Part shown: piece by piece, positions 1-64,000 of the stretch
Layout: the number at the start of each line of letters is the position of its first letter
Numbering within the stretch: position 1 is the first letter of the stretch
NCBI RefSeq assembly: GCF_039555535.1
Contig: NZ_CP154630.1
Location: 4,229,001-4,293,000 of the forward strand
Direction: 5' to 3'
Length of the DNA: 64,000 bases
From: Stenotrophomonas maltophilia
GTDB lineage: Bacteria; Pseudomonadota; Gammaproteobacteria; Xanthomonadales; Xanthomonadaceae
Made by a program: the position numbers and the translations under genes
Notes under the pieces: model-generated
The model's database searches: none
Told to the model about the DNA's origin: nothing
The model's input: only the letters and a program-made list of their open reading frames with translations

Positions 1-164
1 GATAACTCCGGCAATCTGGTGTAGGGAAACGTCTATTGTGCGGCCAGCGGGGGCCAGCGCCAACCGTTACAGGTGTTTTCAGTACGCACGCAGCCGGGAC
101 AGGCTGTTGCCCATGGGGTGCGGCCACGACCAGTCGGTAGCGTATTGTCCGGACGATGTCCGCT

Positions 165-680
165 TCATGTCGCCAGTGCGTCGGCCACCGGCTGCCAGGC
201 CACACGCAGGCGCGGCAACGACCAGGCCGCATTGGCCGGGCTGGTGGAAGGCAGCGCCAGCAGCCGGGGCGGGGCCTCCAGCCGTGGCAGCACCCAGCGC
301 TGGAACGCCAGCATCGATGCACCGCCGTTGCAACCGATCAGCTCCAGCTCAGGAAGGGAGGCGATCAATGCCGGCAGCGCATTGGGCACTTCCGTGCCGC
401 GCACGATGTGCGCATCCAGGCTGCCGCGACGTTCGCATTGGCCGATGACATCCCACAGGCCGACACCTGCCGCCTGCACTGCCTGCAACCGCTGCGCATA
501 CGGCAGGCCCGCATCAAACCCGCAGATATCAGCCATCAGCGACCAGAAACGATTGCGTGGATGGGCGTAGTAGCGCTGCTCCTGCAATGACGCCGCGCCC
601 GGCATCGAGCCCAGCAACAGCACCCGGCACTCCACGTTCACCTGCGCTTGCAGGCCGATGCACAACGTTGCTTCGCTCAC
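165..680 (-). CDS. DNA-deoxyinosine / uracil-DNA glycosylase family protein
   Basis: Predicted base-excision repair glycosylase that removes deaminated bases (hypoxanthine or uracil) from DNA in the cytoplasm. The motif GSMPGAASL followed by YYAHPRNRFW is the active-site region of the hypoxanthine-DNA-glycosylase branch of the UDG superfamily, and LPSTSPANA near the C-terminus fits the second conserved motif. About 171 aa, usual for the family. The frame is open up to 758; I chose the GTG at 680 because GGAGA lies just upstream, whereas the N-terminal extension looks unlike the family. An even shorter start near 638 is possible. It is divergent from ompW. Substrate specificity cannot be told from sequence. 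Confidence 0.8.
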   Translation of the reverse strand: MSEATLCIGLQAQVNVECRVLLLGSMPGAASLQEQRYYAHPRNRFWSLMADICGFDAGLPYAQRLQAVQAAGVGLWDVIGQCERRGSLDAHIVRGTEVPNALPALIASLPELELIGCNGGASMLAFQRWVLPRLEAPPRLLALPSTSPANAAWSLPRLRVAWQPVADALAT

Positions 681-866
681 ATCTTCTCCAACTGCATGAA
701 TGTCGGCGCGCGCGGAAAACCCCATGGAAACAGGCTTTTCGCACTGATCGCTGAACAAGGAAAACTATTTTTTAACGCGCGTCGGATTCGATTCATGTTG
801 AGGCGACTACGGTGTGCTCGCCCCGCAACCGGGGGCCCAAAACAAGAAACACTAGGAGATACCCCC

Positions 867-1502
867 ATGCGCTCCATCCGTATCCTGAGTCTCGCCCTGC
901 TGACCTCCGCCGCCTTCGCGCCGGCCGCTTTCGCCCAGGACAGCAGCTCCACCGATACCGCTTCGGGCAAGCATTTTGCCGTGGTTGGCGGCGTCGCGCT
1001 GCTGCAGCCGAAGAATGATCCGATCGACGGCATCAAGAAGGTCGATGGCGGTCCGGCGCCGACCGTCAGCTTCAGCTACTACATCAACGACAACTGGGCC
1101 GTTGAACTGTGGGGCGCCGCCGACAAGTTCGACCACAAGGTGAAGGGCCCGAACAATGCCCGTCTGGGCAACGTCGAGCAGCAGCCGGTCGCGCTGAGCG
1201 GCCAGTACCACTTCGGCCAGGCTGACAACGTGTTCCGTCCGTTCGTGGGCGTGGGCTACTACCAGTCCAGCTTCAGCAATGAAACGCTGGCTGACGGCAG
1301 CAGCTCCGACATCCGCCTCAAGGATGCCAAGGGTGTGATCGGCACCGTCGGCGTGGACATGAACATCAACTCCACCTGGTTCGCCCGTGCCGATGCCCGC
1401 TACATGCGTTCGCGTCCGGACGTGAAGGTCGGCGGCGAGAAGATCGGCGAAGCGAAGATGGATCCGTGGACCGTCGGCTTCGGCATCGGCGCCCGCTTCT
1501 GA
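867..1502 (+). CDS. ompW: OmpW family outer membrane protein
   Basis: Small eight-stranded outer-membrane beta-barrel of the OmpW family, 211 aa. The first 24 residues form a signal peptide (charged start, hydrophobic core, AFA-Q cleavage site). The mature part alternates aromatic and polar residues as in a barrel and ends with F, the usual C-terminal barrel-assembly signal. The upstream frame is open to 648, but the ATG at 867 has AGGAGA about 8 nt before it and directly starts the signal peptide. Family members form a narrow hydrophobic channel for small molecules; the substrate here is unknown. It is a single gene followed by its own hairpin terminator. Confidence 0.88.
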   Translation: MRSIRILSLALLTSAAFAPAAFAQDSSSTDTASGKHFAVVGGVALLQPKNDPIDGIKKVDGGPAPTVSFSYYINDNWAVELWGAADKFDHKVKGPNNARLGNVEQQPVALSGQYHFGQADNVFRPFVGVGYYQSSFSNETLADGSSSDIRLKDAKGVIGTVGVDMNINSTWFARADARYMRSRPDVKVGGEKIGEAKMDPWTVGFGIGARF

Positions 1503-1532
1503 TCCAGGCAGTACCGGCTTCATTGATGTAAC

Positions 1533-1562
1533 GCGACGGGCCCTGCGGGGCCCGTCGTCGTT
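1533..1562 (+). terminator. Intrinsic terminator of ompW
   Basis: Stem GACGGGCCC / GGGCCCGTC (1535-1543 and 1548-1556) with a TGCG loop, followed by a short T-containing tract. It lies 30 nt after the ompW stop. Confidence 0.7.
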
Positions 1563-1583
1563 TCCGTCACCTGCGTTCCGCCT

Positions 1584-1672
1584 GTAGAGCCGAGCCCATG
1601 CTCGGCTGCTTTTTTGTAGAGTCGAGCTTGCCCGGCCACCCAGAAAGCAGCCGAGCATGGGCTCGGCTCTAC
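1584..1672. repeat. SMAG repeat, two units in inverted orientation
   Basis: Two palindromic units (GTAGAGCCGAGC...GCTCGGC and its inverse) face each other across about 40 nt, with GTAG at one outer end and CTAC at the other. This matches the S. maltophilia GTAG (SMAG) REP-like family. A diverged GTAGAGTCGAGC lies between the units. It lies between ompW and glpD. Confidence 0.85.
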
Positions 1673-1694
1673 ATGAACAGGACACGGAGGCACG

Positions 1695-3182
1695 ATGCAC
1701 GAAGTCGACCTGCTGGTGATCGGTGGCGGCATCAACGGCGCTGGCATCGCCCGTGATGCGGCCGGCCGCGGCCTGCGGGTGCTGTTGTGCGAGCAGGATG
1801 ACCTGGCCGCGCACACCTCCAGCGCCAGCAGCAAGCTGATCCACGGCGGCCTGCGCTACCTGGAACAGGGCGAGTTCGGACTGGTGCGCAAGGCACTGGG
1901 TGAACGCGAAGTGGTACGCCGGCAGGCCCCTCATCTGGTCCGTCCGTTGCGCTTCGTACTGCCATGGGAACCCCACCTGCGACCGCGCTGGATGCTGCGC
2001 ACGGGCCTGTGGCTGTATGACCATCTCGGCCGGCGCAGCCCGGCGTTCCCCGCCTCGCGCGCACTGGACCTGCAACGCGACCCGCTCGGCCCCTGGCTCT
2101 CCCCGGATCTGCGGCAGGCCTTCAGCTACGCCGATGCGCAGGTCGACGACGCGCGGCTGGTGCTGCTCAATGCGTTGGACGCCGCCCAGCGTGGCGCACG
2201 GGTGCATGTGCGCAGCCGCTGCGTCGAACTGCGCCCTGTGCAGGGCCGTTGGCAGGCCACGCTGGAAGCCACCGACGGCCGGCAGCAAACGGTGATCGCC
2301 CACGCCGTTGCCAATGCGGCCGGTCCCTGGGCAGGAGGCCTGCTGGAACGGATGCAGGCGCGCGATGGCGGCCCTGCCCTGCGCCTGGTACAGGGCAGCC
2401 ACATCGTGCTGCGCCGGCCCTGGCCCGACGACAGTGCCTGCCTGCTTCAGCAACCCGATGGCCGCGTGGTGTTCCTGCTGCCCTTCGCCCACGACCACCT
2501 GCTGGTCGGCACCACCGACACCGACTACCGCGGCAACCCGGCCCGATGCAGCGTGCTGCCTTCCGAAGTGGACTATCTGTGCGAGGCCGCCAATCGCTAC
2601 CTGCGCGAACCCATCACCCCGGAAGACGTGGTCTGGCAGTTCGCAGGGGTTCGCCCGTTGCTGGCCGATCCGGACCCGCGTGCAGCGAAGCTGAGCCGTG
2701 ACTACCGCCTGCAACTGCAGTCCGGCCCGGCGCCTGCACTGCACGTGCTGGGCGGCAAGCTGACCACGTACCGGGTGCTGGCCGAAGAAGCGCTGGAGCT
2801 GCTGCGCCCTGCCCTGCTGCAGATGGGACCGGCATGGACAGCAGCGGGCCACCCGCTGCCGGGCAGCGACTGGGGCGACGCCGCGCAGGCGCACTCCCGC
2901 CTGCAGGCATTGGCACCGTGGCTGCCCTCCTGTACGGCGCAGCGTTGGGCCGAGGCCTACGGCAGCCGCAGTGCTGCGCTGCTGCAGGGCGCGCACGGCC
3001 TGGAAGATCTTGGCGAGGACCTTGGTGCGGGCCTGCACGCGCGCGAGGTCACCTTCCTGCGTGACCACGAATGGGCGCGTAGCGCTGAAGACGTGCTGTG
3101 GCGAAGGAGCAAGCTGGGATTGCGGCTGGACGCCGCCCAGGTGGCCCGGCTGCAGGCGTGGATGGGGCAACCCACCCTGTAG
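1695..3182 (+). CDS. glpD: Aerobic glycerol-3-phosphate dehydrogenase
   Basis: FAD-dependent inner-membrane enzyme that oxidises sn-glycerol-3-phosphate to dihydroxyacetone phosphate and passes electrons to the quinone pool. It is 495 aa, normal for GlpD. The N-terminal dinucleotide-binding motif GGGINGAGIARDAAGRG is followed by SSASSKLIHGGLRYLE, diagnostic of the family; GTTDTDY and GGKLTTYR lie in the middle and after it. GGAGG precedes the ATG. The next gene is glpK, so the two handle glycerol use, but no glpF or glpR lies here. Its TAG stop is formed by the GTAG end of the following SMAG repeat. Confidence 0.95.
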   Translation: MHEVDLLVIGGGINGAGIARDAAGRGLRVLLCEQDDLAAHTSSASSKLIHGGLRYLEQGEFGLVRKALGEREVVRRQAPHLVRPLRFVLPWEPHLRPRWMLRTGLWLYDHLGRRSPAFPASRALDLQRDPLGPWLSPDLRQAFSYADAQVDDARLVLLNALDAAQRGARVHVRSRCVELRPVQGRWQATLEATDGRQQTVIAHAVANAAGPWAGGLLERMQARDGGPALRLVQGSHIVLRRPWPDDSACLLQQPDGRVVFLLPFAHDHLLVGTTDTDYRGNPARCSVLPSEVDYLCEAANRYLREPITPEDVVWQFAGVRPLLADPDPRAAKLSRDYRLQLQSGPAPALHVLGGKLTTYRVLAEEALELLRPALLQMGPAWTAAGHPLPGSDWGDAAQAHSRLQALAPWLPSCTAQRWAEAYGSRSAALLQGAHGLEDLGEDLGAGLHAREVTFLRDHEWARSAEDVLWRRSKLGLRLDAAQVARLQAWMGQPTL

Positions 3183-3240
3183 AGCCGAGCCATGCTCGGC
3201 TGCGTTGTGCAAATGCGGCCGAGCATGGCTCGGCTCTACA
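3179..3240. repeat. SMAG repeat dimer overlapping the glpD stop codon
   Basis: GTAGAGCCGAGCCATGCTCGGC and its inverted copy ending GGCTCGGCTCTAC are separated by about 17 nt. The first GTAG supplies the TAG stop of glpD. The paired units could fold into a long hairpin in the glpD-glpK message. Confidence 0.85.
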
Positions 3241-3263
3241 GAGAGAAGGGTAAGTTACCCTGA

Positions 3264-4784
<1,521 letters not shown>

Positions 4785-4836
4785 AACTGCAATGCCGTGC
4801 CGTGCCGTGCCCGGCTACAGTACGTGGGTTGCCCCT

Positions 4837-4941
4837 GTAGAGCCGAGCCATGCTCGGCTGCCGTTGGTGGGGCGCCGCAAAAAAGCAGAGCCGAGCGTGG
4901 GCTCGGCTCTACAGGGAAGGCAGTGTCGACCAAGGTCGACA
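4837..4941. repeat. SMAG repeat dimer plus GTCGACC palindrome
   Basis: An inverted SMAG pair runs from GTAG at 4837 to CTAC at 4912 around a GCCGCAAAAAAGC spacer. A separate palindrome, TGTCGACC AA GGTCGACA, follows at about 4922-4940. Both lie between the convergent ends of glpK and the MetQ-like gene and could end transcription from both sides. Confidence 0.8.
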
Positions 4942-4973
4942 CCCAACATTTCAAATCAACAGGTCAGCCGCAA

Positions 4974-5768
4974 TCAGAACGCCGGCAGCACCGCGCCCTT
5001 GTACTTGGTCTCGATGAAAGCCTTCACCTGCGGGCTGGTCAGGGCCTTGGCCAGCTTCTGCACGCGGGCGTCGTCCTTGTTGTCCGGCCGCGCGACCAGG
5101 AAGTTCACGTACGGCGAATCCTTGCTCTCGATCGCCAGTGCGTCCTGGGTCGGGTTGAGGCCGGCGTCCAGCGCGTAGTTGGTGTTTATCAGGGCCAGGT
5201 CGACCTGGTCCAGCACGCGCGGCAGCATCGCCGAGTCCAGCTCGCGGAACTTCAGGTTCTTCGGGTTGGCGATGATGTCGCGCTGGGTCGACAGGGCGTT
5301 GGTCGGGTCCTTCAGCGCGATCACGCCGGCCTTGTGCAGCAGGATCAGCGCGCGGCTGTTGTTGCTCGGGTCGTTCGGGATCACTACGTCGGCGCCTTCG
5401 CGCAGCTCGGCCAGCGACTTGATCTTGCGTGAGTACGCACCGAACGGTTCGATGTGCACGCCGATCACCTTCACCAGGTCGGTCTTGCGGTCGCGGTTGT
5501 AGGCATCCAGGTACGGTTCGGTCTGGAAGTAGTTGGCGTCCACCTGCTTCTGCACCAGCTGGTCGTTGGGCTGCACGTAGTCGTTGAACACGCGCACGTC
5601 CAGGTCCACGCCTTCCTGCTTGAGGATCGGCTTGACCACCTCGAGGATCTCGGCGTGCGGCACGGCCGTGGCAGCCACCACCAGCTTCTGCGAGGGTTCG
5701 CCGGACTTGCCACAGGCGGTCAGGGCCAGCGCAGCGGCAAGCAGGGGCAGCAACAGGGTCTTCTTCAT
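4974..5768 (-). CDS. metQ: MetQ/NlpA-type methionine-binding lipoprotein
   Basis: Periplasmic substrate-binding lipoprotein of a MetNIQ-type ABC importer for methionine, 264 aa. The N-terminal signal ends in a lipobox (LALTAC, acylated Cys about residue 19). The family motifs ATAVPHAEILE, NDYVQPN, ANYFQTEPYLD, IPNDPSNNSRAL and LALINTNYA are all present. The gene lies 26 nt after a WYL regulator gene on the same strand. The usual partners metN (ATPase) and metI (permease) are not adjacent, so it may serve a transporter encoded elsewhere, or a related ligand. Confidence 0.9.
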   Translation of the reverse strand: MKKTLLLPLLAAALALTACGKSGEPSQKLVVAATAVPHAEILEVVKPILKQEGVDLDVRVFNDYVQPNDQLVQKQVDANYFQTEPYLDAYNRDRKTDLVKVIGVHIEPFGAYSRKIKSLAELREGADVVIPNDPSNNSRALILLHKAGVIALKDPTNALSTQRDIIANPKNLKFRELDSAMLPRVLDQVDLALINTNYALDAGLNPTQDALAIESKDSPYVNFLVARPDNKDDARVQKLAKALTSPQVKAFIETKYKGAVLPAF

Positions 5769-5794
5769 GGGCGGAGGGGTTCTCGGGGGGAGTG

Positions 5795-6766
5795 TCAGGA
5801 TTTTTCGTAGTTGCTCAGGGCCAGCTCGAGCAGCGCCTTGGCCTGCTCGCGCAGCATCACCGGCTCGACGATCTCGGCATCCGAGCCGTAGTGCAGCACG
5901 TCCATCAGCAGCTCGCGGGAGACGCTGTACGGCACCTTCAGTTCATAGCGGCCATCGGCCAGGAAGCGGCCCTGCTGCTTGGAGTGCCAGTGCTCGTCGG
6001 CCACCCAGCGCGCGGCCTTGGCACTGAACAGGATGGTCGCCCAGCCCTTCGGTGCGCCGGAGAAGATGCCGTAGCTGGCACCCAGCTGCTCGTCCAGCTC
6101 GCTGTCGGCCACGTCGCGGGCAGTACTGTCGACCACCCGCGCCTTGTGGATGCGGTCCACGGCGAAGCTGCGCAGGGCTTCGCGGTCATGGTCCCAGGCA
6201 TCCAGGTACCAGTTGTCGCGGTAATGGGTCAGGCGCTGCGGCGAGACGGTGCGCTTGGTCGGCTCGTCGGTGGAACGGGCACGGTACTCGAACGCCAGCT
6301 GGCGGCGCTCCAGCACCGCCGAGGCCACGCTGCGGAAGCTGCCTTCATCGAACTTGCGTCCGCGGTGCGGGATTACCCGCACACGGTCCACCGGCCAGTT
6401 GGAGACACCGGCCTGGGCTGCCAGCAGGCTCTCGATACGCTGCTGCAGCGGCGCCAGCACCGAGGACAGCACGCCGCCGCCGGTCCGCGCCAGCAGGTGC
6501 TGCGAGGCCAGCAGGGCATGCAGCTCCTCCGAGCTGAGCCACAGGCCGGGCAGCTCGAAGCGGTCGCTCTCGTCGGCCTGGTAGCGGAAGCCGGCCTCGC
6601 CGTCGCCCTCGATCGGTGCCATCAGCGCATCGCGCAGGAAGGCCAGGTCGCGGTAGACGGTGGCACGGGAACAACCGAGCTTGTCCTGCAGGGTCGCCAC
6701 CGTCACCGGATAGCGCGCGGACTTGAGCAGACGATGCAGGGCGGTGATGCGTTCGTATCGGTCCAT
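5795..6766 (-). CDS. HTH/WYL-domain transcriptional regulator (YafY type)
   Basis: Cytoplasmic transcription factor of 323 aa. An N-terminal DeoR-like winged helix (MDRYERITALHRLLK, then LGCSRATVYRDLAFLRDAL, residues 1-65) is followed by a WYL ligand-sensing region, visible as YRDNWYLDAWDHDREALRSFAVDRI at about residues 190-215, and a C-terminal WCX extension. The frame is open well upstream; I chose the ATG at 6766 because it begins the conserved HTH. It probably forms an operon with the downstream MetQ-like gene and could regulate it. It is divergent from a lipoprotein gene. Confidence 0.87.
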   Translation of the reverse strand: MDRYERITALHRLLKSARYPVTVATLQDKLGCSRATVYRDLAFLRDALMAPIEGDGEAGFRYQADESDRFELPGLWLSSEELHALLASQHLLARTGGGVLSSVLAPLQQRIESLLAAQAGVSNWPVDRVRVIPHRGRKFDEGSFRSVASAVLERRQLAFEYRARSTDEPTKRTVSPQRLTHYRDNWYLDAWDHDREALRSFAVDRIHKARVVDSTARDVADSELDEQLGASYGIFSGAPKGWATILFSAKAARWVADEHWHSKQQGRFLADGRYELKVPYSVSRELLMDVLHYGSDAEIVEPVMLREQAKALLELALSNYEKS

Positions 6767-6847
6767 ACCCCCGATTATGTCCGAGTCGCGGGTCTTGTGT
6801 GGGACGTTTGGGCTATCGTGGTCGCCCCCACCCCCATGGAACGCCCG

Positions 6848-7450
6848 ATGCGCCGGTTGCCCGCCCTGTCCCTGCTGGCCTGCCTGCTGCTGGCTGCCTG
6901 CGATCGCGCGCCGGCGCCGGCCAGCACCGGAGCCCCCGTGCCCGCAGCAGATCCGGCGCAGGCCGTATTGGGCGCCAGCCAGCGCTTTGCGGCCCTGAAT
7001 AGTTTCCATGCCGAGCTGGAGGTGCTGGGCGCACCGCAGCCGGTACGCAGCGCCATGGACTTCGTCGCCCCCGACCGCTTCCGGGTGCAGACCCCGGGCG
7101 GGCCGCAGACGATCATTGGCGACACCATGTTCCTGCAGGCCGACGGCGCGATCCGCCAGGTTCCCACCCCGCCGGGCCTGCTGGAGCAGTGGCGCAATCC
7201 ATTGCCGGCCGACGCCCTGCCTGCCGACCTGCAGGCCGAGGATCTGGGCAGCCAATCGCTGGATGGGATCCAGACCCGTCACTACCGCCTGCGCGGCGCG
7301 CAGCCCGGCGAACGCCTGGAGTACTGGGTGGACGCCCAGGGCCTGCCGAGGCAGATCGTGCGCAGCGGCGACAGCAATGGCCGCAGTTTCCAGCTGCGCC
7401 TGCGCTATTCGCGCTTCAACGACCCGGCATTGCGTATCGATCTGCCCTGA
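6848..7450 (+). CDS. LolA-like outer membrane lipoprotein
   Basis: Predicted lipoprotein of 200 aa. The signal peptide ends in the lipobox LLLAAC, followed by a proline/alanine-rich linker. The rest (FAALNSFHAELEVLG, MDFVAPDRFRVQTP, TMFLQADGAIRQV, YWVDAQGLPRQIV) has the alternating pattern and sequence style of the LolA/LolB half-barrel superfamily, which binds lipids or other hydrophobic ligands. I prefer the ATG at 6848 because GGA lies 7 nt before it; an ATG at 6836 adds four residues. It is followed 106 nt later by a DUF481 gene. The exact ligand is unknown. Confidence 0.68.
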   Translation: MRRLPALSLLACLLLAACDRAPAPASTGAPVPAADPAQAVLGASQRFAALNSFHAELEVLGAPQPVRSAMDFVAPDRFRVQTPGGPQTIIGDTMFLQADGAIRQVPTPPGLLEQWRNPLPADALPADLQAEDLGSQSLDGIQTRHYRLRGAQPGERLEYWVDAQGLPRQIVRSGDSNGRSFQLRLRYSRFNDPALRIDLP

Positions 7451-7556
7451 ATGGGCGTTCGCGGCAACGTCTGCTGAAGCGCGCCTTGGATCGATTCGGA
7501 CCGCCATCACGCTTCCAGTATCATCACCGGCTGTCAACCGCTTCGGAGAAGCCCCG

Positions 7557-8333
7557 ATGTCCCTGCGCGTGTCCCTGCTGATCCCCCTGCTGCTGTGCGC
7601 GCCGCTCGCGTATGCACAGGATGCCTCCGAACTGGCGGCGATGTCTTCGCCGTGGAGCGGCAGTGGCGGCGAGCTCGGCTTCGCCTCGGCACGCGGCAAC
7701 AGCAGCACCGAGAGCTTCAACGGCCGCCTGCGCCTGCGCTACACCGACGGCGACTGGGTGCACAGCATGGACCTGGCCGGCCTGCGTTCCAGCTCCAAGG
7801 TGACCGAGACCCGCGACGACGGCACCACCACCCGCCGCAACAACACCACCGCCAACCGCTACACCGGCAGTGCCGGCAGCGCGCTGCAGCTGGGCGAGCA
7901 CCGCCAGCTGACCGCGACGGTACGTACCGAGCGCGACGATTTCGCCACCTACGACCGCCAGAGCTCGTTCGGCCTGGGTTACGGCACCCGCCTGTGGAAC
8001 ACCGAGCGCTTCTCGTTCGACGCGCAGATCGGCCCCGGTGTGCGCCGCACCCACAGCACCGAGGACGACCGCACCCGCACCGGCATGATCGGCCGCGGCC
8101 TGTTCGACATGAAGTACTCGCTGACCGACAACACCGACCTGGTCAACACCCTGCTGGTCGAATCCGGTTCGTACAACACCTTCGGCCAGAACGACTTCGG
8201 CGTGTCGGTGAGCATGAACGAGCATCTGGCGCTGAAGGCCGGCTGGCAGGCGCGTTACAACAGTGACGTGGCCGAGGACAAGCGCAAGACCGATACGCTG
8301 ACCACGATGAACGTGGTCTACAAGTTCAAGTAA
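7557..8333 (+). CDS. DUF481 outer-membrane barrel protein (YdiY-like)
   Basis: Secreted protein of 258 aa with a signal peptide (cleavage around AYAQ-D) and a long series of amphipathic strands (GELGFASARGNSSTESFNGRLRLRY, NTTANRYTGSAGS, GLGYGTRLWNTERFSFDAQIGPGVR) ending in VYKFK. This is the DUF481 family, a putative salt-induced outer-membrane barrel. GGAGAA precedes the ATG. It may be co-transcribed with the upstream lipoprotein and is followed by a clear terminator. Function is unknown. Confidence 0.85.
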   Translation: MSLRVSLLIPLLLCAPLAYAQDASELAAMSSPWSGSGGELGFASARGNSSTESFNGRLRLRYTDGDWVHSMDLAGLRSSSKVTETRDDGTTTRRNNTTANRYTGSAGSALQLGEHRQLTATVRTERDDFATYDRQSSFGLGYGTRLWNTERFSFDAQIGPGVRRTHSTEDDRTRTGMIGRGLFDMKYSLTDNTDLVNTLLVESGSYNTFGQNDFGVSVSMNEHLALKAGWQARYNSDVAEDKRKTDTLTTMNVVYKFK

Positions 8334-8337
8334 GCAG

Positions 8338-8394
8338 AACGGGCGCCAAGGCGCCCGTTTCTCTTTCCCGGTAGGCGCCCACCTTGGTGGGCAC
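8338..8394. terminator. Intrinsic terminator after DUF481 gene, then a short SMAG-type palindrome
   Basis: The hairpin ACGGGCGCC AAG GCGCCCGT with the T-rich tail TTCTCTTT (8339-8362) ends the DUF481 transcript. Directly after it, GTAGGCGCCCACC TT GGTGGGCAC (8371-8394) is a GTAG-led palindrome of another SMAG subfamily type. hemC ends convergently at 8407. Confidence 0.75.
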
Positions 8395-8406
8395 GATCCA
8401 GCGACC

Positions 8407-9318
8407 TCAGACGTTCAACAGCTCGCCGGCGCCATCGTCCAGCAGCAGCTTCGCCAAGCGCTGGCCCAGGCCTTCCGGGTCGCTGGCCGGACCCACGGCC
8501 TCGGCGCGCACCGCACGGCCGTCACTGGCGCTGCCGACCAGGCCCTGCAGGTGCAGGTCATCCCCCTGCCACTGCGCGATGGCCGCCACCGGCACGTGGC
8601 AACTGCCATGCAACGCACGATTCATCGCCCGCTCGGCTTCCACGCAGGCACGCGTAGCCGCATCGTCCAGGCCGGCGAACAGCGCCATCAGGCGCGCATT
8701 GCCTCCATCACACTCCACCGCCACCGCGCCCTGCGCCGGGGCCGGCAGCCACTGCGGCGGCTGCAGGCGCGCGACGATGCGTTCGCCCAGGCCCAGCCGT
8801 TCCAGCCCGGCCACCGCCAGCACGATGGCGTCGTAACCACCGTTGTCGAGCTTGGCCAGGCGGGTGTTGACGTTGCCGCGCAGGTCCAGCAGTTCCAGGT
8901 CCGGGCGCAGCGCGCGCAGCTGGGCCTGGCGGCGCAGCGACGAGGTTCCGACCCGCGCACCGATCGGCAACGCGTCCAGCGAGGCATACAGGTTGGAAAC
9001 AAAGCCATCGGCCGGATCGTGGCGGGTCAGCATCGCCGGCAGCGCGAATGGCGCGTCCAGTTCCATCGGCACGTCCTTCAACGAATGCACCGCGCAGTCG
9101 GCCTCGCCACGCAGCATGGCCAGCTCCAGTTCCTTCAGGAACAGGCCCTTGCCACCGATGGCGGCCAGCGAGCGGTCGAGCACTTCGTCACCGCGGGTGC
9201 TCATCGGCACCAGTTCCACATGCAGGCCGGGGTGGGCCTGGCGCAGGCGGTCGGCGACGTGTTCGCTCTGCCAGAGGGCGAGCGGGCTCTTGCGGGTGGC
9301 GATGCGGACGGTTTCCAT
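8407..9318 (-). CDS. hemC: Hydroxymethylbilane synthase (porphobilinogen deaminase)
   Basis: Cytoplasmic tetrapyrrole-pathway enzyme that joins four porphobilinogen molecules into hydroxymethylbilane. It is 303 aa, normal length. Seen motifs: [12 protein letters not shown] at the N-terminus, [29 protein letters not shown] with the catalytic Asp, [34 protein letters not shown], and HGSCHVPV, whose Cys should carry the dipyrromethane cofactor. The ATG at 9318 begins the conserved core; the open frame beyond it is repeat DNA. The order algZ-algR-hemC on one strand is also seen in pseudomonads, although here nearly 600 nt of repeats separate hemC from algR. Confidence 0.96.
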
Positions 9319-9584
9319 CCGGTCATTATCGCGCCTTCGGCGCGGATACGGCCAACGGCGGAGCCCCTCGTGGCTGGGGCTATCAAAGCAAAAGCCGTGC
9401 TTGGCCGGGGCGGCGGGGTCATGCGGGGACGCCGTGAACCCATCCGTGGGGGCTTGGCCGCGGCATCCATGCCGCGGACACCCCCGCGAACCCACCCCGC
9501 CCGACCCCTGACAGTTTCCCTGCGTGTCAGCCACGGAAGATCAAAAGAAAAAAGCAGAAGCAAAGGCAACAGCTGGCGGCTTCC

Positions 9585-9625
9585 GGGGTCAGATCCCTTT
9601 TCCGCAGGAAAAGGGATCTGACCCC
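9585..9625. repeat. Perfect 17-bp inverted repeat
   Basis: GGGGTCAGATCCCTTTT at 9585-9601 pairs exactly with AAAAGGGATCTGACCCC at 9609-9625 around a 7-nt loop. It can form a stable hairpin on either strand. It could end the algR transcript or be a dispersed repeat family member. Confidence 0.85.
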
Positions 9626-9681
9626 TCTTTCCCACCCGACAACACCAACGCCTTTGCCGTCCGACGCAGGAGACAACGAGA

Positions 9682-9789
9682 GGGTTGGGCCGGGGTGGGG
9701 TGGCGGGATCGTTGGCGCCATGGATGGCGCCATCGAGCTTACAGGGATGTACTTGCAGCGTGTCCCGCCACCCCACCCCGGCCCGACCC
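9682..9789. repeat. Long inverted repeat, 27-bp arms, with a nested hairpin
   Basis: Arms 9682-9708 and 9763-9789 are complementary at 26 of 27 positions (GGGTTGGGCCGGGGTGGGG... and its inverse). The 54-nt loop itself contains the palindrome GGCGCCAT GG ATGGCGCC near 9713-9730. It resembles a REP/MITE-like element; no coding capacity. Confidence 0.8.
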
Positions 9790-9817
9790 AGCACGTAGCA
9801 ACACCGAGCCATGAAAC

Positions 9818-9868
<51 letters not shown>

Positions 9869-9915
9869 TTCGATGTTGCTCGCAAGCAGTCGCGGCCGCA
9901 GGCCGCGCGGAACAC

Positions 9916-10647
9916 TCACAGATGCCGCAGTTCCTGCTTCAGCGTCGCCACGCAGCGGCGGCTGACTTCCAGCGGCTGCTTGCCATGCCGCAGCACCGCC
10001 TGCACCTGCCCGCCCGTACCACGGCGCAGCTCCACCAGCTCGTGACGCGCCACCAGGCAGTTGCGATGGATGCGGATGAAACGGCTGGCGAACTCCTCCT
10101 CCAGCGATTTCAGCGACTCCTCGATCAGGTCTTCACCGCGCGCATGGTGCACCACCACGTACTTCTCTTCGGCCTGCAGGTAATGAATGTCGTCCAGCGG
10201 GATCAGCCGCAGGCTGCCACGCAGGCGTGCGCACAGCATGCTGCGGGCCTGCTGCCCGCCGCTGTCCTGGGGCTGGCCATCGCGGCCGGCCAGGAACGTG
10301 CGTGCGCGAGCGATCGCCGCGGCCAGGCGCTCGGCGCGGACCGGCTTCATCAGGTAATCGATCGCCGCCGCTTCAAAGGCCGACAGCGCGTGCGCGTCGT
10401 AAGCGGTGCAGAACACCACCGCCGGCCGTGGCTCGAAGCTGGCCAGGTGGCGCGCCGCCTCCAGGCCGTCCAGCCCGGGCATCGCGATGTCCAGCAGGAC
10501 CAGGTCCGGCTGCAGCTCCGCGCACGCGTGCAGGGCCTGCTCGCCGTTGCCGGCCTCGGCCACCACGTCCACCCCGTCCTGCGCCGCCAGCAGGCTGCGC
10601 AGGCGCTCGCGCGCCAGCGGTTCGTCATCGGCGATGACTACCCTCAC
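9916..10647 (-). CDS. algR: LytTR-type response regulator (AlgR-like)
   Basis: Two-component response regulator, 243 aa. The N-terminal receiver domain (residues 1-120) has the acidic pair in IADDEPLARERL, the phospho-acceptor Asp in LVLLDIAMPGLDG (about residue 54), the Thr in FCTAYD and the Lys in YLMKPV. The C-terminal LytTR DNA-binding domain (about 140-243) is seen in IPLDDIHYLQAEEKYVVVHH and FIRIHRNCLVARHELV. It follows the sensor kinase gene by about 10 nt and is surely co-transcribed with it. By analogy with AlgR/FimS-AlgZ it may control type IV pili, alginate-like exopolysaccharide or virulence; the targets here are not visible. Confidence 0.9.
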   Translation of the reverse strand: MRVVIADDEPLARERLRSLLAAQDGVDVVAEAGNGEQALHACAELQPDLVLLDIAMPGLDGLEAARHLASFEPRPAVVFCTAYDAHALSAFEAAAIDYLMKPVRAERLAAAIARARTFLAGRDGQPQDSGGQQARSMLCARLRGSLRLIPLDDIHYLQAEEKYVVVHHARGEDLIEESLKSLEEEFASRFIRIHRNCLVARHELVELRRGTGGQVQAVLRHGKQPLEVSRRCVATLKQELRHL

Positions 10648-10657
10648 GATCGTCCCC

Positions 10658-11701
10658 TCACTGGATCGGCACTGTCACCTGGCAGGCATAGTAGCCCTCG
10701 CTCCAGCCAGCCGTCATCCGCGCGGCGCTGCCGAAGCGCCAGGCCAGCCGATGACCGATGCTGTGCTGGGCATGCCCGGCACCACGCGCCAGTGCCAGCC
10801 CCGGTGCCTGCGGATCCGGCGCGGGATTGCGCACCTGGATCTGCAGTTCATTGCCGTCGCGGTGCAGCTGCAGCTCGATGGTGCCGCCCTCGGGCAAGCG
10901 TGAAATGCCATGCAGCACCGCGTTTTCCACCAGTGGCTGCAGTACCAGCCTCGGCAGTGGCAGGTCCCACGGCAGCGGCTCGTCGCGTTGCCAGCGCACC
11001 TGCAGGCGTTCGCCCAGCCGCAGCGATTCAATCGACAGATAGCGCTCGGCCAGCTCGCATTCGTCGCGCAGGGTGGAGTCGCCCTCGCCCGCGCCCAGCG
11101 CGGCACGGAACAGGTCGGACAGGTCCAGCACCGCGCGTTCGGCCACCGCCGGATCGCGATGCAGCAGGCTGGCGATCAGGTTCATGCTGTTGAACAGGAA
11201 ATGCGGGCGGATGCGCGCCTGCAGCGCGTCAGCCTGCGCGCGCGCGTTGGCCTGCACCTGCGCGGCCCAGCGATCGCTGACATAGAAGTAGCGCAGGGCC
11301 AGCGCGGCGATCAGTGCCGTGGTTGCCGCACTGCCGAGGGTGAAGCGCCAGAAGCTGATGCCGCGGGCGAAGTTGTCACCCAGTACCGCGTACAGCGCAT
11401 GCACGATGCCAGCACAGATCACCGCGATCAGGGTCGCCAGCACGATCGCCGCGACAGCGCCCAGCATCTGCGGCAGCCTCGACAAAGCCTGCCGCAGCAG
11501 GCACAGGCTGGCGGTCACCGCCAGCGCCAGCCACAGCGCGAAGCCGCTGGCCGACAACAGCTCGCCGAAGGTCCAGTGGCGGCTGCCATCGGGCGCCAAC
11601 GCCAGCACCACCACCACCAGCTCGGCCAGGCCGAGCATCGCCGCCAGCCGCGGCAGGCGGCACAGTTCCGGCATCCACGGCGGTGTGCTGGCGGGGGGCA
11701 T
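10658..11701 (-). CDS. algZ: Sensor histidine kinase, LytS/AlgZ type
   Basis: Inner-membrane sensor kinase of 347 aa, partner of the adjacent response regulator. Four hydrophobic segments fill roughly residues 20-150. The His_kinase domain follows: ARIRPHFLFNSMNLIASLLH contains the phospho-accepting His of this family, and LVLQPLVENAVLHGI is the N-box. The last part carries the ATPase fold, though the G-boxes are weak, as is usual for AlgZ/FimS. The first codons, MPPASTPP, may be preceded by a downstream alternative start. The esterase gene lies just upstream with almost no gap. Confidence 0.88.
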   Translation of the reverse strand: MPPASTPPWMPELCRLPRLAAMLGLAELVVVVLALAPDGSRHWTFGELLSASGFALWLALAVTASLCLLRQALSRLPQMLGAVAAIVLATLIAVICAGIVHALYAVLGDNFARGISFWRFTLGSAATTALIAALALRYFYVSDRWAAQVQANARAQADALQARIRPHFLFNSMNLIASLLHRDPAVAERAVLDLSDLFRAALGAGEGDSTLRDECELAERYLSIESLRLGERLQVRWQRDEPLPWDLPLPRLVLQPLVENAVLHGISRLPEGGTIELQLHRDGNELQIQVRNPAPDPQAPGLALARGAGHAQHSIGHRLAWRFGSAARMTAGWSEGYYACQVTVPIQ

Positions 11702-11704
11702 GGC

Positions 11705-12364
11705 TCAGGCGGCGCCCAGCCGTTCCTGCAACCAGTTACCCAGCGCCTGGATCTCTTCGGCGCAGACCTGATGGGCCATCGGGTAGCTGTGCCATTCCAC
11801 CTCCAGGCCCAACGCCTGCAGGGCCTGCGCGCTGTGTACGGCCACCGCCTGCGGAATCACCGGGTCGCTGCTGCCATGGGCCATGAACACCGGCACCTGC
11901 ACCGCACCGTCAACGCGCTTGGCGCTCTGGGCTTCCGGCAGATAGGTGGACAGTGCGATCAGGCCAGCCAGTGGCGCGGTGCGCGACAGTGCGGCGGTGA
12001 GGATGATCGCGCCGCCCTGCGAGAAGCCGGCCAGGAAGATCTTCTCCGGCGCGATGCCGCGCTCGATCTCGCGTGCGATCAGCGCATCCAGCTGCTGCAC
12101 CGATTCCTGTACGCCGGCCATGTCTGCACGCGAGCGGAAATCCATGCCGACGATGTCGTACCAGCCGCGCATCGGCACGCCGTTGTTGATCGTGATCGGC
12201 CGCACCGGTGCGTGCGGGAACACAAAGCGCAGCGCCGGCCAGTGCGGGCGCACCAGTTCCGGCACGATCGGCGCGAAGTCGTGGCCGTCGGCGCCAAGCC
12301 CGTGCAGCCAGATCACCGACCACTGCGGCGACGCGCCGGTCTCCTGTTCCACCGTTTGCAGCAT
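11705..12364 (-). CDS. Carboxylesterase / lysophospholipase-like alpha/beta hydrolase
   Basis: Cytoplasmic alpha/beta hydrolase of the phospholipase/carboxylesterase family (PF02230), 219 aa. The oxyanion region IWLHGLGADGHDF, the nucleophile elbow GFSQGGAI (Ser about residue 115), the Asp in HGSSDPVIP and a late His in SYPMAHQV make a complete catalytic triad. Members hydrolyse short-chain esters and lysophospholipids. The algZ gene begins 3 nt after the stop, so the esterase and the two-component genes may share a transcript. The true substrate is not known. Confidence 0.88.
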   Translation of the reverse strand: MLQTVEQETGASPQWSVIWLHGLGADGHDFAPIVPELVRPHWPALRFVFPHAPVRPITINNGVPMRGWYDIVGMDFRSRADMAGVQESVQQLDALIAREIERGIAPEKIFLAGFSQGGAIILTAALSRTAPLAGLIALSTYLPEAQSAKRVDGAVQVPVFMAHGSSDPVIPQAVAVHSAQALQALGLEVEWHSYPMAHQVCAEEIQALGNWLQERLGAA

Positions 12365-12414
12365 GATGCGGCTCCTTCAAGTTCGAGCCGCATTATGCCG
12401 CTGGCGCAGGGCCA

Positions 12415-14340
12415 TCAGTACAGCGGCGGTTGCTCGGCTGCTTCCCGGCGCAGCTGGGCGGCACGTACCAGCACCGGCGGCGGAATGTTCTCTTCGGGAA
12501 TGTCGAGCAGGCCCAGGCGATGCAGGAAGGCCCCCGGTCCGCGCGAGGACGTCAGTGCCACTACCGGTACCGCCAGCACCATGCCGATCACCACCGGCGC
12601 CATCCACGCCGCCAGCGAGGGCGATACCACCCAGGCCAGCAGGCCCATGAAGGCACCGAACACGCCCAGCCCGCCGTAGCCGCGGATCAGGGCCATCCAC
12701 GAGATGCCGCCATCGTCGCGCTGCTGTGCATCCCAGCCGGAATCACGGCCGGACAGCACTTCGGCCACGCCGCGCGACTGCACGTACATCACCACCGGCG
12801 CCATCAGCGCGGCCAGCACGGTCTCCACCAGCATCGACACGAAGGCACGGATCGCACCGCCGCAGCCGCGGCGGTCGACCGGGTCCAGCAACATCGCCAG
12901 GTAGCCCAGCACCTTGGGCAGCAGCAGCACCGCCATGGTCGCGGCGAACAGGCGTACCACCTGCTCCTCGTCCTGGGCACGCCAGTACACGCTGGGGGAC
13001 AGGTGCAGCAGGGCGTTGAAGTCGATGCCTTCCTGGAACAGCGGAATGGCGATGCCGATCAGCATCAGCATCGCCCACATCGGCGCGGTGAAATAGTGGC
13101 CAATGCCGATCAGCATGTGCGTGCGGCTGATCCAGTGCAGGCCGCGGCTGCCGACCACCTTGCCGTGCTGCAGGTTGCCCTGGCACCAGCGGCGGTCGCG
13201 CACCAGCAGGTCGGTCAGCGTCGGCGGACCTTCTTCATAGCTGCCGCCCAGGTACGGCACCATGTGCGCAGCCCAGCCGCCACGCCGCATCAGCGCCGCT
13301 TCGACGAAATCGTGGCTGAGCACGTGGCCGCCGAACGGCTTGCGCCCCGGCAGCGCCGGCAGGCCGGCGTGGTCGGCGAAGGCACGGGTGCGGATGATCG
13401 CGTTGTGGCCCCAGTAGTTGCTCTCGGCGCCATGCCACCAGGCCACGCCACGGGCGATCACCGGGCCGTACACGCGCCCGCCGAACTGCTGCATGCGGGC
13501 GAACAGGGTGCGGCCGCCGATCACCGACGGCAGGGTCTGGATCAGGCCGACATCGGCGTTGTGTTCCATGCCGGCCACCAGGCGCACGATGCTGTCGCCG
13601 GTCATCAGGCTGTCGGCGTCCAGGATCAGCATCTGCGGGTAGGCGCCACCGAAGCGGCGCACCCAGTCGGCGATGTTGCCGGCCTTGCGCCCGCTGTTGT
13701 CGCCACGGCGGCGGTAGAACAGCCGCGTCTGGCCGTCCGGCACGCGGTCGCGCAGTTCGGCGAATACCTGCTCCTCGGCGCGTGCGATGTCCTCGCGCCG
13801 GGTATCGCTGAGCACGAAGAAGTCGAAGCGTTCGAGCTGGCCGGTGGCGGCCACCGACTCGTAGATCGCCTGCAGGCCCGCCAGCAGTCGACGCGGATCC
13901 TCGTTGTAGGTCGGCATCAGCAGCGCGGTGCGGCTGTGCACGGTCGGCAGCGGTTTGTCCGGGTCGATGCCGAGGCGATAGCCACGGTCGAACACGGCGG
14001 TCAGGAAGCCGGCCACGGCGCTGGCGAAGGACAGCGCGATCCAGGCGAACAGGCCGACGAACAGCACCAGCAGGCAGGCTTCCAGCACGCTGATGCCATT
14101 GGCCGACAGCACCCGCCACATCATGCGGGTGGCGATGGCGGTCATGGCCAGGGTGCCGCCGAAGATGTAGAACCGGCGCAGGCCGATCAGGCGTGGCGAG
14201 GTACGGTGCCGACGGACCTTCAGCGCGCCTTCGCGCAGGGTCTGTTCGGGCATCGGCAGCGGTGATTCGGCGGGCAGCAGCGCCCAGCCGGCGTCGAGCC
14301 GGGGCGCATCCGCGTCCGCGTGGATGGTTTGACCCCCCAT
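12415..14340 (-). CDS. opgH: Osmoregulated periplasmic glucan glucosyltransferase OpgH
   Basis: Inner-membrane GT2 enzyme that polymerises glucose from UDP-glucose into the backbone of osmoregulated periplasmic glucans. It is 641 aa, shorter than E. coli OpgH (847 aa) but in the range of other proteobacterial forms. Seen: two membrane segments around residues 50-115, the DAD motif in [29 protein letters not shown], the [10 protein letters not shown] signature, and several C-terminal membrane segments. GGGGAG lies 9 nt before the ATG; a GTG one codon earlier is also possible. The usual partner opgG is not next to it. Confidence 0.93.
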
Positions 14341-14343
14341 CAC

Positions 14344-14832
14344 CGCTTACTCCCCACGGTCGGCATGGCCGGCCGTCCCGGCCGGGCTGCATGCACGAAG
14401 GTTCCCGGCGCGCCTTCCCGGCGCCCGCACTTGTCCTGGCTGTGCCGGCCCTTGGCCGCACAGTCGCTGTCTGTCACTACCGGAACCCACACGATCTCCA
14501 ACGGGGCGGAATCGAAAATGCGGCCCAGTCTAGGGCGCCGGATGTAAGCCGGGTGCGAAGGCCTACGCCGGGATTTATCCCCATTCAGCAAACAGCAGGC
14601 GATGGCGCGCCGAGCAGCGGGATGTCACTGCGTCACACCGGGTACTGGATCGTAACAAACGCGAACGGTTATCATTTCATTAACCAGGCAGGTCACCGTC
14701 TTCCGTACGGCCGAGACCCACCCAGCGGCGACGGTTCGAACCGCGCGCCCAACGACCCATGGAAGGGAGCTGCCTGCTGTGTGCGTGCGCCTGCTGCTTC
14801 CACCGGGTCTCCCTCCTCCGATGGAAGCCGTC
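14344..14832. other. Gene-free region between opgH and a TonB-dependent receptor
   Basis: This 490-nt divergent control region has no credible gene. A segment around 14663-14683 (AACGGTTATCATTTCATTAA) is locally AT-rich and partly resembles a Fur box, matching about 11 of 19 consensus positions, so iron control of the receptor is possible but unproven. Confidence 0.5.
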
Positions 14833-16878
14833 ATGTCCCAGCTGTTCCGTTCCCGTTCCGCGCGCCTGCCGCGCACCCGCCTGGCCAGTGCCCTGGCCAC
14901 CGCCTGCCTGCTGGGCCTGCCCGGCCTTGCCGCCGCAGAGGCCAGCGCCAATGCCTCCACCAAGGATCTGGACACCGTGGTGGTCACCGCTTCGGGCAAC
15001 CAGCAATGGATCAAGGATGCCCCGGCCAGCATCAGCGTGATCAGCCGCGAGGACATCGAGCGCCAGCCGGTGCACGACCTGGCCACCCTGCTCAGCCGCG
15101 TGCCCGGCGTGACCGGCGGCCTCAGCGCTGTCGGCGAGCAATCCAAGATCAAGCTGCGCGGCATGCCGTCCAACTACACGCTGGTGCTGGTGGACGGCAA
15201 GCGCATGGGCAGCTCGGCGTCGACCAACTACCGGCCGGACCTGGGCCGCCAGGATCTGAACTGGATTTCGCCCGACCAGATCGAGCGCATCGAAGTGGTG
15301 CGCGGGCCGATGTCATCGCTGTATGGCTCCGACGCCATGGGCGGTGTGATCAACATCATCACCCGGCGCATCGGCGATGAATGGAACGGCAGCGCGACGC
15401 ACAGCTATACCCGCCCCGGCGACGGCAAGCGCGGTGACACCCAGCAGATCGGCGCCACCTTCTCCGGTCCGCTCGGCGAACGCTTCGGCCTGCGCATCGG
15501 TGCCAACAGCATGCGCCGCGACTCGGACCAGTCCAACGGGGGTGTCTACGGCAACGCCTATGCCGGCGAGAAGGACCGCAATGTCGACGCACTGCTGCAG
15601 TGGAAGCTCAGCGACGCGCAGGAACTGTCGCTGGAAGCCGGCCATGGCGTGCAGCAGGCCTTCATCGACGCCTCGCTGGAAAAGCAGGACGAAGGCGCCT
15701 GGGGGGCCAGCGAACTCAAGCGCAGTTCGCTGGCGCTCAACCACGATGGCAAGTGGAGCTTCGGCAATTCGAAGATCAGTGCGTACTGGACCGAGTACAA
15801 GAACGACATCGGTGCTACCGGCCGTTCCGAAGCAACCGATACGATCATCGAGGGCAGCCTGACCACGCCGTTCACCCTCGGCGTTGAACACCAGTTCGCC
15901 GTGGGCGGCCAGTGGAAGCGCCAGGAGCTGACCAACACCGACACCATCGGCCGCGCGCCGATCGACTATGCCGGCAATGCGGTCAGCGGCTCCGATCTGG
16001 AAGTGGATACCTGGGCCCTGTTCGTCGAAGACGAACTGAAGCTGCACCGCACCCTGGCGCTGACCCTGGGCGCGCGCCTGGACCACCATGAGAAGTTTGG
16101 TGGCCACGTCAGCCCGCGCGCCTACCTGGTCTGGCACCCGGCCGAACAATGGACGATCCGTGGTGGCATTTCCAAGGGCTTCCGCGCGCCCAGCCTGACC
16201 GAGAACTCCGCCACCGCCGCCACCCAGTCCGGTGGCCGTGGCTGCACCTCGCTGATCCCGCTGGGCTACACGCGCGGCGGCTGCTACATGGCCGGCAACC
16301 CGGACTTGGACCCGGAAACCAGTACCAACCGCGAGATCGGCATCAGCTTCGACAACGACCTGGTCGATGCCGGCCTGACCTACTTCCATACCGACTTCAG
16401 GAACAAGATCGAGTACGCCCCGCTGGGCAGGTTCAACGGCATCTGGTGGACGCGCATGAGCAACGTGCAGCGCGCGCGCACCAGCGGCATGGAGGGCAAC
16501 CTCAATTTCCGCCTCGGCGAGCACTGGCGCTGGCGCACCTCGGCCACCTGGATGAAGGAAGCCAAGAACCTGACCACCGGCCGCAACCTGATCGACACCC
16601 CGGAATTCTCTGGCTATTCGTCGCTGGACTGGACGCCCGGCACGGTGTTTTCCAGCAGCCTGTCGGCGCAGTACACCGGCAAGCAGGCCGGCACGGCGAC
16701 GACCTTCCTCAAGGCCTACACGCTGTATGACCTGACCGCGGCCTGGAACCTCAACGAGGTGCTGACCCTGCGTGGCGGTGTCAGCAACCTGGCCGACAAG
16801 AAGCTGTATGCGGAAGGCTCCACCGACTACTTCGTGGCCGGGCGCAGCTACTTCCTCAGCATGACCGCGCGGTTCTGA
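14833..16878 (+). CDS. TonB-dependent outer-membrane receptor (FepA/CirA-like)
   Basis: Ligand-gated outer-membrane transporter of 681 aa, probably for a ferric siderophore. A signal peptide (LATACLLGLPGLAAAE) is followed by a TonB box-like DTVVVTASG, the plug domain (SISVISREDIERQPVHDL, GVTGGLSAVGEQSKIKLRGMPSNYTLVLVDGKR, IERIEVVRGPMSSLYGSDAMGGVINIITRR) and a 22-stranded barrel ending FLSMTARF. An internal disulphide-like loop, RGCTSLIPLGYTRGGCY, is typical of FepA/CirA relatives. The ATG at 14821 would add four residues. It is a single gene with a long leader region; the ligand is not identifiable. Confidence 0.9.
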   Translation: MSQLFRSRSARLPRTRLASALATACLLGLPGLAAAEASANASTKDLDTVVVTASGNQQWIKDAPASISVISREDIERQPVHDLATLLSRVPGVTGGLSAVGEQSKIKLRGMPSNYTLVLVDGKRMGSSASTNYRPDLGRQDLNWISPDQIERIEVVRGPMSSLYGSDAMGGVINIITRRIGDEWNGSATHSYTRPGDGKRGDTQQIGATFSGPLGERFGLRIGANSMRRDSDQSNGGVYGNAYAGEKDRNVDALLQWKLSDAQELSLEAGHGVQQAFIDASLEKQDEGAWGASELKRSSLALNHDGKWSFGNSKISAYWTEYKNDIGATGRSEATDTIIEGSLTTPFTLGVEHQFAVGGQWKRQELTNTDTIGRAPIDYAGNAVSGSDLEVDTWALFVEDELKLHRTLALTLGARLDHHEKFGGHVSPRAYLVWHPAEQWTIRGGISKGFRAPSLTENSATAATQSGGRGCTSLIPLGYTRGGCYMAGNPDLDPETSTNREIGISFDNDLVDAGLTYFHTDFRNKIEYAPLGRFNGIWWTRMSNVQRARTSGMEGNLNFRLGEHWRWRTSATWMKEAKNLTTGRNLIDTPEFSGYSSLDWTPGTVFSSSLSAQYTGKQAGTATTFLKAYTLYDLTAAWNLNEVLTLRGGVSNLADKKLYAEGSTDYFVAGRSYFLSMTARF

Positions 16879-16898
16879 GCAGGAGCGGGAGCGTCCGC

Positions 16899-16935
16899 CG
16901 CGATCGCGCTGGCGACGGGCCAGCGCGATCGGCGG
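16899..16935 (+). terminator. Strong GC hairpin after the TonB receptor
   Basis: Arms CGATCGCGCTGGC (16901-16913) and GCCAGCGCGATCG (16919-16931) pair perfectly around a 5-nt loop. There is no clear T-run, but it sits between the receptor stop and a convergent small gene and likely ends both transcripts. Confidence 0.6.
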
Positions 16936-16944
16936 TGTTGCGGA

Positions 16945-17118
16945 TTACTCGCTTTCCAGTGCGGCGGCGGGCGCCGCGCTCTGCGCAGCCGCCGTGCGTG
17001 CACGGTCCATCGCTACCGCCAGTTGCTGGCGTGCGAGCAGCTGTTGCGCCTGCACCACTTCAGGTGTCGGCAGGAGCACCGGTCCCGGTGCGTTTTCCGG
17101 TGTAGCAGGTGTGGTCAT
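16945..17118 (-). CDS. Small hypothetical protein, 57 aa
   Basis: Short protein with an N-terminal proline-rich stretch (TTPATPENAPGPVLLPTP) and a Gln/Ala-rich helix (VVQAQQLLARQQLAVAMDRARTAAAQ), then an acidic end. The frame can be extended to 17181, but the ATG at 17118 has a strong GGAGG 5 nt before it, which is the main reason to call it a gene. No signal peptide or membrane segment is seen. I do not recognise the family. Confidence 0.6.
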   Translation of the reverse strand: MTTPATPENAPGPVLLPTPEVVQAQQLLARQQLAVAMDRARTAAAQSAAPAAALESE

Positions 17119-17283
17119 GCAACCTCCATGGACATCCCGCCACCGCACGGATTCAGCCGGTGCGGCAGCGGAACTGCGCACCCTATCCTAAAAACAAGGC
17201 GGATGGGTGACGGCGCGGCGCTTGGCCGCAGCAGCCGGAACAAGGCAGGCGTCACATTTTTGACGGTGGCGCTTGGATCCTGA

Positions 17284-17299
17284 ATAGGACTTGTCCTAT
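17284..17299. promoter_or_regulatory. Perfect palindrome, possible operator of the DUF2628 gene
   Basis: ATAGGAC TT GTCCTAT, 7-bp arms with a 2-nt spacer, lies 36 nt upstream of the ATG at 17335. A TTGACG at 17260-17265 is placed like a -35 box, so the palindrome would cover the -10 region. The binding protein is unknown. Confidence 0.5.
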
Positions 17300-17334
17300 C
17301 ATGAAAACGTTTTCTCACAGGGATGTTTTCCCCA

Positions 17335-17721
17335 ATGAATACCACTGACCTGTCCCAGTTCAGCCCGAAGTGGCAGTTCCGCTTCGACTTCTTCCGCCAG
17401 CACGGCGCCCCCAAGAACCCCGGCTTCAAGCAGGCCTGGAAGGCGCTGTCCTTCGGTGACCGCCTGAAGATCAACCTGAACTTCTTCGCGTTGTTCTTCG
17501 GTGCCATCTACCTGCTGATTCTCGGCATGTGGCGCAAGGCGCTGGTGGTGATCGGCATCAACATCGCGCTGGCCATCGTCACCATGTTCCTTCCGGACGT
17601 CGTGGGGCGCATGCTGTTCATCGCCATGAACCTGCTCGTCGCCTCCAGCACCAACTACAGCTACTACCTGGAGAAGGTGGAAGGACGCACCAGCTGGAAC
17701 CCGTTTGAAGGCATGTTCTGA
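17335..17721 (+). CDS. DUF2628 membrane protein
   Basis: Small inner-membrane protein of 128 aa belonging to the DUF2628 family. A cytoplasmic N-terminus rich in aromatic residues (SPKWQFRFDFF, GFKQAWKALSFGDRLKINL) is followed by a long hydrophobic region at about residues 50-100 (FFALFFGAIYLLILGMW, ALVVIGINIALAIVTMFLP, LFIAMNLLVAS) with two or three membrane spans. The C-terminus reads YYLEKVEGR. An in-frame ATG at 17323 would add four residues. A terminator follows. Function is unknown. Confidence 0.8.
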   Translation: MNTTDLSQFSPKWQFRFDFFRQHGAPKNPGFKQAWKALSFGDRLKINLNFFALFFGAIYLLILGMWRKALVVIGINIALAIVTMFLPDVVGRMLFIAMNLLVASSTNYSYYLEKVEGRTSWNPFEGMF

Positions 17722-17762
17722 GCCCTCAGAACTGCGCAGGGATGCGCGGCAAGGCTGCAACC

Positions 17763-17790
17763 GACGCCCGGCCCCCGCCGGGCGTCTTCG
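17763..17790 (+). terminator. Intrinsic terminator after DUF2628 gene
   Basis: Stem GACGCCCGGC (17763-17772) / GCCGGGCGTC (17777-17786), loop CCCC, followed by TTCGTTT. It may also stop the convergent chemoreceptor gene. Confidence 0.75.
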
Positions 17791-17799
17791 TTTCCGGGA

Positions 17800-20331
17800 T
17801 CAGGCCGCGCGGCGGGCCATGACCTCCGGTTCGGCCTGCAGGCGGAAGCGCGAGACCGCCACCGCCAGCTGCTCGGCCTGCTCTTCCATCGCGCGTGCCG
17901 CAGCACTGGCTTCCTCCACCAGCGCGGCGTTCTGCTGGGTGGTCTCATCCATCTGCACCACGGTCTGGTTGACCTGCTCGATGCCGGCCGACTGTTCGCG
18001 CGAGGCGGCCGAGATCTCGGCCATGATCTCGTTGACCCGCCCGACCTGGCCGACGATCTCCTGCATCGTGCGGCCGGCGCCGTGCACCAGCTGCGCTCCG
18101 GCACCGACCTGGGCCACCGAAGCATCGATCAGCTCCTTGATCTCCTTCGCGGCACCCGCCGAGCGCTGCGCCAGCGCACGCACTTCGCTGGCGACCACGG
18201 CGAAGCCGCGGCCCTGCTCACCGGCCCGCGCGGCTTCCACCGCCGCGTTCAACGCCAGGATGTTGGTCTGGAACGCGATACCGTCGATCACCGAGATGAT
18301 CTCGGCGATGCGCTGCGACGACGCTTCGATCTGCTCCATCGTCTGCACCACCTGGCTGACCACCTGGCCACCTTCGCTGGCAACGCCCGCTGCGGAGCCG
18401 GCCAGGGTGTTGGCCTGCAGCGCGTGGTCGGCGTTCTGGCGTACGGTGGAGGTCAACTCCTCCATCGACGCGGCCGTTTCTTCCAGGTTGGCCGCCTGCT
18501 GTTCGGTGCGGCGCGACAGGTCGCTGTTACCGGCAGCAATCTCACCCGCCGCCAGGCGGATGCTGGCCGCCGACTGCTGGATCTGCCCGACGATCCGGGT
18601 CAGCTGCTGCACGGTGCTGTTGGCATCATCGCGCATCACCGCGAACACACCGTGGAAGTCGCCCTGCATGCGCGCGCTCAGGTCGCCTGCGGCAATCGCG
18701 CGCAGCAGCGTCGACAGCTCGGCCAGGTTGTGGTCGCTCACCTCCATCATGGTGTTGAGGGTCTCCACCATGCGGCGGAAATCGTGATCGAAACGCTGGG
18801 CGTCGCCGCGTACAGCGAAGTCGCCGGCCGCTGCCGCGGCAGCCAGCTGCTGGATCTGCTCGTTGATCGCGGCCAAGTTGTGCTTGGTGGTGGCCATGGC
18901 GGCGGTGAACACCGCCTTCTCGCCCGGCAGTGCTTCCATGTCCACGCTGAGGTCACCTACGGCGTAGCGCTGCATCACCTCGACCAGGCGCTGGGTGACC
19001 GCATTGCTGGAGGCCACCAGCTGGTTGCTGTCGGCCACCATGCGGCCGTACTCGCCCGGGAACGCCGAGGCGTCCATGCGGTAGCTGAGCTCGCCGGCAT
19101 CGTGGCGGCGCGCCATTTCCGCCTGCGCGGCCATCACCGCCTGCAGCTGGCCACGCATGCCCTGCATCGCCTCCAGCAAGCGGCCCACTTCATCGTTGCT
19201 GCGTGCCGGCAGCGTGCTGTCCAGCTTGCCGGCGGCCACGTCGCCCGCCACGCGCACGGCTTCGGCCAGCGGGCGTATCGCCAGGCGGCGCAGCAGCACG
19301 TAGACACCGGCGCTGAGGGTCAGCGCGGCCACCACGCCAACCAGCAGCGTCAGCCACAGCAGCTGACGGGCCTCGGCAACGATCACCGCATGCGGCATCA
19401 CCACGCCCAGCGCGAAGCGCTGCGGGGCGTCGCCCACGCGCAGCGGCACGTACACGCGTACGTTGCCGGCCGCGTCCGGGGTGAAGGCTTCAAACCTGCG
19501 GTCGGCGGCAATGTCGGCCAGCATGCTGCGGGTCAATGCGTCGCTGCGCGGCTTGCCGATCTCGGCCGCATTGGCCGATGCCAGCACTACGCCCTTGGGC
19601 GAAAGCAGTTCGACGCGGCCGGCGCCCATCGGCGTCAGCGTCGCCAGATGCTTCTGCAGCGCCGCCAGCGAGAAGTCCACGGTGAACACACCGAGGAACC
19701 TGCCGTTTTCCACGATCGGCGTGCTCAACGTGCTCATCAGCACCTGCTGGCCGGCGATGTCGTAGGCGTAGGGCTCGCTGACCTTGGGCAGCTTGTCGCG
19801 GCTGGGCACCACGTACCAGTCGGCCGAACCGTCGGCGGCTTCGGTGTAGTCGGTCATGGTCGACTGCTGCGGCTTGCCGTCATGCCAGGCCCAGTAGCTC
19901 ATGTAGCGGCCGCTGGCATCGTGCATCTCGGTATTGGCGAACTCGGCATCCTTGCCATCGAAGGCATCGGCCTCCCACATGGTGCTCTTGCCCAGCCATT
20001 CCGGATGGGTACGCAGCTGCTCACCGAGCACGGCCGCCAGGCTGGCGCGATCAGGCACGTCACCCCGCGCACGCTGGGCCAGCACGGCTTCAACCATCGC
20101 ATCGTTGCTGGCGAACGCCGTGCCCAGGTCGGCGGCGACCTGGCGCGCTTCGGCATTGGCCTCGCTGGTCATGGTCTGGCGCGAGGCATCGATCAGGCTG
20201 GCGCTGGCCTGGCGATAGATCAGGAACGCCGTCAGGCCGAAGCACAGCAGCGCGATGGTAGCGGTGCCCAGCATCAGCTTGTGGGCGATGCTGCCCGGAC
20301 GGCGGGCAGCGGCGGAACGGGAAGAAGGCAT
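17800..20331 (-). CDS. Methyl-accepting chemotaxis protein with Cache sensor
   Basis: Inner-membrane chemoreceptor of 843 aa. Membrane segment 1 (residues about 18-40, [21 protein letters not shown]) is followed by a periplasmic dCache-type sensor ([38 protein letters not shown]), membrane segment 2 near 300-320 ([21 protein letters not shown]), a HAMP domain, and then several HAMP-like linker repeats ([30 protein letters not shown]). The MCP signalling domain has the hairpin tip [37 protein letters not shown]. The frame is open to 20646, but the ATG at 20331 starts the charged N-terminus. No CheW-, CheA- or flagellar gene is nearby. Confidence 0.93.
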
Positions 20332-20540
20332 GGAGGGGTCCGCAAGGCAGTTCAGGACGACCGGCACCGCGAGGGCACCGCGCAGGTGCGCGATCCGTCG
20401 CGCAGGCCACCGGCCGCCGGGACCCGCCCGGCGCTGGAAGCGCACCGGGTTAGCGGCCGCCTGCCAACGAGGTTGAGGCGACCGCCCTACACATTCCTGA
20501 ATGCACTCAGGGACGGGACAGGAACCCGCCCCGGCGTCCC

Positions 20541-21443
20541 CTATTCGGCCACCCGATCCTTGATCCACTCCGCGCGTGGCAACACCTCGATGCTGCCTGC
20601 GGCGTACTGCTGCAGCACGGCGTCCGGCCCGAAACGCGGCTGCCACCCCAGCTCCCTGCGGATGCGGGCGCTGTCGTAGACGCGGTCAACGCTCAGCGGC
20701 AACGGCCAGCCGCGGCGCTCGAACTCGGCCAGCAGCTGCGGCACGCGCCGGGCCAGTACGTTGCGCGGCTGGGTGGCAAGTTCCAGGCAATCCTCGCGCC
20801 GGAACGGGGTTGCCGCGCAGGCGATGTAGCGGGCGAAGGCTGGCCCCTCGTCCAGCAGCAGCGCGGCATGGGCACTGGCCACGTCACGGGCGTCGATCCC
20901 ACGATGCAACCGGAACATCGCCATCCGTTCCGGCGGTTCCGGGAAGCAGCGCCCCATCCGCAGCACGCGCACGCCGAAGTCCGGTGCGGCCGCAGCTTCA
21001 GCCAGGGCCTCGGCCTGCAGCTTGCTGCGGTGGTAGATCGTTCGCGGCAACGGCTCGGTATCCTCATCGATCCAGCGGCATCCTCCTGCCACCACTGCGT
21101 GGCCGTACAGCGCAGTGGTACTGGTCAGCACGAACCGCCGTGCACCTGCCTCTCGCGCCGCCTGCAGCAGGTGCGCAGTGGCGTCCACGTTGATCTGCTG
21201 GAACACCGCATCCGGTACCAGGCCAACGTGCGGGGCATGCAGGGCCGCGGTATGGATGACCGCGTCGACACCCTGCACCGCGCGCACGACGGCTTGATGA
21301 TCGGTGACATCGGCAATGATGCGCGTGGTGGCAAACGGGCTGCGATCCAGGCCCACCACTTCATGGGCAGCCGCCAACGCACCGAAGATCGCGCGCCCGA
21401 TCCGCCCGGAACTGCCGGTCAACAGAATCTTCATTGAGTCCAT
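20541..21443 (-). CDS. NAD(P)-dependent epimerase/dehydratase (extended SDR)
   Basis: Cytoplasmic SDR-fold protein of 300 aa. The N-terminal nucleotide-binding motif is [17 protein letters not shown], followed by [21 protein letters not shown], the catalytic-type Tyr-Lys in YHRSKLQAE, and a late [16 protein letters not shown] stretch as in sugar-nucleotide epimerases. The ATG at 21434 (MKILLTG) is an alternative start three codons later. It is transcribed alone, with no sugar-biosynthesis neighbours, so the substrate is open. Confidence 0.85.
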
Positions 21444-21532
21444 TCACTCGAAGCGCCCGGGAACTACCGGGATGCCTCGATTCTAGGCATGCGACAACGC
21501 ATCTGCGATAGCGCGAACGTACAACTGTGCGT

Positions 21533-22444
21533 TCATCTTGACGACTTCGGCGGCGCCAGCAGTTGACGCGCGATGAACAGCGGGTCGTCACCGCCTGCAA
21601 CGTCAGGCACGACACCGGTCCGTTCCCAGTTGCCGCCCGTGCGCAGATTGATCGGTTGCCGGTCCGGAATGCTGATCTGATAGCCATCGGGCAGCAGCAC
21701 AGGATCATCGAACATATGTGCGGCGCCACCACTGCGACCGCCGACGATGCGCGCACGTCCCTGGGCCTGCAGCGAATACGCCACGAACTCGGCCGCCGAG
21801 CCCGTGCGGCGGTCGACCAGTATCACCAGCGGCTTCAGGTACAGCGGAAGGCTTGCTGGCGGCAGTGGTACCGGAGTACGCCGGCCACGTTGCTCCAGCA
21901 CCTGCACCGCGGTGACACCCGACTCCAAGAGGGTACGCACCAGCAGGTCCGCGCTGCCATCATCTCCGCCCCCGTTCTGGCGCAGATCCAGCACCAGGCC
22001 CTGGGTATCGGCCAGCAGGGTGAACGCTGCCACCAGCCTGGGCCGTGCCAGATCGAGCGGATAGAAGGTGCTCAGCCGCAGGTAACCGATGTTGCCTTCC
22101 AGCACCCGCACCTCGCGCACGCCCGCACCATTGCTGCGTGCATCCGCACGCCAGGCCATCAGCCAGTCGTCCTGGCCGGCGCTGGCATCCACCCGCTCGA
22201 CATGGAAGTGGCCGTCGAACACGTCCAGATCCTGGTTCAGGCGCGCACTGAAGCCCTTGGGGTCCGTGCAGCTGTCCACATAGCGCTGCTGCCTCGACCA
22301 GTCACGCAGTGCATCGGCGATGCGCGCGCCTTCGGCCACGTCCAGGTAGTGCGCCTCTATTGCCGTAGCCGCCGCCTGCAGCACTGTGTCCTGGGCCGGG
22401 CAGGACGCCGCCAGCAGCGCGCCCAGCATCCACGAAACCGCCAT
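21533..22444 (-). CDS. S41 family peptidase, exported
   Basis: Periplasmic C-terminal-processing-type serine protease of 303 aa. A signal peptide (MAVSWMLGALLAASCPAQ) precedes an N-terminal helical part; the S41 core shows GYLRLSTFYPLD, LVLDLRQNGGGDDGSADLLVR and the nucleophile segment RTGSAAEFVAYSLQ, then GGRSGGA and LPDGYQISIPDRQ. No PDZ domain is visible, as in the tail-specific protease relatives that lack it. The frame extends to 22522 through the palindromic operator; the ATG at 22444 starts the signal peptide. It is divergent from a MarR gene and likely under its control. Confidence 0.85.
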   Translation of the reverse strand: MAVSWMLGALLAASCPAQDTVLQAAATAIEAHYLDVAEGARIADALRDWSRQQRYVDSCTDPKGFSARLNQDLDVFDGHFHVERVDASAGQDDWLMAWRADARSNGAGVREVRVLEGNIGYLRLSTFYPLDLARPRLVAAFTLLADTQGLVLDLRQNGGGDDGSADLLVRTLLESGVTAVQVLEQRGRRTPVPLPPASLPLYLKPLVILVDRRTGSAAEFVAYSLQAQGRARIVGGRSGGAAHMFDDPVLLPDGYQISIPDRQPINLRTGGNWERTGVVPDVAGGDDPLFIARQLLAPPKSSR

Positions 22445-22460
22445 GACCGCCCCCGCGTTG

Positions 22461-22486
22461 ATGATATATAAGCACTTATATATCAT
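22461..22486. promoter_or_regulatory. Perfect 12-bp-arm palindrome, probable MarR operator
   Basis: ATGATATATAAG CA CTTATATATCAT lies between the divergent S41 protease and MarR genes, 7 nt before the MarR ATG and 16 nt before the protease start. The AT-rich palindrome stands out in a GC-rich background and is the obvious binding site for the adjacent regulator. Confidence 0.8.
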
Positions 22487-22493
22487 TACGGCC

Positions 22494-22958
22494 ATGGATC
22501 TCCAACATGCCAGCCTGGGCACCCTGTTGCGCGCCCTGCTCGATCAGCTCGACCCGGCGGTCGAGCAGGCCTATCGCGACCTGCAACTGGACTACCGGCC
22601 GCGCTACACCCCGGTGCTGCGCACGCTGATGGCGCAGGGCCCCTGCCGCATCAAGGACCTGGCGCTGGCCTGCGGGCTCAGCCATTCGGCGCTCAGCCAG
22701 ACGGTAGCTGCGATGGTGCGCGATGGCTGGCTGCACGCCGTCATCGGCGAAGACAGCCGTGAGCGCATCCTGCAGCTGAGCCCGCACGCACTGCAGGCAC
22801 TGCCGGCGCTGCAGGCGCAATGGCAGGCCACCGCACGCGCCGCACGCAGCCTCGATGCGGATCTCGGCCAGTCGTTGGAGCAGGTGCTGCGCGAGGCACT
22901 GCAGGTTCTGGAGCAGCGGCCATTCGCGCAACGCCTGCGCGACGCCCGCCGGCGCTGA
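22494..22958 (+). CDS. MarR family transcriptional regulator
   Basis: Dimeric winged-helix regulator of 154 aa. The DNA-binding part reads YTPVLRTLMAQGPCRIKDLALACGLSHSALSQTVAAMVRDGWLHAVIGEDSRERILQLS in three pieces: helix 2, the recognition helix (SHSALSQTVAAMVRDG) and the wing (EDSRERILQLS). Flanking helices form the dimer interface. The frame is open upstream through the operator; the ATG at 22494 is the sensible start. The divergent S41 protease and the palindrome between them suggest an autoregulated pair. The ligand is unknown. Confidence 0.87.
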   Translation: MDLQHASLGTLLRALLDQLDPAVEQAYRDLQLDYRPRYTPVLRTLMAQGPCRIKDLALACGLSHSALSQTVAAMVRDGWLHAVIGEDSRERILQLSPHALQALPALQAQWQATARAARSLDADLGQSLEQVLREALQVLEQRPFAQRLRDARRR

Positions 22959-23148
22959 CACTGCGCCGGTGCCTCACCTCTTCGCCGACGGCATCTCCCG
23001 CTGCGTTCGCCGGTAAGGCCACGCCATCAACCGCGTGCGCACGTGGCGTGAAGGCCATGGCGAGGATGGCGACCTGGACTTAGCACATGATGGCCAAGCA
23101 TGGGCGCTGCCGTTGACGACGGCGCCGACCCTGCAGCAGGAGAGTCCC

Positions 23149-23442
23149 ATGACCGACCAGAATCACCGCTCCAACCGGGGCTTCGCCTCGATGGACCAGG
23201 ACAAACAGCGCGCGATCGCCGCCAAGGGCGGGCGCGCGGCGCACGCCTCCGGCAACGCGCACGAGTTCAGCCCCGACGAAGCGCGTGCTGCAGGCCGCAA
23301 GGGCGGCGAAGCGATCAGCCGCGACCGGCAGCACATGGCCGCAATCGGACGCGAAGGCGGGCACGCACGCCACGCCAATGCACGCCAGCAACAGCAGCAG
23401 ATCGAGCACGGTGCAGAGGATCCACACCCCCAGCAGCGGTGA
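23149..23442 (+). CDS. KGG-domain general stress protein
   Basis: Small hydrophilic protein of 97 aa with three KGG-type repeats: GFASMDQDKQRAIAAKGGRAAH, FSPDEARAAGRKGGEAIS and MAAIGREGGHARHA, the stress-induced bacterial acidophilic (Con-10/KGG) family. AGGAG lies just before the ATG. It ends in a Gln-rich tail. Family members accumulate under stationary-phase and osmotic stress. It converges with the MFS gene, with 11 nt between stops. Confidence 0.85.
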   Translation: MTDQNHRSNRGFASMDQDKQRAIAAKGGRAAHASGNAHEFSPDEARAAGRKGGEAISRDRQHMAAIGREGGHARHANARQQQQQIEHGAEDPHPQQR

Positions 23443-23453
23443 ACCCCGCACGA

Positions 23454-24926
23454 TCAGGCCGGGGCACGCTGCCGATACAGCCCAAGCGCCACAAGCAGGG
23501 CCAGCGCACCCGCAGCCGCCATCGCCCAACCGAACCCGCTGGCCATCGCACTGCGGTACCAGGCCAGCACCTGCGGCGTGGTGTGCATCGAGCCGGGGTG
23601 CAGGATCAGTTCACGCGCCTGCGCAACAAGCCGCTGCTGACCTGCGGCCTGCGCGGAAGCGGTGAACTGCTGTACGGCACGCTGGCCCATCAGGCTGCCC
23701 AGCAACGCGATGCCCAGGCTCATGCCTGCCTGGCGCAGCGCGTTCATCGTGGCTGAGGCAATACCCGCGCGTTCGGCCGGTGCGTTGTTCATGATTGCCA
23801 TGCCGGTCGCTGGCACTGCCAGCCCCATTCCGATGCCAAGCAGCATCAGCACGGCACCGGCATAAGCGCGCGACGTAGCCGGTTCGAACGTGGCCATCAC
23901 GCACAGCGCCCCCCCGGCCAGGGCGTAGCCCATCACCAGCGCGGCGTGCAGGCCGAGGTGGGCGACCAGACGACCGAACAGCAGCGAGACGACACCCATC
24001 AACAGGAACTGAGGAGCCAGCTGTGCGCCCGCCGCCGCGGCGCTGTGGCCCTGTGCCTGCTGGAAGAACAGCGACAGGAAGAACAGGCTCGCATAGGCGG
24101 TGAAGCCCAGTACGAAAGAGGCCAGGTTGAGCATGCCGAAGCGGCGGTCGGCAAACAGGTCCAGCGGCAGCAGTGGGCGTGCTACCCGCCGTTCGACGAT
24201 GCCGAACAGGATCAGCCCGGCAGTTGCGGCGCCCAGCGCCAGAAGCGTCACCCGGGACAGCAGGCCATGCTCGCCGATCGCGATCAGGCCATAGCACAGC
24301 GCGCCCAGCGCGACGATGCTGAGCAGCTGCCCGGCCGGATCCAGCGCGGCGTGCTGCGGGTGGCGTCGCTCGGCAATGCCCCAGGCGCCAAGCACAAGCG
24401 CCAGCAGCCCCAAGGGCAGGTTGATCAGAAAAATGCTGGGCCAACCGGCGCGCTGCACCAGTGCACCGCCCAGCAACGGGCCGAGCACCAGTGCCAACGC
24501 GCTGAAGGCGGACCAGCCACCGATAACGCGCGCACGCTGGCCTGGATCGGGAAATGCGTGACTCAGGATCGGCATCGCACTGGGAATCAACAGCGCGCCT
24601 GCCACGCCCTGCACCGCGCGGCCGGCGACCAGGGTCGAAAGGTCCTTGGCGCAGGCGCACAGCAGCGAGCCCAGGGTGAAGGTGGCGACGCTCAGCAGCC
24701 ACATCCGCCGATGACCATAGCGATCCCCCAACGGACCGGCTGACAGCATCAGCGCCGACAGTGCGATCGCATAGGCGTTGATCACCCACTGCAGGCCTGC
24801 CATGTCGGTCCGTAGCGCCTGCTGCAGGGTTGGCAGAGCCACGTTGACGATGCTGATGTCCAGCGAAGCGAGGAACGTACCGAGGTAGGCCGCCATCACC
24901 AGGGCGGGCCGTTGGAGGCGTTTCAT
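23454..24926 (-). CDS. MFS drug/H+ antiporter, DHA2 (EmrB/QacA) type
   Basis: Inner-membrane efflux pump of 490 aa with 14 predicted membrane segments. The DHA2 signatures are seen: LDISIVNVALPTLQ (motif D1), LSAGPLGDRYGHRRMWL (motif A), and the motif C-like region FSALALVLGPLLGGALV. The target compounds cannot be predicted. It is divergent from a TetR regulator, with a palindromic operator between them, a standard arrangement for an inducible efflux system. Confidence 0.9.
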   Translation of the reverse strand: MKRLQRPALVMAAYLGTFLASLDISIVNVALPTLQQALRTDMAGLQWVINAYAIALSALMLSAGPLGDRYGHRRMWLLSVATFTLGSLLCACAKDLSTLVAGRAVQGVAGALLIPSAMPILSHAFPDPGQRARVIGGWSAFSALALVLGPLLGGALVQRAGWPSIFLINLPLGLLALVLGAWGIAERRHPQHAALDPAGQLLSIVALGALCYGLIAIGEHGLLSRVTLLALGAATAGLILFGIVERRVARPLLPLDLFADRRFGMLNLASFVLGFTAYASLFFLSLFFQQAQGHSAAAAGAQLAPQFLLMGVVSLLFGRLVAHLGLHAALVMGYALAGGALCVMATFEPATSRAYAGAVLMLLGIGMGLAVPATGMAIMNNAPAERAGIASATMNALRQAGMSLGIALLGSLMGQRAVQQFTASAQAAGQQRLVAQARELILHPGSMHTTPQVLAWYRSAMASGFGWAMAAAGALALLVALGLYRQRAPA

Positions 24927-24966
24927 GCGTGGATCCCGGGGGAGGATGTGCGCGCATCCTAGCGAC

Positions 24967-24987
24967 TGACTGACCGACGGTCAGTCA
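24967..24987. promoter_or_regulatory. TetR-type operator between MFS and TetR genes
   Basis: TGACTGACC GAC GGTCAGTCA, a perfect palindrome with 9-bp arms, lies in the 112-nt divergent intergenic region. Binding here would repress both genes. Confidence 0.78.
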
Positions 24988-25038
24988 ATACGAAGAGGCC
25001 GCTAGAATGGCGGCCGTCACACCCTCATATCGCCCACC

Positions 25039-25668
25039 ATGCAGACCCCAGCTGTCGCCAGGCCTCGCACCAAGCCCGCCGAAACCCGCCGGGAGGAACT
25101 GATGGACGCCGCGCAGGCGTTGTTCCTGTCGAAGGGTGTGGACGCCACCACCATCAGCGACATCGTCGCCGCGGCCGACGTGGCCAAGGGCACCTTCTAT
25201 ACCTATTTCGCCTCCCGCACCGAGATCCTGCAGGCGCTGGCGCAGCGCTACACGCAGCAGTTCATTGGCGAGGTCGAGCGGGCCGTGCAGCAGCACCCTG
25301 CCGGTGATGGCGCAGCGCGCCTCCGCGCCTGGATCCGCGCCAACGTCGAGATCTACGTGCGCACCCACGCGTTGCATGACGTGGTGTACGCCAACCATCA
25401 CCACCACCAGCGCGGCAACGCCGAGCGCAATGCGATCCAGCAGCAACTGCTGGGCATCCTCGAAACGGGCAACGCAGCCGGACTGTGGCAACTGCCTGCT
25501 CCACAGGTCACCGCCTCGTTGATCTATGCCGGCGTGCATGGCGCCACCGACGACCTGATCGCCACACCGGCACAGGATGCCAATGCCTTCATTGCCGCCG
25601 TGGAAGTAGATTGCCTGCGCATGGTCGGCGTTCCGGCAGCTCCGACGCGCGGCGGCAGTCGCCGCTGA
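25039..25668 (+). CDS. TetR family transcriptional regulator
   Basis: Repressor of 209 aa. The N-terminal HTH is clear: RREELMDAAQALFLSKGVDATTISDIVAAADVAKGTFYTYFASRTEIL in typical order (helix 1, then the ISDIVAAADVAKGTFYTYF recognition unit). The C-terminal ligand and dimerisation part is variable and His-rich in one loop (VVYANHHHHQRGN), which might bind a metal or simply be variable. It is divergent from the MFS pump and shares its operator, so it likely represses the pump until an inducer binds. Confidence 0.9.
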   Translation: MQTPAVARPRTKPAETRREELMDAAQALFLSKGVDATTISDIVAAADVAKGTFYTYFASRTEILQALAQRYTQQFIGEVERAVQQHPAGDGAARLRAWIRANVEIYVRTHALHDVVYANHHHHQRGNAERNAIQQQLLGILETGNAAGLWQLPAPQVTASLIYAGVHGATDDLIATPAQDANAFIAAVEVDCLRMVGVPAAPTRGGSRR

Positions 25669-25683
25669 AGCAGCGCTCCCCGC

Positions 25684-26034
25684 TCAGGTGTGGGCGAGAA
25701 TGTTCAACAGCCGCCCGAACGGGTCGCGGACGAAGAAGCGACGCACGCCCCAGGGCTCGTCGGCCGGGCCATACTCCAGCGGGATGCCGGCCGCGTGCAT
25801 GCGCTCCAGCACCTGCTGCAGGTCGTCCACTTCGATCGACAGGTCGGGCACCGCAGTACCGGAACCCCCTTCGCTGGCAAAGCTCACCTGCGCCAGCGCA
25901 CTGCCCTGCCCGCCATGGGTGACGATCCACCCATGATCCATCACCACCGGCATGCCCAGCAGCCCGCCATAGAACGCTGCGGCACGCGCCGGGTCAGGCG
26001 TGGCGATGTTGGCGACAATACGTTTGACGGCCAT
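25684..26034 (-). CDS. VOC/glyoxalase-fold protein
   Basis: Protein of 116 aa with the paired beta-alpha-beta-beta-beta modules of the vicinal oxygen chelate superfamily: IVANIATPDPARAAAFYGGLLGMPVV in the first module, and LSIEVDDLQQVLERMHAAGIPLEYGPADEPWG with RRFFVRDPFGRLLNIL in the second. It is a short single-domain member such as glyoxalase/bleomycin-resistance relatives. The start at 26034 (MAVKRIVANI) follows the family; the frame runs further upstream. Enzymatic function is unknown. It converges with the TetR gene. Confidence 0.82.
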   Translation of the reverse strand: MAVKRIVANIATPDPARAAAFYGGLLGMPVVMDHGWIVTHGGQGSALAQVSFASEGGSGTAVPDLSIEVDDLQQVLERMHAAGIPLEYGPADEPWGVRRFFVRDPFGRLLNILAHT

Positions 26035-26143
26035 GCGCAGCGGCTCCGATGCGATTCCCCATCCTCGCCGCTGCGTGCATGGCCCGCAAGCGGGCTCAGG
26101 CCAGACGCCCGCATCGCCAACCGAGGCGATCGCTGAAACAGAA

Positions 26144-26170
26144 GAGCCCCGTCGATGACGGGGCTCCACG
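26144..26170 (-). terminator. Intrinsic terminator of the small Cys-rich protein gene
   Basis: Stem GAGCCCCGTC / GACGGGGCTC (26144-26166, loop GAT). Read on the minus strand it is followed by TTCTGTTTC. It is 25 nt beyond the stop of the gene at 26191. Confidence 0.65.
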
Positions 26171-26190
26171 TACGGCTCAAACGGCGCGAC

Positions 26191-26391
26191 TCACACGCCC
26201 ATGCACAGATCGACCACGCAGGTGTTGTACGCCTGCTGGCATTCACCGGCATCGGCACCACTGGCCAGGCACATCTGATACGCCCGCCAGCAGGGCTGGT
26301 CGCAGGGCTCGACCGGCCCAGCCACTGCCACCGAACCGGTACACGCCAACGCGAGTACCGCCACTGCGATCACCTTCCTGATAACACGCAT
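26191..26391 (-). CDS. Small secreted cysteine-rich protein, 66 aa
   Basis: Exported small protein: signal peptide MRVIRKVIAVAVLALACTGSVAVAG, then a 40-residue mature part with five cysteines (EPCDQPCWRAYQMCLASG, GECQQAYNTCVVDLCMG). The C-x3-C and C-x10-C spacings suggest disulphides in the periplasm or outside. The ATG at 26391 is 8 nt after AAGGAG; earlier GTG/ATG codons at 26400/26397 are too close to it. I do not recognise the family. Confidence 0.68.
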   Translation of the reverse strand: MRVIRKVIAVAVLALACTGSVAVAGPVEPCDQPCWRAYQMCLASGADAGECQQAYNTCVVDLCMGV

Positions 26392-26579
26392 CGCCATCAC
26401 TCCTTGATAAGCCTGGTGAGCCCAGGCCGGACCACGTTAGCGAGGACATGGGGAGGCGGAGTGAAGCCCTCTGTCACGCATACTTAACCCGTTCACAATT
26501 TTCCTTTCACATTCATGGGGGATATCGCCACAGATTGGCGTTAACGGCCTTGTTGTCCGTCCATCAAGGAAGTTGCCCG

Positions 26580-29500
26580 ATGAATCACCCGCTGCACGGC
26601 CGTTCGTCCCACTCCCGCTCCCCGCTGCACAGCCGCCTCGCCCTGGCGGTGTCCAGCGCTCTGTTGCTTGCAGCCGCATCGCCCGTCATGGCCAGCGAAG
26701 CGCTCGACGCATGGCAGCAGCAGCGCCAGCTGCAGGCGGCCTGGGCACAGCCCGCCGTCAGCGCGCCTGCAGCACCGACGGCCACCACGCCAGCCGCAAC
26801 CGGCACCGCCCTGCTCGGCAATCCGGGCGATGCCGCCAGCTGGCGCAGCGATGAGTTCAACGCCGACTGGGGACTGGGTGCGATGGGCGCCGACTACGCG
26901 TATGCCCGCGGCCTGACCGGCAAGGGCGTGCGCCTGGCGCTGTTCGACACCGGCTCGGCACTGGCTCACCCCGAATTCGCCGGCCGCAACACCTCCAGCA
27001 TCACCATCGGCCCGAACTGTGCGTCACCGGGAACCGTCGGCGGTACCGGCGCGTGCAGCCAGACACAGGGGGATCAACCGGGTATCAACTACTACACGCT
27101 CGGCGCGGGCGTGCCTGCTTCCCTGCAGGCCAACATCATTGCCGCAGGCCGTGAATGGGGTTTCCGCTATGCCGATCACGGCACGCATGTCCTCGGAACC
27201 ATTGGCGCCAATCGCAATGGCACGGGGATGCACGGCGTCGCCTTCGGTGCCGATCTGACGACCGCCCGTGTATTTGGTGACACTTACTACGAGTGGAGGC
27301 GCCAGGCGAGCGGAGGCTACCTGCCTGAAGCCGTGGAACGGACGGACCCCGACGACGCAGCCACGCTGGACATGTACGCACAGCTGCAGGCACAGGGCGT
27401 GCGTGCCATCAATCACAGCTGGGGCATCTCCACCCGGAACATGACCGTTGCCGCGCTGGATGCCCAGTACGCACGCATCGGCGCCGGCTACGACGTATAC
27501 GGAAGCATCTACAAGGACAGTGCGAACGCCGCTGCTTCGCAGTTGATCCAGGTCTGGTCGGCCGGCAATGGCAGCGGCGCCGTTGCCGGCATCACCGCGG
27601 CGTTGCCGCGCTGGAAGCCGGAGATCGAGCCCTACTGGCTGGCCGTCGCCAACGTTCGCCAGCCCAATGCAGCCAATGGCGAAACCGACTACGTGATCAA
27701 CGCAGGCTCGAGCATCTGCGGCGCTGCAGCCAACTGGTGCATTTCCGCGCCCGGCACGGCAATCCTGAGCACCATCGTTTCCGGTGACATCCGGGGACGT
27801 CTGGAGAAGACCGCAGACTACGTCCGTCTTCTCATCGACAGCCAGAATCCCACGTACGACTACGGCCAGAAGACCGGTACTTCCATGGCCGCCCCCCATA
27901 TCACCGGTGCACTCGGCCTGTTGATCGAGCGCTTCCCCTACCTGAACAACGCCCAGGTGCGCGACGTCCTGCTGACCACCGCGCGCGATCTGGGTGCCGC
28001 AGGCGTCGACCCGATCTATGGCTGGGGCATGGTTGACCTGCGCAGGGCCATCGAGGGCTATGGCTCGCTGCGCGTGGATACCAGCGTGGTGATGAACCAG
28101 AAGGCCGGTGGCCTGAAGGTGTGGGAAGGCGATGCCTGGGACGACTGGACCAATGACATCGGCGGCCCCGGCAGGCTGACCAAATCCGGTATCGGTTGGC
28201 TGCGCCTGAGCGGCAACAACAGCTTCAACGGCACGTTGCTGCGCGAGGGTACGCTGGAGCTGAACGGCACCAACACCCTCACCTCCGCGGTCGAGGTGCA
28301 GGCCGGGCAATTCCTGCTCAACGGCAGCCTGGTCGCCACCGCACTCATCACCACGGGTGGCGTCAGCACAGTCAGCGCCGGCGGCGTGCTGAAGGACGGC
28401 AACCTGACCGTCAACGGCGGCGTGGTGTCCTTCAACGGCATGCAGACCGGCGGCACCACCACGGTCGGCAGCAACGGCCTGCTGAAGGGTATCGGCACGT
28501 TGGGCAGCACCCGGGTGGACGGCACCATCGCCCCCGGCAATTCGATCGGCACGCTGACCGTCAACGGCAACTACGTGCAGGGCCCGACCGGCGTCTACGC
28601 CGCCGAACTCGCGCCTGGCGGGCGCAGCGACAAGTTGCATGTGACCGGTACCGCCACCCTCGGCGGCACCCTGGTCGCGTTGCCGGAACCGGGCATCTAC
28701 TATCTCGGCGAGCAGTTCAACTTCATCCGCGCCGACGGTGGCATCAACGGCCAGTTCGCGAAAACCGACTTCAGCGCGTTCTCGCCGTTCCTGAAGTTCA
28801 GCCTCGCCTACGGTACCAATGGCACCCGCATCGACGTGGCGCGTGGCGCCACGCTGGCCAGTGCAGCCACCACGCCGAACCAGCGCGCGGTAGCGACGGC
28901 CGCCGATCTTCTGGCAATCAGCCAGGGCCTGCCCAAGCCGCTGACCCAGCTGTTCCCGCAGCAGGTTGGCGGCGTGCTCGACGGCCTCAGCGGCGAACTG
29001 CACGCAGCTACGCCGCTCGCACTGGTGGAAGGCAGCCGCTACGTACGCGATGCTGCGCTGTCGCGCGGTGCAGGGGCAGTCGCGCCGGGCGCCGATGCGG
29101 GCGACGCCACCGGCGCCTGGGTGCAGGCTCTGGGCGGCAACAGCAAGCTGGACGGCAACAGCAACACCGCCCGCACCGAAGCCAACAGCAACGGCCTGCT
29201 GGTCGGTATCGACCGCGAGTTCTCCGGCTGGCAGGTCGGCGTGCTGGCTGGCACCGGCCGCACCGACGTCAAGCAGCAGGCCCGTCGTGCCAAGTCGAAG
29301 ATCGACAACACCCACTTCGGTGCATATGCCAGTCACAACTGGGGCGGCTTCGGCCTGCGTGGCGGCGTCGCCTGGAGCAAGCACAAGGTGAAGAGCACCC
29401 GCGATGTCGACTTCGCAGGGTTCAGCGACAGCCTGAGCGCACGCTACAACGCGCATACCCGCCAGGCCTTCATCGAAGCCGGCTACCGCTTTGGTGACCC

Positions 29501-29936
29501 GGAGGCCGGGCTGGAACCTTACCTGCAGGTCGCCCGCGTGGAGGTGGACCTGAAGCAGATCAACGAGCGCGGTGGTGCAGCCGCCCTGCACGGCAAGGTG
29601 GACGACACCAGCACCACGATCGCCACCGCTGGCCTGCGCTTCGACAAGGGCCTGAAGGCATCGTTCCAGAAGGACAGCTGGCTGCACCTGCGTGGTGGCG
29701 TGGGCTATCGCCGCGCCTCGGGCGACCGCAGCCAGCTGGGCAACCTTGCCTTCGCCAACAACAGCACCGCGTTCGCGGTCGAAGGCGCGCCGATTGCCGA
29801 CAGCGCCGTGGTGGCCGAGCTGGGGTTGTCGGCGTGGCTGACCCCGCGCCAGCAGCTGGAGCTGGGTTACAGCGGCCAGTACGGCAGTGAAAGCCGCGAC
29901 CACAGCGCCAACATGCGCTGGTCGGTTCGCTTCTAG
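26580..29936 (+). CDS. Subtilisin-like serine protease autotransporter
   Basis: Type V secreted protease of 1118 aa. A long signal peptide (about residues 1-40) is followed by an S8 subtilase domain with the catalytic triad Asp123 (LALFDTGS), His200 (ADHGTHVLGT) and Ser435 (GTSMAAPHITGAL). A passenger-associated beta-helix with SGNNSFNGTLLREGTLELNG and repeated GG-rich turns spans about 530-750. The last about 270 residues are the autotransporter barrel (GAWVQALGGNSKLDGN, GVLAGTGRTD, RQAFIEAGYRFG) ending NMRWSVRF. AAGGAAG lies before the ATG. It probably cleaves host or environmental proteins at the cell surface; the substrate is unknown. Confidence 0.93.
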   Translation: MNHPLHGRSSHSRSPLHSRLALAVSSALLLAAASPVMASEALDAWQQQRQLQAAWAQPAVSAPAAPTATTPAATGTALLGNPGDAASWRSDEFNADWGLGAMGADYAYARGLTGKGVRLALFDTGSALAHPEFAGRNTSSITIGPNCASPGTVGGTGACSQTQGDQPGINYYTLGAGVPASLQANIIAAGREWGFRYADHGTHVLGTIGANRNGTGMHGVAFGADLTTARVFGDTYYEWRRQASGGYLPEAVERTDPDDAATLDMYAQLQAQGVRAINHSWGISTRNMTVAALDAQYARIGAGYDVYGSIYKDSANAAASQLIQVWSAGNGSGAVAGITAALPRWKPEIEPYWLAVANVRQPNAANGETDYVINAGSSICGAAANWCISAPGTAILSTIVSGDIRGRLEKTADYVRLLIDSQNPTYDYGQKTGTSMAAPHITGALGLLIERFPYLNNAQVRDVLLTTARDLGAAGVDPIYGWGMVDLRRAIEGYGSLRVDTSVVMNQKAGGLKVWEGDAWDDWTNDIGGPGRLTKSGIGWLRLSGNNSFNGTLLREGTLELNGTNTLTSAVEVQAGQFLLNGSLVATALITTGGVSTVSAGGVLKDGNLTVNGGVVSFNGMQTGGTTTVGSNGLLKGIGTLGSTRVDGTIAPGNSIGTLTVNGNYVQGPTGVYAAELAPGGRSDKLHVTGTATLGGTLVALPEPGIYYLGEQFNFIRADGGINGQFAKTDFSAFSPFLKFSLAYGTNGTRIDVARGATLASAATTPNQRAVATAADLLAISQGLPKPLTQLFPQQVGGVLDGLSGELHAATPLALVEGSRYVRDAALSRGAGAVAPGADAGDATGAWVQALGGNSKLDGNSNTARTEANSNGLLVGIDREFSGWQVGVLAGTGRTDVKQQARRAKSKIDNTHFGAYASHNWGGFGLRGGVAWSKHKVKSTRDVDFAGFSDSLSARYNAHTRQAFIEAGYRFGDPEAGLEPYLQVARVEVDLKQINERGGAAALHGKVDDTSTTIATAGLRFDKGLKASFQKDSWLHLRGGVGYRRASGDRSQLGNLAFANNSTAFAVEGAPIADSAVVAELGLSAWLTPRQQLELGYSGQYGSESRDHSANMRWSVRF

Positions 29937-29958
29937 ACGCGTGTTCTCTTGACGGTTT

Positions 29959-29988
29959 GGGGCGGCCTTGCGGCCGCCCCTTTTTTTT
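29959..29988 (+). terminator. Intrinsic terminator of the autotransporter gene
   Basis: GGGGCGGCC TTGC GGCCGCCCC followed by eight T residues: a textbook rho-independent terminator 23 nt after the stop. Confidence 0.93.
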
Positions 29989-30007
29989 CAGGTTCCGCCC
30001 TGATCGA

Positions 30008-30460
30008 TCAAGCGGCCTTCATCGCATGCTTGCGTGCCCGCATGACGTTGTGGCACTCCTGCACATCCGGCATCAGCTGGGTCACTTCCTGGCGTACCGC
30101 CGGCGGCAGATCGTTGTCCTGCAGCACATCCTTGAACGCGCCCAGCAGGCGGTCTTCGGACTCTTCCAGTTCGGCCACGTAGCCATAGTTGGTATCACCA
30201 AACGCGGCGCGCACCTTGCCGTAGAACTGCTGCATCGAACCGACCATGGTGCCATGTTCGGCCGGCTTGCCACCGCTGGCGGCCACCGAACCACTCAGTG
30301 CCGCGACGATGCGGCCCTTGACGCCGGCGATGCGGGTGAACAAGGCCGACAGCTCGGCATCCTTCACCTTGGTGGCCGCTTCTTCATAGAACGACTTGCC
30401 GTCACGAGCGATCTCGATCAGGTCGTTGAGGCGATGTTCGATGGTGGACTGGGTGCTCAT
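30008..30460 (-). CDS. PA2169-family four-helix-bundle protein (DUF2383)
   Basis: Cytoplasmic protein of 150 aa, mostly helical: STIEHRLNDLIEIARDGKSFYEEAATKVKD, then ALFTRIAGVKGRIVAALSG, and a C-terminal AVRQEVTQLMPDVQECHNVMRARK. This is the ferritin-like/DUF2383 family seen with general stress genes. AGGAG is 7 nt before the ATG at 30460; the longer frame up to 30508 is unlikely. Function is unknown. Confidence 0.82.
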   Translation of the reverse strand: MSTQSTIEHRLNDLIEIARDGKSFYEEAATKVKDAELSALFTRIAGVKGRIVAALSGSVAASGGKPAEHGTMVGSMQQFYGKVRAAFGDTNYGYVAELEESEDRLLGAFKDVLQDNDLPPAVRQEVTQLMPDVQECHNVMRARKHAMKAA

Positions 30461-30652
30461 GGCGTTGCTCCTGTGTGATCGATGTGCGGGGGAGAAAAGC
30501 AGCATCACGACGCTGCCTGTGGGAACACTGTGGACACCTCGGCGTGGTTCGCAGGTGAGTACCGGTTGATGCGCACGTCACTTCACCCAACCCGCACTGA
30601 CTGCCTCACGCCGCAGCGTTTGGCCGTTCACATCGAACAGCCTTCGCCTGCA

Positions 30653-30763
30653 TCACCACGGCACGAAGAGGATGATCAGCACGATCACCAGTACAGCGGC
30701 GAGCACTCCCATCAGTACGTTTCGCTGGCGCCAGCTGGGCGTGGGTTTGCCTGGAGTATTCAT
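30653..30763 (-). CDS. Small single-pass membrane protein, 36 aa
   Basis: Tiny gene found by eye: a 15-residue polar N-terminus (MNTPGKPTPSWRQRN) followed by one strong membrane segment, VLMGVLAAVLVIVLIILFV, and PW at the end. GAGAGG lies about 10 nt before the ATG. The basic residues before the helix predict an N-in topology. The stop codon is TGA. It may be one of the small stress-linked membrane proteins; I do not recognise the family. Confidence 0.6.
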   Translation of the reverse strand: MNTPGKPTPSWRQRNVLMGVLAAVLVIVLIILFVPW

Positions 30764-30935
30764 GTCTGCCTACCTCTCTGCACGGATGACCCCGGCAGCC
30801 TGATGGATGTGCGACAGCGAGTACGTGCAGAGTCCGTGCAGGCGACGTATACATCGATATCGACGATGTCGATTCTGGGACCGTCATTCGTCGAATCAGG
30901 ACGAGGCAGGCCCGTCGGCCTGCAGGAGCGCCCCG

Positions 30936-31577
30936 ATCTCCCCCATCCTCACCGCCTTCGCCACCTCCCCCGACCGCGGCCAGGGCCTGCCCCGTGACAT
31001 GCGCGTGCGCTGGGCACTGGAGGAGCTGGGCGTGCCCTACGACGTGCAGCTGCTCACCTTCGCCGAAATGAAGCAACCTGCCCACCTGGCGCGGAATCCA
31101 TTCGGGCAGATTCCTACCTGGCAGGACGGCGACCAGGTCCTGTTCGAGTCCGGCGCAATCGCCGTGCACCTGGCCGAGCTACACCCTGGCCTGCTGCCGC
31201 GCGATCCGGATGCTCGCATGCGCGCGATCATGTGGGTGTTCGCTGCGTTGAACACAGTCGAGCCGCCCATCGTCGAGCGCTCGATGGCCTGGGTTCTGGA
31301 GCGCGAACAGCCCTGGTATGCGCAGCGATTGGTGATGCTGGACGAGCGCGTGCGGATGCGTCTCTCACAGCTGTCCGCATGGTTGGGCGCGGCGGCGTGG
31401 GTTGACGGCGAGTTCGGCGTGGGCGACCTGATGATGGTCTCGGTGCTGTTGCGCCTGAAGAGCAGTGGTCTGCTCGATGAGTACCCGCTGCTGGTTGCCT
31501 ATGTGGCACGGGCGACGCAGCGTCCCGCCTATCAGCGCGCGTTCGCGGCGCAGTTGGCGGTATTCCAGAACGGGTAG
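30936..31577 (+). CDS. Glutathione S-transferase family protein, apparent ATC start
   Basis: Cytoplasmic GST of about 213 aa: N-terminal thioredoxin fold (ILTAFATSPDRGQGLPRDMRVRWALEELG, NPFGQIPTWQDGD, LFESGAIAVHLAE) and an all-helical C-terminal domain. The family begins right at SPILTAF, but no ATG, GTG or TTG stands there: the codon in the start position is ATC at 30936, with AGGAG 7 nt before it. A single G-to-C change from ATG would explain this. The only canonical upstream starts (for example ATG 30807) add about 43 Arg/Cys-rich residues unlike a GST. The next ATG (MRVRW) loses strand 1. Confidence 0.75.
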   Translation: MSPILTAFATSPDRGQGLPRDMRVRWALEELGVPYDVQLLTFAEMKQPAHLARNPFGQIPTWQDGDQVLFESGAIAVHLAELHPGLLPRDPDARMRAIMWVFAALNTVEPPIVERSMAWVLEREQPWYAQRLVMLDERVRMRLSQLSAWLGAAAWVDGEFGVGDLMMVSVLLRLKSSGLLDEYPLLVAYVARATQRPAYQRAFAAQLAVFQNG

Positions 31578-31600
31578 CTCCACGCCACGCGTGGAAACAC

Positions 31601-32008
31601 TCAGGGCAACCTGCGCCGGCAGGCGGCCTGTACCAGCATCAGCTGCGCCACCAGGATCAGCATCGCGCAGCCTGACAGCAGCCACGGATCGATGTACCAC
31701 TGCGCGTTGAAGCTGAAATCACCAGCGGAAATGCGCTTCCAGCCGTTGAAGTGCTGCATTGCCGCGACCACGAACGCGAAGCCACCACTGGCGAATGCAA
31801 GCCAGGGCACGACGATGCCGCCCGGCCGCGCGAACAATGTCAGCACGCCCAGCACACCGATGACAGTGCGTTGTACGCGGCAGTACGGGCAGACATAGGC
31901 CATCCCGCTCCATTCCACCGCCCAGGCCAACAGGCTGACCAGCACGGCCGCGCCTGCGGCGGTGTACAGGACTTTCGGCGTGATCGTCATGCCACCCTCG
32001 TTTGCCAT
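31601..32008 (-). CDS. Membrane protein with a DsbB-like CPYC motif
   Basis: Inner-membrane protein of 135 aa with four hydrophobic segments (about 15-32, 45-62, 70-85 and 108-128). The first loop holds AYVCPYCRVQRTVIG, which resembles the CxxC-xxxQR region of DsbB-type disulphide-generating proteins. The second DsbB cysteine pair is not seen, so a redox function is only a suggestion. AAGGAG is 6 nt before the ATG at 32008. It lies beside an H-NS gene on the same strand. Confidence 0.65.
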   Translation of the reverse strand: MANEGGMTITPKVLYTAAGAAVLVSLLAWAVEWSGMAYVCPYCRVQRTVIGVLGVLTLFARPGGIVVPWLAFASGGFAFVVAAMQHFNGWKRISAGDFSFNAQWYIDPWLLSGCAMLILVAQLMLVQAACRRRLP

Positions 32009-32057
32009 CCCGCACTCCTTCGTTCAAAGACCCGGGCAGCGTAGCAGCGCCGCAGCC

Positions 32058-32477
32058 TCATCCCTTCTTGATGACGGTCCGCTTGCCGAGGGTGCTGGTC
32101 TTGCCAGCAGTCGGCCTGGCCAAGCCAGGAATCAGGAAATCGGTGGCCTTGTGGCCCATCGACACCTTGGACGCCAACCAGCGCGGCATGCGCCCGCGAC
32201 CGGTCCAGGTCAGGCGCTTGTATTCCGGGTCGCGATACTTGGGCGCGACTTTGCCGGATTTGCGGCGGGCGGGCTTGCGCGCGGGCGCAGGTGTTTCCGA
32301 GGCTTCACCACCGAAGAGTTCTTCGAGGGTGTAACCAGCTTCGGCCGCAGCGGACTTCAACATCCGCCGCACCGCGCTGGCCGGGCGGCGGCTGGAAATG
32401 AGCTGTTTCCGCTGTTCAGCGGCAACCACCAAGGCGCCCAGCTCCCGAAGGCTGAGCGATTCAATATCGATCGTCAT
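32058..32477 (-). CDS. H-NS histone-like nucleoid protein
   Basis: Nucleoid-associated DNA-binding protein of 139 aa. The N-terminal oligomerisation helices (ESLSLRELGALVVAAEQRKQL) join a basic linker (PARKPARRKSGKVAP) to the C-terminal H-NS DNA-binding domain with YRDPEYKRLTWTGRGRMPRWL, close to the consensus YRDP...TWTGRGRxPxWL. Family members silence AT-rich, horizontally acquired DNA; the AT-richer island to its right would be a natural target, which is inference. Confidence 0.9.
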   Translation of the reverse strand: MTIDIESLSLRELGALVVAAEQRKQLISSRRPASAVRRMLKSAAAEAGYTLEELFGGEASETPAPARKPARRKSGKVAPKYRDPEYKRLTWTGRGRMPRWLASKVSMGHKATDFLIPGLARPTAGKTSTLGKRTVIKKG

Positions 32478-32595
32478 GGTGGAAAGGTCTCCTGCGGGCG
32501 GCCAGCTGTCAAGGCGCCTTGCCCGCTACGTAGACACGGGCTTCACTGCCGGTGGGCTCCGATCGCCTTCGCCAGCCATCTCCGAGGAAACCGAC

Positions 32596-32988
32596 GTGAG
32601 CCACTCATCGCATTCGCTCGCCTACCTGCTTGCGCGCATCCTGCTGATGGCGCTGTTCCTGGTATCCGGCATCGGCAAGCTCGGCGACCTCAACGGTACC
32701 CAGGGCTACATGGAAGCCATGGGGGTACCCGGCATCCTGCTGTGGCCCACCATCGCCTTCGAGATCGGCAGCGGCCTGTGCATCCTGCTGGGCTTCCAGA
32801 CCCGGCTGGTGTCGGTCGTGCTGGCAGGTTTCAGCGTGGTCACCGCTTTCATCTTCCACCACAACTTCGCCGATCAGACCCAGCAGATCATGTTCCTGAA
32901 GAATCTGGGGTTGGCCGGTGGGTTCCTGCTGCTGGCCTGCACCGGGGCCGGGCGCTACAGCATCGATGGGCGCGGGCGGCGCGGATGA
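32596..32988 (+). CDS. DoxX family membrane protein
   Basis: Inner-membrane protein of 130 aa with four membrane segments: LAYLLARILLMALFLVSGIGKL, LLWPTIAFEIGSGLCILLGF, LVSVVLAGFSVVTAFIFH and LGLAGGFLLLACTGAG. The first segment with SGIGKL and the short polar loop (NGTQGYMEAMGVPG) is the DoxX/SURF4-like signature. The start is the GTG at 32596, 7 nt after GAGGA. Function of the family in most bacteria is uncertain; redox homeostasis has been suggested for some. Confidence 0.85.
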   Translation: MSHSSHSLAYLLARILLMALFLVSGIGKLGDLNGTQGYMEAMGVPGILLWPTIAFEIGSGLCILLGFQTRLVSVVLAGFSVVTAFIFHHNFADQTQQIMFLKNLGLAGGFLLLACTGAGRYSIDGRGRRG

Positions 32989-33006
32989 GCACGCGGCATG
33001 CCGCCA

Positions 33007-34725
33007 TCACCCCTGGCTCACGGGCTGGACGCGCTGCAGACGCAGGTTGCGCCATGTCGGCGGGGAGCTGCGGAAATCCACCGCTTCGCCATCGCTGGTG
33101 AACAGCAGGCCTGGCTCCACTTCAGTGACCAGGCGGATGCCATCGATGTACAGCCAGCCCTGTCGCTGCTCCAGCACCACGGACATCGACGGTTTCCCCC
33201 ATTGGTCGATGCGATAGCGCCCCAGCCAGGGTTGCCAATGGGGCGCGTGCGGCCCGGTGGACCCATCGATGGGATCGTTCTGGTCCAGGCCATCCTCGCC
33301 GTTCGTACATTCCAGGTGCGCCGGCAGCATCTCCGTCGCCGCATGGTAACGGTACGTCGCAACCTCTCCGTCGGTGTCCACGGTGAACAGCTGATCGCCG
33401 TCGAGGGCCGCAAAACGGCTGCCCAGAGCTTGCGCCCCACGATGCAGTTGCAGTTCACCGCTTCCGGCAATCACGATCTTCGCCTTGCCGCTGCGCCCGA
33501 TCCAGTTTCCCGCCATCTGCTGCATCTGGTCCTGGTTCAACCTGATCGGCGCCAGGCTTGACAGGGGCACACGCGGCTGACGGGGCCCGAAACGCGCCGA
33601 CAACAGCTGATCGAGCAGATGCTCGCCGATGCCGTACCCCGCAGACGTCGCGCGATTGAACATCGCGGCAAATCCAGCGTTTGCCTGCCTGCAGTAGGTG
33701 AACACGCACCCGAATCCGAAGCCCCCGCCGCGGTGGTGCAGCAGCCGCACCGGTGTACTGCCGTAGAGGCGTTCGCTGCGCATGACACCGAGCCCGTAGT
33801 CACCGCCCAGGCCGAAACCATGCATCTCGTCCCAGAAACGGGGCTCAAGCAGCTGCTGCGCACCGGCTTGGCCGCCACCGAGCAGGAAGCCAAGATACTT
33901 CGCCATGTCGGCGGCACTGGTCCAGACGCCTCCCGACACCACCAGCGGCGTCACCGGCGGTACCTGCGCATGGCCTTCCTGGGTTCCCAGTGCCCGCCCC
34001 TTGCTTGCCAGGTAGATCGAGGCATCGGCCGTACTGTCGTGCATTCCCAGCGGCTCGAAGATCCGGCGCTGCAGCCAGGCCGGATAGCTGATGCCCGCAA
34101 CCTGCTCAAGGACATGACCGGCAAGGTCGAAGCCCAGGTTGGAGTAGCGATAGCGCGTACCCACCGGAAAGCGCAGCCATGTCTGCGAGATGCTGCGGAC
34201 GTGCGCATCAAAGCCCGGCGACGCCGGTTCGTAGTTGTTGCCCAGGGGCGCCTCGTGCGTGAATCCCGCGCGATTGGCAAGCAGCAGGCGCAGGCTGATG
34301 CGCTCCTGTGGACCATGCTCGAAGCGGCTGCTCACCGTGAACGACGGCAGATAGCGGGTAATGGGCGCGTCCAGATCAAGGATGCCGTCCTGCACGGCCA
34401 ACAGCACCGCCACCGCCGCGAAATTCTTCGAGGTGGACTGGATGCTGAACATCGTGCTGGCGTCTACGGGCACGCTGCCCTGGCCTGATGCGTGACCGAA
34501 GCCTTCAGTCCAGCGCACCTGCCCGCCTTCGACCAGGCAGACGGCAGCGGCACCGATGCCGCTGCCTTGCATGGCGGAGCGGATCACGCCGCGCTCCGCG
34601 TCGATCAGGCTCGCGGTGGTGACGCTTGGCCGCGCCAGGGTAGCAACACCGGTAGGCATGAGCGCGGCCGCAGGAACAGCCGCGGCATTGGCCAGGAAGG
34701 TGCGACGGCTGAGCGTACCAGGCAT
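33007..34725 (-). CDS. TAT-exported beta-lactamase family serine hydrolase
   Basis: Exported class C beta-lactamase-fold hydrolase (PF00144), 572 aa. The start MPGTLSRRTFLANAAAVPAAALMP is a twin-arginine signal. The catalytic S-x-x-K is in FSIQSTSKNFAAV (Ser/Lys near residue 95) and the Tyr-x-Asn in YRYSNLGFD near 190; LLLANRAGFTHEAPLG is also typical. The last about 180 residues form an extra beta-rich domain common in esterase/peptidase members. GGAG lies 7 nt before the ATG. Likely a D-aminopeptidase or esterase acting in the periplasm; antibiotic hydrolysis is not implied. Confidence 0.87.
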   Translation of the reverse strand: MPGTLSRRTFLANAAAVPAAALMPTGVATLARPSVTTASLIDAERGVIRSAMQGSGIGAAAVCLVEGGQVRWTEGFGHASGQGSVPVDASTMFSIQSTSKNFAAVAVLLAVQDGILDLDAPITRYLPSFTVSSRFEHGPQERISLRLLLANRAGFTHEAPLGNNYEPASPGFDAHVRSISQTWLRFPVGTRYRYSNLGFDLAGHVLEQVAGISYPAWLQRRIFEPLGMHDSTADASIYLASKGRALGTQEGHAQVPPVTPLVVSGGVWTSAADMAKYLGFLLGGGQAGAQQLLEPRFWDEMHGFGLGGDYGLGVMRSERLYGSTPVRLLHHRGGGFGFGCVFTYCRQANAGFAAMFNRATSAGYGIGEHLLDQLLSARFGPRQPRVPLSSLAPIRLNQDQMQQMAGNWIGRSGKAKIVIAGSGELQLHRGAQALGSRFAALDGDQLFTVDTDGEVATYRYHAATEMLPAHLECTNGEDGLDQNDPIDGSTGPHAPHWQPWLGRYRIDQWGKPSMSVVLEQRQGWLYIDGIRLVTEVEPGLLFTSDGEAVDFRSSPPTWRNLRLQRVQPVSQG

Positions 34726-34843
34726 CAGATCACTCCACTTCAGGATGCCGCCATCTTCCCGCCAGCAGAAATAGCAGGGCATGTGTCATTCGGCATAGAG
34801 TGCGGTGATCGATGGTGCTGCACCTTCGCCGGCTGCGCAGGCC

Positions 34844-35485
34844 TCAGCCCGGAGGGTCCGGCAAGCGGATTCCCTGCGCCAAAACAAAGGCGCGGGACTC
34901 GCTCCAATAGGCCTGTGGCGGTTCCCGCAGCTCTGGTCGCGCCCAGTAGTCGTTGCCATGCAATGCGCTCATCACATGGCACCAGCCGTCACGCGGATCG
35001 TGAACCTGAAATCGCCCGCGATGATGGCGCGGATGATACGCGTAGTAGCCAAGCGCCTCCTGGCGCGCTTCATCCGGCCAACGACCCGCCTGATGGACCA
35101 GCGTCCATGCACGCATGTGGCGCGCATGCGCGAGCGCGCCAAGGTACTCGTCCTCATCCAGCAGTGGGACCCGCTCACTGCGGGCCAGGCACAGTGCGTC
35201 CGATTCGGCTTCGTAGCCCAGCGACGGCTCCGCCAGTTCCGGGTGCTGCTGCCAATACCCTTCGCCCTTCACGTGCAGCATCGCCCAGTGCCAGGGCTCG
35301 TCGTGGAAGATCAGCGCGTGTTCGTATTCGCGGCCGGGGCTATGGTCGGGATAGCGCTTCCGTGCCTGTTCGAGCGCCTGCGCCTCGGGCACCTGGCCAT
35401 AGTGGACCAAGCACCAGGCAAACAGGTGCCGGCAGTCTTCGATTTCGGTGGTGAAGTCTTCCACCGGGGTATCGTTGCTGGCCAT
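34844..35485 (-). CDS. Hypothetical protein with repeated aromatic/His segments, 213 aa
   Basis: Acidic, soluble protein with internally similar stretches: HALIFHDEPWHWAMLHVKGEGYW, QPELAEPSLGYEAESDALCLARS, and near the C-terminus RGRFQVHDPRDGWCHVMSALHGNDYW then LREPPQAYWSESRAFVLAQ. This looks like a twofold repeat (about residues 60-110 and 155-210). No signal peptide or membrane span. The start is taken at the ATG at 35485; the frame runs to 35590. I do not recognise the family. It is the last gene before the accessory island. Confidence 0.65.
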   Translation of the reverse strand: MASNDTPVEDFTTEIEDCRHLFAWCLVHYGQVPEAQALEQARKRYPDHSPGREYEHALIFHDEPWHWAMLHVKGEGYWQQHPELAEPSLGYEAESDALCLARSERVPLLDEDEYLGALAHARHMRAWTLVHQAGRWPDEARQEALGYYAYHPRHHRGRFQVHDPRDGWCHVMSALHGNDYWARPELREPPQAYWSESRAFVLAQGIRLPDPPG

Positions 35486-35567
35486 GGTCGATCCCTGTGT
35501 GCGGATCAGATGGTACCGACGCTGCAGGTCGCGGGGGTGAGCGATGAGGCCTGCGTGTTCGCACCAG

Positions 35568-35604
35568 CATGAGTTGTCCGCCCATGCCAACCATAAGCTG
35601 TCCG
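35568..35604. repeat. Left-edge CATAAG-type short repeats of the island
   Basis: CATGAGTTGTCCG (35568-35580) and CATAAGCTGTCCG (35592-35604) are direct copies 24 nt apart. The whole stretch aligns with the segment ACCATCATAAGTTGTCC...CCAACTTATGGCTG near 50800-50836 at the other edge. Confidence 0.55.
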
Positions 35605-35703
35605 CTACTCAGGTGAAGCAGAGGGTCTCAATGCGCTTTCGAGCCAGGTAGCCACGTCGTCCCGCCCAGCAAACCAAGCGTGCCGTCCTTCCAGAATGAA
35701 CAT
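35605..35703 (-). pseudogene. Remnant of a helix-turn-helix gene related to that at 40998
   Basis: The minus strand reads MFILEGRHAWFAGRDDVATW, LESALRPSASPE, stop. It aligns with the C-terminal part of the intact HTH protein beside tnsAB (MFQIPGRRGWFARREEVCAW, LHQSL...), sharing M-F...G-R..W-F-A.R..V..W-L. Just upstream the frame reads KDSIE, matching RLSIK, and then meets a TAA stop, so the N-terminal half is lost. The rest of the gap 35486-35892 shows nothing else I can support. Confidence 0.65.
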
Positions 35704-35892
35704 TTCGATTGAATCCTTCGCTTATTTCCGGCTGGTACACGCCCTTGGAATTGCTCCGTCCAGATCTTGCATGATCACAATAATGTTATAACGTCACTTC
35801 GCGGTTTGCAACGGATCCATCGCTGAGCCGCAGCGCTAAAGCCTCTTGTACACATGTACCATCACCGTCAACCTGAACATGGATGTATGTGA

Positions 35893-36975
35893 ATGAGTGG
35901 GAATAAGTTTGATGCTGAACCTCAAAGCATGAGCGAAGCACGGAAGTCGGTCGAGCGAGAGCGGGCCAAACTCCACAGTGCACTCAATCGGCAAAACAGG
36001 ACTCATCGGCTGTACCAAGCTGTCACCTTAACCGCGTTTGCAGCGGTGGTCGTGAGTACTTTGGTCGCTACGTATTCCGAAATCATCAAAGAGAACATCG
36101 GATTTCTCGACTGGCTTCGATCTGCTTCGCCAGCCAGCCTGGCCGCAGCAATTACTGCCTCGGCCACCGCGCTTGTTGGCGCCGTGTTCGCCGCTTACAC
36201 GCGCCTAGACGCCTCCTCGCAGGAACAGACTCAGCGAGCCGTCTTGAGTAGAGTTTCGCTCTCTCGTTACGAGGATGATTCATTCGGCTCACCTGATGCT
36301 GCAGGTCAGGATTCATTTGCTACTCCAGGGCGGAATTCGCCTTCTACCGTTGCAAGCCGGGGTCCGACTCATGATGAGATTTCTGAAATAGCGAGTCGAG
36401 TGACAACGGAGTTGGCATCTCGTTCTACCGAAGCGGACTCGCTTAAAAAAATACGTACGCTCTATGAAACGGCGCAAGAACGGCTGAATGCAGCAATCAC
36501 TGCTCTCAATGAGCGCGCGCTCCTTAACCTGCTCATTGGCAGTGTCGTCACCGTCGCTGCGGCATTCACGCTGATCTATATCGTAGTGTCTGACCCTTTA
36601 AGAGAGGTAATACTTGTCACAGGGGCCGCTCGAACCCTGAGCTGGACTTCGTTAGCAGCTCATTACGTTCCCCGCCTAAGCATCGTGATTTTTCTAGAGG
36701 TCTTCGCATTCTTTTTCCTGCGGCTCTACCGGAACACTTTGGCCGAGGTACGCCTTTATCAAATCGACTTAACCAGGGTAAGTACACAAGCTGTGGCCGT
36801 CGAGCTTGTGTTTACGTCTGGTGAAGGCGCCCAACGAGCCGCCACGGCAGCCGCGTTGATCAACGCCCAATGGTCTGGTGCGGGCGCAACAGACAGCACA
36901 GGACAAGGCATAGATCCGAAGCTCGTGGGGGAGCTGGCGAGCATTGCGGCCAAAATGGCCAACAAGACGGCTTAG
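35893..36975 (+). CDS. Hypothetical four-span membrane protein of the island, 360 aa
   Basis: Predicted inner-membrane protein: a charged N-terminus (SMSEARKSVERERAKLHSAL), two membrane segments at about 40-60 and 80-105 (VTLTAFAAVVVSTLVATY; AAAITASATALVGAVFAAY), a cytoplasmic segment of about 100 residues with a coiled-coil-like part (SLKKIRTLYETAQERLNAAITALNERA), then two more spans near 212-230 and 262-280. No known domain is recognised. Codon use is visibly less GC-rich than in core genes. It lies at the left of the island, upstream of a DUF3800 gene in the same direction. Some phage-defence effectors are of this build, but that is only analogy. Confidence 0.6.
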   Translation: MSGNKFDAEPQSMSEARKSVERERAKLHSALNRQNRTHRLYQAVTLTAFAAVVVSTLVATYSEIIKENIGFLDWLRSASPASLAAAITASATALVGAVFAAYTRLDASSQEQTQRAVLSRVSLSRYEDDSFGSPDAAGQDSFATPGRNSPSTVASRGPTHDEISEIASRVTTELASRSTEADSLKKIRTLYETAQERLNAAITALNERALLNLLIGSVVTVAAAFTLIYIVVSDPLREVILVTGAARTLSWTSLAAHYVPRLSIVIFLEVFAFFFLRLYRNTLAEVRLYQIDLTRVSTQAVAVELVFTSGEGAQRAATAAALINAQWSGAGATDSTGQGIDPKLVGELASIAAKMANKTA

Positions 36976-37285
36976 CTCGCCATTTCACGTAACGCGAACG
37001 CTGCCGAAGAACTCAGGCTTATCGCCAACTAATGGGACAGACCTCTTAAGTCCACCGGGCCGGTCGTAAGATCGCTCAGTAAGAAGATCAAAATTCGTCG
37101 TGACCAATCCCGCCCAAGGGATGGATGGAATTCGGAGATGGAATGGCGCTGGTTGAAATGGCTCTAGTTGGTCATGACCTAAATCGGCCTCCTTGCAAGT
37201 ATCCGTGAAAACGGGAGGTGAATCCCTACTTCCGCATATAGCGTTGCATTGAATCCCCCAGGCGCAGTATTACCTCAGGATCGGA
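36976..37285. other. Gene-free spacer within the island
   Basis: 310 nt without a credible gene. It contains the short palindrome GGTCATGACC near 37171-37180 and otherwise nothing I can name; the promoter of the DUF3800 gene should lie here. Confidence 0.5.
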
Positions 37286-38488
37286 GTGGGCAAGCATACT
37301 ATGTACTTCCATATTGATGAGTCCGGCAATACCGGCAACGACCTTTTCAATGCTGACCAACCGAGACTGAGCTACGGGGTAATATCCAGCAGGACAAACG
37401 TTGAAGCGCGCGGAGTGGATATCCACCAGCGGATGCTTAGAAAGGTAGGAAAGACTGAACTGCACGCCAAGAATCTCAGAGAAGATGGCATCATCGCCAT
37501 TTCAGAGGACCTTTTGGCCCTCCAAAAAAAAATGGAGTTCGACTTCGACTTCTACTTTATAGAGAAGAAGACGCTAGCAGTTGTCGTACTCTTTGATGCC
37601 ATTTTCGACGCAGGCATCAACCCTGCCGTTAGATGGGAGAGCTACTGGACCCCTCTACGCTTTATGGTAGTACATAAGCTTGCGTACATTTTGGACGAAG
37701 AACTTTTGCGCACAGCATGGAACCTGTGCATCGATAGGAATGCCAAGAAGAGGCAAAGCGAAATCGTCGCCCTTCTGACAACAATTCGAGACCGTGCTCT
37801 TGCATCCGACTGGGATTATCGCAGCAAAGAGACGATCGTCGACGCTGTGACGTTCGGCATTGCCAACCCTGAGGCCCTGGATTTTGGCCACCCCGATAGA
37901 AAGCTCATGTCACCGAACGCCGTTGGCTTCCAGTTCGTGGGGAGCTGCATGGCTCGAAGGCTACGGTCTAAGAAGATCAGAGATGCAGCCTCAATCGTCG
38001 TGGACAGGCAGACCGAGTTCAACCAGGCGCAACTTGAGACGAGTCGCGTGCAAAGGCTTATGGCCGAGGGTTGGAAGAAGGCGACACCGCGGGAGCGAGC
38101 GCTCTTCTTCAACCACCCACTCTACGCTCACATGGACGAGGATGAGCTTTTCAACTCCGGCCTGCCTACGCGCGAGGCCTGCATCGCCGATAGCAGCACC
38201 TCGATCGGCCTTCAGATAGTGGACATCTATCTTTGGATTGCGCAACGAATGATGAGCGGCAGCCTCCCCCGGGGGTTGACTGGGCTCGCGAGAAAAATCT
38301 TCCGGCGCTCCCTCATAGATGGGATTAGTATGCGCGGCATGGAGAAGCGGTTTGAGCACTTCCTGTCCACCCTGCCACCAATTGAACAACTGACCGATGA
38401 AGATCTCAGATCTGCGGCGGCATCCATTGAAAGGCATCGCAAATCGGTAAAAGAGATGAACGCAGTGCTCCAAGATCAGGAGATATAG
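37286..38488 (+). CDS. DUF3800 domain-containing protein
   Basis: Soluble protein of 400 aa. The N-terminal YFHIDESGNTG is the DUF3800 signature (acidic D-E-S-G-N), followed by DLFNADQPRLSYGVI, an internal AASIVVDRQTEFN and, near the end, SSTSIGLQIVDIYLWIAQR, whose conserved Asp completes the likely active site. The family has an RNase H-like fold prediction and is common in defence islands and mobile elements; a nuclease role is inference. The start is GTG at 37286 (AGGA 5 nt upstream); the ATG at 37301 is the alternative. It converges with the OLD-family gene. Confidence 0.8.
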   Translation: MGKHTMYFHIDESGNTGNDLFNADQPRLSYGVISSRTNVEARGVDIHQRMLRKVGKTELHAKNLREDGIIAISEDLLALQKKMEFDFDFYFIEKKTLAVVVLFDAIFDAGINPAVRWESYWTPLRFMVVHKLAYILDEELLRTAWNLCIDRNAKKRQSEIVALLTTIRDRALASDWDYRSKETIVDAVTFGIANPEALDFGHPDRKLMSPNAVGFQFVGSCMARRLRSKKIRDAASIVVDRQTEFNQAQLETSRVQRLMAEGWKKATPRERALFFNHPLYAHMDEDELFNSGLPTREACIADSSTSIGLQIVDIYLWIAQRMMSGSLPRGLTGLARKIFRRSLIDGISMRGMEKRFEHFLSTLPPIEQLTDEDLRSAAASIERHRKSVKEMNAVLQDQEI

Positions 38489-38702
38489 AGACCGGGCGAC
38501 TCCTGCGCGAAACCACTACAGATCGACATTTATTCCTCTCTGCGTGCAGGTCCGAATTGCTTCCAGCAGGCATGAATTTTTAGCCTGCCGCAACCACAGA
38601 ATACCCGAAGTAGTACGGTCCAAAGGCATTCTTTCCCTTATGGCTCGGTCGAGCACTGCAGAAGCTACCTGAGGTCGACAGAGCTTGCGCGCCCACTGCC
38701 AA

Positions 38703-40517
38703 TCAGCCTTCTACAACCTCATCAGCTACAGGCTCGAACTCGGCAACAGCCTCAGACAGCGCAGCCTCGTCGTCCCACTCCAAAACGCCGGCCGGACAGA
38801 CATCCGAGCTCCTTACAAGGAACTCGAGCAGATCAAGCACTCTTTTCCTGGCCAGTGCATCCTCCCGAACTCTTAGCCACGACGCGTAAGGTTTCTCTCC
38901 TGATACGAGTTCACCAAACATTGCTACCTCGAATGTGTGCAGAGAGGCAACAAGACGAACATCGGACGGAGAGTTCTTCACCTCTTCGAGAATTCTTCCA
39001 TTGGCTACCCAAGCACTGTTTGCGACCAGCTGGCCTTTCCTATTCTTTGCTCTTTGCAAATCAGCATCGTGAAGCACGGAATAGGAACACTTGAACTGAT
39101 TCAAGATCTTACAGAGCGCAACAATGGTGTACTTCCCGCGCGCCCGCACGATGTGCACATCGTGGAATTTCACCGGATCGTCAGCGATAACCTCCCGAAA
39201 TGCCGCGTACTCAGTATCCCCCTCCACGATCACCGTCCGACCACCGAAGAAGAACTCGGCAACATAGGGGTCATACATATTCAGGAGCTTCAGCCGCTCC
39301 TTGTCTTCATCGCCTAGCCTGGCCCGATCAGGACGGAAGATTGTTGTGCCTGAGACGGTTCCAGCCTGAGATCGCTCCACTCTTACAATGGAAGTATTGT
39401 TACGCGAGAGATCGATGAAAGCGGGTGAGTGAGTAGTCACCATCACCTGCCATGTTTTTCCGCCGGGAAGCGAGTAGAGCACGTTGCAAGCATCACGCAC
39501 TGCGGCAGGGTGCAGGCACAGCTCCGGCTCATCCAGTAGCAGCACATGGGGCCTTTCCGTTCCTTTCGCTCCCGCTTTGTGGTCCGCGATGATCCTGAGC
39601 GCGTTCCACATAAGTGTTCGCCTGGCTCCACTGCCCTGTCGCTCCAGATCCGATTGGTGCCCATCCGCAGGCCCCATTCTGAGAGCTGGCGGCGCCTTGA
39701 AGAAGGATATGCTCCTGCTTAGATCGTCCTCTGGACGAGCATCCAACGTAATACTGTAGCCTGGGAAAACATCAGCCATGGCCCTCACCAGTTCTAGACG
39801 CACCTCGTCGATCGCCTCCATTGCCTCGGTTGCAACTGCCTTTTGGAGTTCCGCGACTCCTGCAAGGAGCTTTGCGTAAGCACCTTCCTTGCCCTCTTCT
39901 TCGATAAGCGCCTTGACCCGCTGCTTCGTCGCCTCCTCCAGAAGGGAAATGATGCTGTCGGCTTGCCTCTTGGGATCGTCGAAGGCTTCAATTCTATGCA
40001 TCTCGGGCCTATTGGACTGAGCAACGGATGCGGTTCCCCAAGGGCCATGGTTAGCATCCCAAGCGTTGAGCTCGACGTTGAAGCCCCTTTTCTCAGGCTT
40101 ACCAGGGCAACGCCAAGTCCATCGCTCCCTTACATGTCGATCTCCATTGGGTCGAACATCAATCCACTTATCAGCCGGCGGCTTACTATCAGCGAAGAGG
40201 ACGGTCTCAAGCTCGATACTCGGCATGTCCTCGTCTTTCAACTCTGCACCCGTGACGTAGCCACCAGGAAAATCCTCGGCCAGCAGGTCCCCCCTCGCAC
40301 CCGACTCCATCACAAGCTGGTACGCGCGAAGGATGGAGCTCTTCCCGGTGTTATTCGCACCTACCAGGACGACAATGTCGTCTAGCTCGATTTCAACAGC
40401 CTGCCTGCCTATTGCCCGAAAATTCTTAATTACTAGCTTGTGCATTCGAGCCCGCGGTGCCACCTGATCCTCGGCCACAAGCTTTTTCTCTCCGACCTTC
40501 TTCTTTGCAGTTGCCAT
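38703..40517 (-). CDS. OLD-family ATP-dependent endonuclease (AAA + TOPRIM)
   Basis: Predicted overcoming-lysogenisation-defect nuclease of 604 aa. The ABC-type ATPase half has Walker A GANNTGKSS (residues 53-61), the signature LERQGSGARRTLMW, Walker B VLLLDEPELCLHP and the H-loop VTTHSPAFID. The C-terminal TOPRIM half has VIVEGDTEYAAF and a downstream LHDADL. These are class 1/2 OLD features used in anti-phage systems such as P2 OLD and GajA. No UvrD-like helicase (GajB) is adjacent, so it looks like a stand-alone OLD. The ATG at 40517 follows a G-rich SD-like stretch; an ATG at 40547 adds ten residues. Confidence 0.87.
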   Translation of the reverse strand: MATAKKKVGEKKLVAEDQVAPRARMHKLVIKNFRAIGRQAVEIELDDIVVLVGANNTGKSSILRAYQLVMESGARGDLLAEDFPGGYVTGAELKDEDMPSIELETVLFADSKPPADKWIDVRPNGDRHVRERWTWRCPGKPEKRGFNVELNAWDANHGPWGTASVAQSNRPEMHRIEAFDDPKRQADSIISLLEEATKQRVKALIEEEGKEGAYAKLLAGVAELQKAVATEAMEAIDEVRLELVRAMADVFPGYSITLDARPEDDLSRSISFFKAPPALRMGPADGHQSDLERQGSGARRTLMWNALRIIADHKAGAKGTERPHVLLLDEPELCLHPAAVRDACNVLYSLPGGKTWQVMVTTHSPAFIDLSRNNTSIVRVERSQAGTVSGTTIFRPDRARLGDEDKERLKLLNMYDPYVAEFFFGGRTVIVEGDTEYAAFREVIADDPVKFHDVHIVRARGKYTIVALCKILNQFKCSYSVLHDADLQRAKNRKGQLVANSAWVANGRILEEVKNSPSDVRLVASLHTFEVAMFGELVSGEKPYASWLRVREDALARKRVLDLLEFLVRSSDVCPAGVLEWDDEAALSEAVAEFEPVADEVVEG

Positions 40518-40997
40518 TGCGCCCCCCCCTGTTTTTTCAACCGCCATATTGCAGCCACACCAATACTCGACCCGATAGATGCATCCTGTCTGTCAGATTA
40601 TCCCTATGCGGATAGCTTCCTTATGCGGAGGTTCCTGCAATTGAGGCGTTCACCGTCGTCAACTAGGCCAAGCAAAGAGCGGCGGTGAGTGGGGTGAAGC
40701 GTCCTTCTTCGGCCACGGCATGGCTTGGGCGCTGAATCCACAGGCGCTCAACCGAGGCGTGTCGCAAGCTATCCTTGCCACTAGTGGCAAGGAATTCTGG
40801 GGCAAAGAGACAGTGACGTGACATAGGTGCTCGATAGCGGGACGGAAGTTGCGAACGCGGATTAGCCCAAGCCGCTGAGGCAGCAGCCAACCCCGAAATC
40901 GAGTTCGATATATTTATATCTTACTTTTCAACAACTTGCGTCTTCGCAGCAATAGGTCTATACAGGTTCAATCAGACCGGACAGAGCGCGACTAAGC
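40518..40997. other. Gene-free region between the OLD gene and the transposition genes, with two palindromes
   Basis: 480 nt of divergent control region. A perfect 22-bp palindrome, TCCTTGCCACTAGTGGCAAGGA, lies at 40772-40793. GATATA TT TATATC at 40907-40920, in a conspicuously AT-rich patch 80 nt before the HTH gene, looks like an operator. No gene is visible. If a transposon end lies to the left of the transposition genes, it could be here, but no TGT...ACA end with repeated sites was recognised. Confidence 0.6.
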
Positions 40998-41279
40998 ATG
41001 CCAGGCTCTCAGATCCCTCCCCCACCGCCCCCTTCCAGCTCCTTCTGGGCGGCACCGTTGCTTGGCGTAACCGTCCCCGACAGCCCCATCTTCTCAGCGG
41101 CGGACACAGCCAGGCTGTTGGGCTTCCCCACAAGGGAGGCCCTCGCAAAAGCACGCCGAACCGGACGGCTCTCTATAAAGATGTTCCAGATTCCTGGACG
41201 GAGAGGCTGGTTCGCTCGTCGCGAAGAGGTATGCGCCTGGCTACACCAATCCCTGAACAGCGAGGAGGAAGCCCGATGA
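40998..41279 (+). CDS. Small helix-turn-helix (excisionase/AlpA-like) protein
   Basis: Predicted DNA-binding protein of 93 aa. A proline-rich start (PGSQIPPPPPPSSS) is followed by a MerR/excisionase-like winged helix: IFSAADTARLLGFPTREALAKARRTGRLSIK and the wing MFQIPGRRGWFARREEVCAWL. It lies about 195 nt upstream of tnsAB in the same direction, separated by a hairpin. A decayed relative lies at 35605-35703. It may regulate the element or take part in excision or target choice; all of this is inference. The SD site is weak and a start 20 or so codons later is possible. Confidence 0.7.
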   Translation: MPGSQIPPPPPPSSSFWAAPLLGVTVPDSPIFSAADTARLLGFPTREALAKARRTGRLSIKMFQIPGRRGWFARREEVCAWLHQSLNSEEEAR

Positions 41280-41308
41280 GCTAGCGAAAGCACGGGCCCT
41301 CAATAGAA

Positions 41309-41338
41309 AAGGCCGCACATTTGCCGTGTGCGGCCCTT
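41309..41338 (+). terminator. Hairpin between the HTH gene and tnsAB
   Basis: GGCCGCACA (41311-41319) and TGTGCGGCC (41327-41335) pair perfectly around a 7-nt loop, preceded by AAAA and followed by CTTGAT. It may end or attenuate the HTH transcript. The region 41339-41473 should then hold the tnsAB promoter. Confidence 0.6.
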
Positions 41339-41473
41339 GATACGGCAAACGGCTTCTCGATCCGTTGCCCGATATTGAGCTCCGCCCTCCATGCAAGTCA
41401 AGCCCCGTGGCATAGCGCCGCGCGGCCGCCCTTTGCCCGTCTGCGCTGGATCCAGCGCGGATTAGGAGGTCTC

Positions 41474-43858
41474 ATGCCTTTATCTGCCCCAGAGTTCCAG
41501 TCGTACGTAGAGCGATTGTCTCTTTCGGCCGCTGCAATCAGCTACATAGCCGACACCCGTTCTAGTGAGCCGGCGCGATCCGTCAGATCTGTCGGATACC
41601 ACAACACGGTCTGGCGCTACCCAAGCGCGAAGATGGGGTTCTCAGTGGCGCTTGAGAGTACGGAGGAGCACACATGCGCCGCTCAGCTTGAGTACGACGC
41701 AAGCGTCATCGAGTACTGGGACCAGCCGCCCGCTGTAAGTCTAGATGTGTTGGATTTCCACGGGAGGAGGAGAAAGGCGAACTACGTTGCTGACTTCCTC
41801 ACATTGAAGGAATCCAGCGTCGAGGTGGTCCAGGTCAAGACTGCCTCCGAGTGTGAACGCTTGGCCAGTTCCAACCCCAACAGATGGACGTGGGACGGAG
41901 CCAAGGCAGCTGACCTTGCAGCCGACGCGCACTTCCAAGAAATCGGCTTAGTACACCGCGTGGTCTCTGACGGATGCTCACGAAGAATTTTCGCTGAGAA
42001 CTGCTTGCTTCTGTTGCGTCTTCGGCAAGCATCTACGCGAAGCATCGATGCTCGTCAGCTTGCCAAAGCCTGCTCCACGCTCAGGCAGCGAAAGGTCTTC
42101 ACCCTGGGCCAGTTAATGCGTGCAGTGAACACTTCCTCAGCGAATGAAGTCGTGCGGTTGATAGACCTAGGTGCTCTCTTCACCGATCTCAATCGATGCC
42201 GCCTGTCGGTACCTGATGAGTGCCTGGTCTCCTTTGAACCTGACATCGTGACCAGTCATCTTCATCGCCTAGACATGCTGGGCACTGCAGCCGAACATCT
42301 ATTCCAGCTGACACAAGCGGAGGCAATAGAGGTCCACGGCCGATTGCTCGTCATACGTGGCCTGGTGCCTGCGATGAAGTCTGATCGAACAACGAGGCGC
42401 TGGCGCGCGCGATTTCTCCAAGCAGGGGGCGACCCATCGGCTCTCCGCCCAAGACATCGATCAAAGGGTAATAGAACGCCCAGGCAGACACCTGAAGAAT
42501 TCGCAGTGATGGATCGCGCCATCAGCACCTACTTCCTCAGCGCAGATGCCCTAAGTGTTCAGGCGGCATACTCGCAGTACCTACTTGATCATCAGCTTTC
42601 TATTGCCGAGGGCAAGCTACTAGGCAACTCAGTCGCCGCATCCAAGGAGACCTTCCGTCTTCGGTGCAAACGGCTGCCAAAGGAAATCGCTGAAGGGGCC
42701 CGGAGCGGGACAAGAGCTGCTGCAGCTTCCGCCCCCCCGGTGGACCCGGCGCTGACACACCTATCTCCGGCACGGGCATTTGAGCGGGCGCATACCGACC
42801 ACTACCAGTGCGATCTGCACGTAGTCGTGATTGACACCAAGCCACCAATCACCAGCAAGCCTTGGATAACTGCACTTCGAGATCATGCCACCGGTCAAGT
42901 GTTAGCGACGTCCTTGAGCTTCAGCAGTCCAAGCAATCACAGCGTGCTGGGAGTTCTCCGCGACTGTGCACGGCGCTGGGGACGGCTCCCTGAGTCGATC
43001 GTCGTGGACAACGGAGCCGAGTTCAACTCCGTGTACTTTGAAACCACCCTGGCCAGCTTGGGCGTTTCAAAGCAGAGCAGGCCCCCGGGAGAACCACGCT
43101 CTGGCGGGCAGATCGAAGGGTGGTTCCGTTCGCTCAAGTCCTACCTCAGCCAGCAGCCAGGGAACACGACAAACGACGCTAGGGGACGATCAGCTACAGC
43201 AAAGTTCAAAGGACAAAGTCAAACAAGCTGGACACTTGCGACGGCTTATCAGACCATGGATGAGTTCATCTTCAGCATCTACAACAACAACATTTCTGAT
43301 GGCTGCCTTCACAGCCGATCACACGCCTCAGAGTCACTTCTAACTGCATTCCCCGAAAGTGGAGTACCGACACCCTTCACCCGCGAGCTGCTTGCCAGAA
43401 CGGCAATTCCGCTCCGGAGACCACTAAGGCTTGATCGAGCGCGGGGAATTCGTCATTGCGCGAGATGGTACAGACATCCCAAATTGTTTGAGTCAAGATC
43501 CGGTCCGGGGCCCTTCGAAGCCTATGTCGAGCCCTGGGACGCCAACACACTCTATGTGCTGATAGACGGGCAACGTATCCCCTGCCGGCATGGCTCTCAG
43601 CATGCAATTGACCTTACGACGGACTTTACGCCGGCTCTGGACTCGATCCGGTTCCTGGGCAGCACCAGAGGCCGTGCGCTCCTCGCTAAAGCCGCGTCGA
43701 TCGAGACAGCCAAGCTGACAAGGCGCTTCGCTGAGGCTGACAAGGCCAGACAAAGGGCGATTAGCGTATCCAAGGCACAGAAGCCAGCTGCGCCCCGCAA
43801 GAGGTTACCAGCGCGACGCGCCCTGATACTGCCTTATGGTCCCGGTGACGCATCATGA
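41474..43858 (+). CDS. tnsAB: TnsA-TnsB fusion transposase
   Basis: Single 794-aa chain joining both Tn7 strand-cutting activities. The N-terminal TnsA endonuclease part (about 1-230) has the restriction-enzyme-like residues Glu73 (QLEYD), Asp107 (YVADF) and Gln120-x-Lys122 (VVQVK), matching E63/D114/Q130-K132 of Tn7 TnsA in order. The C-terminal TnsB part has the DDE triad Asp442 (AHTDHYQCD), Asp512 (IVVDNGAEF) and Glu548 (GGQIEGWF), with the classical 35-residue D-E spacing, then a Mu-type C-terminal domain. TAGGAGG precedes the ATG. TnsA cuts 5' ends and TnsB joins 3' ends in the family. The stop overlaps tnsC. Confidence 0.9.
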   Translation: MPLSAPEFQSYVERLSLSAAAISYIADTRSSEPARSVRSVGYHNTVWRYPSAKMGFSVALESTEEHTCAAQLEYDASVIEYWDQPPAVSLDVLDFHGRRRKANYVADFLTLKESSVEVVQVKTASECERLASSNPNRWTWDGAKAADLAADAHFQEIGLVHRVVSDGCSRRIFAENCLLLLRLRQASTRSIDARQLAKACSTLRQRKVFTLGQLMRAVNTSSANEVVRLIDLGALFTDLNRCRLSVPDECLVSFEPDIVTSHLHRLDMLGTAAEHLFQLTQAEAIEVHGRLLVIRGLVPAMKSDRTTRRWRARFLQAGGDPSALRPRHRSKGNRTPRQTPEEFAVMDRAISTYFLSADALSVQAAYSQYLLDHQLSIAEGKLLGNSVAASKETFRLRCKRLPKEIAEGARSGTRAAAASAPPVDPALTHLSPARAFERAHTDHYQCDLHVVVIDTKPPITSKPWITALRDHATGQVLATSLSFSSPSNHSVLGVLRDCARRWGRLPESIVVDNGAEFNSVYFETTLASLGVSKQSRPPGEPRSGGQIEGWFRSLKSYLSQQPGNTTNDARGRSATAKFKGQSQTSWTLATAYQTMDEFIFSIYNNNISDGCLHSRSHASESLLTAFPESGVPTPFTRELLARTAIPLRRPLRLDRARGIRHCARWYRHPKLFESRSGPGPFEAYVEPWDANTLYVLIDGQRIPCRHGSQHAIDLTTDFTPALDSIRFLGSTRGRALLAKAASIETAKLTRRFAEADKARQRAISVSKAQKPAAPRKRLPARRALILPYGPGDAS

Positions 43859-44871
43859 ATGAGCATCTCCGAGAGGCCGTGAATGGGGCTCGATTTCCGC
43901 ATCCTCGCTACGTTGAGGCAGTGAGGTCTGCAGCAGCATTGATGACATTCAGTGGGGATGGATCTGTGATTGCAATGGTGGGCCCACCCAGAGCGGGGAA
44001 AAGCACTGCCGGAAGGGCCGCCGCGAGAGAGGTGTACCCACACTCCACCCCTGATTCCATTCCTTACGTAGTTGTGGATTGCAGTCGAACCGACGCCGGC
44101 TACATGTCCATGCGTTACCTAACCCTAGACCTCCTCGCCCAACTCGGCCATCCGTTCTATGGCGATCTCGAGCACTCTTTAAGGCTGAAGCTTACGGAGA
44201 CCAACGCGCGCCTACAGCTCCGTCGCGCAATTGAGTACAGGCGCACCAAGCTACTCATCATCGACGAGGCCCATCATCTTCTACGCGTTAAGGACAGGTC
44301 CGGACGCGAAGCCGCATTGGAATCGCTGAAGTGCCTTGGAAATGAAACTGGTGCCTTGATATTTCTCATCGGCGGGTACGAACTTCTCAGGGAATGTTTC
44401 TGTTCTGCTCACATGAACGGGAGGCTGTCTATCCTTCATTTTCCGCGCTACGGAACTAGCATCTCTGATGCGGGATGCTTCGACAGGATTCTCGCATCCT
44501 ATGATGTTCTACTCCCTTGGGCAAAGGGGCACTCACTCCTCGAGATGAGAGATCTCCTATACGAGGGATCGCTCGGGTCGTGTGGACTTGTCGGCAACTG
44601 GATTCTTCTTGCGCTAGCGCGGATGACTTCGTTGCGATCGCAGCGACTTCGCATGGAGCACTTCAGATCAGCCAGGTATAAGCAGCAGCTGGCGGAGATC
44701 GCAGAGGACATCACGTTTGGCGAGTCCGCTCTCCAGCCGATTGAGAAAGATCACACAAGCATCTTTGAACTCACCTCCATCACGGACGTCTCTGAAAGGA
44801 AAGCAGCTCGCAGGCCAGGCAAGCGGATTCCAACGCGAGATCCAGTTGGCAACGTTGAGCGTCGGCGATGA
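43855..44871 (+). CDS. tnsC: TnsC/TniB-type AAA+ transposition regulator
   Basis: ATPase of 338 aa that in Tn7-like elements bridges the target selector and the transposase. Walker A is GPPRAGKST (residues 43-51) and Walker B LLIIDEAHHLL (Asp137-Glu138); a sensor-like LIGGYELLRECF follows. The short length is that of TniB and small TnsC proteins, shorter than Tn7 TnsC (about 555 aa). Start and stop overlap tnsAB and tniQ by 4 nt each, implying translational coupling. Confidence 0.9.
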   Translation: MNEHLREAVNGARFPHPRYVEAVRSAAALMTFSGDGSVIAMVGPPRAGKSTAGRAAAREVYPHSTPDSIPYVVVDCSRTDAGYMSMRYLTLDLLAQLGHPFYGDLEHSLRLKLTETNARLQLRRAIEYRRTKLLIIDEAHHLLRVKDRSGREAALESLKCLGNETGALIFLIGGYELLRECFCSAHMNGRLSILHFPRYGTSISDAGCFDRILASYDVLLPWAKGHSLLEMRDLLYEGSLGSCGLVGNWILLALARMTSLRSQRLRMEHFRSARYKQQLAEIAEDITFGESALQPIEKDHTSIFELTSITDVSERKAARRPGKRIPTRDPVGNVERRR

Positions 44872-46085
44872 ACGCATACTTCCATGTTGCACCTATCGCC
44901 CTTGGCACATTGGAGGTTGAGTGCTTGTCCTCGCTGCTCCACCGCATTTCATACGCCCACGGCGTTTCGCGGTTTCAGTTCATATCGCATCTGCAGTCTC
45001 GCTGGTGGACCGAAACTGGAAACCATCTCCCTCGATGTGAAGAGCTGAGATGGGACGGCTACAGTCCGAAAGTCTCTATTGCGCTAACCGCACTCAATTA
45101 TGCGTTTGGCTATGACTTGGAGGGAACGACCCTCGTCGCCTTACAGGGCATTTGCGCAGGAAATTGCATCGGATCCATAAAGCATGAAAGATGCTGGTGC
45201 CCTGCTTGTCTCAGGGGTGATCGTGAAGTCGGCAGGCCACCATATGATCGTCTACTGTGGCGAATCCAAGGCGTTGAACGCTGCAGTCTTCATAAGCTTC
45301 GGCTTCGACGCAACTGCCCTCACTGCGGGTCAGGGCAAACCAAAGACAGCAGCAAAGTCGAGCTAGACCAATGCAGTACCTGCGGTCAAAGCCTATCCAA
45401 CCTAACGTCTATCGGGGACTATGCGCCGCGACCGCCATTCGGTGAGGAGCAGACAGAGCAACTGATCCTCCGACTGGGAGAGGTCCGTGGAGCAGCCTCG
45501 GGTTCGCTGCAGGTGTTCCTTAGCAACGTCAGTAGCCCTACCAAGGATTGGGGAAAGCATCTTGGCGACATCTTCCACACGAGGCACTGCCCGATTCTTC
45601 CGCAGCTGACGTCGTTGATTGCAGTGGCTACCCACTTTGGTGTGGACATCGTGCAACTGATAACTTCGCCAGCTTCGGCAGCCGCCCAATCTGGATTAGA
45701 GATTGGCAATGCGTCACCGCGAAAGGTGCGCAGACCAAGTTCCCACTTGCGAGCGAACCGTACCGCGTGGTTTCGGAAGGAACTGGAGACTGCCCTCGCC
45801 GCAGGCCCGCCCTACCCTTCTACAGCTCAGTTCTGCCGCAGCCGAGACTACAGCGCCACTGCTGCCAGAAACAGTTTTCCATGGCTTACCGGACAACTCA
45901 GTGCCCTGCATCGTGAGTGCAGCAGAGCTAACCTGGAACGGCAAATTCTGGCTGCGGCAAAGGCGATTCGATCCTTGCCGCAAGGCACGAAGCGCCTTCC
46001 AGCTAAGGTCCGAGCGCGCCTGATTGCCGAGCAATCAGGCGCTCCCATGCATGTGGTACGGAGAATTCTGTCGGCCGATCGTTAG
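44868..46085 (+). CDS. tniQ: TniQ family target-selection protein
   Basis: Protein of 405 aa with the TniQ zinc-binding N-terminal half: VECLSSLLHRISYAHG, then CWCPACLRGD, RIQGVERCSLHKLRLRRNCPHCGSG and DQCSTCGQSL. The C-terminal part contains HTH-like helices (ARLIAEQSGAPMHVVRRILS). It is close in size to the TniQ of Tn5053- and CAST-type elements and shorter than Tn7 TnsD (508 aa), which recognises a fixed attachment site. Being the only selector present, it should determine the insertion site. It is the last gene of the operon. Confidence 0.88.
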   Translation: MNAYFHVAPIALGTLEVECLSSLLHRISYAHGVSRFQFISHLQSRWWTETGNHLPRCEELRWDGYSPKVSIALTALNYAFGYDLEGTTLVALQGICAGNCIGSIKHERCWCPACLRGDREVGRPPYDRLLWRIQGVERCSLHKLRLRRNCPHCGSGQTKDSSKVELDQCSTCGQSLSNLTSIGDYAPRPPFGEEQTEQLILRLGEVRGAASGSLQVFLSNVSSPTKDWGKHLGDIFHTRHCPILPQLTSLIAVATHFGVDIVQLITSPASAAAQSGLEIGNASPRKVRRPSSHLRANRTAWFRKELETALAAGPPYPSTAQFCRSRDYSATAARNSFPWLTGQLSALHRECSRANLERQILAAAKAIRSLPQGTKRLPAKVRARLIAEQSGAPMHVVRRILSADR

Positions 46086-46169
46086 TGGCCGAGGAGAGAT
46101 GTTCACTATCGACCAGCAGCCGCCATCCGCGCGGCGCAATCGTATCCAGCGCACACCTCAATCGCCTTG

Positions 46170-46796
46170 TTACTTCACCGTTGCACGCCACGCGGGCCAC
46201 GCCTCGCCGATCACACCCAGCGCGGATTTCAGGAACAGAAGCGCGATCACCGCGCCTGCTGCGATGTCCGGCCAGCCGCTTCCGCTCAGCGCTACACCAC
46301 CGGCAGCCACCAACACACCGATGTTGGCGGCGACATCATTGCGGGAACACTCAAAGGTGCTTTTCATGTTGATGTTGAACGCGCGGAACCGCCACAGCAG
46401 TGCCAGGCACACCAGATTGGCCACCAGCGCGATGGCTCCGAACCCCAGCATCAAGCCGCTGGAAGGCGGCACGCCGTGGATCAGCTTGCTGACCACCTCC
46501 ACCACGATGAAGACAAAGAAGGCCAGGATCAGCAGCCCCTTGGCGAGGGCCGCACCGGCCTCCCAGCGCGCCCCCCGGTTCACTGCCCACAGGCTCAGGC
46601 CGTACACGATCGCGTCGCCCAGCATGTCCACTGCATCGGCCTGCAGGGCACTGGAGCCCGCCACGATGCCTGCGGCGAACTCGATGAAGAACATCGCCAG
46701 GTTGATGATGAGTACTGCCACCAGTACGCGGCGCTGCGCACTGTGGAGGGCCAAGGCTTCCAGTTCCTGGCGCTTGTGGCCGCAGCAGTGGTCCAT
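46170..46796 (-). CDS. Short cation diffusion facilitator (CDF) metal exporter
   Basis: Inner-membrane metal/H+ antiporter-like protein of 208 aa. A Cys/His-rich N-terminus (MDHCCGHKRQELEALALHSAQRRVLV) precedes six membrane segments. The CDF signature is seen in GSSALQADAVDMLGDAIVYGLS, with HxxxD-type metal ligands replaced by D-x3-D, and in ECSRNDVAANIGVLVAAGGVALSGSGWPD. The C-terminal cytoplasmic metal domain of CzcD-type CDFs is missing. It is divergent from a CadR-like MerR gene with a MerR-type promoter facing this gene, so zinc, cadmium or lead export is likely. Confidence 0.85.
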   Translation of the reverse strand: MDHCCGHKRQELEALALHSAQRRVLVAVLIINLAMFFIEFAAGIVAGSSALQADAVDMLGDAIVYGLSLWAVNRGARWEAGAALAKGLLILAFFVFIVVEVVSKLIHGVPPSSGLMLGFGAIALVANLVCLALLWRFRAFNINMKSTFECSRNDVAANIGVLVAAGGVALSGSGWPDIAAGAVIALLFLKSALGVIGEAWPAWRATVK

Positions 46797-46846
46797 GGGT
46801 GACTCCCGCCAGGCTGTGCCCGGGCTTGAAAAAGGATGGGGCAGCC

Positions 46847-46877
46847 GTTATAAACCCTGTAGCCCCTACAAGGTCAA
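46847..46877 (-). promoter_or_regulatory. MerR-type promoter/operator of the CDF gene
   Basis: On the minus strand: -35 TTGACC (46877-46872), a 19-bp spacer and -10 TATAAC (46852-46847). The spacer holds the dyad ACCTTGTAG GGG CTACAGGGT, 8 of 9 arm positions paired, like CadR/PbrR operators. The long 19-bp spacer is the hallmark of promoters activated by MerR-family untwisting. Confidence 0.82.
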
Positions 46878-46881
46878 GCCC

Positions 46882-47292
46882 ATGCCCACCCACCTCACCA
46901 TCGGCCAGCTGGCCCGCCAGACCGGCACCAAGGCCGAAACCATCCGCTATTACGAGAAGATCGGCCTGCTGCAGCCGCCACTGCGCTCGGAGGGCAACTA
47001 CCGCTACTACGGCGCGCAGGACCAGAGGCGTCTGTCGTTCGTGCGCCGCGCCCGCGAGCTTGGCTTCCCCATCGAACAGATCCGCGAGCTGATTGCTTTT
47101 GGTGAACAGCGGGAGCACGAGTGCAGTTCGGTGGACGATGTGGTGAAAGCGCACATCGCAGACATCACGCGCCGGATCCTGGACCTGCAGGCGTTGCAGG
47201 GCGAGCTGGAGAGGATGATCGGCAATTGCCCGGGCGGCCGCGTAGCCGATTGCAGGGTGCTGGAAGCCCTTCAGCCGCAGCCTGCTGCTTGA
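46882..47292 (+). CDS. MerR family metal-responsive regulator (CadR/PbrR-like)
   Basis: Transcription activator of 136 aa. The N-terminal MerR HTH (LTIGQLARQTGTKAETIRYYEKIGLLQPP) and the wing (EGNYRYYGAQDQRRLSFVRRARELGF) are followed by the dimerisation helix. Cys81 (EHECSSV), Cys116 (GNCPGG) and Cys124 (ADCRVL) match the three-cysteine pattern of CadR/PbrR-type Cd/Pb/Zn sensors; there is no His-rich tail. Two matching promoters, one for the divergent CDF gene and one for the downstream receptor, suggest it controls both. Confidence 0.88.
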   Translation: MPTHLTIGQLARQTGTKAETIRYYEKIGLLQPPLRSEGNYRYYGAQDQRRLSFVRRARELGFPIEQIRELIAFGEQREHECSSVDDVVKAHIADITRRILDLQALQGELERMIGNCPGGRVADCRVLEALQPQPAA

Positions 47293-47319
47293 CCTTGTAG
47301 CCGCATCAAGGTTTACAAC
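47289..47319 (+). promoter_or_regulatory. Second MerR-type promoter, before the TonB receptor
   Basis: -35 TTGACC (47289-47294, overlapping the merR-like stop), a 19-bp spacer and -10 TACAAC (47314-47319). The spacer holds ACCTTGTAG CCG CATCAAGGT, with ACCTTG/CAAGGT arms shared with the operator at 46847-46877. The receptor ATG is 46 nt further on. Confidence 0.78.
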
Positions 47320-47364
47320 GCCGGGCTACTTCGCCACCGCGCGGCCCTGCCGCCCTGACGACCC

Positions 47365-49341
47365 ATGACCCTGTTGCCCCATCCGCTTGCCCTGGCGCTG
47401 AGCGCCGCCCTGCTGTCCGCCGTTGCCCCGGCCAATGCACATGAACCGCCCGCCGCGCACGACGACCACCACGATGAGGCCGTGGAGCTGGATGCGGTGG
47501 TGGTGCAGTCAACCCGATCAGGGCGCCGCGTTTCCGACGAACCGATCCGGGTAGACGTCGTGTCGCAGGAAGAGATCGAAGAGAAGCTGCTGATGTCGCC
47601 GGGCAACGTCTCCATGCTTGTGGCCGAGACGGCGGGCGTGCGGGTGCAGAACACCTCGCCGGGCATGGGCGCATCCAACATCCGCATCCAAGGCCTGCGC
47701 GGCCGGTATACCCAGCTGCTGGCCGATGGTCTGCCGCTGTACGGCGGCCAGTCATCGTCCATCGGCCTGCTGCAGATTCCCCCGACCGACCTTGGCAGTG
47801 TCGAGATCATCAAGGGCAGCGCGTCGGCGTTGTACGGTCCGGCAGCGTTGGGCGGCGTGGTGAACCTGATATCGCGCCGGCCCAAGGAAACCGCCGAGGC
47901 CGAAATGCTGCTCAATGCCACCAGCCGTGGCGGGCAGGACGTAACCGGCTACGCAGCCGGGCCGCTGGCCGAGCACTGGGGCCTCTCTGTGGTGGGTGGC
48001 TACCATCGGCGGGACCGCCAGGACCTGGAGGGAGACGGCTGGGCCGACATCCCGGGCTACGAGCGTGCCACGGTCCGGCCGCGGCTGTTCTGGGAATCGG
48101 AAAACGGAGCGCGCGCACTGCTGACGGCAGGCGCTATGCGTGAGAGTCGGCTGGGCGGAACACTGCCCGGTCAACGGGCACCCGACGGGCAGCCCTTCGC
48201 TCTCACGCAGCGCACGGAGCGCATTGATGCCGGCGCGGTTGTCGATGTTCCGGTGCGCGAGAGCAACCGCCTGCAACTGCGCGCATCGGCCATGTCCACC
48301 GATCACGACCACGGGTACGGCCCTGAGCAGGACAACGACACCCACCAGACCGGATTTGCGGAAATCAGCTATGCGTCCGGCGTAGGCGCCACCAGCTGGC
48401 TGGCGGGCATTGCCGCGCAGCAGGACCGGTTCCGTTCCGCCCGATACCCGCAGTTTGATTACCGCTACACCGTGCCTGCCCTGTTCGTGCAGGCCGAGCA
48501 GGCGCTGCGCGATGACCTCACGCTTTCCGGCAGTGCGCGCTGGGATGACCACAGCGTCTATGGCGGGCACTTCAGCCCCCGCGTGTCACTGTTGTTCCGC
48601 CCTGACGAGTGGACCCTGCGCGCGTCGATCGGCAGAGGCTTCTATGCTCCTACGCCCTTCGTCGAGCAGATCGAGGCCGCTGGCCTGTCACGGCTGGAGC
48701 CGCTCACCGGCCTTCGCGCGGAAATCGCTACGACCGGGTCCATCGACGCAGGCTATGTGCATGGCCCTTGGGAGCTCAACCTCAGCGTGTTCGCATCCGA
48801 CATCGACCATGCGGTACGCCTGGTGGAATCTGCGACCTCCTCGGGTGAACGTGTGCAACTGGTCAATGTAGACGGCGTCACCCGCACCCGTGGTAGTGAG
48901 CTGCTGCTGCGCTATCGCTGGCAGGACATCTCAGTGACCGGCAGTTATGTCTACACCGATGCGCGCGAACCTGGTGAGGAGGGCGCCGGCCGCCGTCTAG
49001 TTTCACTCACACCCCGGCACAGCGCAGGCCTGGTTGCCATGTGGGAACAGCATGACCGTGGCCGTATAGGCCTGGAAGCCTACTACACCGGCATCCAAGC
49101 GCTTGATGACAATCCCTGGCGTCGACGCAGCCGACCGTATCTGGAAGTCGGTGCACTGGGAGAAATCGTGCTGGGAAGAGTCAGCCTGTTCCTCAACCTG
49201 GAAAACATACTCAACGTCCGCCAGAGCGGCTACAACCCGATGTTGCGGCCCCGCCGTGCCGACGATGGCCAGTGGACCGTGGATGCATGGGCACCGCTGG
49301 AAGGGTTTGTGGTGAATGGTGGTATTAGGATGAAGTTCTAG
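47365..49341 (+). CDS. TonB-dependent receptor, probably metal-linked
   Basis: Outer-membrane receptor of 658 aa. The signal peptide (LALALSAALLSAVAPANA) is followed by a His/Asp-rich mature N-terminus (HEPPAAHDDHHDEAVELD), a TonB-box-like DAVVVQSTRSGRRV, the plug (VAETAGVRVQNTSPGMGASNIRIQGLRGRYTQLLADGLPLYGG, VEIIKGSASALYGPAALGGVVNLISRRP) and a barrel ending FVVNGGIRMKF. The His-rich start resembles zinc receptors such as ZnuD. A MerR-type promoter precedes it, so it should be induced by the same metal as the exporter. Whether it imports a metal chelate or has another role is unclear. Confidence 0.88.
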   Translation: MTLLPHPLALALSAALLSAVAPANAHEPPAAHDDHHDEAVELDAVVVQSTRSGRRVSDEPIRVDVVSQEEIEEKLLMSPGNVSMLVAETAGVRVQNTSPGMGASNIRIQGLRGRYTQLLADGLPLYGGQSSSIGLLQIPPTDLGSVEIIKGSASALYGPAALGGVVNLISRRPKETAEAEMLLNATSRGGQDVTGYAAGPLAEHWGLSVVGGYHRRDRQDLEGDGWADIPGYERATVRPRLFWESENGARALLTAGAMRESRLGGTLPGQRAPDGQPFALTQRTERIDAGAVVDVPVRESNRLQLRASAMSTDHDHGYGPEQDNDTHQTGFAEISYASGVGATSWLAGIAAQQDRFRSARYPQFDYRYTVPALFVQAEQALRDDLTLSGSARWDDHSVYGGHFSPRVSLLFRPDEWTLRASIGRGFYAPTPFVEQIEAAGLSRLEPLTGLRAEIATTGSIDAGYVHGPWELNLSVFASDIDHAVRLVESATSSGERVQLVNVDGVTRTRGSELLLRYRWQDISVTGSYVYTDAREPGEEGAGRRLVSLTPRHSAGLVAMWEQHDRGRIGLEAYYTGIQALDDNPWRRRSRPYLEVGALGEIVLGRVSLFLNLENILNVRQSGYNPMLRPRRADDGQWTVDAWAPLEGFVVNGGIRMKF

Positions 49342-49421
49342 GGTTGGGCTAATGCGGGAGGCGACGACCGCTTTAGGCCAAAAGCAGACGCCGACGAGAT
49401 CGGGAAGCAGCCGGCCTTGCA

Positions 49422-50282
49422 CTAGTTCGGCATATTGGCCTTTGGGCCAGGGCTGAACTTGGAATCTAAGCCTTGGCGCACGTTTGCTACATCGGGAAAG
49501 GCTTCCACCATCCTGTCGGTGGCCACCTTTAGTATTTCAGCGCAGATGAGCATCGCGGTAATCAAGTAGCTGCGATCCGCGGCATTGTCTAAGCCTGAGC
49601 CACGTCCGTTGGCCTCCATTCGGTAGAACGACATAGGGTGGATGTGGGAGTGCTGTGACCACAGATCCCAGATTACGTCGAATTGCGCCTTCTTCATTCC
49701 AACCATTTCCACCAGCTGGGCCCGGTCCAAGAACCAAGCCTTCTTGCCAGACAGACACTGTGACTGAACTTGTTGGGCCAGATGTTGAAAGAAGGGAATG
49801 GTTTTCAAGCGCGCGATTAATTCATCCCTCTGCCGCTCAAACCCTTGTAGTTGCTCCGGATCGTCCGCGAACATCTTGACGCGACTGCAGCAGTCGTTGA
49901 GTTGTAGCAGCGTGATCCGCGCACGGCCTTCTTCAAGATCTTCATTGGTCGGAGATATGAGGTAGTGGAAGAAGAGGTTTCCTTCCAAGATCGCACGAGC
50001 ATGGCATGCAATCGCATGAAATCCCCAATGAGCATGGTCACTTTCAACCCACCGGGACAGCGGCGCGGCACGTACAGCGGCCGTACCGTGGGCACACATG
50101 CGGGCAAAGACATAGGTCGCGTATCCCATGCAGGGTCCCGCCATCTTCCCGGCTTGGGCCTGTCCGACGGCTACCGCCTCGCACACGGCCTCATCTAAAC
50201 ATCCGAGAGCCTCCTCATAATCCTGTCGCCCCGGTTCCTCTTTTTCGCTCAATCGTTGAACGAACGCCTCAGCTTTACTCAT
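49422..50282 (-). CDS. Hypothetical protein, DUF5677-like, 286 aa
   Basis: Soluble, mostly helical protein without signal or membrane spans. The segment HWGFHAIACHARAILEGNLFFHYLISP and the later VIWDLWSQHSHIHPMSFYRM with ending AMLICAEILK resemble DUF5677-type proteins, which often lie in mobile DNA, but this match is from memory of the family style and weak. GGAG is 5 nt before the ATG at 50282; a longer frame to 50318 exists. It is the last larger gene of the island, on the opposite strand to the receptor. Confidence 0.55.
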   Translation of the reverse strand: MSKAEAFVQRLSEKEEPGRQDYEEALGCLDEAVCEAVAVGQAQAGKMAGPCMGYATYVFARMCAHGTAAVRAAPLSRWVESDHAHWGFHAIACHARAILEGNLFFHYLISPTNEDLEEGRARITLLQLNDCCSRVKMFADDPEQLQGFERQRDELIARLKTIPFFQHLAQQVQSQCLSGKKAWFLDRAQLVEMVGMKKAQFDVIWDLWSQHSHIHPMSFYRMEANGRGSGLDNAADRSYLITAMLICAEILKVATDRMVEAFPDVANVRQGLDSKFSPGPKANMPN

Positions 50283-50416
50283 CTCGTCTCCACACCTCGG
50301 CCGTTCAGCTAAAGTCACGCCCCCGCCTAGGGCGCTGTCGAAAACACCCTACAACGACCACAGCGCAAGGCTATCAGATGGTCTGCGGTATAATTGAACC
50401 TCGGCAGGAGGTACCC

Positions 50417-50617
50417 ATGATCAGCAAGGCTCAGCGCCAACAGGCACTGATTGAGGCTACAGCCTCGCTCCGCCTGGAAGGCCTGCCCATTTCATACCGG
50501 GATGACGACCTTTATGCAGCGGCCGTTGATGGACGCCGCGTTGGGGAGTTGCGCGATGCCGTATTGGCTCGTGTCCGCTCCGAGTTGGCGTCAATTACGA
50601 CATCCTCGACCCCGTAG
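50417..50617 (+). CDS. Small VbhA-like antitoxin candidate, 66 aa
   Basis: Short protein starting ISKAQRQQALIEATASLRLEGLP, followed by DDDLYAAAVDGRRVGELRDAVLARV. The A-x-ASLRLEGL helix followed by a turn and a second helix resembles the VbhA antitoxins that block Fic-family AMP transferases. No Fic gene is adjacent, so it would be an orphan. A strong CAGGAGG precedes the ATG. If the family match is wrong, it is simply a small helical protein of unknown function. Confidence 0.5.
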   Translation: MISKAQRQQALIEATASLRLEGLPISYRDDDLYAAAVDGRRVGELRDAVLARVRSELASITTSSTP

Positions 50618-50784
50618 GAACGGCGGGGCCGTAAACGCGCCATCTTGATCTTGCTGCTTTGAGCCGCTCGCCGGCTTCTCGGGCTGTCTCGGCCGTGTCC
50701 GAGCAGCAGTTGGCCTGAGTCGTATCACCACCTCATCCCGGCTCAGTGAGTCCGAGCTCCGCGATCACCCAGCGAGAGGGGCGT

Positions 50785-50832
50785 CTTATGGTCGTTTCAC
50801 CATCATAAGTTGTCCAAAACGGCCAACTTATG
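50785..50832. repeat. Right-edge CATAAG-type short repeats of the island
   Basis: CTTATG (50785-50790), CATAAGTTGTCC (50804-50815) and CAACTTATG (50824-50832) alternate in orientation; the last two form a perfect 9-bp inverted repeat, CATAAGTTG...CAACTTATG. The segment aligns with that at 35564-35600. It lies 38 nt from the 3' end of the tRNA. Confidence 0.55.
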
Positions 50833-50869
50833 GCTGCAGGAACACTGCGACCGGTCATGCGAGGTCGGT

Positions 50870-50945
<76 letters not shown>

Positions 50946-50985
50946 TGCGCAGCCCCACAGTGTAGTGGAGGCCGCGCTCGATAGG

Positions 50986-51315
50986 CTACCCGGCAGCAGC
51001 AAGAGCCTCAGCAGCACGTCCCAACCGCTTCTCCGCCACGTCCGCAAACCACACCTGCCGCCGCAGGTGTGCGTGGAACAGCGCCACCGTCCTCCCGGCC
51101 TCTTCCAGCCCCTTCTGCTTGTCGCCTCCGAAGCTCGCAAGCAACCCAGCACCCGACTGCGTCAGCAACGCCAATGTTGCTCTTCGGGCGAATCCCAGTG
51201 AATCCTCGCGCTCGTCGCGCATCACATCTTCCCAATCCAGTAGCGGCGCAAACGCGCAGTCATGCGCGTCCGATTCACGCCTACCGTGCCCGGCAGCAAT
51301 TTCCTTCAGCTCCAT
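50986..51315 (-). CDS. Hypothetical protein, 109 aa
   Basis: Small acidic, helical protein (MELKEIAAGHGRRESDAHDCAFAPLLDWEDVMRDERED, then LGFARRATLALLTQSGAGLLASFGGDKQKGLEEAGRTVALFHAHLRRQVWFADVAEKRLGRAAEAL, in parts). AGGAG is 7 nt before the ATG at 51315; a GTG at 51321 is less well placed. No signal or membrane span. It is preceded on the same strand by a frame (51318-51602) whose stop nearly touches this start. The family is not recognised. Confidence 0.6.
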   Translation of the reverse strand: MELKEIAAGHGRRESDAHDCAFAPLLDWEDVMRDEREDSLGFARRATLALLTQSGAGLLASFGGDKQKGLEEAGRTVALFHAHLRRQVWFADVAEKRLGRAAEALAAAG

Positions 51316-51792
51316 ACTCACTCTCCTACGATTCGTCGAACCTCTTCCGCCTCCTGTTGAGAGAGGCGACCGGGCGCTTCAACACGGTCGTAGGACCGCC
51401 CGCAGCTTTCCCCCTTGCAGGGTCTTGTATGACTGCGCGCCACCCGGCCAGAAACCCTTGGCTCACCGCAATGGCGAGAGTTGCGGTTTGACCTTGGATT
51501 GCCTGCTGTTGCAGCAGACAGTCCGCCTACGACGGTGTGTTGATCACCTGCGGAGGACTGTGTGGAAGGAAGGCTAGAGGCTTCAATTGGTGAATGCGAC
51601 ATTGCGTGCGCTTATCACTCACATCCGGCTACTCATTTCATTGAGGCACTTGGGGTTTCGGCTGAATGACCACTTCCCACGGCAGCGAATCGCAGCGAAG
51701 GCCTCAACAATTCTCAGGCCAGTTGCGTCACAAGGTGCGGCAAGCAGCCGACGCCCGTTAAGAAGACCCGCCGGATACGTCATCGCGAACAG

Positions 51793-51816
51793 CAGCCGAG
51801 CATGGCTCGGCTCTAC
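51793..51816. repeat. Single SMAG unit
   Basis: CAGCCGAGCATGGCTCGGCTCTAC, the same palindrome as near glpD, with the GTAG terminus on the minus strand. It lies 25 nt downstream of the rpoD terminator. Confidence 0.85.
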
Positions 51817-51831
51817 AGAAAGCGCAGGCAC

Positions 51832-51866
51832 CCCAAAAAGAAAAACCCCGCACCAGGCGGGGTTTC
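51832..51866 (-). terminator. Intrinsic terminator of rpoD
   Basis: On the minus strand, AAACCCCGC CTGGT GCGGGGTTT is followed by TTCTTTTTGGGG. It lies 28 nt beyond the rpoD stop. It can also work weakly on the plus strand. Confidence 0.88.
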
Positions 51867-51893
51867 TCTCAACGCTTCAACAACCGCCCGATA

Positions 51894-53747
<1,854 letters not shown>

Positions 53748-53837
53748 GTAGTGCTCGCGCCACCGGCTAGGGAGAAATAGGGAACGTAGCATTATACCAG
53801 CCCGGGGCCCCGCCTGCCGGGCGGTGGTCCCGCAGGC

Positions 53838-54278
53838 TCAGGGCCTGAGAAGGAAGGTCACGGGACCGTCATTGACCAGGCTGACGACCATATGGGCACC
53901 AAATCGGCCCGTTTCCACCCCTGGCGCGTGATTTTCACGACAGATCTCGACAAAACGATTGAACCCGCGTTCAGCCTCGTCCGGCGGCGCGGCCGTGGTG
54001 AAGCTCGGCCGCATGCCCGATCGGGTGTCGGCGGCCAGGGTGAACTGGCTGACCAGCAGCAGGCCGCCGCCGGTATCGCGCAGCGAGCGGTTCATCTTCC
54101 CGGCCTCGTCGGCAAATACCCGGTAGCCCAGCAGGCGCTCGGCCATCCGCCGCAGCTGGGCCTCGGTATCGCCCGGCTCCATGCCGACCAGGGCCAGCAG
54201 GCCGGGCCCGATCTGCCCCACGGCCTCATCGTCGACATGGACGGCGGCCTGGCTGACACGCTGGATCAGGACGAGCAT
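53838..54278 (-). CDS. dtd: D-aminoacyl-tRNA deacylase
   Basis: Cytoplasmic quality-control enzyme of 146 aa that hydrolyses D-amino acids from tRNA. Typical features: start [16 protein letters not shown], the SQFTLAAD motif (about residues 79-86) and the C-terminal cross-subunit motif NDGPVTF with its cis-Pro (about residues 136-142). The ATG at 54278 matches the family start although the frame runs to 54356. It is divergent from the acyltransferase gene. Confidence 0.95.
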
Positions 54279-54339
54279 CGTGGGCTTCCAATGAACAGGG
54301 CCGGCCACGATAGCAGCGCCCTTGGCTAAACTGGCGCCG

Positions 54340-55260
54340 ATGAATCCGCAACGCAAAGCCCGGCTGGTCTACCGCGCCACCACCCTGTTCGCCCGCCTGC
54401 CCTGGCCGCTGCTGCGGGCGTTCGCGCGCGCCCTGGCGTGGGCGTGGATCGCCCTCAATGCCCGCGAGAGCCGTGTCACCCGGCGCAACCTGGAGCTGGC
54501 CTACCCCGAGCTGGACGGCGCTGCCCGCGATCGCCTGCACCGGGAACTGCTGCGCTCCACCGCCCTGCAGGCCATCGAAACGCTGCGGCTGTGGAGCCAG
54601 ACGCCGGCCGACAACCTGCGCCTGCACCTGAAGCAGCGCCATGGCGAGGCCCTGTACGACGCGGCGCTGGCCAGCGGCAAGGGCGTGATCGTGGCCGCCC
54701 CGCACTACGGCAACTGGGAGCTGCTGAACCAGTGGCTGGCCTCGCGCGGGCAGATCGCCATCGTCTACAAGCCGCCGGAGGACGAAGCCAGCGATGCCTT
54801 CCTGCAGCTGGTGCGCGGCGGGCAGAACGTGCAGCAGGTGCGCGCCGAAGGCCCGGCCGTGCGCCAACTGTTCAAGGTGCTCAAGGACGGCGGTGCCACG
54901 GGCATCCTGCCCGACCAGCAGCCCAAGGCCGGCGATGGCGTGTTCGTGCCGTTCTTCGGCGTGCAGGCGCTGACCATGACCCTGGTCAACCGGCTGGCCG
55001 AACGCACCGGCGCCACCGTGCTCTATGGCTGGTGCGAACGCATCGGGCCGGACATGGAATTCGCCCTGCACATCGAGCCGACCGACCCGGCCGTGGCCGA
55101 TCCGGACCCGCTGGTGGCGGCCACCGCCCTCAACGCCGGCATCGAACGCATCGCCCGCCGCGACCCGGCGCAGTACCAGTGGACCTACAAGCGCTATACG
55201 CTGCGGCCACCGGGCAGCGATGAGGAAGATCCCTACGCGACCGAAGAGCATCCCCACTGA
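54340..55260 (+). CDS. lpxL: Lipid A biosynthesis acyltransferase (LpxL/HtrB family)
   Basis: Inner-membrane acyltransferase of 306 aa that adds a secondary acyl chain to Kdo-lipid A precursor from acyl-ACP. An N-terminal membrane/amphipathic region ([16 protein letters not shown]) is followed by [11 protein letters not shown], the catalytic H-x4-E motif in [11 protein letters not shown], and [19 protein letters not shown] 54322 would add six residues; I prefer the ATG. Which secondary chain it adds (LpxL or LpxM type) cannot be read from sequence. Confidence 0.88.
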
Positions 55261-55346
55261 CGGCCTCGCGCCCCGGGCCGCGCGGTCCCTGCTACCCGCG
55301 GCCGCACCACGTTGAATACGACGCCGTCGCCCCCATAGAGACTGCG

Positions 55347-56483
55347 ATGTCCGCCTCCCCCGGTCCTGCCATGTCTGCTGCTTCTTCCCTGTTCGGCGAT
55401 CCGGCCGCGATCCGCTGCGAGCGCGCGGTTGCCGAACTGCGTGCCGGTCGCCCGGTGCTGCTCCACGATAGCCAGGGCCAGCGCCTGGCGGTGATCGCGC
55501 TGGACAGCGCCACGGCCAGCAGCTTCGCCGCCTTCGCCACTGCCGCCCGCGAGCGCCATTATCTGTTCCTGACCGCCACCCGTGCCCGCGTGCTCGGCGT
55601 GGAGGCACCGCAGGGCGCGCGCCTGCCGCTGAGCGGTGTGGCCTTCGATGCCCTGCCCTCGCTGGGCTACCTGCGCGAACCCGGTCCGATGCCGGAAGGC
55701 TGGAGTGCCGGCGACGCCTTCGATGCCGGCGCGGTGGAACTGGCCCGCCTGGGCCTGCTGCTGCCAGCGATGGTCGCGGTGCGTCTGGACGTCGATGACC
55801 ATACTTTCGACGGTGCGGCCGAGGTGGCCCTGTGCGACCTGGCCGAAGGCGCAGCACATGCGGCCCACGACTACGAACTGGTGGCGCGTTCGCCAGTGCC
55901 GCTGCGCGACGTCGGCATGACCACCTTCGCAGTCTTCCGCGGCGGCGTGGCGCAGCGAGACCAGGTCGCGATCATCGTCGGCGAGCCGGATCTGTCGGCC
56001 GTGGTGCCGGTGCGCGTGCATTCTTCGTGCCTGACCGGCGACCTGTTCGGTTCACTCAAGTGCGACTGCGGCGACCAGCTGCGGCGCGGCCTGCGCAAAC
56101 TGAAGGATCTGGGCGGTGGCGTGCTGCTGTACCTGGACCAGGAAGGCCGCGGCACCGGCATCGCCGCCAAGATGCGCGCCTATGGCTACCAGCACGACGG
56201 CCTGGACACCATCGACGCCGATGCGCAGTTGGGCTTCGGTGCCGACGAACGCCGCTATGGCAGCGCGGTGGCGATGCTGCGCGGCCTGGGCATCACCCGC
56301 GTGGCCCTGCTCAGCAACAACCCGACCAAGGCGCAGCGCCTGCGCAACGCCGGCATCGAGGTGCTGGACTGCATTCCGGTCACCGGCGAGATCACCGCCG
56401 AGAACGAGCACTACCTGCGCACCAAGGCCGACCGCGCCGGCCACCTGCTGGATGTCGATGCGCTGATCCAGGCTGCCCAGTAA
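55347..56483 (+). CDS. ribA: GTP cyclohydrolase II
   Basis: First committed enzyme of riboflavin synthesis, cytoplasmic, 378 aa. The C-terminal half (about 195-378) has the zinc site VHSSCLTGDLFGSLKCDCGDQL, LYLDQEGRGTGIAAKMRAY, and NPTKAQRL. The N-terminal half is a region of about 190 residues in the position of a DHBP synthase domain, but I do not see the RibB active-site pattern, so it looks degenerate. The start may be the second Met (55371). No other rib genes lie nearby. Confidence 0.9.
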   Translation: MSASPGPAMSAASSLFGDPAAIRCERAVAELRAGRPVLLHDSQGQRLAVIALDSATASSFAAFATAARERHYLFLTATRARVLGVEAPQGARLPLSGVAFDALPSLGYLREPGPMPEGWSAGDAFDAGAVELARLGLLLPAMVAVRLDVDDHTFDGAAEVALCDLAEGAAHAAHDYELVARSPVPLRDVGMTTFAVFRGGVAQRDQVAIIVGEPDLSAVVPVRVHSSCLTGDLFGSLKCDCGDQLRRGLRKLKDLGGGVLLYLDQEGRGTGIAAKMRAYGYQHDGLDTIDADAQLGFGADERRYGSAVAMLRGLGITRVALLSNNPTKAQRLRNAGIEVLDCIPVTGEITAENEHYLRTKADRAGHLLDVDALIQAAQ

Positions 56484-56558
56484 CGCAGCCGACCTGCTAC
56501 CGTCTGCGCGGTGCGGCCATGGCCGCTACCGCCCGCCCTGCTGCCTGACGGAGCCCGC

Positions 56559-57059
56559 GTGACCGACGCCTCGATTCCTGCACCACCCGACACCGATTGG
56601 CAGTCACTGCCGCAACGTGCGGCCCGCCTGGCCGCACTGGAAGGTGCCTTTGGCGGCCTGTTCATCCCGGGCCTGCCACTGGCGGCGGCGGCGTGGTTCT
56701 TCGATCTGCCCGGTGGCCTGTGGACCGCTGCAGCCGGACTGCTCATGGGAATCGCCTTTGGCGCATGGCTGGGCCGTCGACGCCTGGTCCGCACCCGTTG
56801 GCGGCTGGACGCACAGGGCCTGGGCCTGCGCCGCGACCTCATGTGGCAGCTGGAAACACGTATCCCGCTCTCGCGAGTGCAGCATCTCGATCTGCGCCGG
56901 GGCCCGCTGGAGCGCCGTGCCGGCCTGGCCACGCTGATCGTGCACACCGCCGGCACCCGCATGAGTGCGGTGACCGTGAGCGGCCTGGACGAAGCCGACG
57001 CCGAACGCCTGCGCGACACCCTGTCCCACCAGCTCGACCAGGACGCCGACGCCCTGTGA
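56559..57059 (+). CDS. Bacterial PH-domain membrane protein (YdbS-like)
   Basis: Small inner-membrane protein of 166 aa: two membrane segments (FGGLFIPGLPLAAAAWFF, GLWTAAAGLLMGIAFGAW, about 40-75) followed by one bPH2/YdbS domain (RWRLDAQGLGLRRDLMWQLETRIPLSRVQHLDLRRGPLERRAGLATLIVHTAG, in parts). The start is taken as the GTG at 56559, about 6 nt after ACGGAG. Its TGA overlaps the GTG start of the next, larger PH-domain gene, so the two are coupled and likely form one complex. Confidence 0.83.
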   Translation: MTDASIPAPPDTDWQSLPQRAARLAALEGAFGGLFIPGLPLAAAAWFFDLPGGLWTAAAGLLMGIAFGAWLGRRRLVRTRWRLDAQGLGLRRDLMWQLETRIPLSRVQHLDLRRGPLERRAGLATLIVHTAGTRMSAVTVSGLDEADAERLRDTLSHQLDQDADAL

Positions 57060-58594
57060 GCCTGCCGCCCCCCCTGCCTGCACCGCTGCCCGCCGGCACC
57101 GAGGACCACCGGCTGCACCCGTGGTCGTGGCTGTTCGTGCTGCTGATGCAGCTGCGCCACTATTTGCTGCCGCTGGTCGCGCTGCTGGTGTTCGGCCAGC
57201 GCGGCGACCGCGATCCGATGTGGGCGCAGCTGATTCCGCTGACGGCAATTGCCGCGCTGGTCCTGGTGTCGGTGCTGCAGTACCTCAGCTACCGCTACCG
57301 CATCGGCAGCGACGCGATCACCGTGCGCAGTGGCCTGTTGGCGCGCAACCGCCGCGAGATCCCGTTCGCCCGCATCCACAACGTGGAAGTGCGGCAGAAC
57401 CCGCTGCACCGCCTGTTCGGCGTGGCCGAGCTGCGCCTGGAATCGGCCGGCGGTGTGCGCCCGGAAGCGGAGATGCGGGTACTGAAGCTGGACCAGGCAC
57501 TGGCGCTGGAACGGCTGGTCCGCCAGCGCGGGCAGGCGCCGCAGGCCGACGACGCCGTGGATGCGCCGCCCATTGCCGACGTCGACAGCGAACACGTGCT
57601 GCTGCGACTGTCCAGCTGGGACGTGGTGCGCATGGGACTGCTCTCCAACCGCGGCTGGGCACTGGCGGTGGCCGCGTTCGGCGTGCTGTTCCAGACGGTG
57701 CCGCGGCCGGTGATGGACGATGCCATCCAGCGCGGCGGCCGTGAGGCCTTCGGCTATGCCAGCCACCTGCATCCCGGCGTGACCGGTGCCTTCCTGCTGG
57801 TGGCGGCAGCCCTGCTGCTGGGCTGGCTGGCGCTGCGCATGCTGTCAGTGGTGCTGACCCTGTTGCGTTACCACGGCTTCACCCTCGTCGAGCAGGACCG
57901 CCGCCTGACGGTGTCGGCCGGGATGTTCAGCCGCACCCGCAGCAGCGTGGCACGTCGCCGCATACAGGCCTGGACCCTGCGCGAAGGCACCCTGCAGCGC
58001 TGGTTCGGGCTGCGCCAGCTGCGCATCGACAGTGCCGCCGGTGGCCCTTCGCGTGATGAGGACCGCGCCCTGCGCGAACTGGCGCCGCTGGCAACCCGCG
58101 AACACTGCACACAGCTGGTGCAGCACCTGCTACCCCAGCTGCACTGGCCGCCAGCGCAATGGCAGTCCATTCCGCAGCGCGGCTGGTGGCGGCTGTGCCT
58201 GGGCGCGCTGCTGCTGGTGCCACTGCTGGCCGTCGCCGCGTACTGGCGTTGGGGCCCCTGGGGCCTGGTCGTGCTGGCCTGGCTGCCGGTCGCACTATTG
58301 GTCGCACACCGGCAGATGGCGCGCATGGGCTGGTATCTGGACGAGCACTATGTGGCCGTGCGCGGCGGCTGGTGGAAACGCTGGTGGCGCTGGGCCGAGC
58401 TGGACAAGGTGCAGGGCCTGCGCCTGCAGCGTTCACCGCTGGACAAGCTGCTGGGCACCAGCAGCCTGCAACTGGATACCGCCGGTGCACATGGCGACGT
58501 GGCACTCACCCTGCATCATCTGCCGCAGGCACAGGCACAGCAGGCGATGGATCAACTGGCGGCCGCGCTGGCGCGGCGCAAGCTGCGCTGGTGA
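57056..58594 (+). CDS. Multi-PH-domain membrane protein (YdbT-like)
   Basis: Inner-membrane protein of 512 aa with three YdbT/bPH2 domains, each following a pair of membrane segments: RYRIGSDAITVRSGLLARNRREIPFARIHNVEVRQNPLHRLFG (about residue 80), YHGFTLVEQDRRLTVSAGMFSRTRSSVARRRIQAWTLREG (about 280) and GWYLDEHYVAVRGGWWKRWWRWAELDKVQGLRLQRSPLDKLLG (about 430), shown in parts. GTG start overlapping the upstream stop. Family role is not established. Confidence 0.85.
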   Translation: MSLPPPLPAPLPAGTEDHRLHPWSWLFVLLMQLRHYLLPLVALLVFGQRGDRDPMWAQLIPLTAIAALVLVSVLQYLSYRYRIGSDAITVRSGLLARNRREIPFARIHNVEVRQNPLHRLFGVAELRLESAGGVRPEAEMRVLKLDQALALERLVRQRGQAPQADDAVDAPPIADVDSEHVLLRLSSWDVVRMGLLSNRGWALAVAAFGVLFQTVPRPVMDDAIQRGGREAFGYASHLHPGVTGAFLLVAAALLLGWLALRMLSVVLTLLRYHGFTLVEQDRRLTVSAGMFSRTRSSVARRRIQAWTLREGTLQRWFGLRQLRIDSAAGGPSRDEDRALRELAPLATREHCTQLVQHLLPQLHWPPAQWQSIPQRGWWRLCLGALLLVPLLAVAAYWRWGPWGLVVLAWLPVALLVAHRQMARMGWYLDEHYVAVRGGWWKRWWRWAELDKVQGLRLQRSPLDKLLGTSSLQLDTAGAHGDVALTLHHLPQAQAQQAMDQLAAALARRKLRW

Positions 58595-58600
58595 TGCGGG

Positions 58601-58653
58601 CATCCACGCATGGCGTGGATCTACTGTAGAGCCGAGCGTGGGCTCGGCTCTAC
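58601..58653. repeat. Two adjacent SMAG units of different subfamilies
   Basis: CATCCACGCATGGCGTGGATCTAC (58601-58624) and GTAGAGCCGAGC...GCTCGGCTCTAC (58626-58653) lie side by side between two convergent genes; both are GTAG-ended palindromes and may act as terminators. Confidence 0.85.
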
Positions 58654-58663
58654 ATCCCCCCGA

Positions 58664-59719
58664 TCATCGCTGCGAGGGGCCCCAGTAGCCCAGATCCTTG
58701 CGGATCTGCAGGTCGCGCATCCAGCTGCCGAACGGCTTGCGGCGCAGCGCCCCCATTTCACCGGACAGGAAATCCTCGGTGGCCGCGATCACGCGCTCGC
58801 TGGAAAGGCCATCGCGGTACGGGTGGATGGCATCGGCGTAGCGCACGATTTCCGCCTGCAGCGCGGCGTCCGGGTGCAGCGCGCGCTGCAGCATCGCCGG
58901 CAACTGTGCCTGGTCGTCGAAATCAATCATGTGCGGCTTCGGCACGCGGTTGCGGAAGGTCACCACCGGCTTGTGCTGGACGATGAATTCCGAAACGATC
59001 GACGAGGTGTCCGACACCAGCACATCGGCGGCACGCTGCGCGGCCATCACCTGCTCCGGCTCGATGAAGCGGGCATTGGTACCGGCCAGCGCGCGGTAGC
59101 GCTCGAACAGTTCCGGCGGACATTTGGGATGCAGGGTCAGCAGCCAGTAACGCCCACCGGCCGCGATATCGGCGGCGATCTGCGGATGCAGGTGCGGGGC
59201 CGCGCTCAGCCGCTCGGTGAAGGTAGAACCAAACAGGATCACCGGGCGGTCGCCGGCCGGCGCGCGCAGTGCGGCGCTCTCGCCACCGTCATCGCGGAAC
59301 AGCGGGTCCAGCTTCGGCCAGCCGGTCTCGGCCACCGCGAAGTGGCCCTGCTGGGCCGCGATCTCGCGGAACGGCGTGGTGGTGGCCGGCCCCTGCGTGC
59401 AGTACAGGTCGAACATGCCGCGCACCCGGAAGTGGCCGCGCGCACTGTCGCGCTTTTCCACATTGAAGCCATGGAACAGCTGTACCTTGGCCCCCGAAAG
59501 GAAGGTCGGCACCCAGTTGGCCGCGCTGAACACCGCCCGCGGGCGCATTGCCAGGGCCTGCTTCAGGCCAACGTTGGGCACCCCCGGCAAGCTGCTGCCG
59601 GCTGCGCCGCCTTCGAACCAGGCCGCAACTTCCTGCCCGGACGCGTGCAAGGCCTGCGCCAACGGGGCGAGAATAGGCAGCGCATAGCGCTCCGTCGCAA
59701 ACAACAGGTATCCGGCCAT
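58664..59719 (-). CDS. CDP-glycerol glycerophosphotransferase-like glycan enzyme
   Basis: Protein of 351 aa in the CDP-glycerol:poly(glycerophosphate) transferase family, with a GT-B-like C-terminal half: FGSTFTERLSAAP, LLTLHPKCPPELFERY, and ADVLVSDTSSIVSEFIVQHKPVVTF. The N-terminal region has SAANWVPTFLSGAKVQLFHGFNVEKRD. In Gram-negatives such enzymes decorate LPS core or capsule with glycerol phosphate or act as sugar transferases. GGAGG precedes the ATGATG; the first ATG is at 59722. It overlaps the start of the divergent GT2 gene. Confidence 0.78.
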   Translation of the reverse strand: MAGYLLFATERYALPILAPLAQALHASGQEVAAWFEGGAAGSSLPGVPNVGLKQALAMRPRAVFSAANWVPTFLSGAKVQLFHGFNVEKRDSARGHFRVRGMFDLYCTQGPATTTPFREIAAQQGHFAVAETGWPKLDPLFRDDGGESAALRAPAGDRPVILFGSTFTERLSAAPHLHPQIAADIAAGGRYWLLTLHPKCPPELFERYRALAGTNARFIEPEQVMAAQRAADVLVSDTSSIVSEFIVQHKPVVTFRNRVPKPHMIDFDDQAQLPAMLQRALHPDAALQAEIVRYADAIHPYRDGLSSERVIAATEDFLSGEMGALRRKPFGSWMRDLQIRKDLGYWGPSQR

Positions 59720-59720
59720 C

Positions 59721-60539
59721 ATGTCCTCCACGACCGCTCCCATCGAACGGCCTCGCATCTCGGCGTGCATTATCGCGTTCAACGAGGCCGGGCGCATCGG
59801 CGACTGCCTGGCCTCGCTGGCCTTCTGCGATGAGATCGTGGTGGTGGACTCGCAGTCCACCGATGCCACCGTGGCCATCGCCGAGGCGGCCGGTGCCCGC
59901 GTGCTGCAGCGCGTGTTCGAGGGCTTCCGCAGCCAGAAGGCGTTCTGCGTCGAACAGGCCAGCCACGACTGGGTACTGTGCCTGGATGCCGACGAGCGCA
60001 TCAGCCCCGAGCTGCGTACGGCCATCGAACAGGCCCGTGACGGCGGCTTCGCCGACCACGCCGGCTACCGCTTCGCTCGCCTGTCCGAATACTTTGGCAG
60101 GTTCCTGCGCCACGGCAATGCCTACCCGGACCGGGTGATGCGCCTGTTCGACCGTCGCCAGGGCGGCTGGCGCGGCAAGCGCGAGATCCACGAGGCGGCC
60201 AGCGTCGACGGCAGCGTCGGCACCCTGCGCGGCGATCTCATCCACTACCCCTATCGATCATTGCAGCAGCAGCTGGCCAAGACCGAGAAGTACGCGCGGA
60301 TGATGGCCGAGCACGAATTCGCGCGTGGCAAGCGGGCCACGCTGGGCAAACTGGTGCTGGCCCCGGCCTGGCGGTTCTGGCGCGGCTTCCTGTTCCGCGG
60401 CGGCTTCCGCGACGGCTGGCACGGCCTGGTCTATGCCTATGTGCGTGCCAACTACGTACGGCAGAAAACCATCATGCTGTGGATGCTGGGCAACGGACAG
60501 GCGGTGGCCGATCCTCCGGCTCCCGTGGAACGGCCCTGA
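59721..60539 (+). CDS. Family 2 glycosyltransferase (WaaE/KdtX-like)
   Basis: Cytoplasmic-face glycosyltransferase of 272 aa likely adding a sugar to LPS core. GT-A motifs: ISACIIAFNEAGRIGDCLASLAFCDEIVVVDSQSTD at the N-terminus, WVLCLDADERISPEL with the DxD-type acidic residues (about residue 95), and GGWRGKREIHE. The C-terminal part (RFWRGFLFRGGFRDGWHGLVYAYVRANY) is typical of WaaE/KdtX relatives. The start codon overlaps the start of the divergent gene, so both promoters must lie inside each other's coding region or be shared. Confidence 0.87.
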   Translation: MSSTTAPIERPRISACIIAFNEAGRIGDCLASLAFCDEIVVVDSQSTDATVAIAEAAGARVLQRVFEGFRSQKAFCVEQASHDWVLCLDADERISPELRTAIEQARDGGFADHAGYRFARLSEYFGRFLRHGNAYPDRVMRLFDRRQGGWRGKREIHEAASVDGSVGTLRGDLIHYPYRSLQQQLAKTEKYARMMAEHEFARGKRATLGKLVLAPAWRFWRGFLFRGGFRDGWHGLVYAYVRANYVRQKTIMLWMLGNGQAVADPPAPVERP

Positions 60540-60582
60540 GCCGGCTGTGTCACACTTGCCGCGCGTTGCCTGAAGATCCCCC

Positions 60583-61704
60583 ATGAAAATCCTCTACACC
60601 AACTTCCACTACGGCGACGGTGGCGGCCACACCACGTACATCGTGTCGCTGGCGCGAGCCCTGCATGGCCAGCACACGCTCCATGTCGCAGCCCCCGCCG
60701 ACAGCCGCCTGCTGCGTACGGTGGCCGAGGAAGGAATCGCCACCCCGCTGCCGATGGCCTTTGGCAGCGGCCTGCCGACCCTGCCACAGCAACTGGCCGA
60801 GCAACACGCGCTGCGCCGGCTGGTGCGTGACGAGGGCATCGACCTGGTCCACGTCAACGGTGCTCGTGACCACCGCTTCGTGATGCAGGGACTGCTCGGC
60901 ATGCGCCGCCCACCGATCATCCTGACCAAGCACAACAGCAAGCCCACCCGTACACTGGGCAATGCCGTCAGGGCACGCTGGGCCACCGACCGTGTGATTG
61001 CGGTTTCGGCCCACACCGGGCGTCTGCTCGAGCAGGGGCCCTACCGACGCTGCCCGATCGATGTTGTCCGCAACGGCGTCGACCTGGACCGCTTCGCACC
61101 GCTGCCGGCCGACGCCGGCCAGGCGATGCGACGGCAATGGACGCAGGACCCGGATGCGCTGCTGCTGGTCAGCAACGCCGGCACCGATGACTACAAGGGC
61201 TGGATCGACCTGGCGCAGGCCATTGCCCTGCTCCCCGACGCGATCCGCCCGCACGTGCACATGGCGGTCGCCGGGCACCTGCCCAGCGCGCAGCAACGCG
61301 CGCAGGTGCAGGCCCTCGGTGACGTCGCCGCGCAGGTCCACTTCACCGGCCTGCTGGCCGATACGCGGCCACTGATCGCCGCCGGCGACGTCGGCTTCGT
61401 ACTGTCCAACGACATCGAAACGATCTCCTTCGCCTGCCGCGAAATGATGGCCAGCGCCAGGCCGATGCTGGTCAGCGACTACGCGGGACTGCCGGAAAAC
61501 ATCGAGCAGGGTGTCGACGGCTGGGTCGTGCCCACCCGCAACGTGGCCGCCATCGCCGCGCAGGTGCGGGCGGTGTATGAACAACGCCAGGCGCTGCCGG
61601 CGATGGGCATGGCCGCACGCCGCCATGCGGAGCGCGAGTTCGGCCTGCAGACTTTCGCCGGGGCGACCCTGGCCAGTTACGAAGCGGTGCTGGCCTCGGC
61701 CTGA
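60583..61704 (+). CDS. Family 4 glycosyltransferase
   Basis: GT-B glycosyltransferase of 373 aa, probably LPS core or O-chain assembly. The N-terminal half starts MKILYTNFHYGDGGGHTTY and has LTKHNS and VIAVSAHTGRLL; the C-terminal nucleotide-sugar half has VVRNGVDLDRFAPL, AGTDDYKGWIDL and the family E-x7-E-like region ETISFACREMMASARPMLVSDYAGLPENI. It follows the GT2 gene by 43 nt in the same direction. The 3' end overlaps the convergent O-antigen ligase gene by 28 nt. Confidence 0.88.
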   Translation: MKILYTNFHYGDGGGHTTYIVSLARALHGQHTLHVAAPADSRLLRTVAEEGIATPLPMAFGSGLPTLPQQLAEQHALRRLVRDEGIDLVHVNGARDHRFVMQGLLGMRRPPIILTKHNSKPTRTLGNAVRARWATDRVIAVSAHTGRLLEQGPYRRCPIDVVRNGVDLDRFAPLPADAGQAMRRQWTQDPDALLLVSNAGTDDYKGWIDLAQAIALLPDAIRPHVHMAVAGHLPSAQQRAQVQALGDVAAQVHFTGLLADTRPLIAAGDVGFVLSNDIETISFACREMMASARPMLVSDYAGLPENIEQGVDGWVVPTRNVAAIAAQVRAVYEQRQALPAMGMAARRHAEREFGLQTFAGATLASYEAVLASA

Positions 61705-62966
61705 TCTGCCCGGCGCGGCTCGGACAGGGCCAGCAGCAGGGCAACCCAGGCGGCATAGAACGAAGCGGTTCGCATGTCACGCAGCATCATTTCGGTGACC
61801 CCGAAGACGGCGAATGCCACGCAGATGCTCAACCCTGCCGCGGCATGCAACCGCGACCGTTCGTCGCCACGCCACAGGCGTGGCACGAACACCAGCGCAG
61901 GGGCCACGTAGACCAGCACCAGGCCAAGCCCCCCCAGCACGCCGTAGGTGGCCAGGAAATACAGCAGGTCGTTGTGGGTCTCGCCGAAATCACGCGCGAC
62001 CATCGCCGACACCTTTCCCTGTCCTGCAAGTCGTTCCAGTTCCTGGCGGAAGCGATCGCCACCACCGACACCGAACACCGGCTGCTCGCGGATCATGTAG
62101 CCCGCCGCGGTCCACAACTGAAGGCGGATGCAGACCGAGGTATCGGCCAGGTGGTCGGCACTGCAATCGCCATACTCGCTCACGCCAGCATCGATGCGAT
62201 CGCGCAGCGCACCATCATGGGTGGCGATAATGCCGACACCGGCCGCCAGCACCAGGCCCAGCAGGATCTTCATCCGGCCAAGCCGGCGCCCCATCACCAG
62301 CAGGCCGATCAGCAGGAAGCAGGGAATCGCCAGCAGGCCACCGCGGGTCTGTGTCCACAGGAATGCGACCAGGCCAAGGATGCCGGTCAGCAGCTTCAGC
62401 GTGGCTTCGATGCGAGTGAAACGGGTCACCGGCAGGCCCAGCGACAACAGGCTCAGCACACCGAACAACAGGGTCAGGTCGCCGTAGGTCACCGCATTGA
62501 ACTGCTGGGTGGCAGGCCGCACGCCTGTCTCCAGCGCCAACCAGCCAATGATGGCTGCTGCCGCCCATACTGCGGGCAGGGTGCCAAGCATCGCCCGCGC
62601 GAGGATCCTGCGCGGCACCCGCAGCGCGGCGAACAGGATCAGCAGCATCGACAACAGGCGCGCGGCCTTCTCGACCTCCGATCCCTTCCAGATGCCATGC
62701 ACGCCCAGGCTGATCAGCACGCCGGCCAGCATCACGCCCATGCCGATGCCCATCCACGCATAGCGCCGGGCGGAACCGGGCAGCAGGCGCGGAGCAGCCG
62801 AGGGGACCAGCAGCAGGACGACCGACAGCAGGATCGCCAGGTAGAACCCCGCGCTGCCGCCCTCCATGGTGATCATCAGCAACGTCGGCAACGCGCCCAG
62901 CACCACGGCGTAGGCGCCGGCCAGCAGGCCCGTCGTGCGGGAGGTAGGCAGGGAAAGCGGAGTCAC
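61677..62966 (-). CDS. O-antigen ligase family protein (WaaL-like)
   Basis: Inner-membrane protein of 429 aa with about 11-12 membrane segments and a large periplasmic loop (PVFGVGGGDRFRQELERLAGQ, then FGETHNDLLYFLATYG, containing the conserved Arg and His of the Wzy_C/O-antigen ligase domain). Such enzymes join O-polysaccharide to lipid A-core in the periplasm. GTG start at 62966. The glycosyltransferases around it place it in an LPS-core locus. A polymerase (Wzy) role is the alternative. Confidence 0.85.
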   Translation of the reverse strand: MTPLSLPTSRTTGLLAGAYAVVLGALPTLLMITMEGGSAGFYLAILLSVVLLLVPSAAPRLLPGSARRYAWMGIGMGVMLAGVLISLGVHGIWKGSEVEKAARLLSMLLILFAALRVPRRILARAMLGTLPAVWAAAAIIGWLALETGVRPATQQFNAVTYGDLTLLFGVLSLLSLGLPVTRFTRIEATLKLLTGILGLVAFLWTQTRGGLLAIPCFLLIGLLVMGRRLGRMKILLGLVLAAGVGIIATHDGALRDRIDAGVSEYGDCSADHLADTSVCIRLQLWTAAGYMIREQPVFGVGGGDRFRQELERLAGQGKVSAMVARDFGETHNDLLYFLATYGVLGGLGLVLVYVAPALVFVPRLWRGDERSRLHAAAGLSICVAFAVFGVTEMMLRDMRTASFYAAWVALLLALSEPRRADQAEASTAS

Positions 62967-63083
62967 GTGGTGCGGTCGGCAGGTCGGTAGCGATAGACCG
63001 GCACGGTGCCGGGAGCGGTCCTCATTCTAGGACAGAGCAGGCCGCTGGTTGATGCAGGCTGGCCACGTCTGTCGCTCATTCGT

Positions 63084-64000
63084 TCAGTCCGCATCCGGTG
63101 GCCCCTGCAGCCGGTACTCGCGCTCCAGCTCCTTCAGGTCAGGCACGCAGGCCCCGGACACCGCCGTGGCGGGAACAAGCCACCAGCGACGGCGGTTGGA
63201 TATGCCGGCCATCTCCGCCTGCGAACGATCAATGCACCCCTGCATCGCATCGTCATTCACCAGCAACCAGCGATGCAGGGGGGACAAGCGCTGCCAGCGC
63301 ACGGCCGCCTGCAGCTGTTCATGCCAGCGGTTCTCGAATCCAAAGGTTGCCGCGCGGCGGTCCGCCATCAGCAGATTCTGTTCCTTCCAGGCCACCAGCC
63401 CCAGCTCCGCGTCTGGCCCGAGACGCGTGCCGACGTCACGCATCAGACCACGCGCGGAGCTTGAATCATTCAGCAACGGGTAGCCGAGCAGGCCGTAGAG
63501 CACCCAGGCCACGGCCAGGGTCGATACCAGCGCCAGATGGCTTCGACGCCAGCCAGCCACCACCAGGCTCAAGCCACCCCAGAGCCCCATCGCAAGGATC
63601 GTCCACGCCAATGCATCGGTGGCGCCGGGCGGCAGTCCACGTCCATGGGCAAGGTTCACCTCGAAGCGCGGATCACCCAGCAACGCGAGCGCCCCGACCA
63701 GGCTCAATCCCAGTGCCAGCAACGCGGCAAACCCTCCCAGTACCGCCTGCACATCCCGTCGCTTCAGCAACCCGGGCAGCAGCGGTGCCAGCGCCAGGCA
63801 GAACATCGGCAGCGCCGGCAGGATGTAGACATCACGCTTGCCCTGGGGAATCGAGAAGAACAGCACGACCAGCACCCACCAGGCCAGCGGCAGCAGGTAG
63901 CGTGGATCGCGGCGGCACAGGCGCCGGCGCCACGCCGGGATCGCCCATGGCAGCGCCAGGAACGCCGGTATCCACATCGCTGGCATGACACCGAAGAAGT
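63084..64000 (-). CDS. Membrane glycosyltransferase (ArnT/PMT, GT39-83 type), cut by the window end
   Basis: C-terminal part only; the frame stays open to the window edge (FFGV before MPAMWIPAFLALPWAIP). Several membrane segments (LLPLAWWVLVVLFFSIP, VYILPALPMFCLALAPLLPGLL, AALLALGLSLVGALALL, LALVSTLAVAWVLYGLLGYPLL) and SIPQGKRDVYILPALP (compare SxxKxxxYILP of ArnT-like enzymes) identify a lipid-linked-sugar transferase of the dolichyl-phosphate-mannose type. It probably modifies lipid A or core, consistent with its neighbours. Confidence 0.8.
   Translation of the reverse strand, partial: FFGVMPAMWIPAFLALPWAIPAWRRRLCRRDPRYLLPLAWWVLVVLFFSIPQGKRDVYILPALPMFCLALAPLLPGLLKRRDVQAVLGGFAALLALGLSLVGALALLGDPRFEVNLAHGRGLPPGATDALAWTILAMGLWGGLSLVVAGWRRSHLALVSTLAVAWVLYGLLGYPLLNDSSSARGLMRDVGTRLGPDAELGLVAWKEQNLLMADRRAATFGFENRWHEQLQAAVRWQRLSPLHRWLLVNDDAMQGCIDRSQAEMAGISNRRRWWLVPATAVSGACVPDLKELEREYRLQGPPDAD

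Follow-up and report, generated by a model that had tools for sequence, protein, structure and literature searches.

The window analysed here is a 64,000-nucleotide stretch of Stenotrophomonas maltophilia DNA (host genome G000). It carries a mobile unit of 15,289 bp (positions 35556-50844), whose limits are set by empty sites, by ends reading TGTTC and by CTGCG, a 5-bp duplication. The features of the locus are as follows.

35551-35555, no strand: left copy of the target-site duplication CTGCG (one copy in the empty site L088)
35556-35605, plus strand: distal (left) transposon end, TGTTC..., with two direct transposase-type sites (offsets 11 and 35)
35893-36975, plus strand: cargo ORF of 360 aa without Pfam match
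37286-38488, plus strand: cargo ORF, DUF3800 (Pfam, E 1e-6)
38703-40547, minus strand: OLD-family ATPase/TOPRIM protein, defence-type (PADLOC Old, E 6.3e-88)
40998-41279, plus strand: small conserved protein of 93 aa, probable DNA-binding regulator
41474-43858, plus strand: TnsAB fused transposase, 794 aa (homologues, alignment, profile match)
43855-44871, plus strand: TnsC-type AAA+ ATPase (Pfam AAA_22, TniB)
44868-46085, plus strand: TniQ/TnsD-family target selector, 405 aa (PF06527; model and fold matches)
46170-46796, minus strand: CDF cation efflux protein, variable cargo (absent from the G039 copy, elsewhere in the genus)
46882-47292, plus strand: MerR regulator, variable cargo
47365-49341, plus strand: TonB-dependent receptor, variable cargo
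49422-50318, minus strand: cargo ORF without assigned function
50417-50617, plus strand: VbhA-like small protein near the tRNA-side end (E 2e-4, below the Pfam cut-off)
50760-50844, minus strand: tRNA-proximal (right) end, tip at 50844, with a direct site at offset 11, an inverted one at 28 and a weaker direct one at 53
50845-50849, no strand: right copy of CTGCG (empty-site comparison)
50870-50945, minus strand: tRNA gene with a CAU anticodon, the attachment site, outside the element

The fused TnsA-TnsB, TnsC and 405-aa TniQ genes were all found where the earlier note had placed them, with open frames and 4-nt overlaps at both the TnsAB/TnsC and the TnsC/TniQ junction. The start of TnsAB was set at the ATG at 41474, the same methionine opening most homologues in the alignment. 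A homologue search, with scoring among the 7,998 candidates sharing most words, gave 24 TnsAB proteins, the window's own included. Pfam recognised TnsA_N (PF08722) in 17 of these 24 and rve (PF00665) in 19; rve, below Pfam's cut-off, is the sole Pfam match of the window's own protein. Its TnsA part was assigned from the homologues and from the alignment profile, which matched the solved chain 9bw1_M over positions 5-746 (E 1.1e-159). Of the catalytic residues proposed earlier, D107, K122, D442, D512 and E548 are invariant across the 24 aligned rows and Q120 is nearly so. E61 and E73 are both invariant, and E61, not the E73 first named, is presumably the equivalent of the catalytic Glu63 of E. 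coli TnsA. The system is confirmed as Tn7-like, with a TnsAB fusion and a lone TniQ: a TnsB-type DDE transposase occurs together with a TnsA endonuclease, and a TnsC AAA+ protein with TniQ/TnsD within one operon.

Among the 12 element ORFs searched, no match to TnsE and no cas family was found, although TniQ itself matches CAST TniQ models. No second TniQ and no CRISPR-like repeats were found in the element; direct repeats in 46800-50844 comprised two short two-copy families only, nothing CRISPR-like, and an Rfam search returned tRNA only. With no Cas effector genes and no CRISPR array found, the element does not belong to the CRISPR-associated transposons of types I-B2, I-D, I-F3 or V-K, and its fused TnsAB, the lack of a TnsE match and the tRNA site set it outside Tn7 sensu stricto.

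The host genome carries a second, distant TnsAB fusion (about 25% identical) at another chromosomal site (C1:170.7-175.5 kb; 9709-14511 of locus L022), accompanied by an ATPase-type gene and a 445-aa TniQ and preceded by a homologue of the small protein; close TnsABs occur in G048, G070 and G074. A third TniQ-family gene, a 508-aa frame, lies at C1:2414926 (L001/L023).

The mobile unit had been drawn at 40998-46085, and its true extent proved larger. Both flanks were searched against genus DNA and 17 further stretches were compared. In the empty site L088, window 33007-35555 runs straight into 50845 with 5 bases in common and a single CTGCG; L092 has the same junction with 4 bases in common, and in L090, L094 and L095 flank and tRNA likewise adjoin. 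The junctions of the window read CTGCG/TGTTCGCACC on the left and GGAACA/CTGCG on the right, so that the empty sites and duplications of about 5 bp proposed as a check were both found. The 5-bp duplication and the defined ends, with repeated putative transposase sites, are those of a Tn7-like element. At the same site, another species of the genus (G039) has a 95% identical counterpart of window 38643-46110; its duplication is a different one, CCAGC, and the CDF-MerR-TonB block is missing. As this block is found in other places in other genomes (for example at 92-94% identity in G055, G022, G088 and G035), the core moves with variable cargo.

An end near 46 kb, prompted by a change in GC there, was rejected because 46170-49341, which is variable cargo, falls within the empty-site interval. 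No terminal repeats were found within 35400-46800, the right end being at 50844. A search for related loci among genome contigs confirmed no relative, and 31 plasmid records matched at E 1e-20, none with 80% query coverage. The OLD-family gene (38703-40547), divergent from the tns operon and common to the G039 copy (97.6% identical protein), is possible defence cargo. The VbhA-like gene (50417-50617) is kept in the G039 copy (73%) despite differing neighbouring cargo; no partner toxin was recognised for it.

The 3' end of the CAU tRNA and the TniQ-side tip of the element are 25 nt apart; ARAGORN called this tRNA Met(CAU). A CAU-tRNA pattern, of a kind that would miss initiator tRNA, had two matches in the host genome, the target gene and an elongator-Met-like one (C1:4424611). 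Since this one other CAU-pattern tRNA is of the elongator-Met type, the target is most likely a tRNA-Ile with a CAU anticodon, judging by the tRNAs of E. coli.

TnsAB searches gave 16 matches in 14 of 91 genomes of the genus, and hits in 14 of 395 genomes of the family (at E 1e-60) and in 3 of 369 of the class. Twenty-two loci were scanned for the tRNA: G000, G039, G035 and the more distant G064, G074, G031 and second own copy from the genus, another 13 from the family, and from the class G562 and G715. Eight other genus matches, known from short loci, lie outside these 22, and G053 is counted with the family loci. The tip lies 23-29 nt behind the same CAU tRNA in 10 of the 22 (G000, G039, G428, G409, G399, G446, G224, G279, G358 and G389); the ARAGORN tRNA of G428 has no encoded CCA, and its 23 nt are about 20 on the others' scale. 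All ten elements have the same orientation, with the TniQ-side end facing the tRNA. A fixed distance downstream of a recognised gene and a single orientation are Tn7-like traits. Both ends and a perfect 5-bp duplication were found in seven of the ten; in G358 the far end was found and the duplication was not, in G389 the far end was not found, and the contig of G399 begins too late for it. Among the other scanned loci, the one in G035 shares its flanking gene with G000 and is cut off by the end of its contig; G155 and G174 likewise run off their contigs; and the tRNA of G244 is 49 kb distant, without end signature. No CAU tRNA was seen in the 20-60 kb around G192, G053, G562, G715, G064, G074, G031 and the second own copy. 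The tRNA, a guess in the earlier note, is therefore borne out as the target by the empty sites and these ten loci, while rpoD, whose neighbourhood had been coupled with it, is merely a neighbour.

Compared between five hosts selected from eleven, the tRNA is the same at 67-73 of 73 positions, and 2-6 of the 20 nt that follow it are shared. Because the tRNA is conserved and the adjoining bases are not, the simplest reading is that the tRNA gene is itself the sequence recognised, and the fixed distance behind it, in this element and many family relatives, indicates that one of the element's proteins rather than a CRISPR guide probably reads it. TnsABs only 26-51% identical to the window's occur among the tRNA users, and the users spread over several groups in both the TnsAB tree (41 rows) and the TniQ tree (21 rows, G035 being classed among the users). 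On the TniQ tree the tRNA-user label requires 3 changes, a pattern with which a single origin of tRNA use may still be reconciled; G389, G562 and G715 stand on long branches.

Could the tns genes instead be cargo of another, integrase-type island using the tRNA? Genes for tRNAs often serve as island sites, and this one has received other insertions in the genus. We nevertheless hold this to be highly improbable: the exact 5-bp duplications and TG tips of seven elements contradict it, insertion falls 23-29 nt outside the tRNA and not within its 3' end, and no integrase family was found among the 12 element ORFs searched besides the transposase's own rve domain.

At seven other loci (L091, L096, L099, L100, L101, L102 and L103), the left flank and the CAU tRNA are separated by other insertions, about 1.6 to 11.5 kb long. 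No such transposon end motif was seen by eye next to the tRNA in any of these: elements of more than one kind use the site as a hot spot.

The element and its relatives share features at their ends. Tips were picked by eye, and the far end was sought as the duplication plus TG, the candidates being ranked by the 7-mers they shared. In G000 another candidate scored above the one adopted (3 versus 2), and the empty site decides; in G446 the inner tip led to a good far end, which a tip lying two bases further out did not. When aligned by tip, all seven far ends have two direct sites, at offsets 11 and 34-35, of the type AAGTTGKCC or AGTTTGGCC (by eye), which varies with the transposase clade. The tRNA-side ends have one site at 11, an inverted copy at 28 (9/10) and a direct copy at 51-53 (8/10); G389, whose best inverted match is not at offset 28, does not show the pattern. 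Single sites were often not significant alone (p 0 to 0.38 for the inverted site), and the second direct site of the G039 far end is weak (p 0.72). In a pooled test with 5000 shuffles of five hand-picked ends, one for each clade, no shuffle reached the inverted copy at offset 28 of the tRNA-side end or the direct copy of the far end. The third tRNA-side site was reached by 174 of the 5000, and an inverted copy in the far end by 1961, which gives it no support. These patterns suggest a conserved end design in which a putative second transposase site is inverted at the tRNA-side end only. A narrow literature check that included parts of PMC10201428 found no report of an inverted native transposase site.

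The inverted-pair pattern (up to 3 mismatches) occurs in 8 of the 91 genus genomes and the reversed pattern in 2. The CAU tRNA is present at seven of the eight loci; its distance from the motif is 37-38 nt in six of them and 153 nt in the other, G035. Since G020, G056 and G060 have the end motif and no TnsAB, either nearby or genome-wide at E 1e-10, their copies appear to be remnants or non-autonomous. The G060 insertion (L093/L180) is about 6 kb long with a tRNA-side end motif; neither a transposase gene nor a far end was found in it. On contig 96 of G035 (L169/L179), where the motif stands further from the tRNA, TnsAB is on another contig, and two insertions may possibly lie in a row. G048 has a decayed copy (L172/L176, C1:4206825) that has kept the small protein (97%) and the tRNA-side end, with no TnsAB found within 20 kb. 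Only about 15 nt resembling the 3' end of the tRNA lie beside this copy and the intact tRNA lies 23 kb away, as if a tRNA-integrating island had entered between them.

Given that decayed or transposase-less copies exist (G048, G060, G020, G056), and that near-identical TnsAB occurs in only 2 of the 91 genus genomes, the window's element might itself be a defunct remnant retained at an old site. This seems improbable to us, as its core genes are open, its active-site residues present and both ends and the duplication intact, and as the copy in G039 has a different duplication and different cargo. The element is possibly active.

The protein that selects the tRNA gene can be sought in TniQ or upstream of tnsAB. 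By sequence, the closest solved chain to TniQ is a CAST adaptor TniQ; in a fold search with the TniQ model, TnsD and adaptor TniQ tie. At 405 aa, it also falls in the size range in which passages of PMC10293859 call direct binding uncertain. TniQ might therefore be an adaptor only, the tRNA gene being selected by a host protein or by the small upstream protein, a homologue of which precedes TnsAB in 19 of 29 loci. This we consider rather unlikely. G399, G446, G224 and G358 use the same tRNA without a detected small-protein homologue, while G053, G064, G074 and the second own copy have the homologue and no such tRNA nearby; moreover, the model alignment to TnsD extends to residue 385 of 405, whereas that to the adaptor ends at 275. 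TniQ may read the tRNA gene on its own. Of the ten loci without the homologue, G082b offers just 141 nt of upstream sequence, and G174, G562 and G715 have other HTH-like small frames upstream (by eye). The description of the small protein as excisionase-like found no confirmation, with no Pfam match at E 1, no NCBIfam match and a poor model (pLDDT 62); most probably it regulates transcription and does not select the target.

Given the ends, the duplication, the empty sites, the fixed distance and orientation in ten elements and the open core frames, 35556-50844 is probably a Tn7-like transposon, to all appearance complete, which targets a single tRNA gene with no guide RNA involved. TniQ would act as a TnsD, binding the tRNA gene as the part of the site that is conserved; TnsC would join TniQ and then call in the TnsAB fusion holding both ends. 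Cutting of the 3' ends by TnsB and of the 5' ends by TnsA would allow cut and paste, with the element entering about 20 bp downstream of the tRNA, which would be left intact, and its orientation would be fixed by the asymmetric ends. We also lean towards a broader reading, in which a family-wide, compact, non-CRISPR Tn7-like group (TnsAB fusion, TnsC and one TniQ) would read the CAU tRNA gene, probably that of a lysidine-modified tRNA-Ile, by protein alone. Its end design would be one not yet reported, the inverted second site of the tRNA-side end would set the orientation, and the address would be kept by transposases as divergent as those noted above.

The kind of element is already known. 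In the parts of PMC10293859 concerned, 2,905 loci with a single TniQ/TnsD stand against 998 with two, making the lone TniQ, taken as unusual in the earlier note, the commonest published arrangement; CyCAST is also described there as homing 30-33 nt behind tRNA-Leu. Nor is the type little described, as had been supposed: passages of PMC11406308 trace the I-B2 and I-D CASTs to a group with fused TnsAB in which TnsD uses various tRNA genes, and insertion downstream of tRNAs is noted in general in a passage of PMC8649781. Narrow checks covering Stenotrophomonas and Xanthomonas found no paper recognisably on these elements, which large surveys may include unnamed, and none with tRNA-Ile among the papers listed for TnsD or Tn7-like transposons. 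As far as such checks go, the CAU-tRNA address, the conserved end design and the recurrent small gene before tnsAB are new. If correct, our reading describes a minimal homing system, made up of three proteins and no guide, outside the CAST group of cyanobacteria and shows the non-CRISPR condition of machinery related to I-B2 CASTs. With the address and the borders of seven elements known to single-base precision, natural variants of proteins and ends would be available. Two questions would become testable, namely by what means a short TniQ lacking a partner selects DNA, and in what way the orientation of Tn7-like elements is set by their asymmetric ends, the latter called unresolved for Tn7 in the relevant part of PMC10201428.

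Among known systems, the type I-B2 CAST PmcCAST (Tn7744, from a Peltigera membranacea cyanobiont) likewise has a fused TnsAB, as the full-length profile match indicates, a TniQ/TnsD-family selector and, in the passages of PMC11406308 concerned, a tRNA gene as its site. Its target plasmid carries a tRNA-Val gene, according to a part of PMC10293859, and the tRNA used here is another one. From their titles, the TnsD they share and the abstract of PMC12585508, we infer that the solved entries 9bw1 and 8v32 contain TnsAB, TnsC and TnsD of PmcCAST, 9bw1 being the TnsABCD transpososome of this type I-B CAST. In contrast to PmcCAST, the present element has no CRISPR-Cas and no second TniQ that we found, belongs to another host group and bears cargo on both sides of the core. 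Type I-D CASTs (CyCAST, McCAST) have a related fused TnsAB, and their TnsD homes at the distance from tRNA-Leu given above (part of PMC10293859), compared with 23-29 nt from the CAU tRNA here. Cascade and the small second TniQ of type I-D were not found in the present element. With Tn7 (TnsABCDE, glmS site) it has in common the module of TnsA, TnsB, TnsC and a TnsD-type protein, and differs in the fusion of TnsA and TnsB, the tRNA address and the lack of a detected TnsE. Tn7 also makes a 5-bp duplication, has asymmetric ends and inserts at a fixed distance downstream of the recognised gene, as here, but its tnsA-side end faces the target, where the TniQ-side end does so in our element. CRISPR-free cyanobacterial elements with fused TnsAB and various TniQ partners, mentioned in a passage of PMC11406308, are of the same broad kind.
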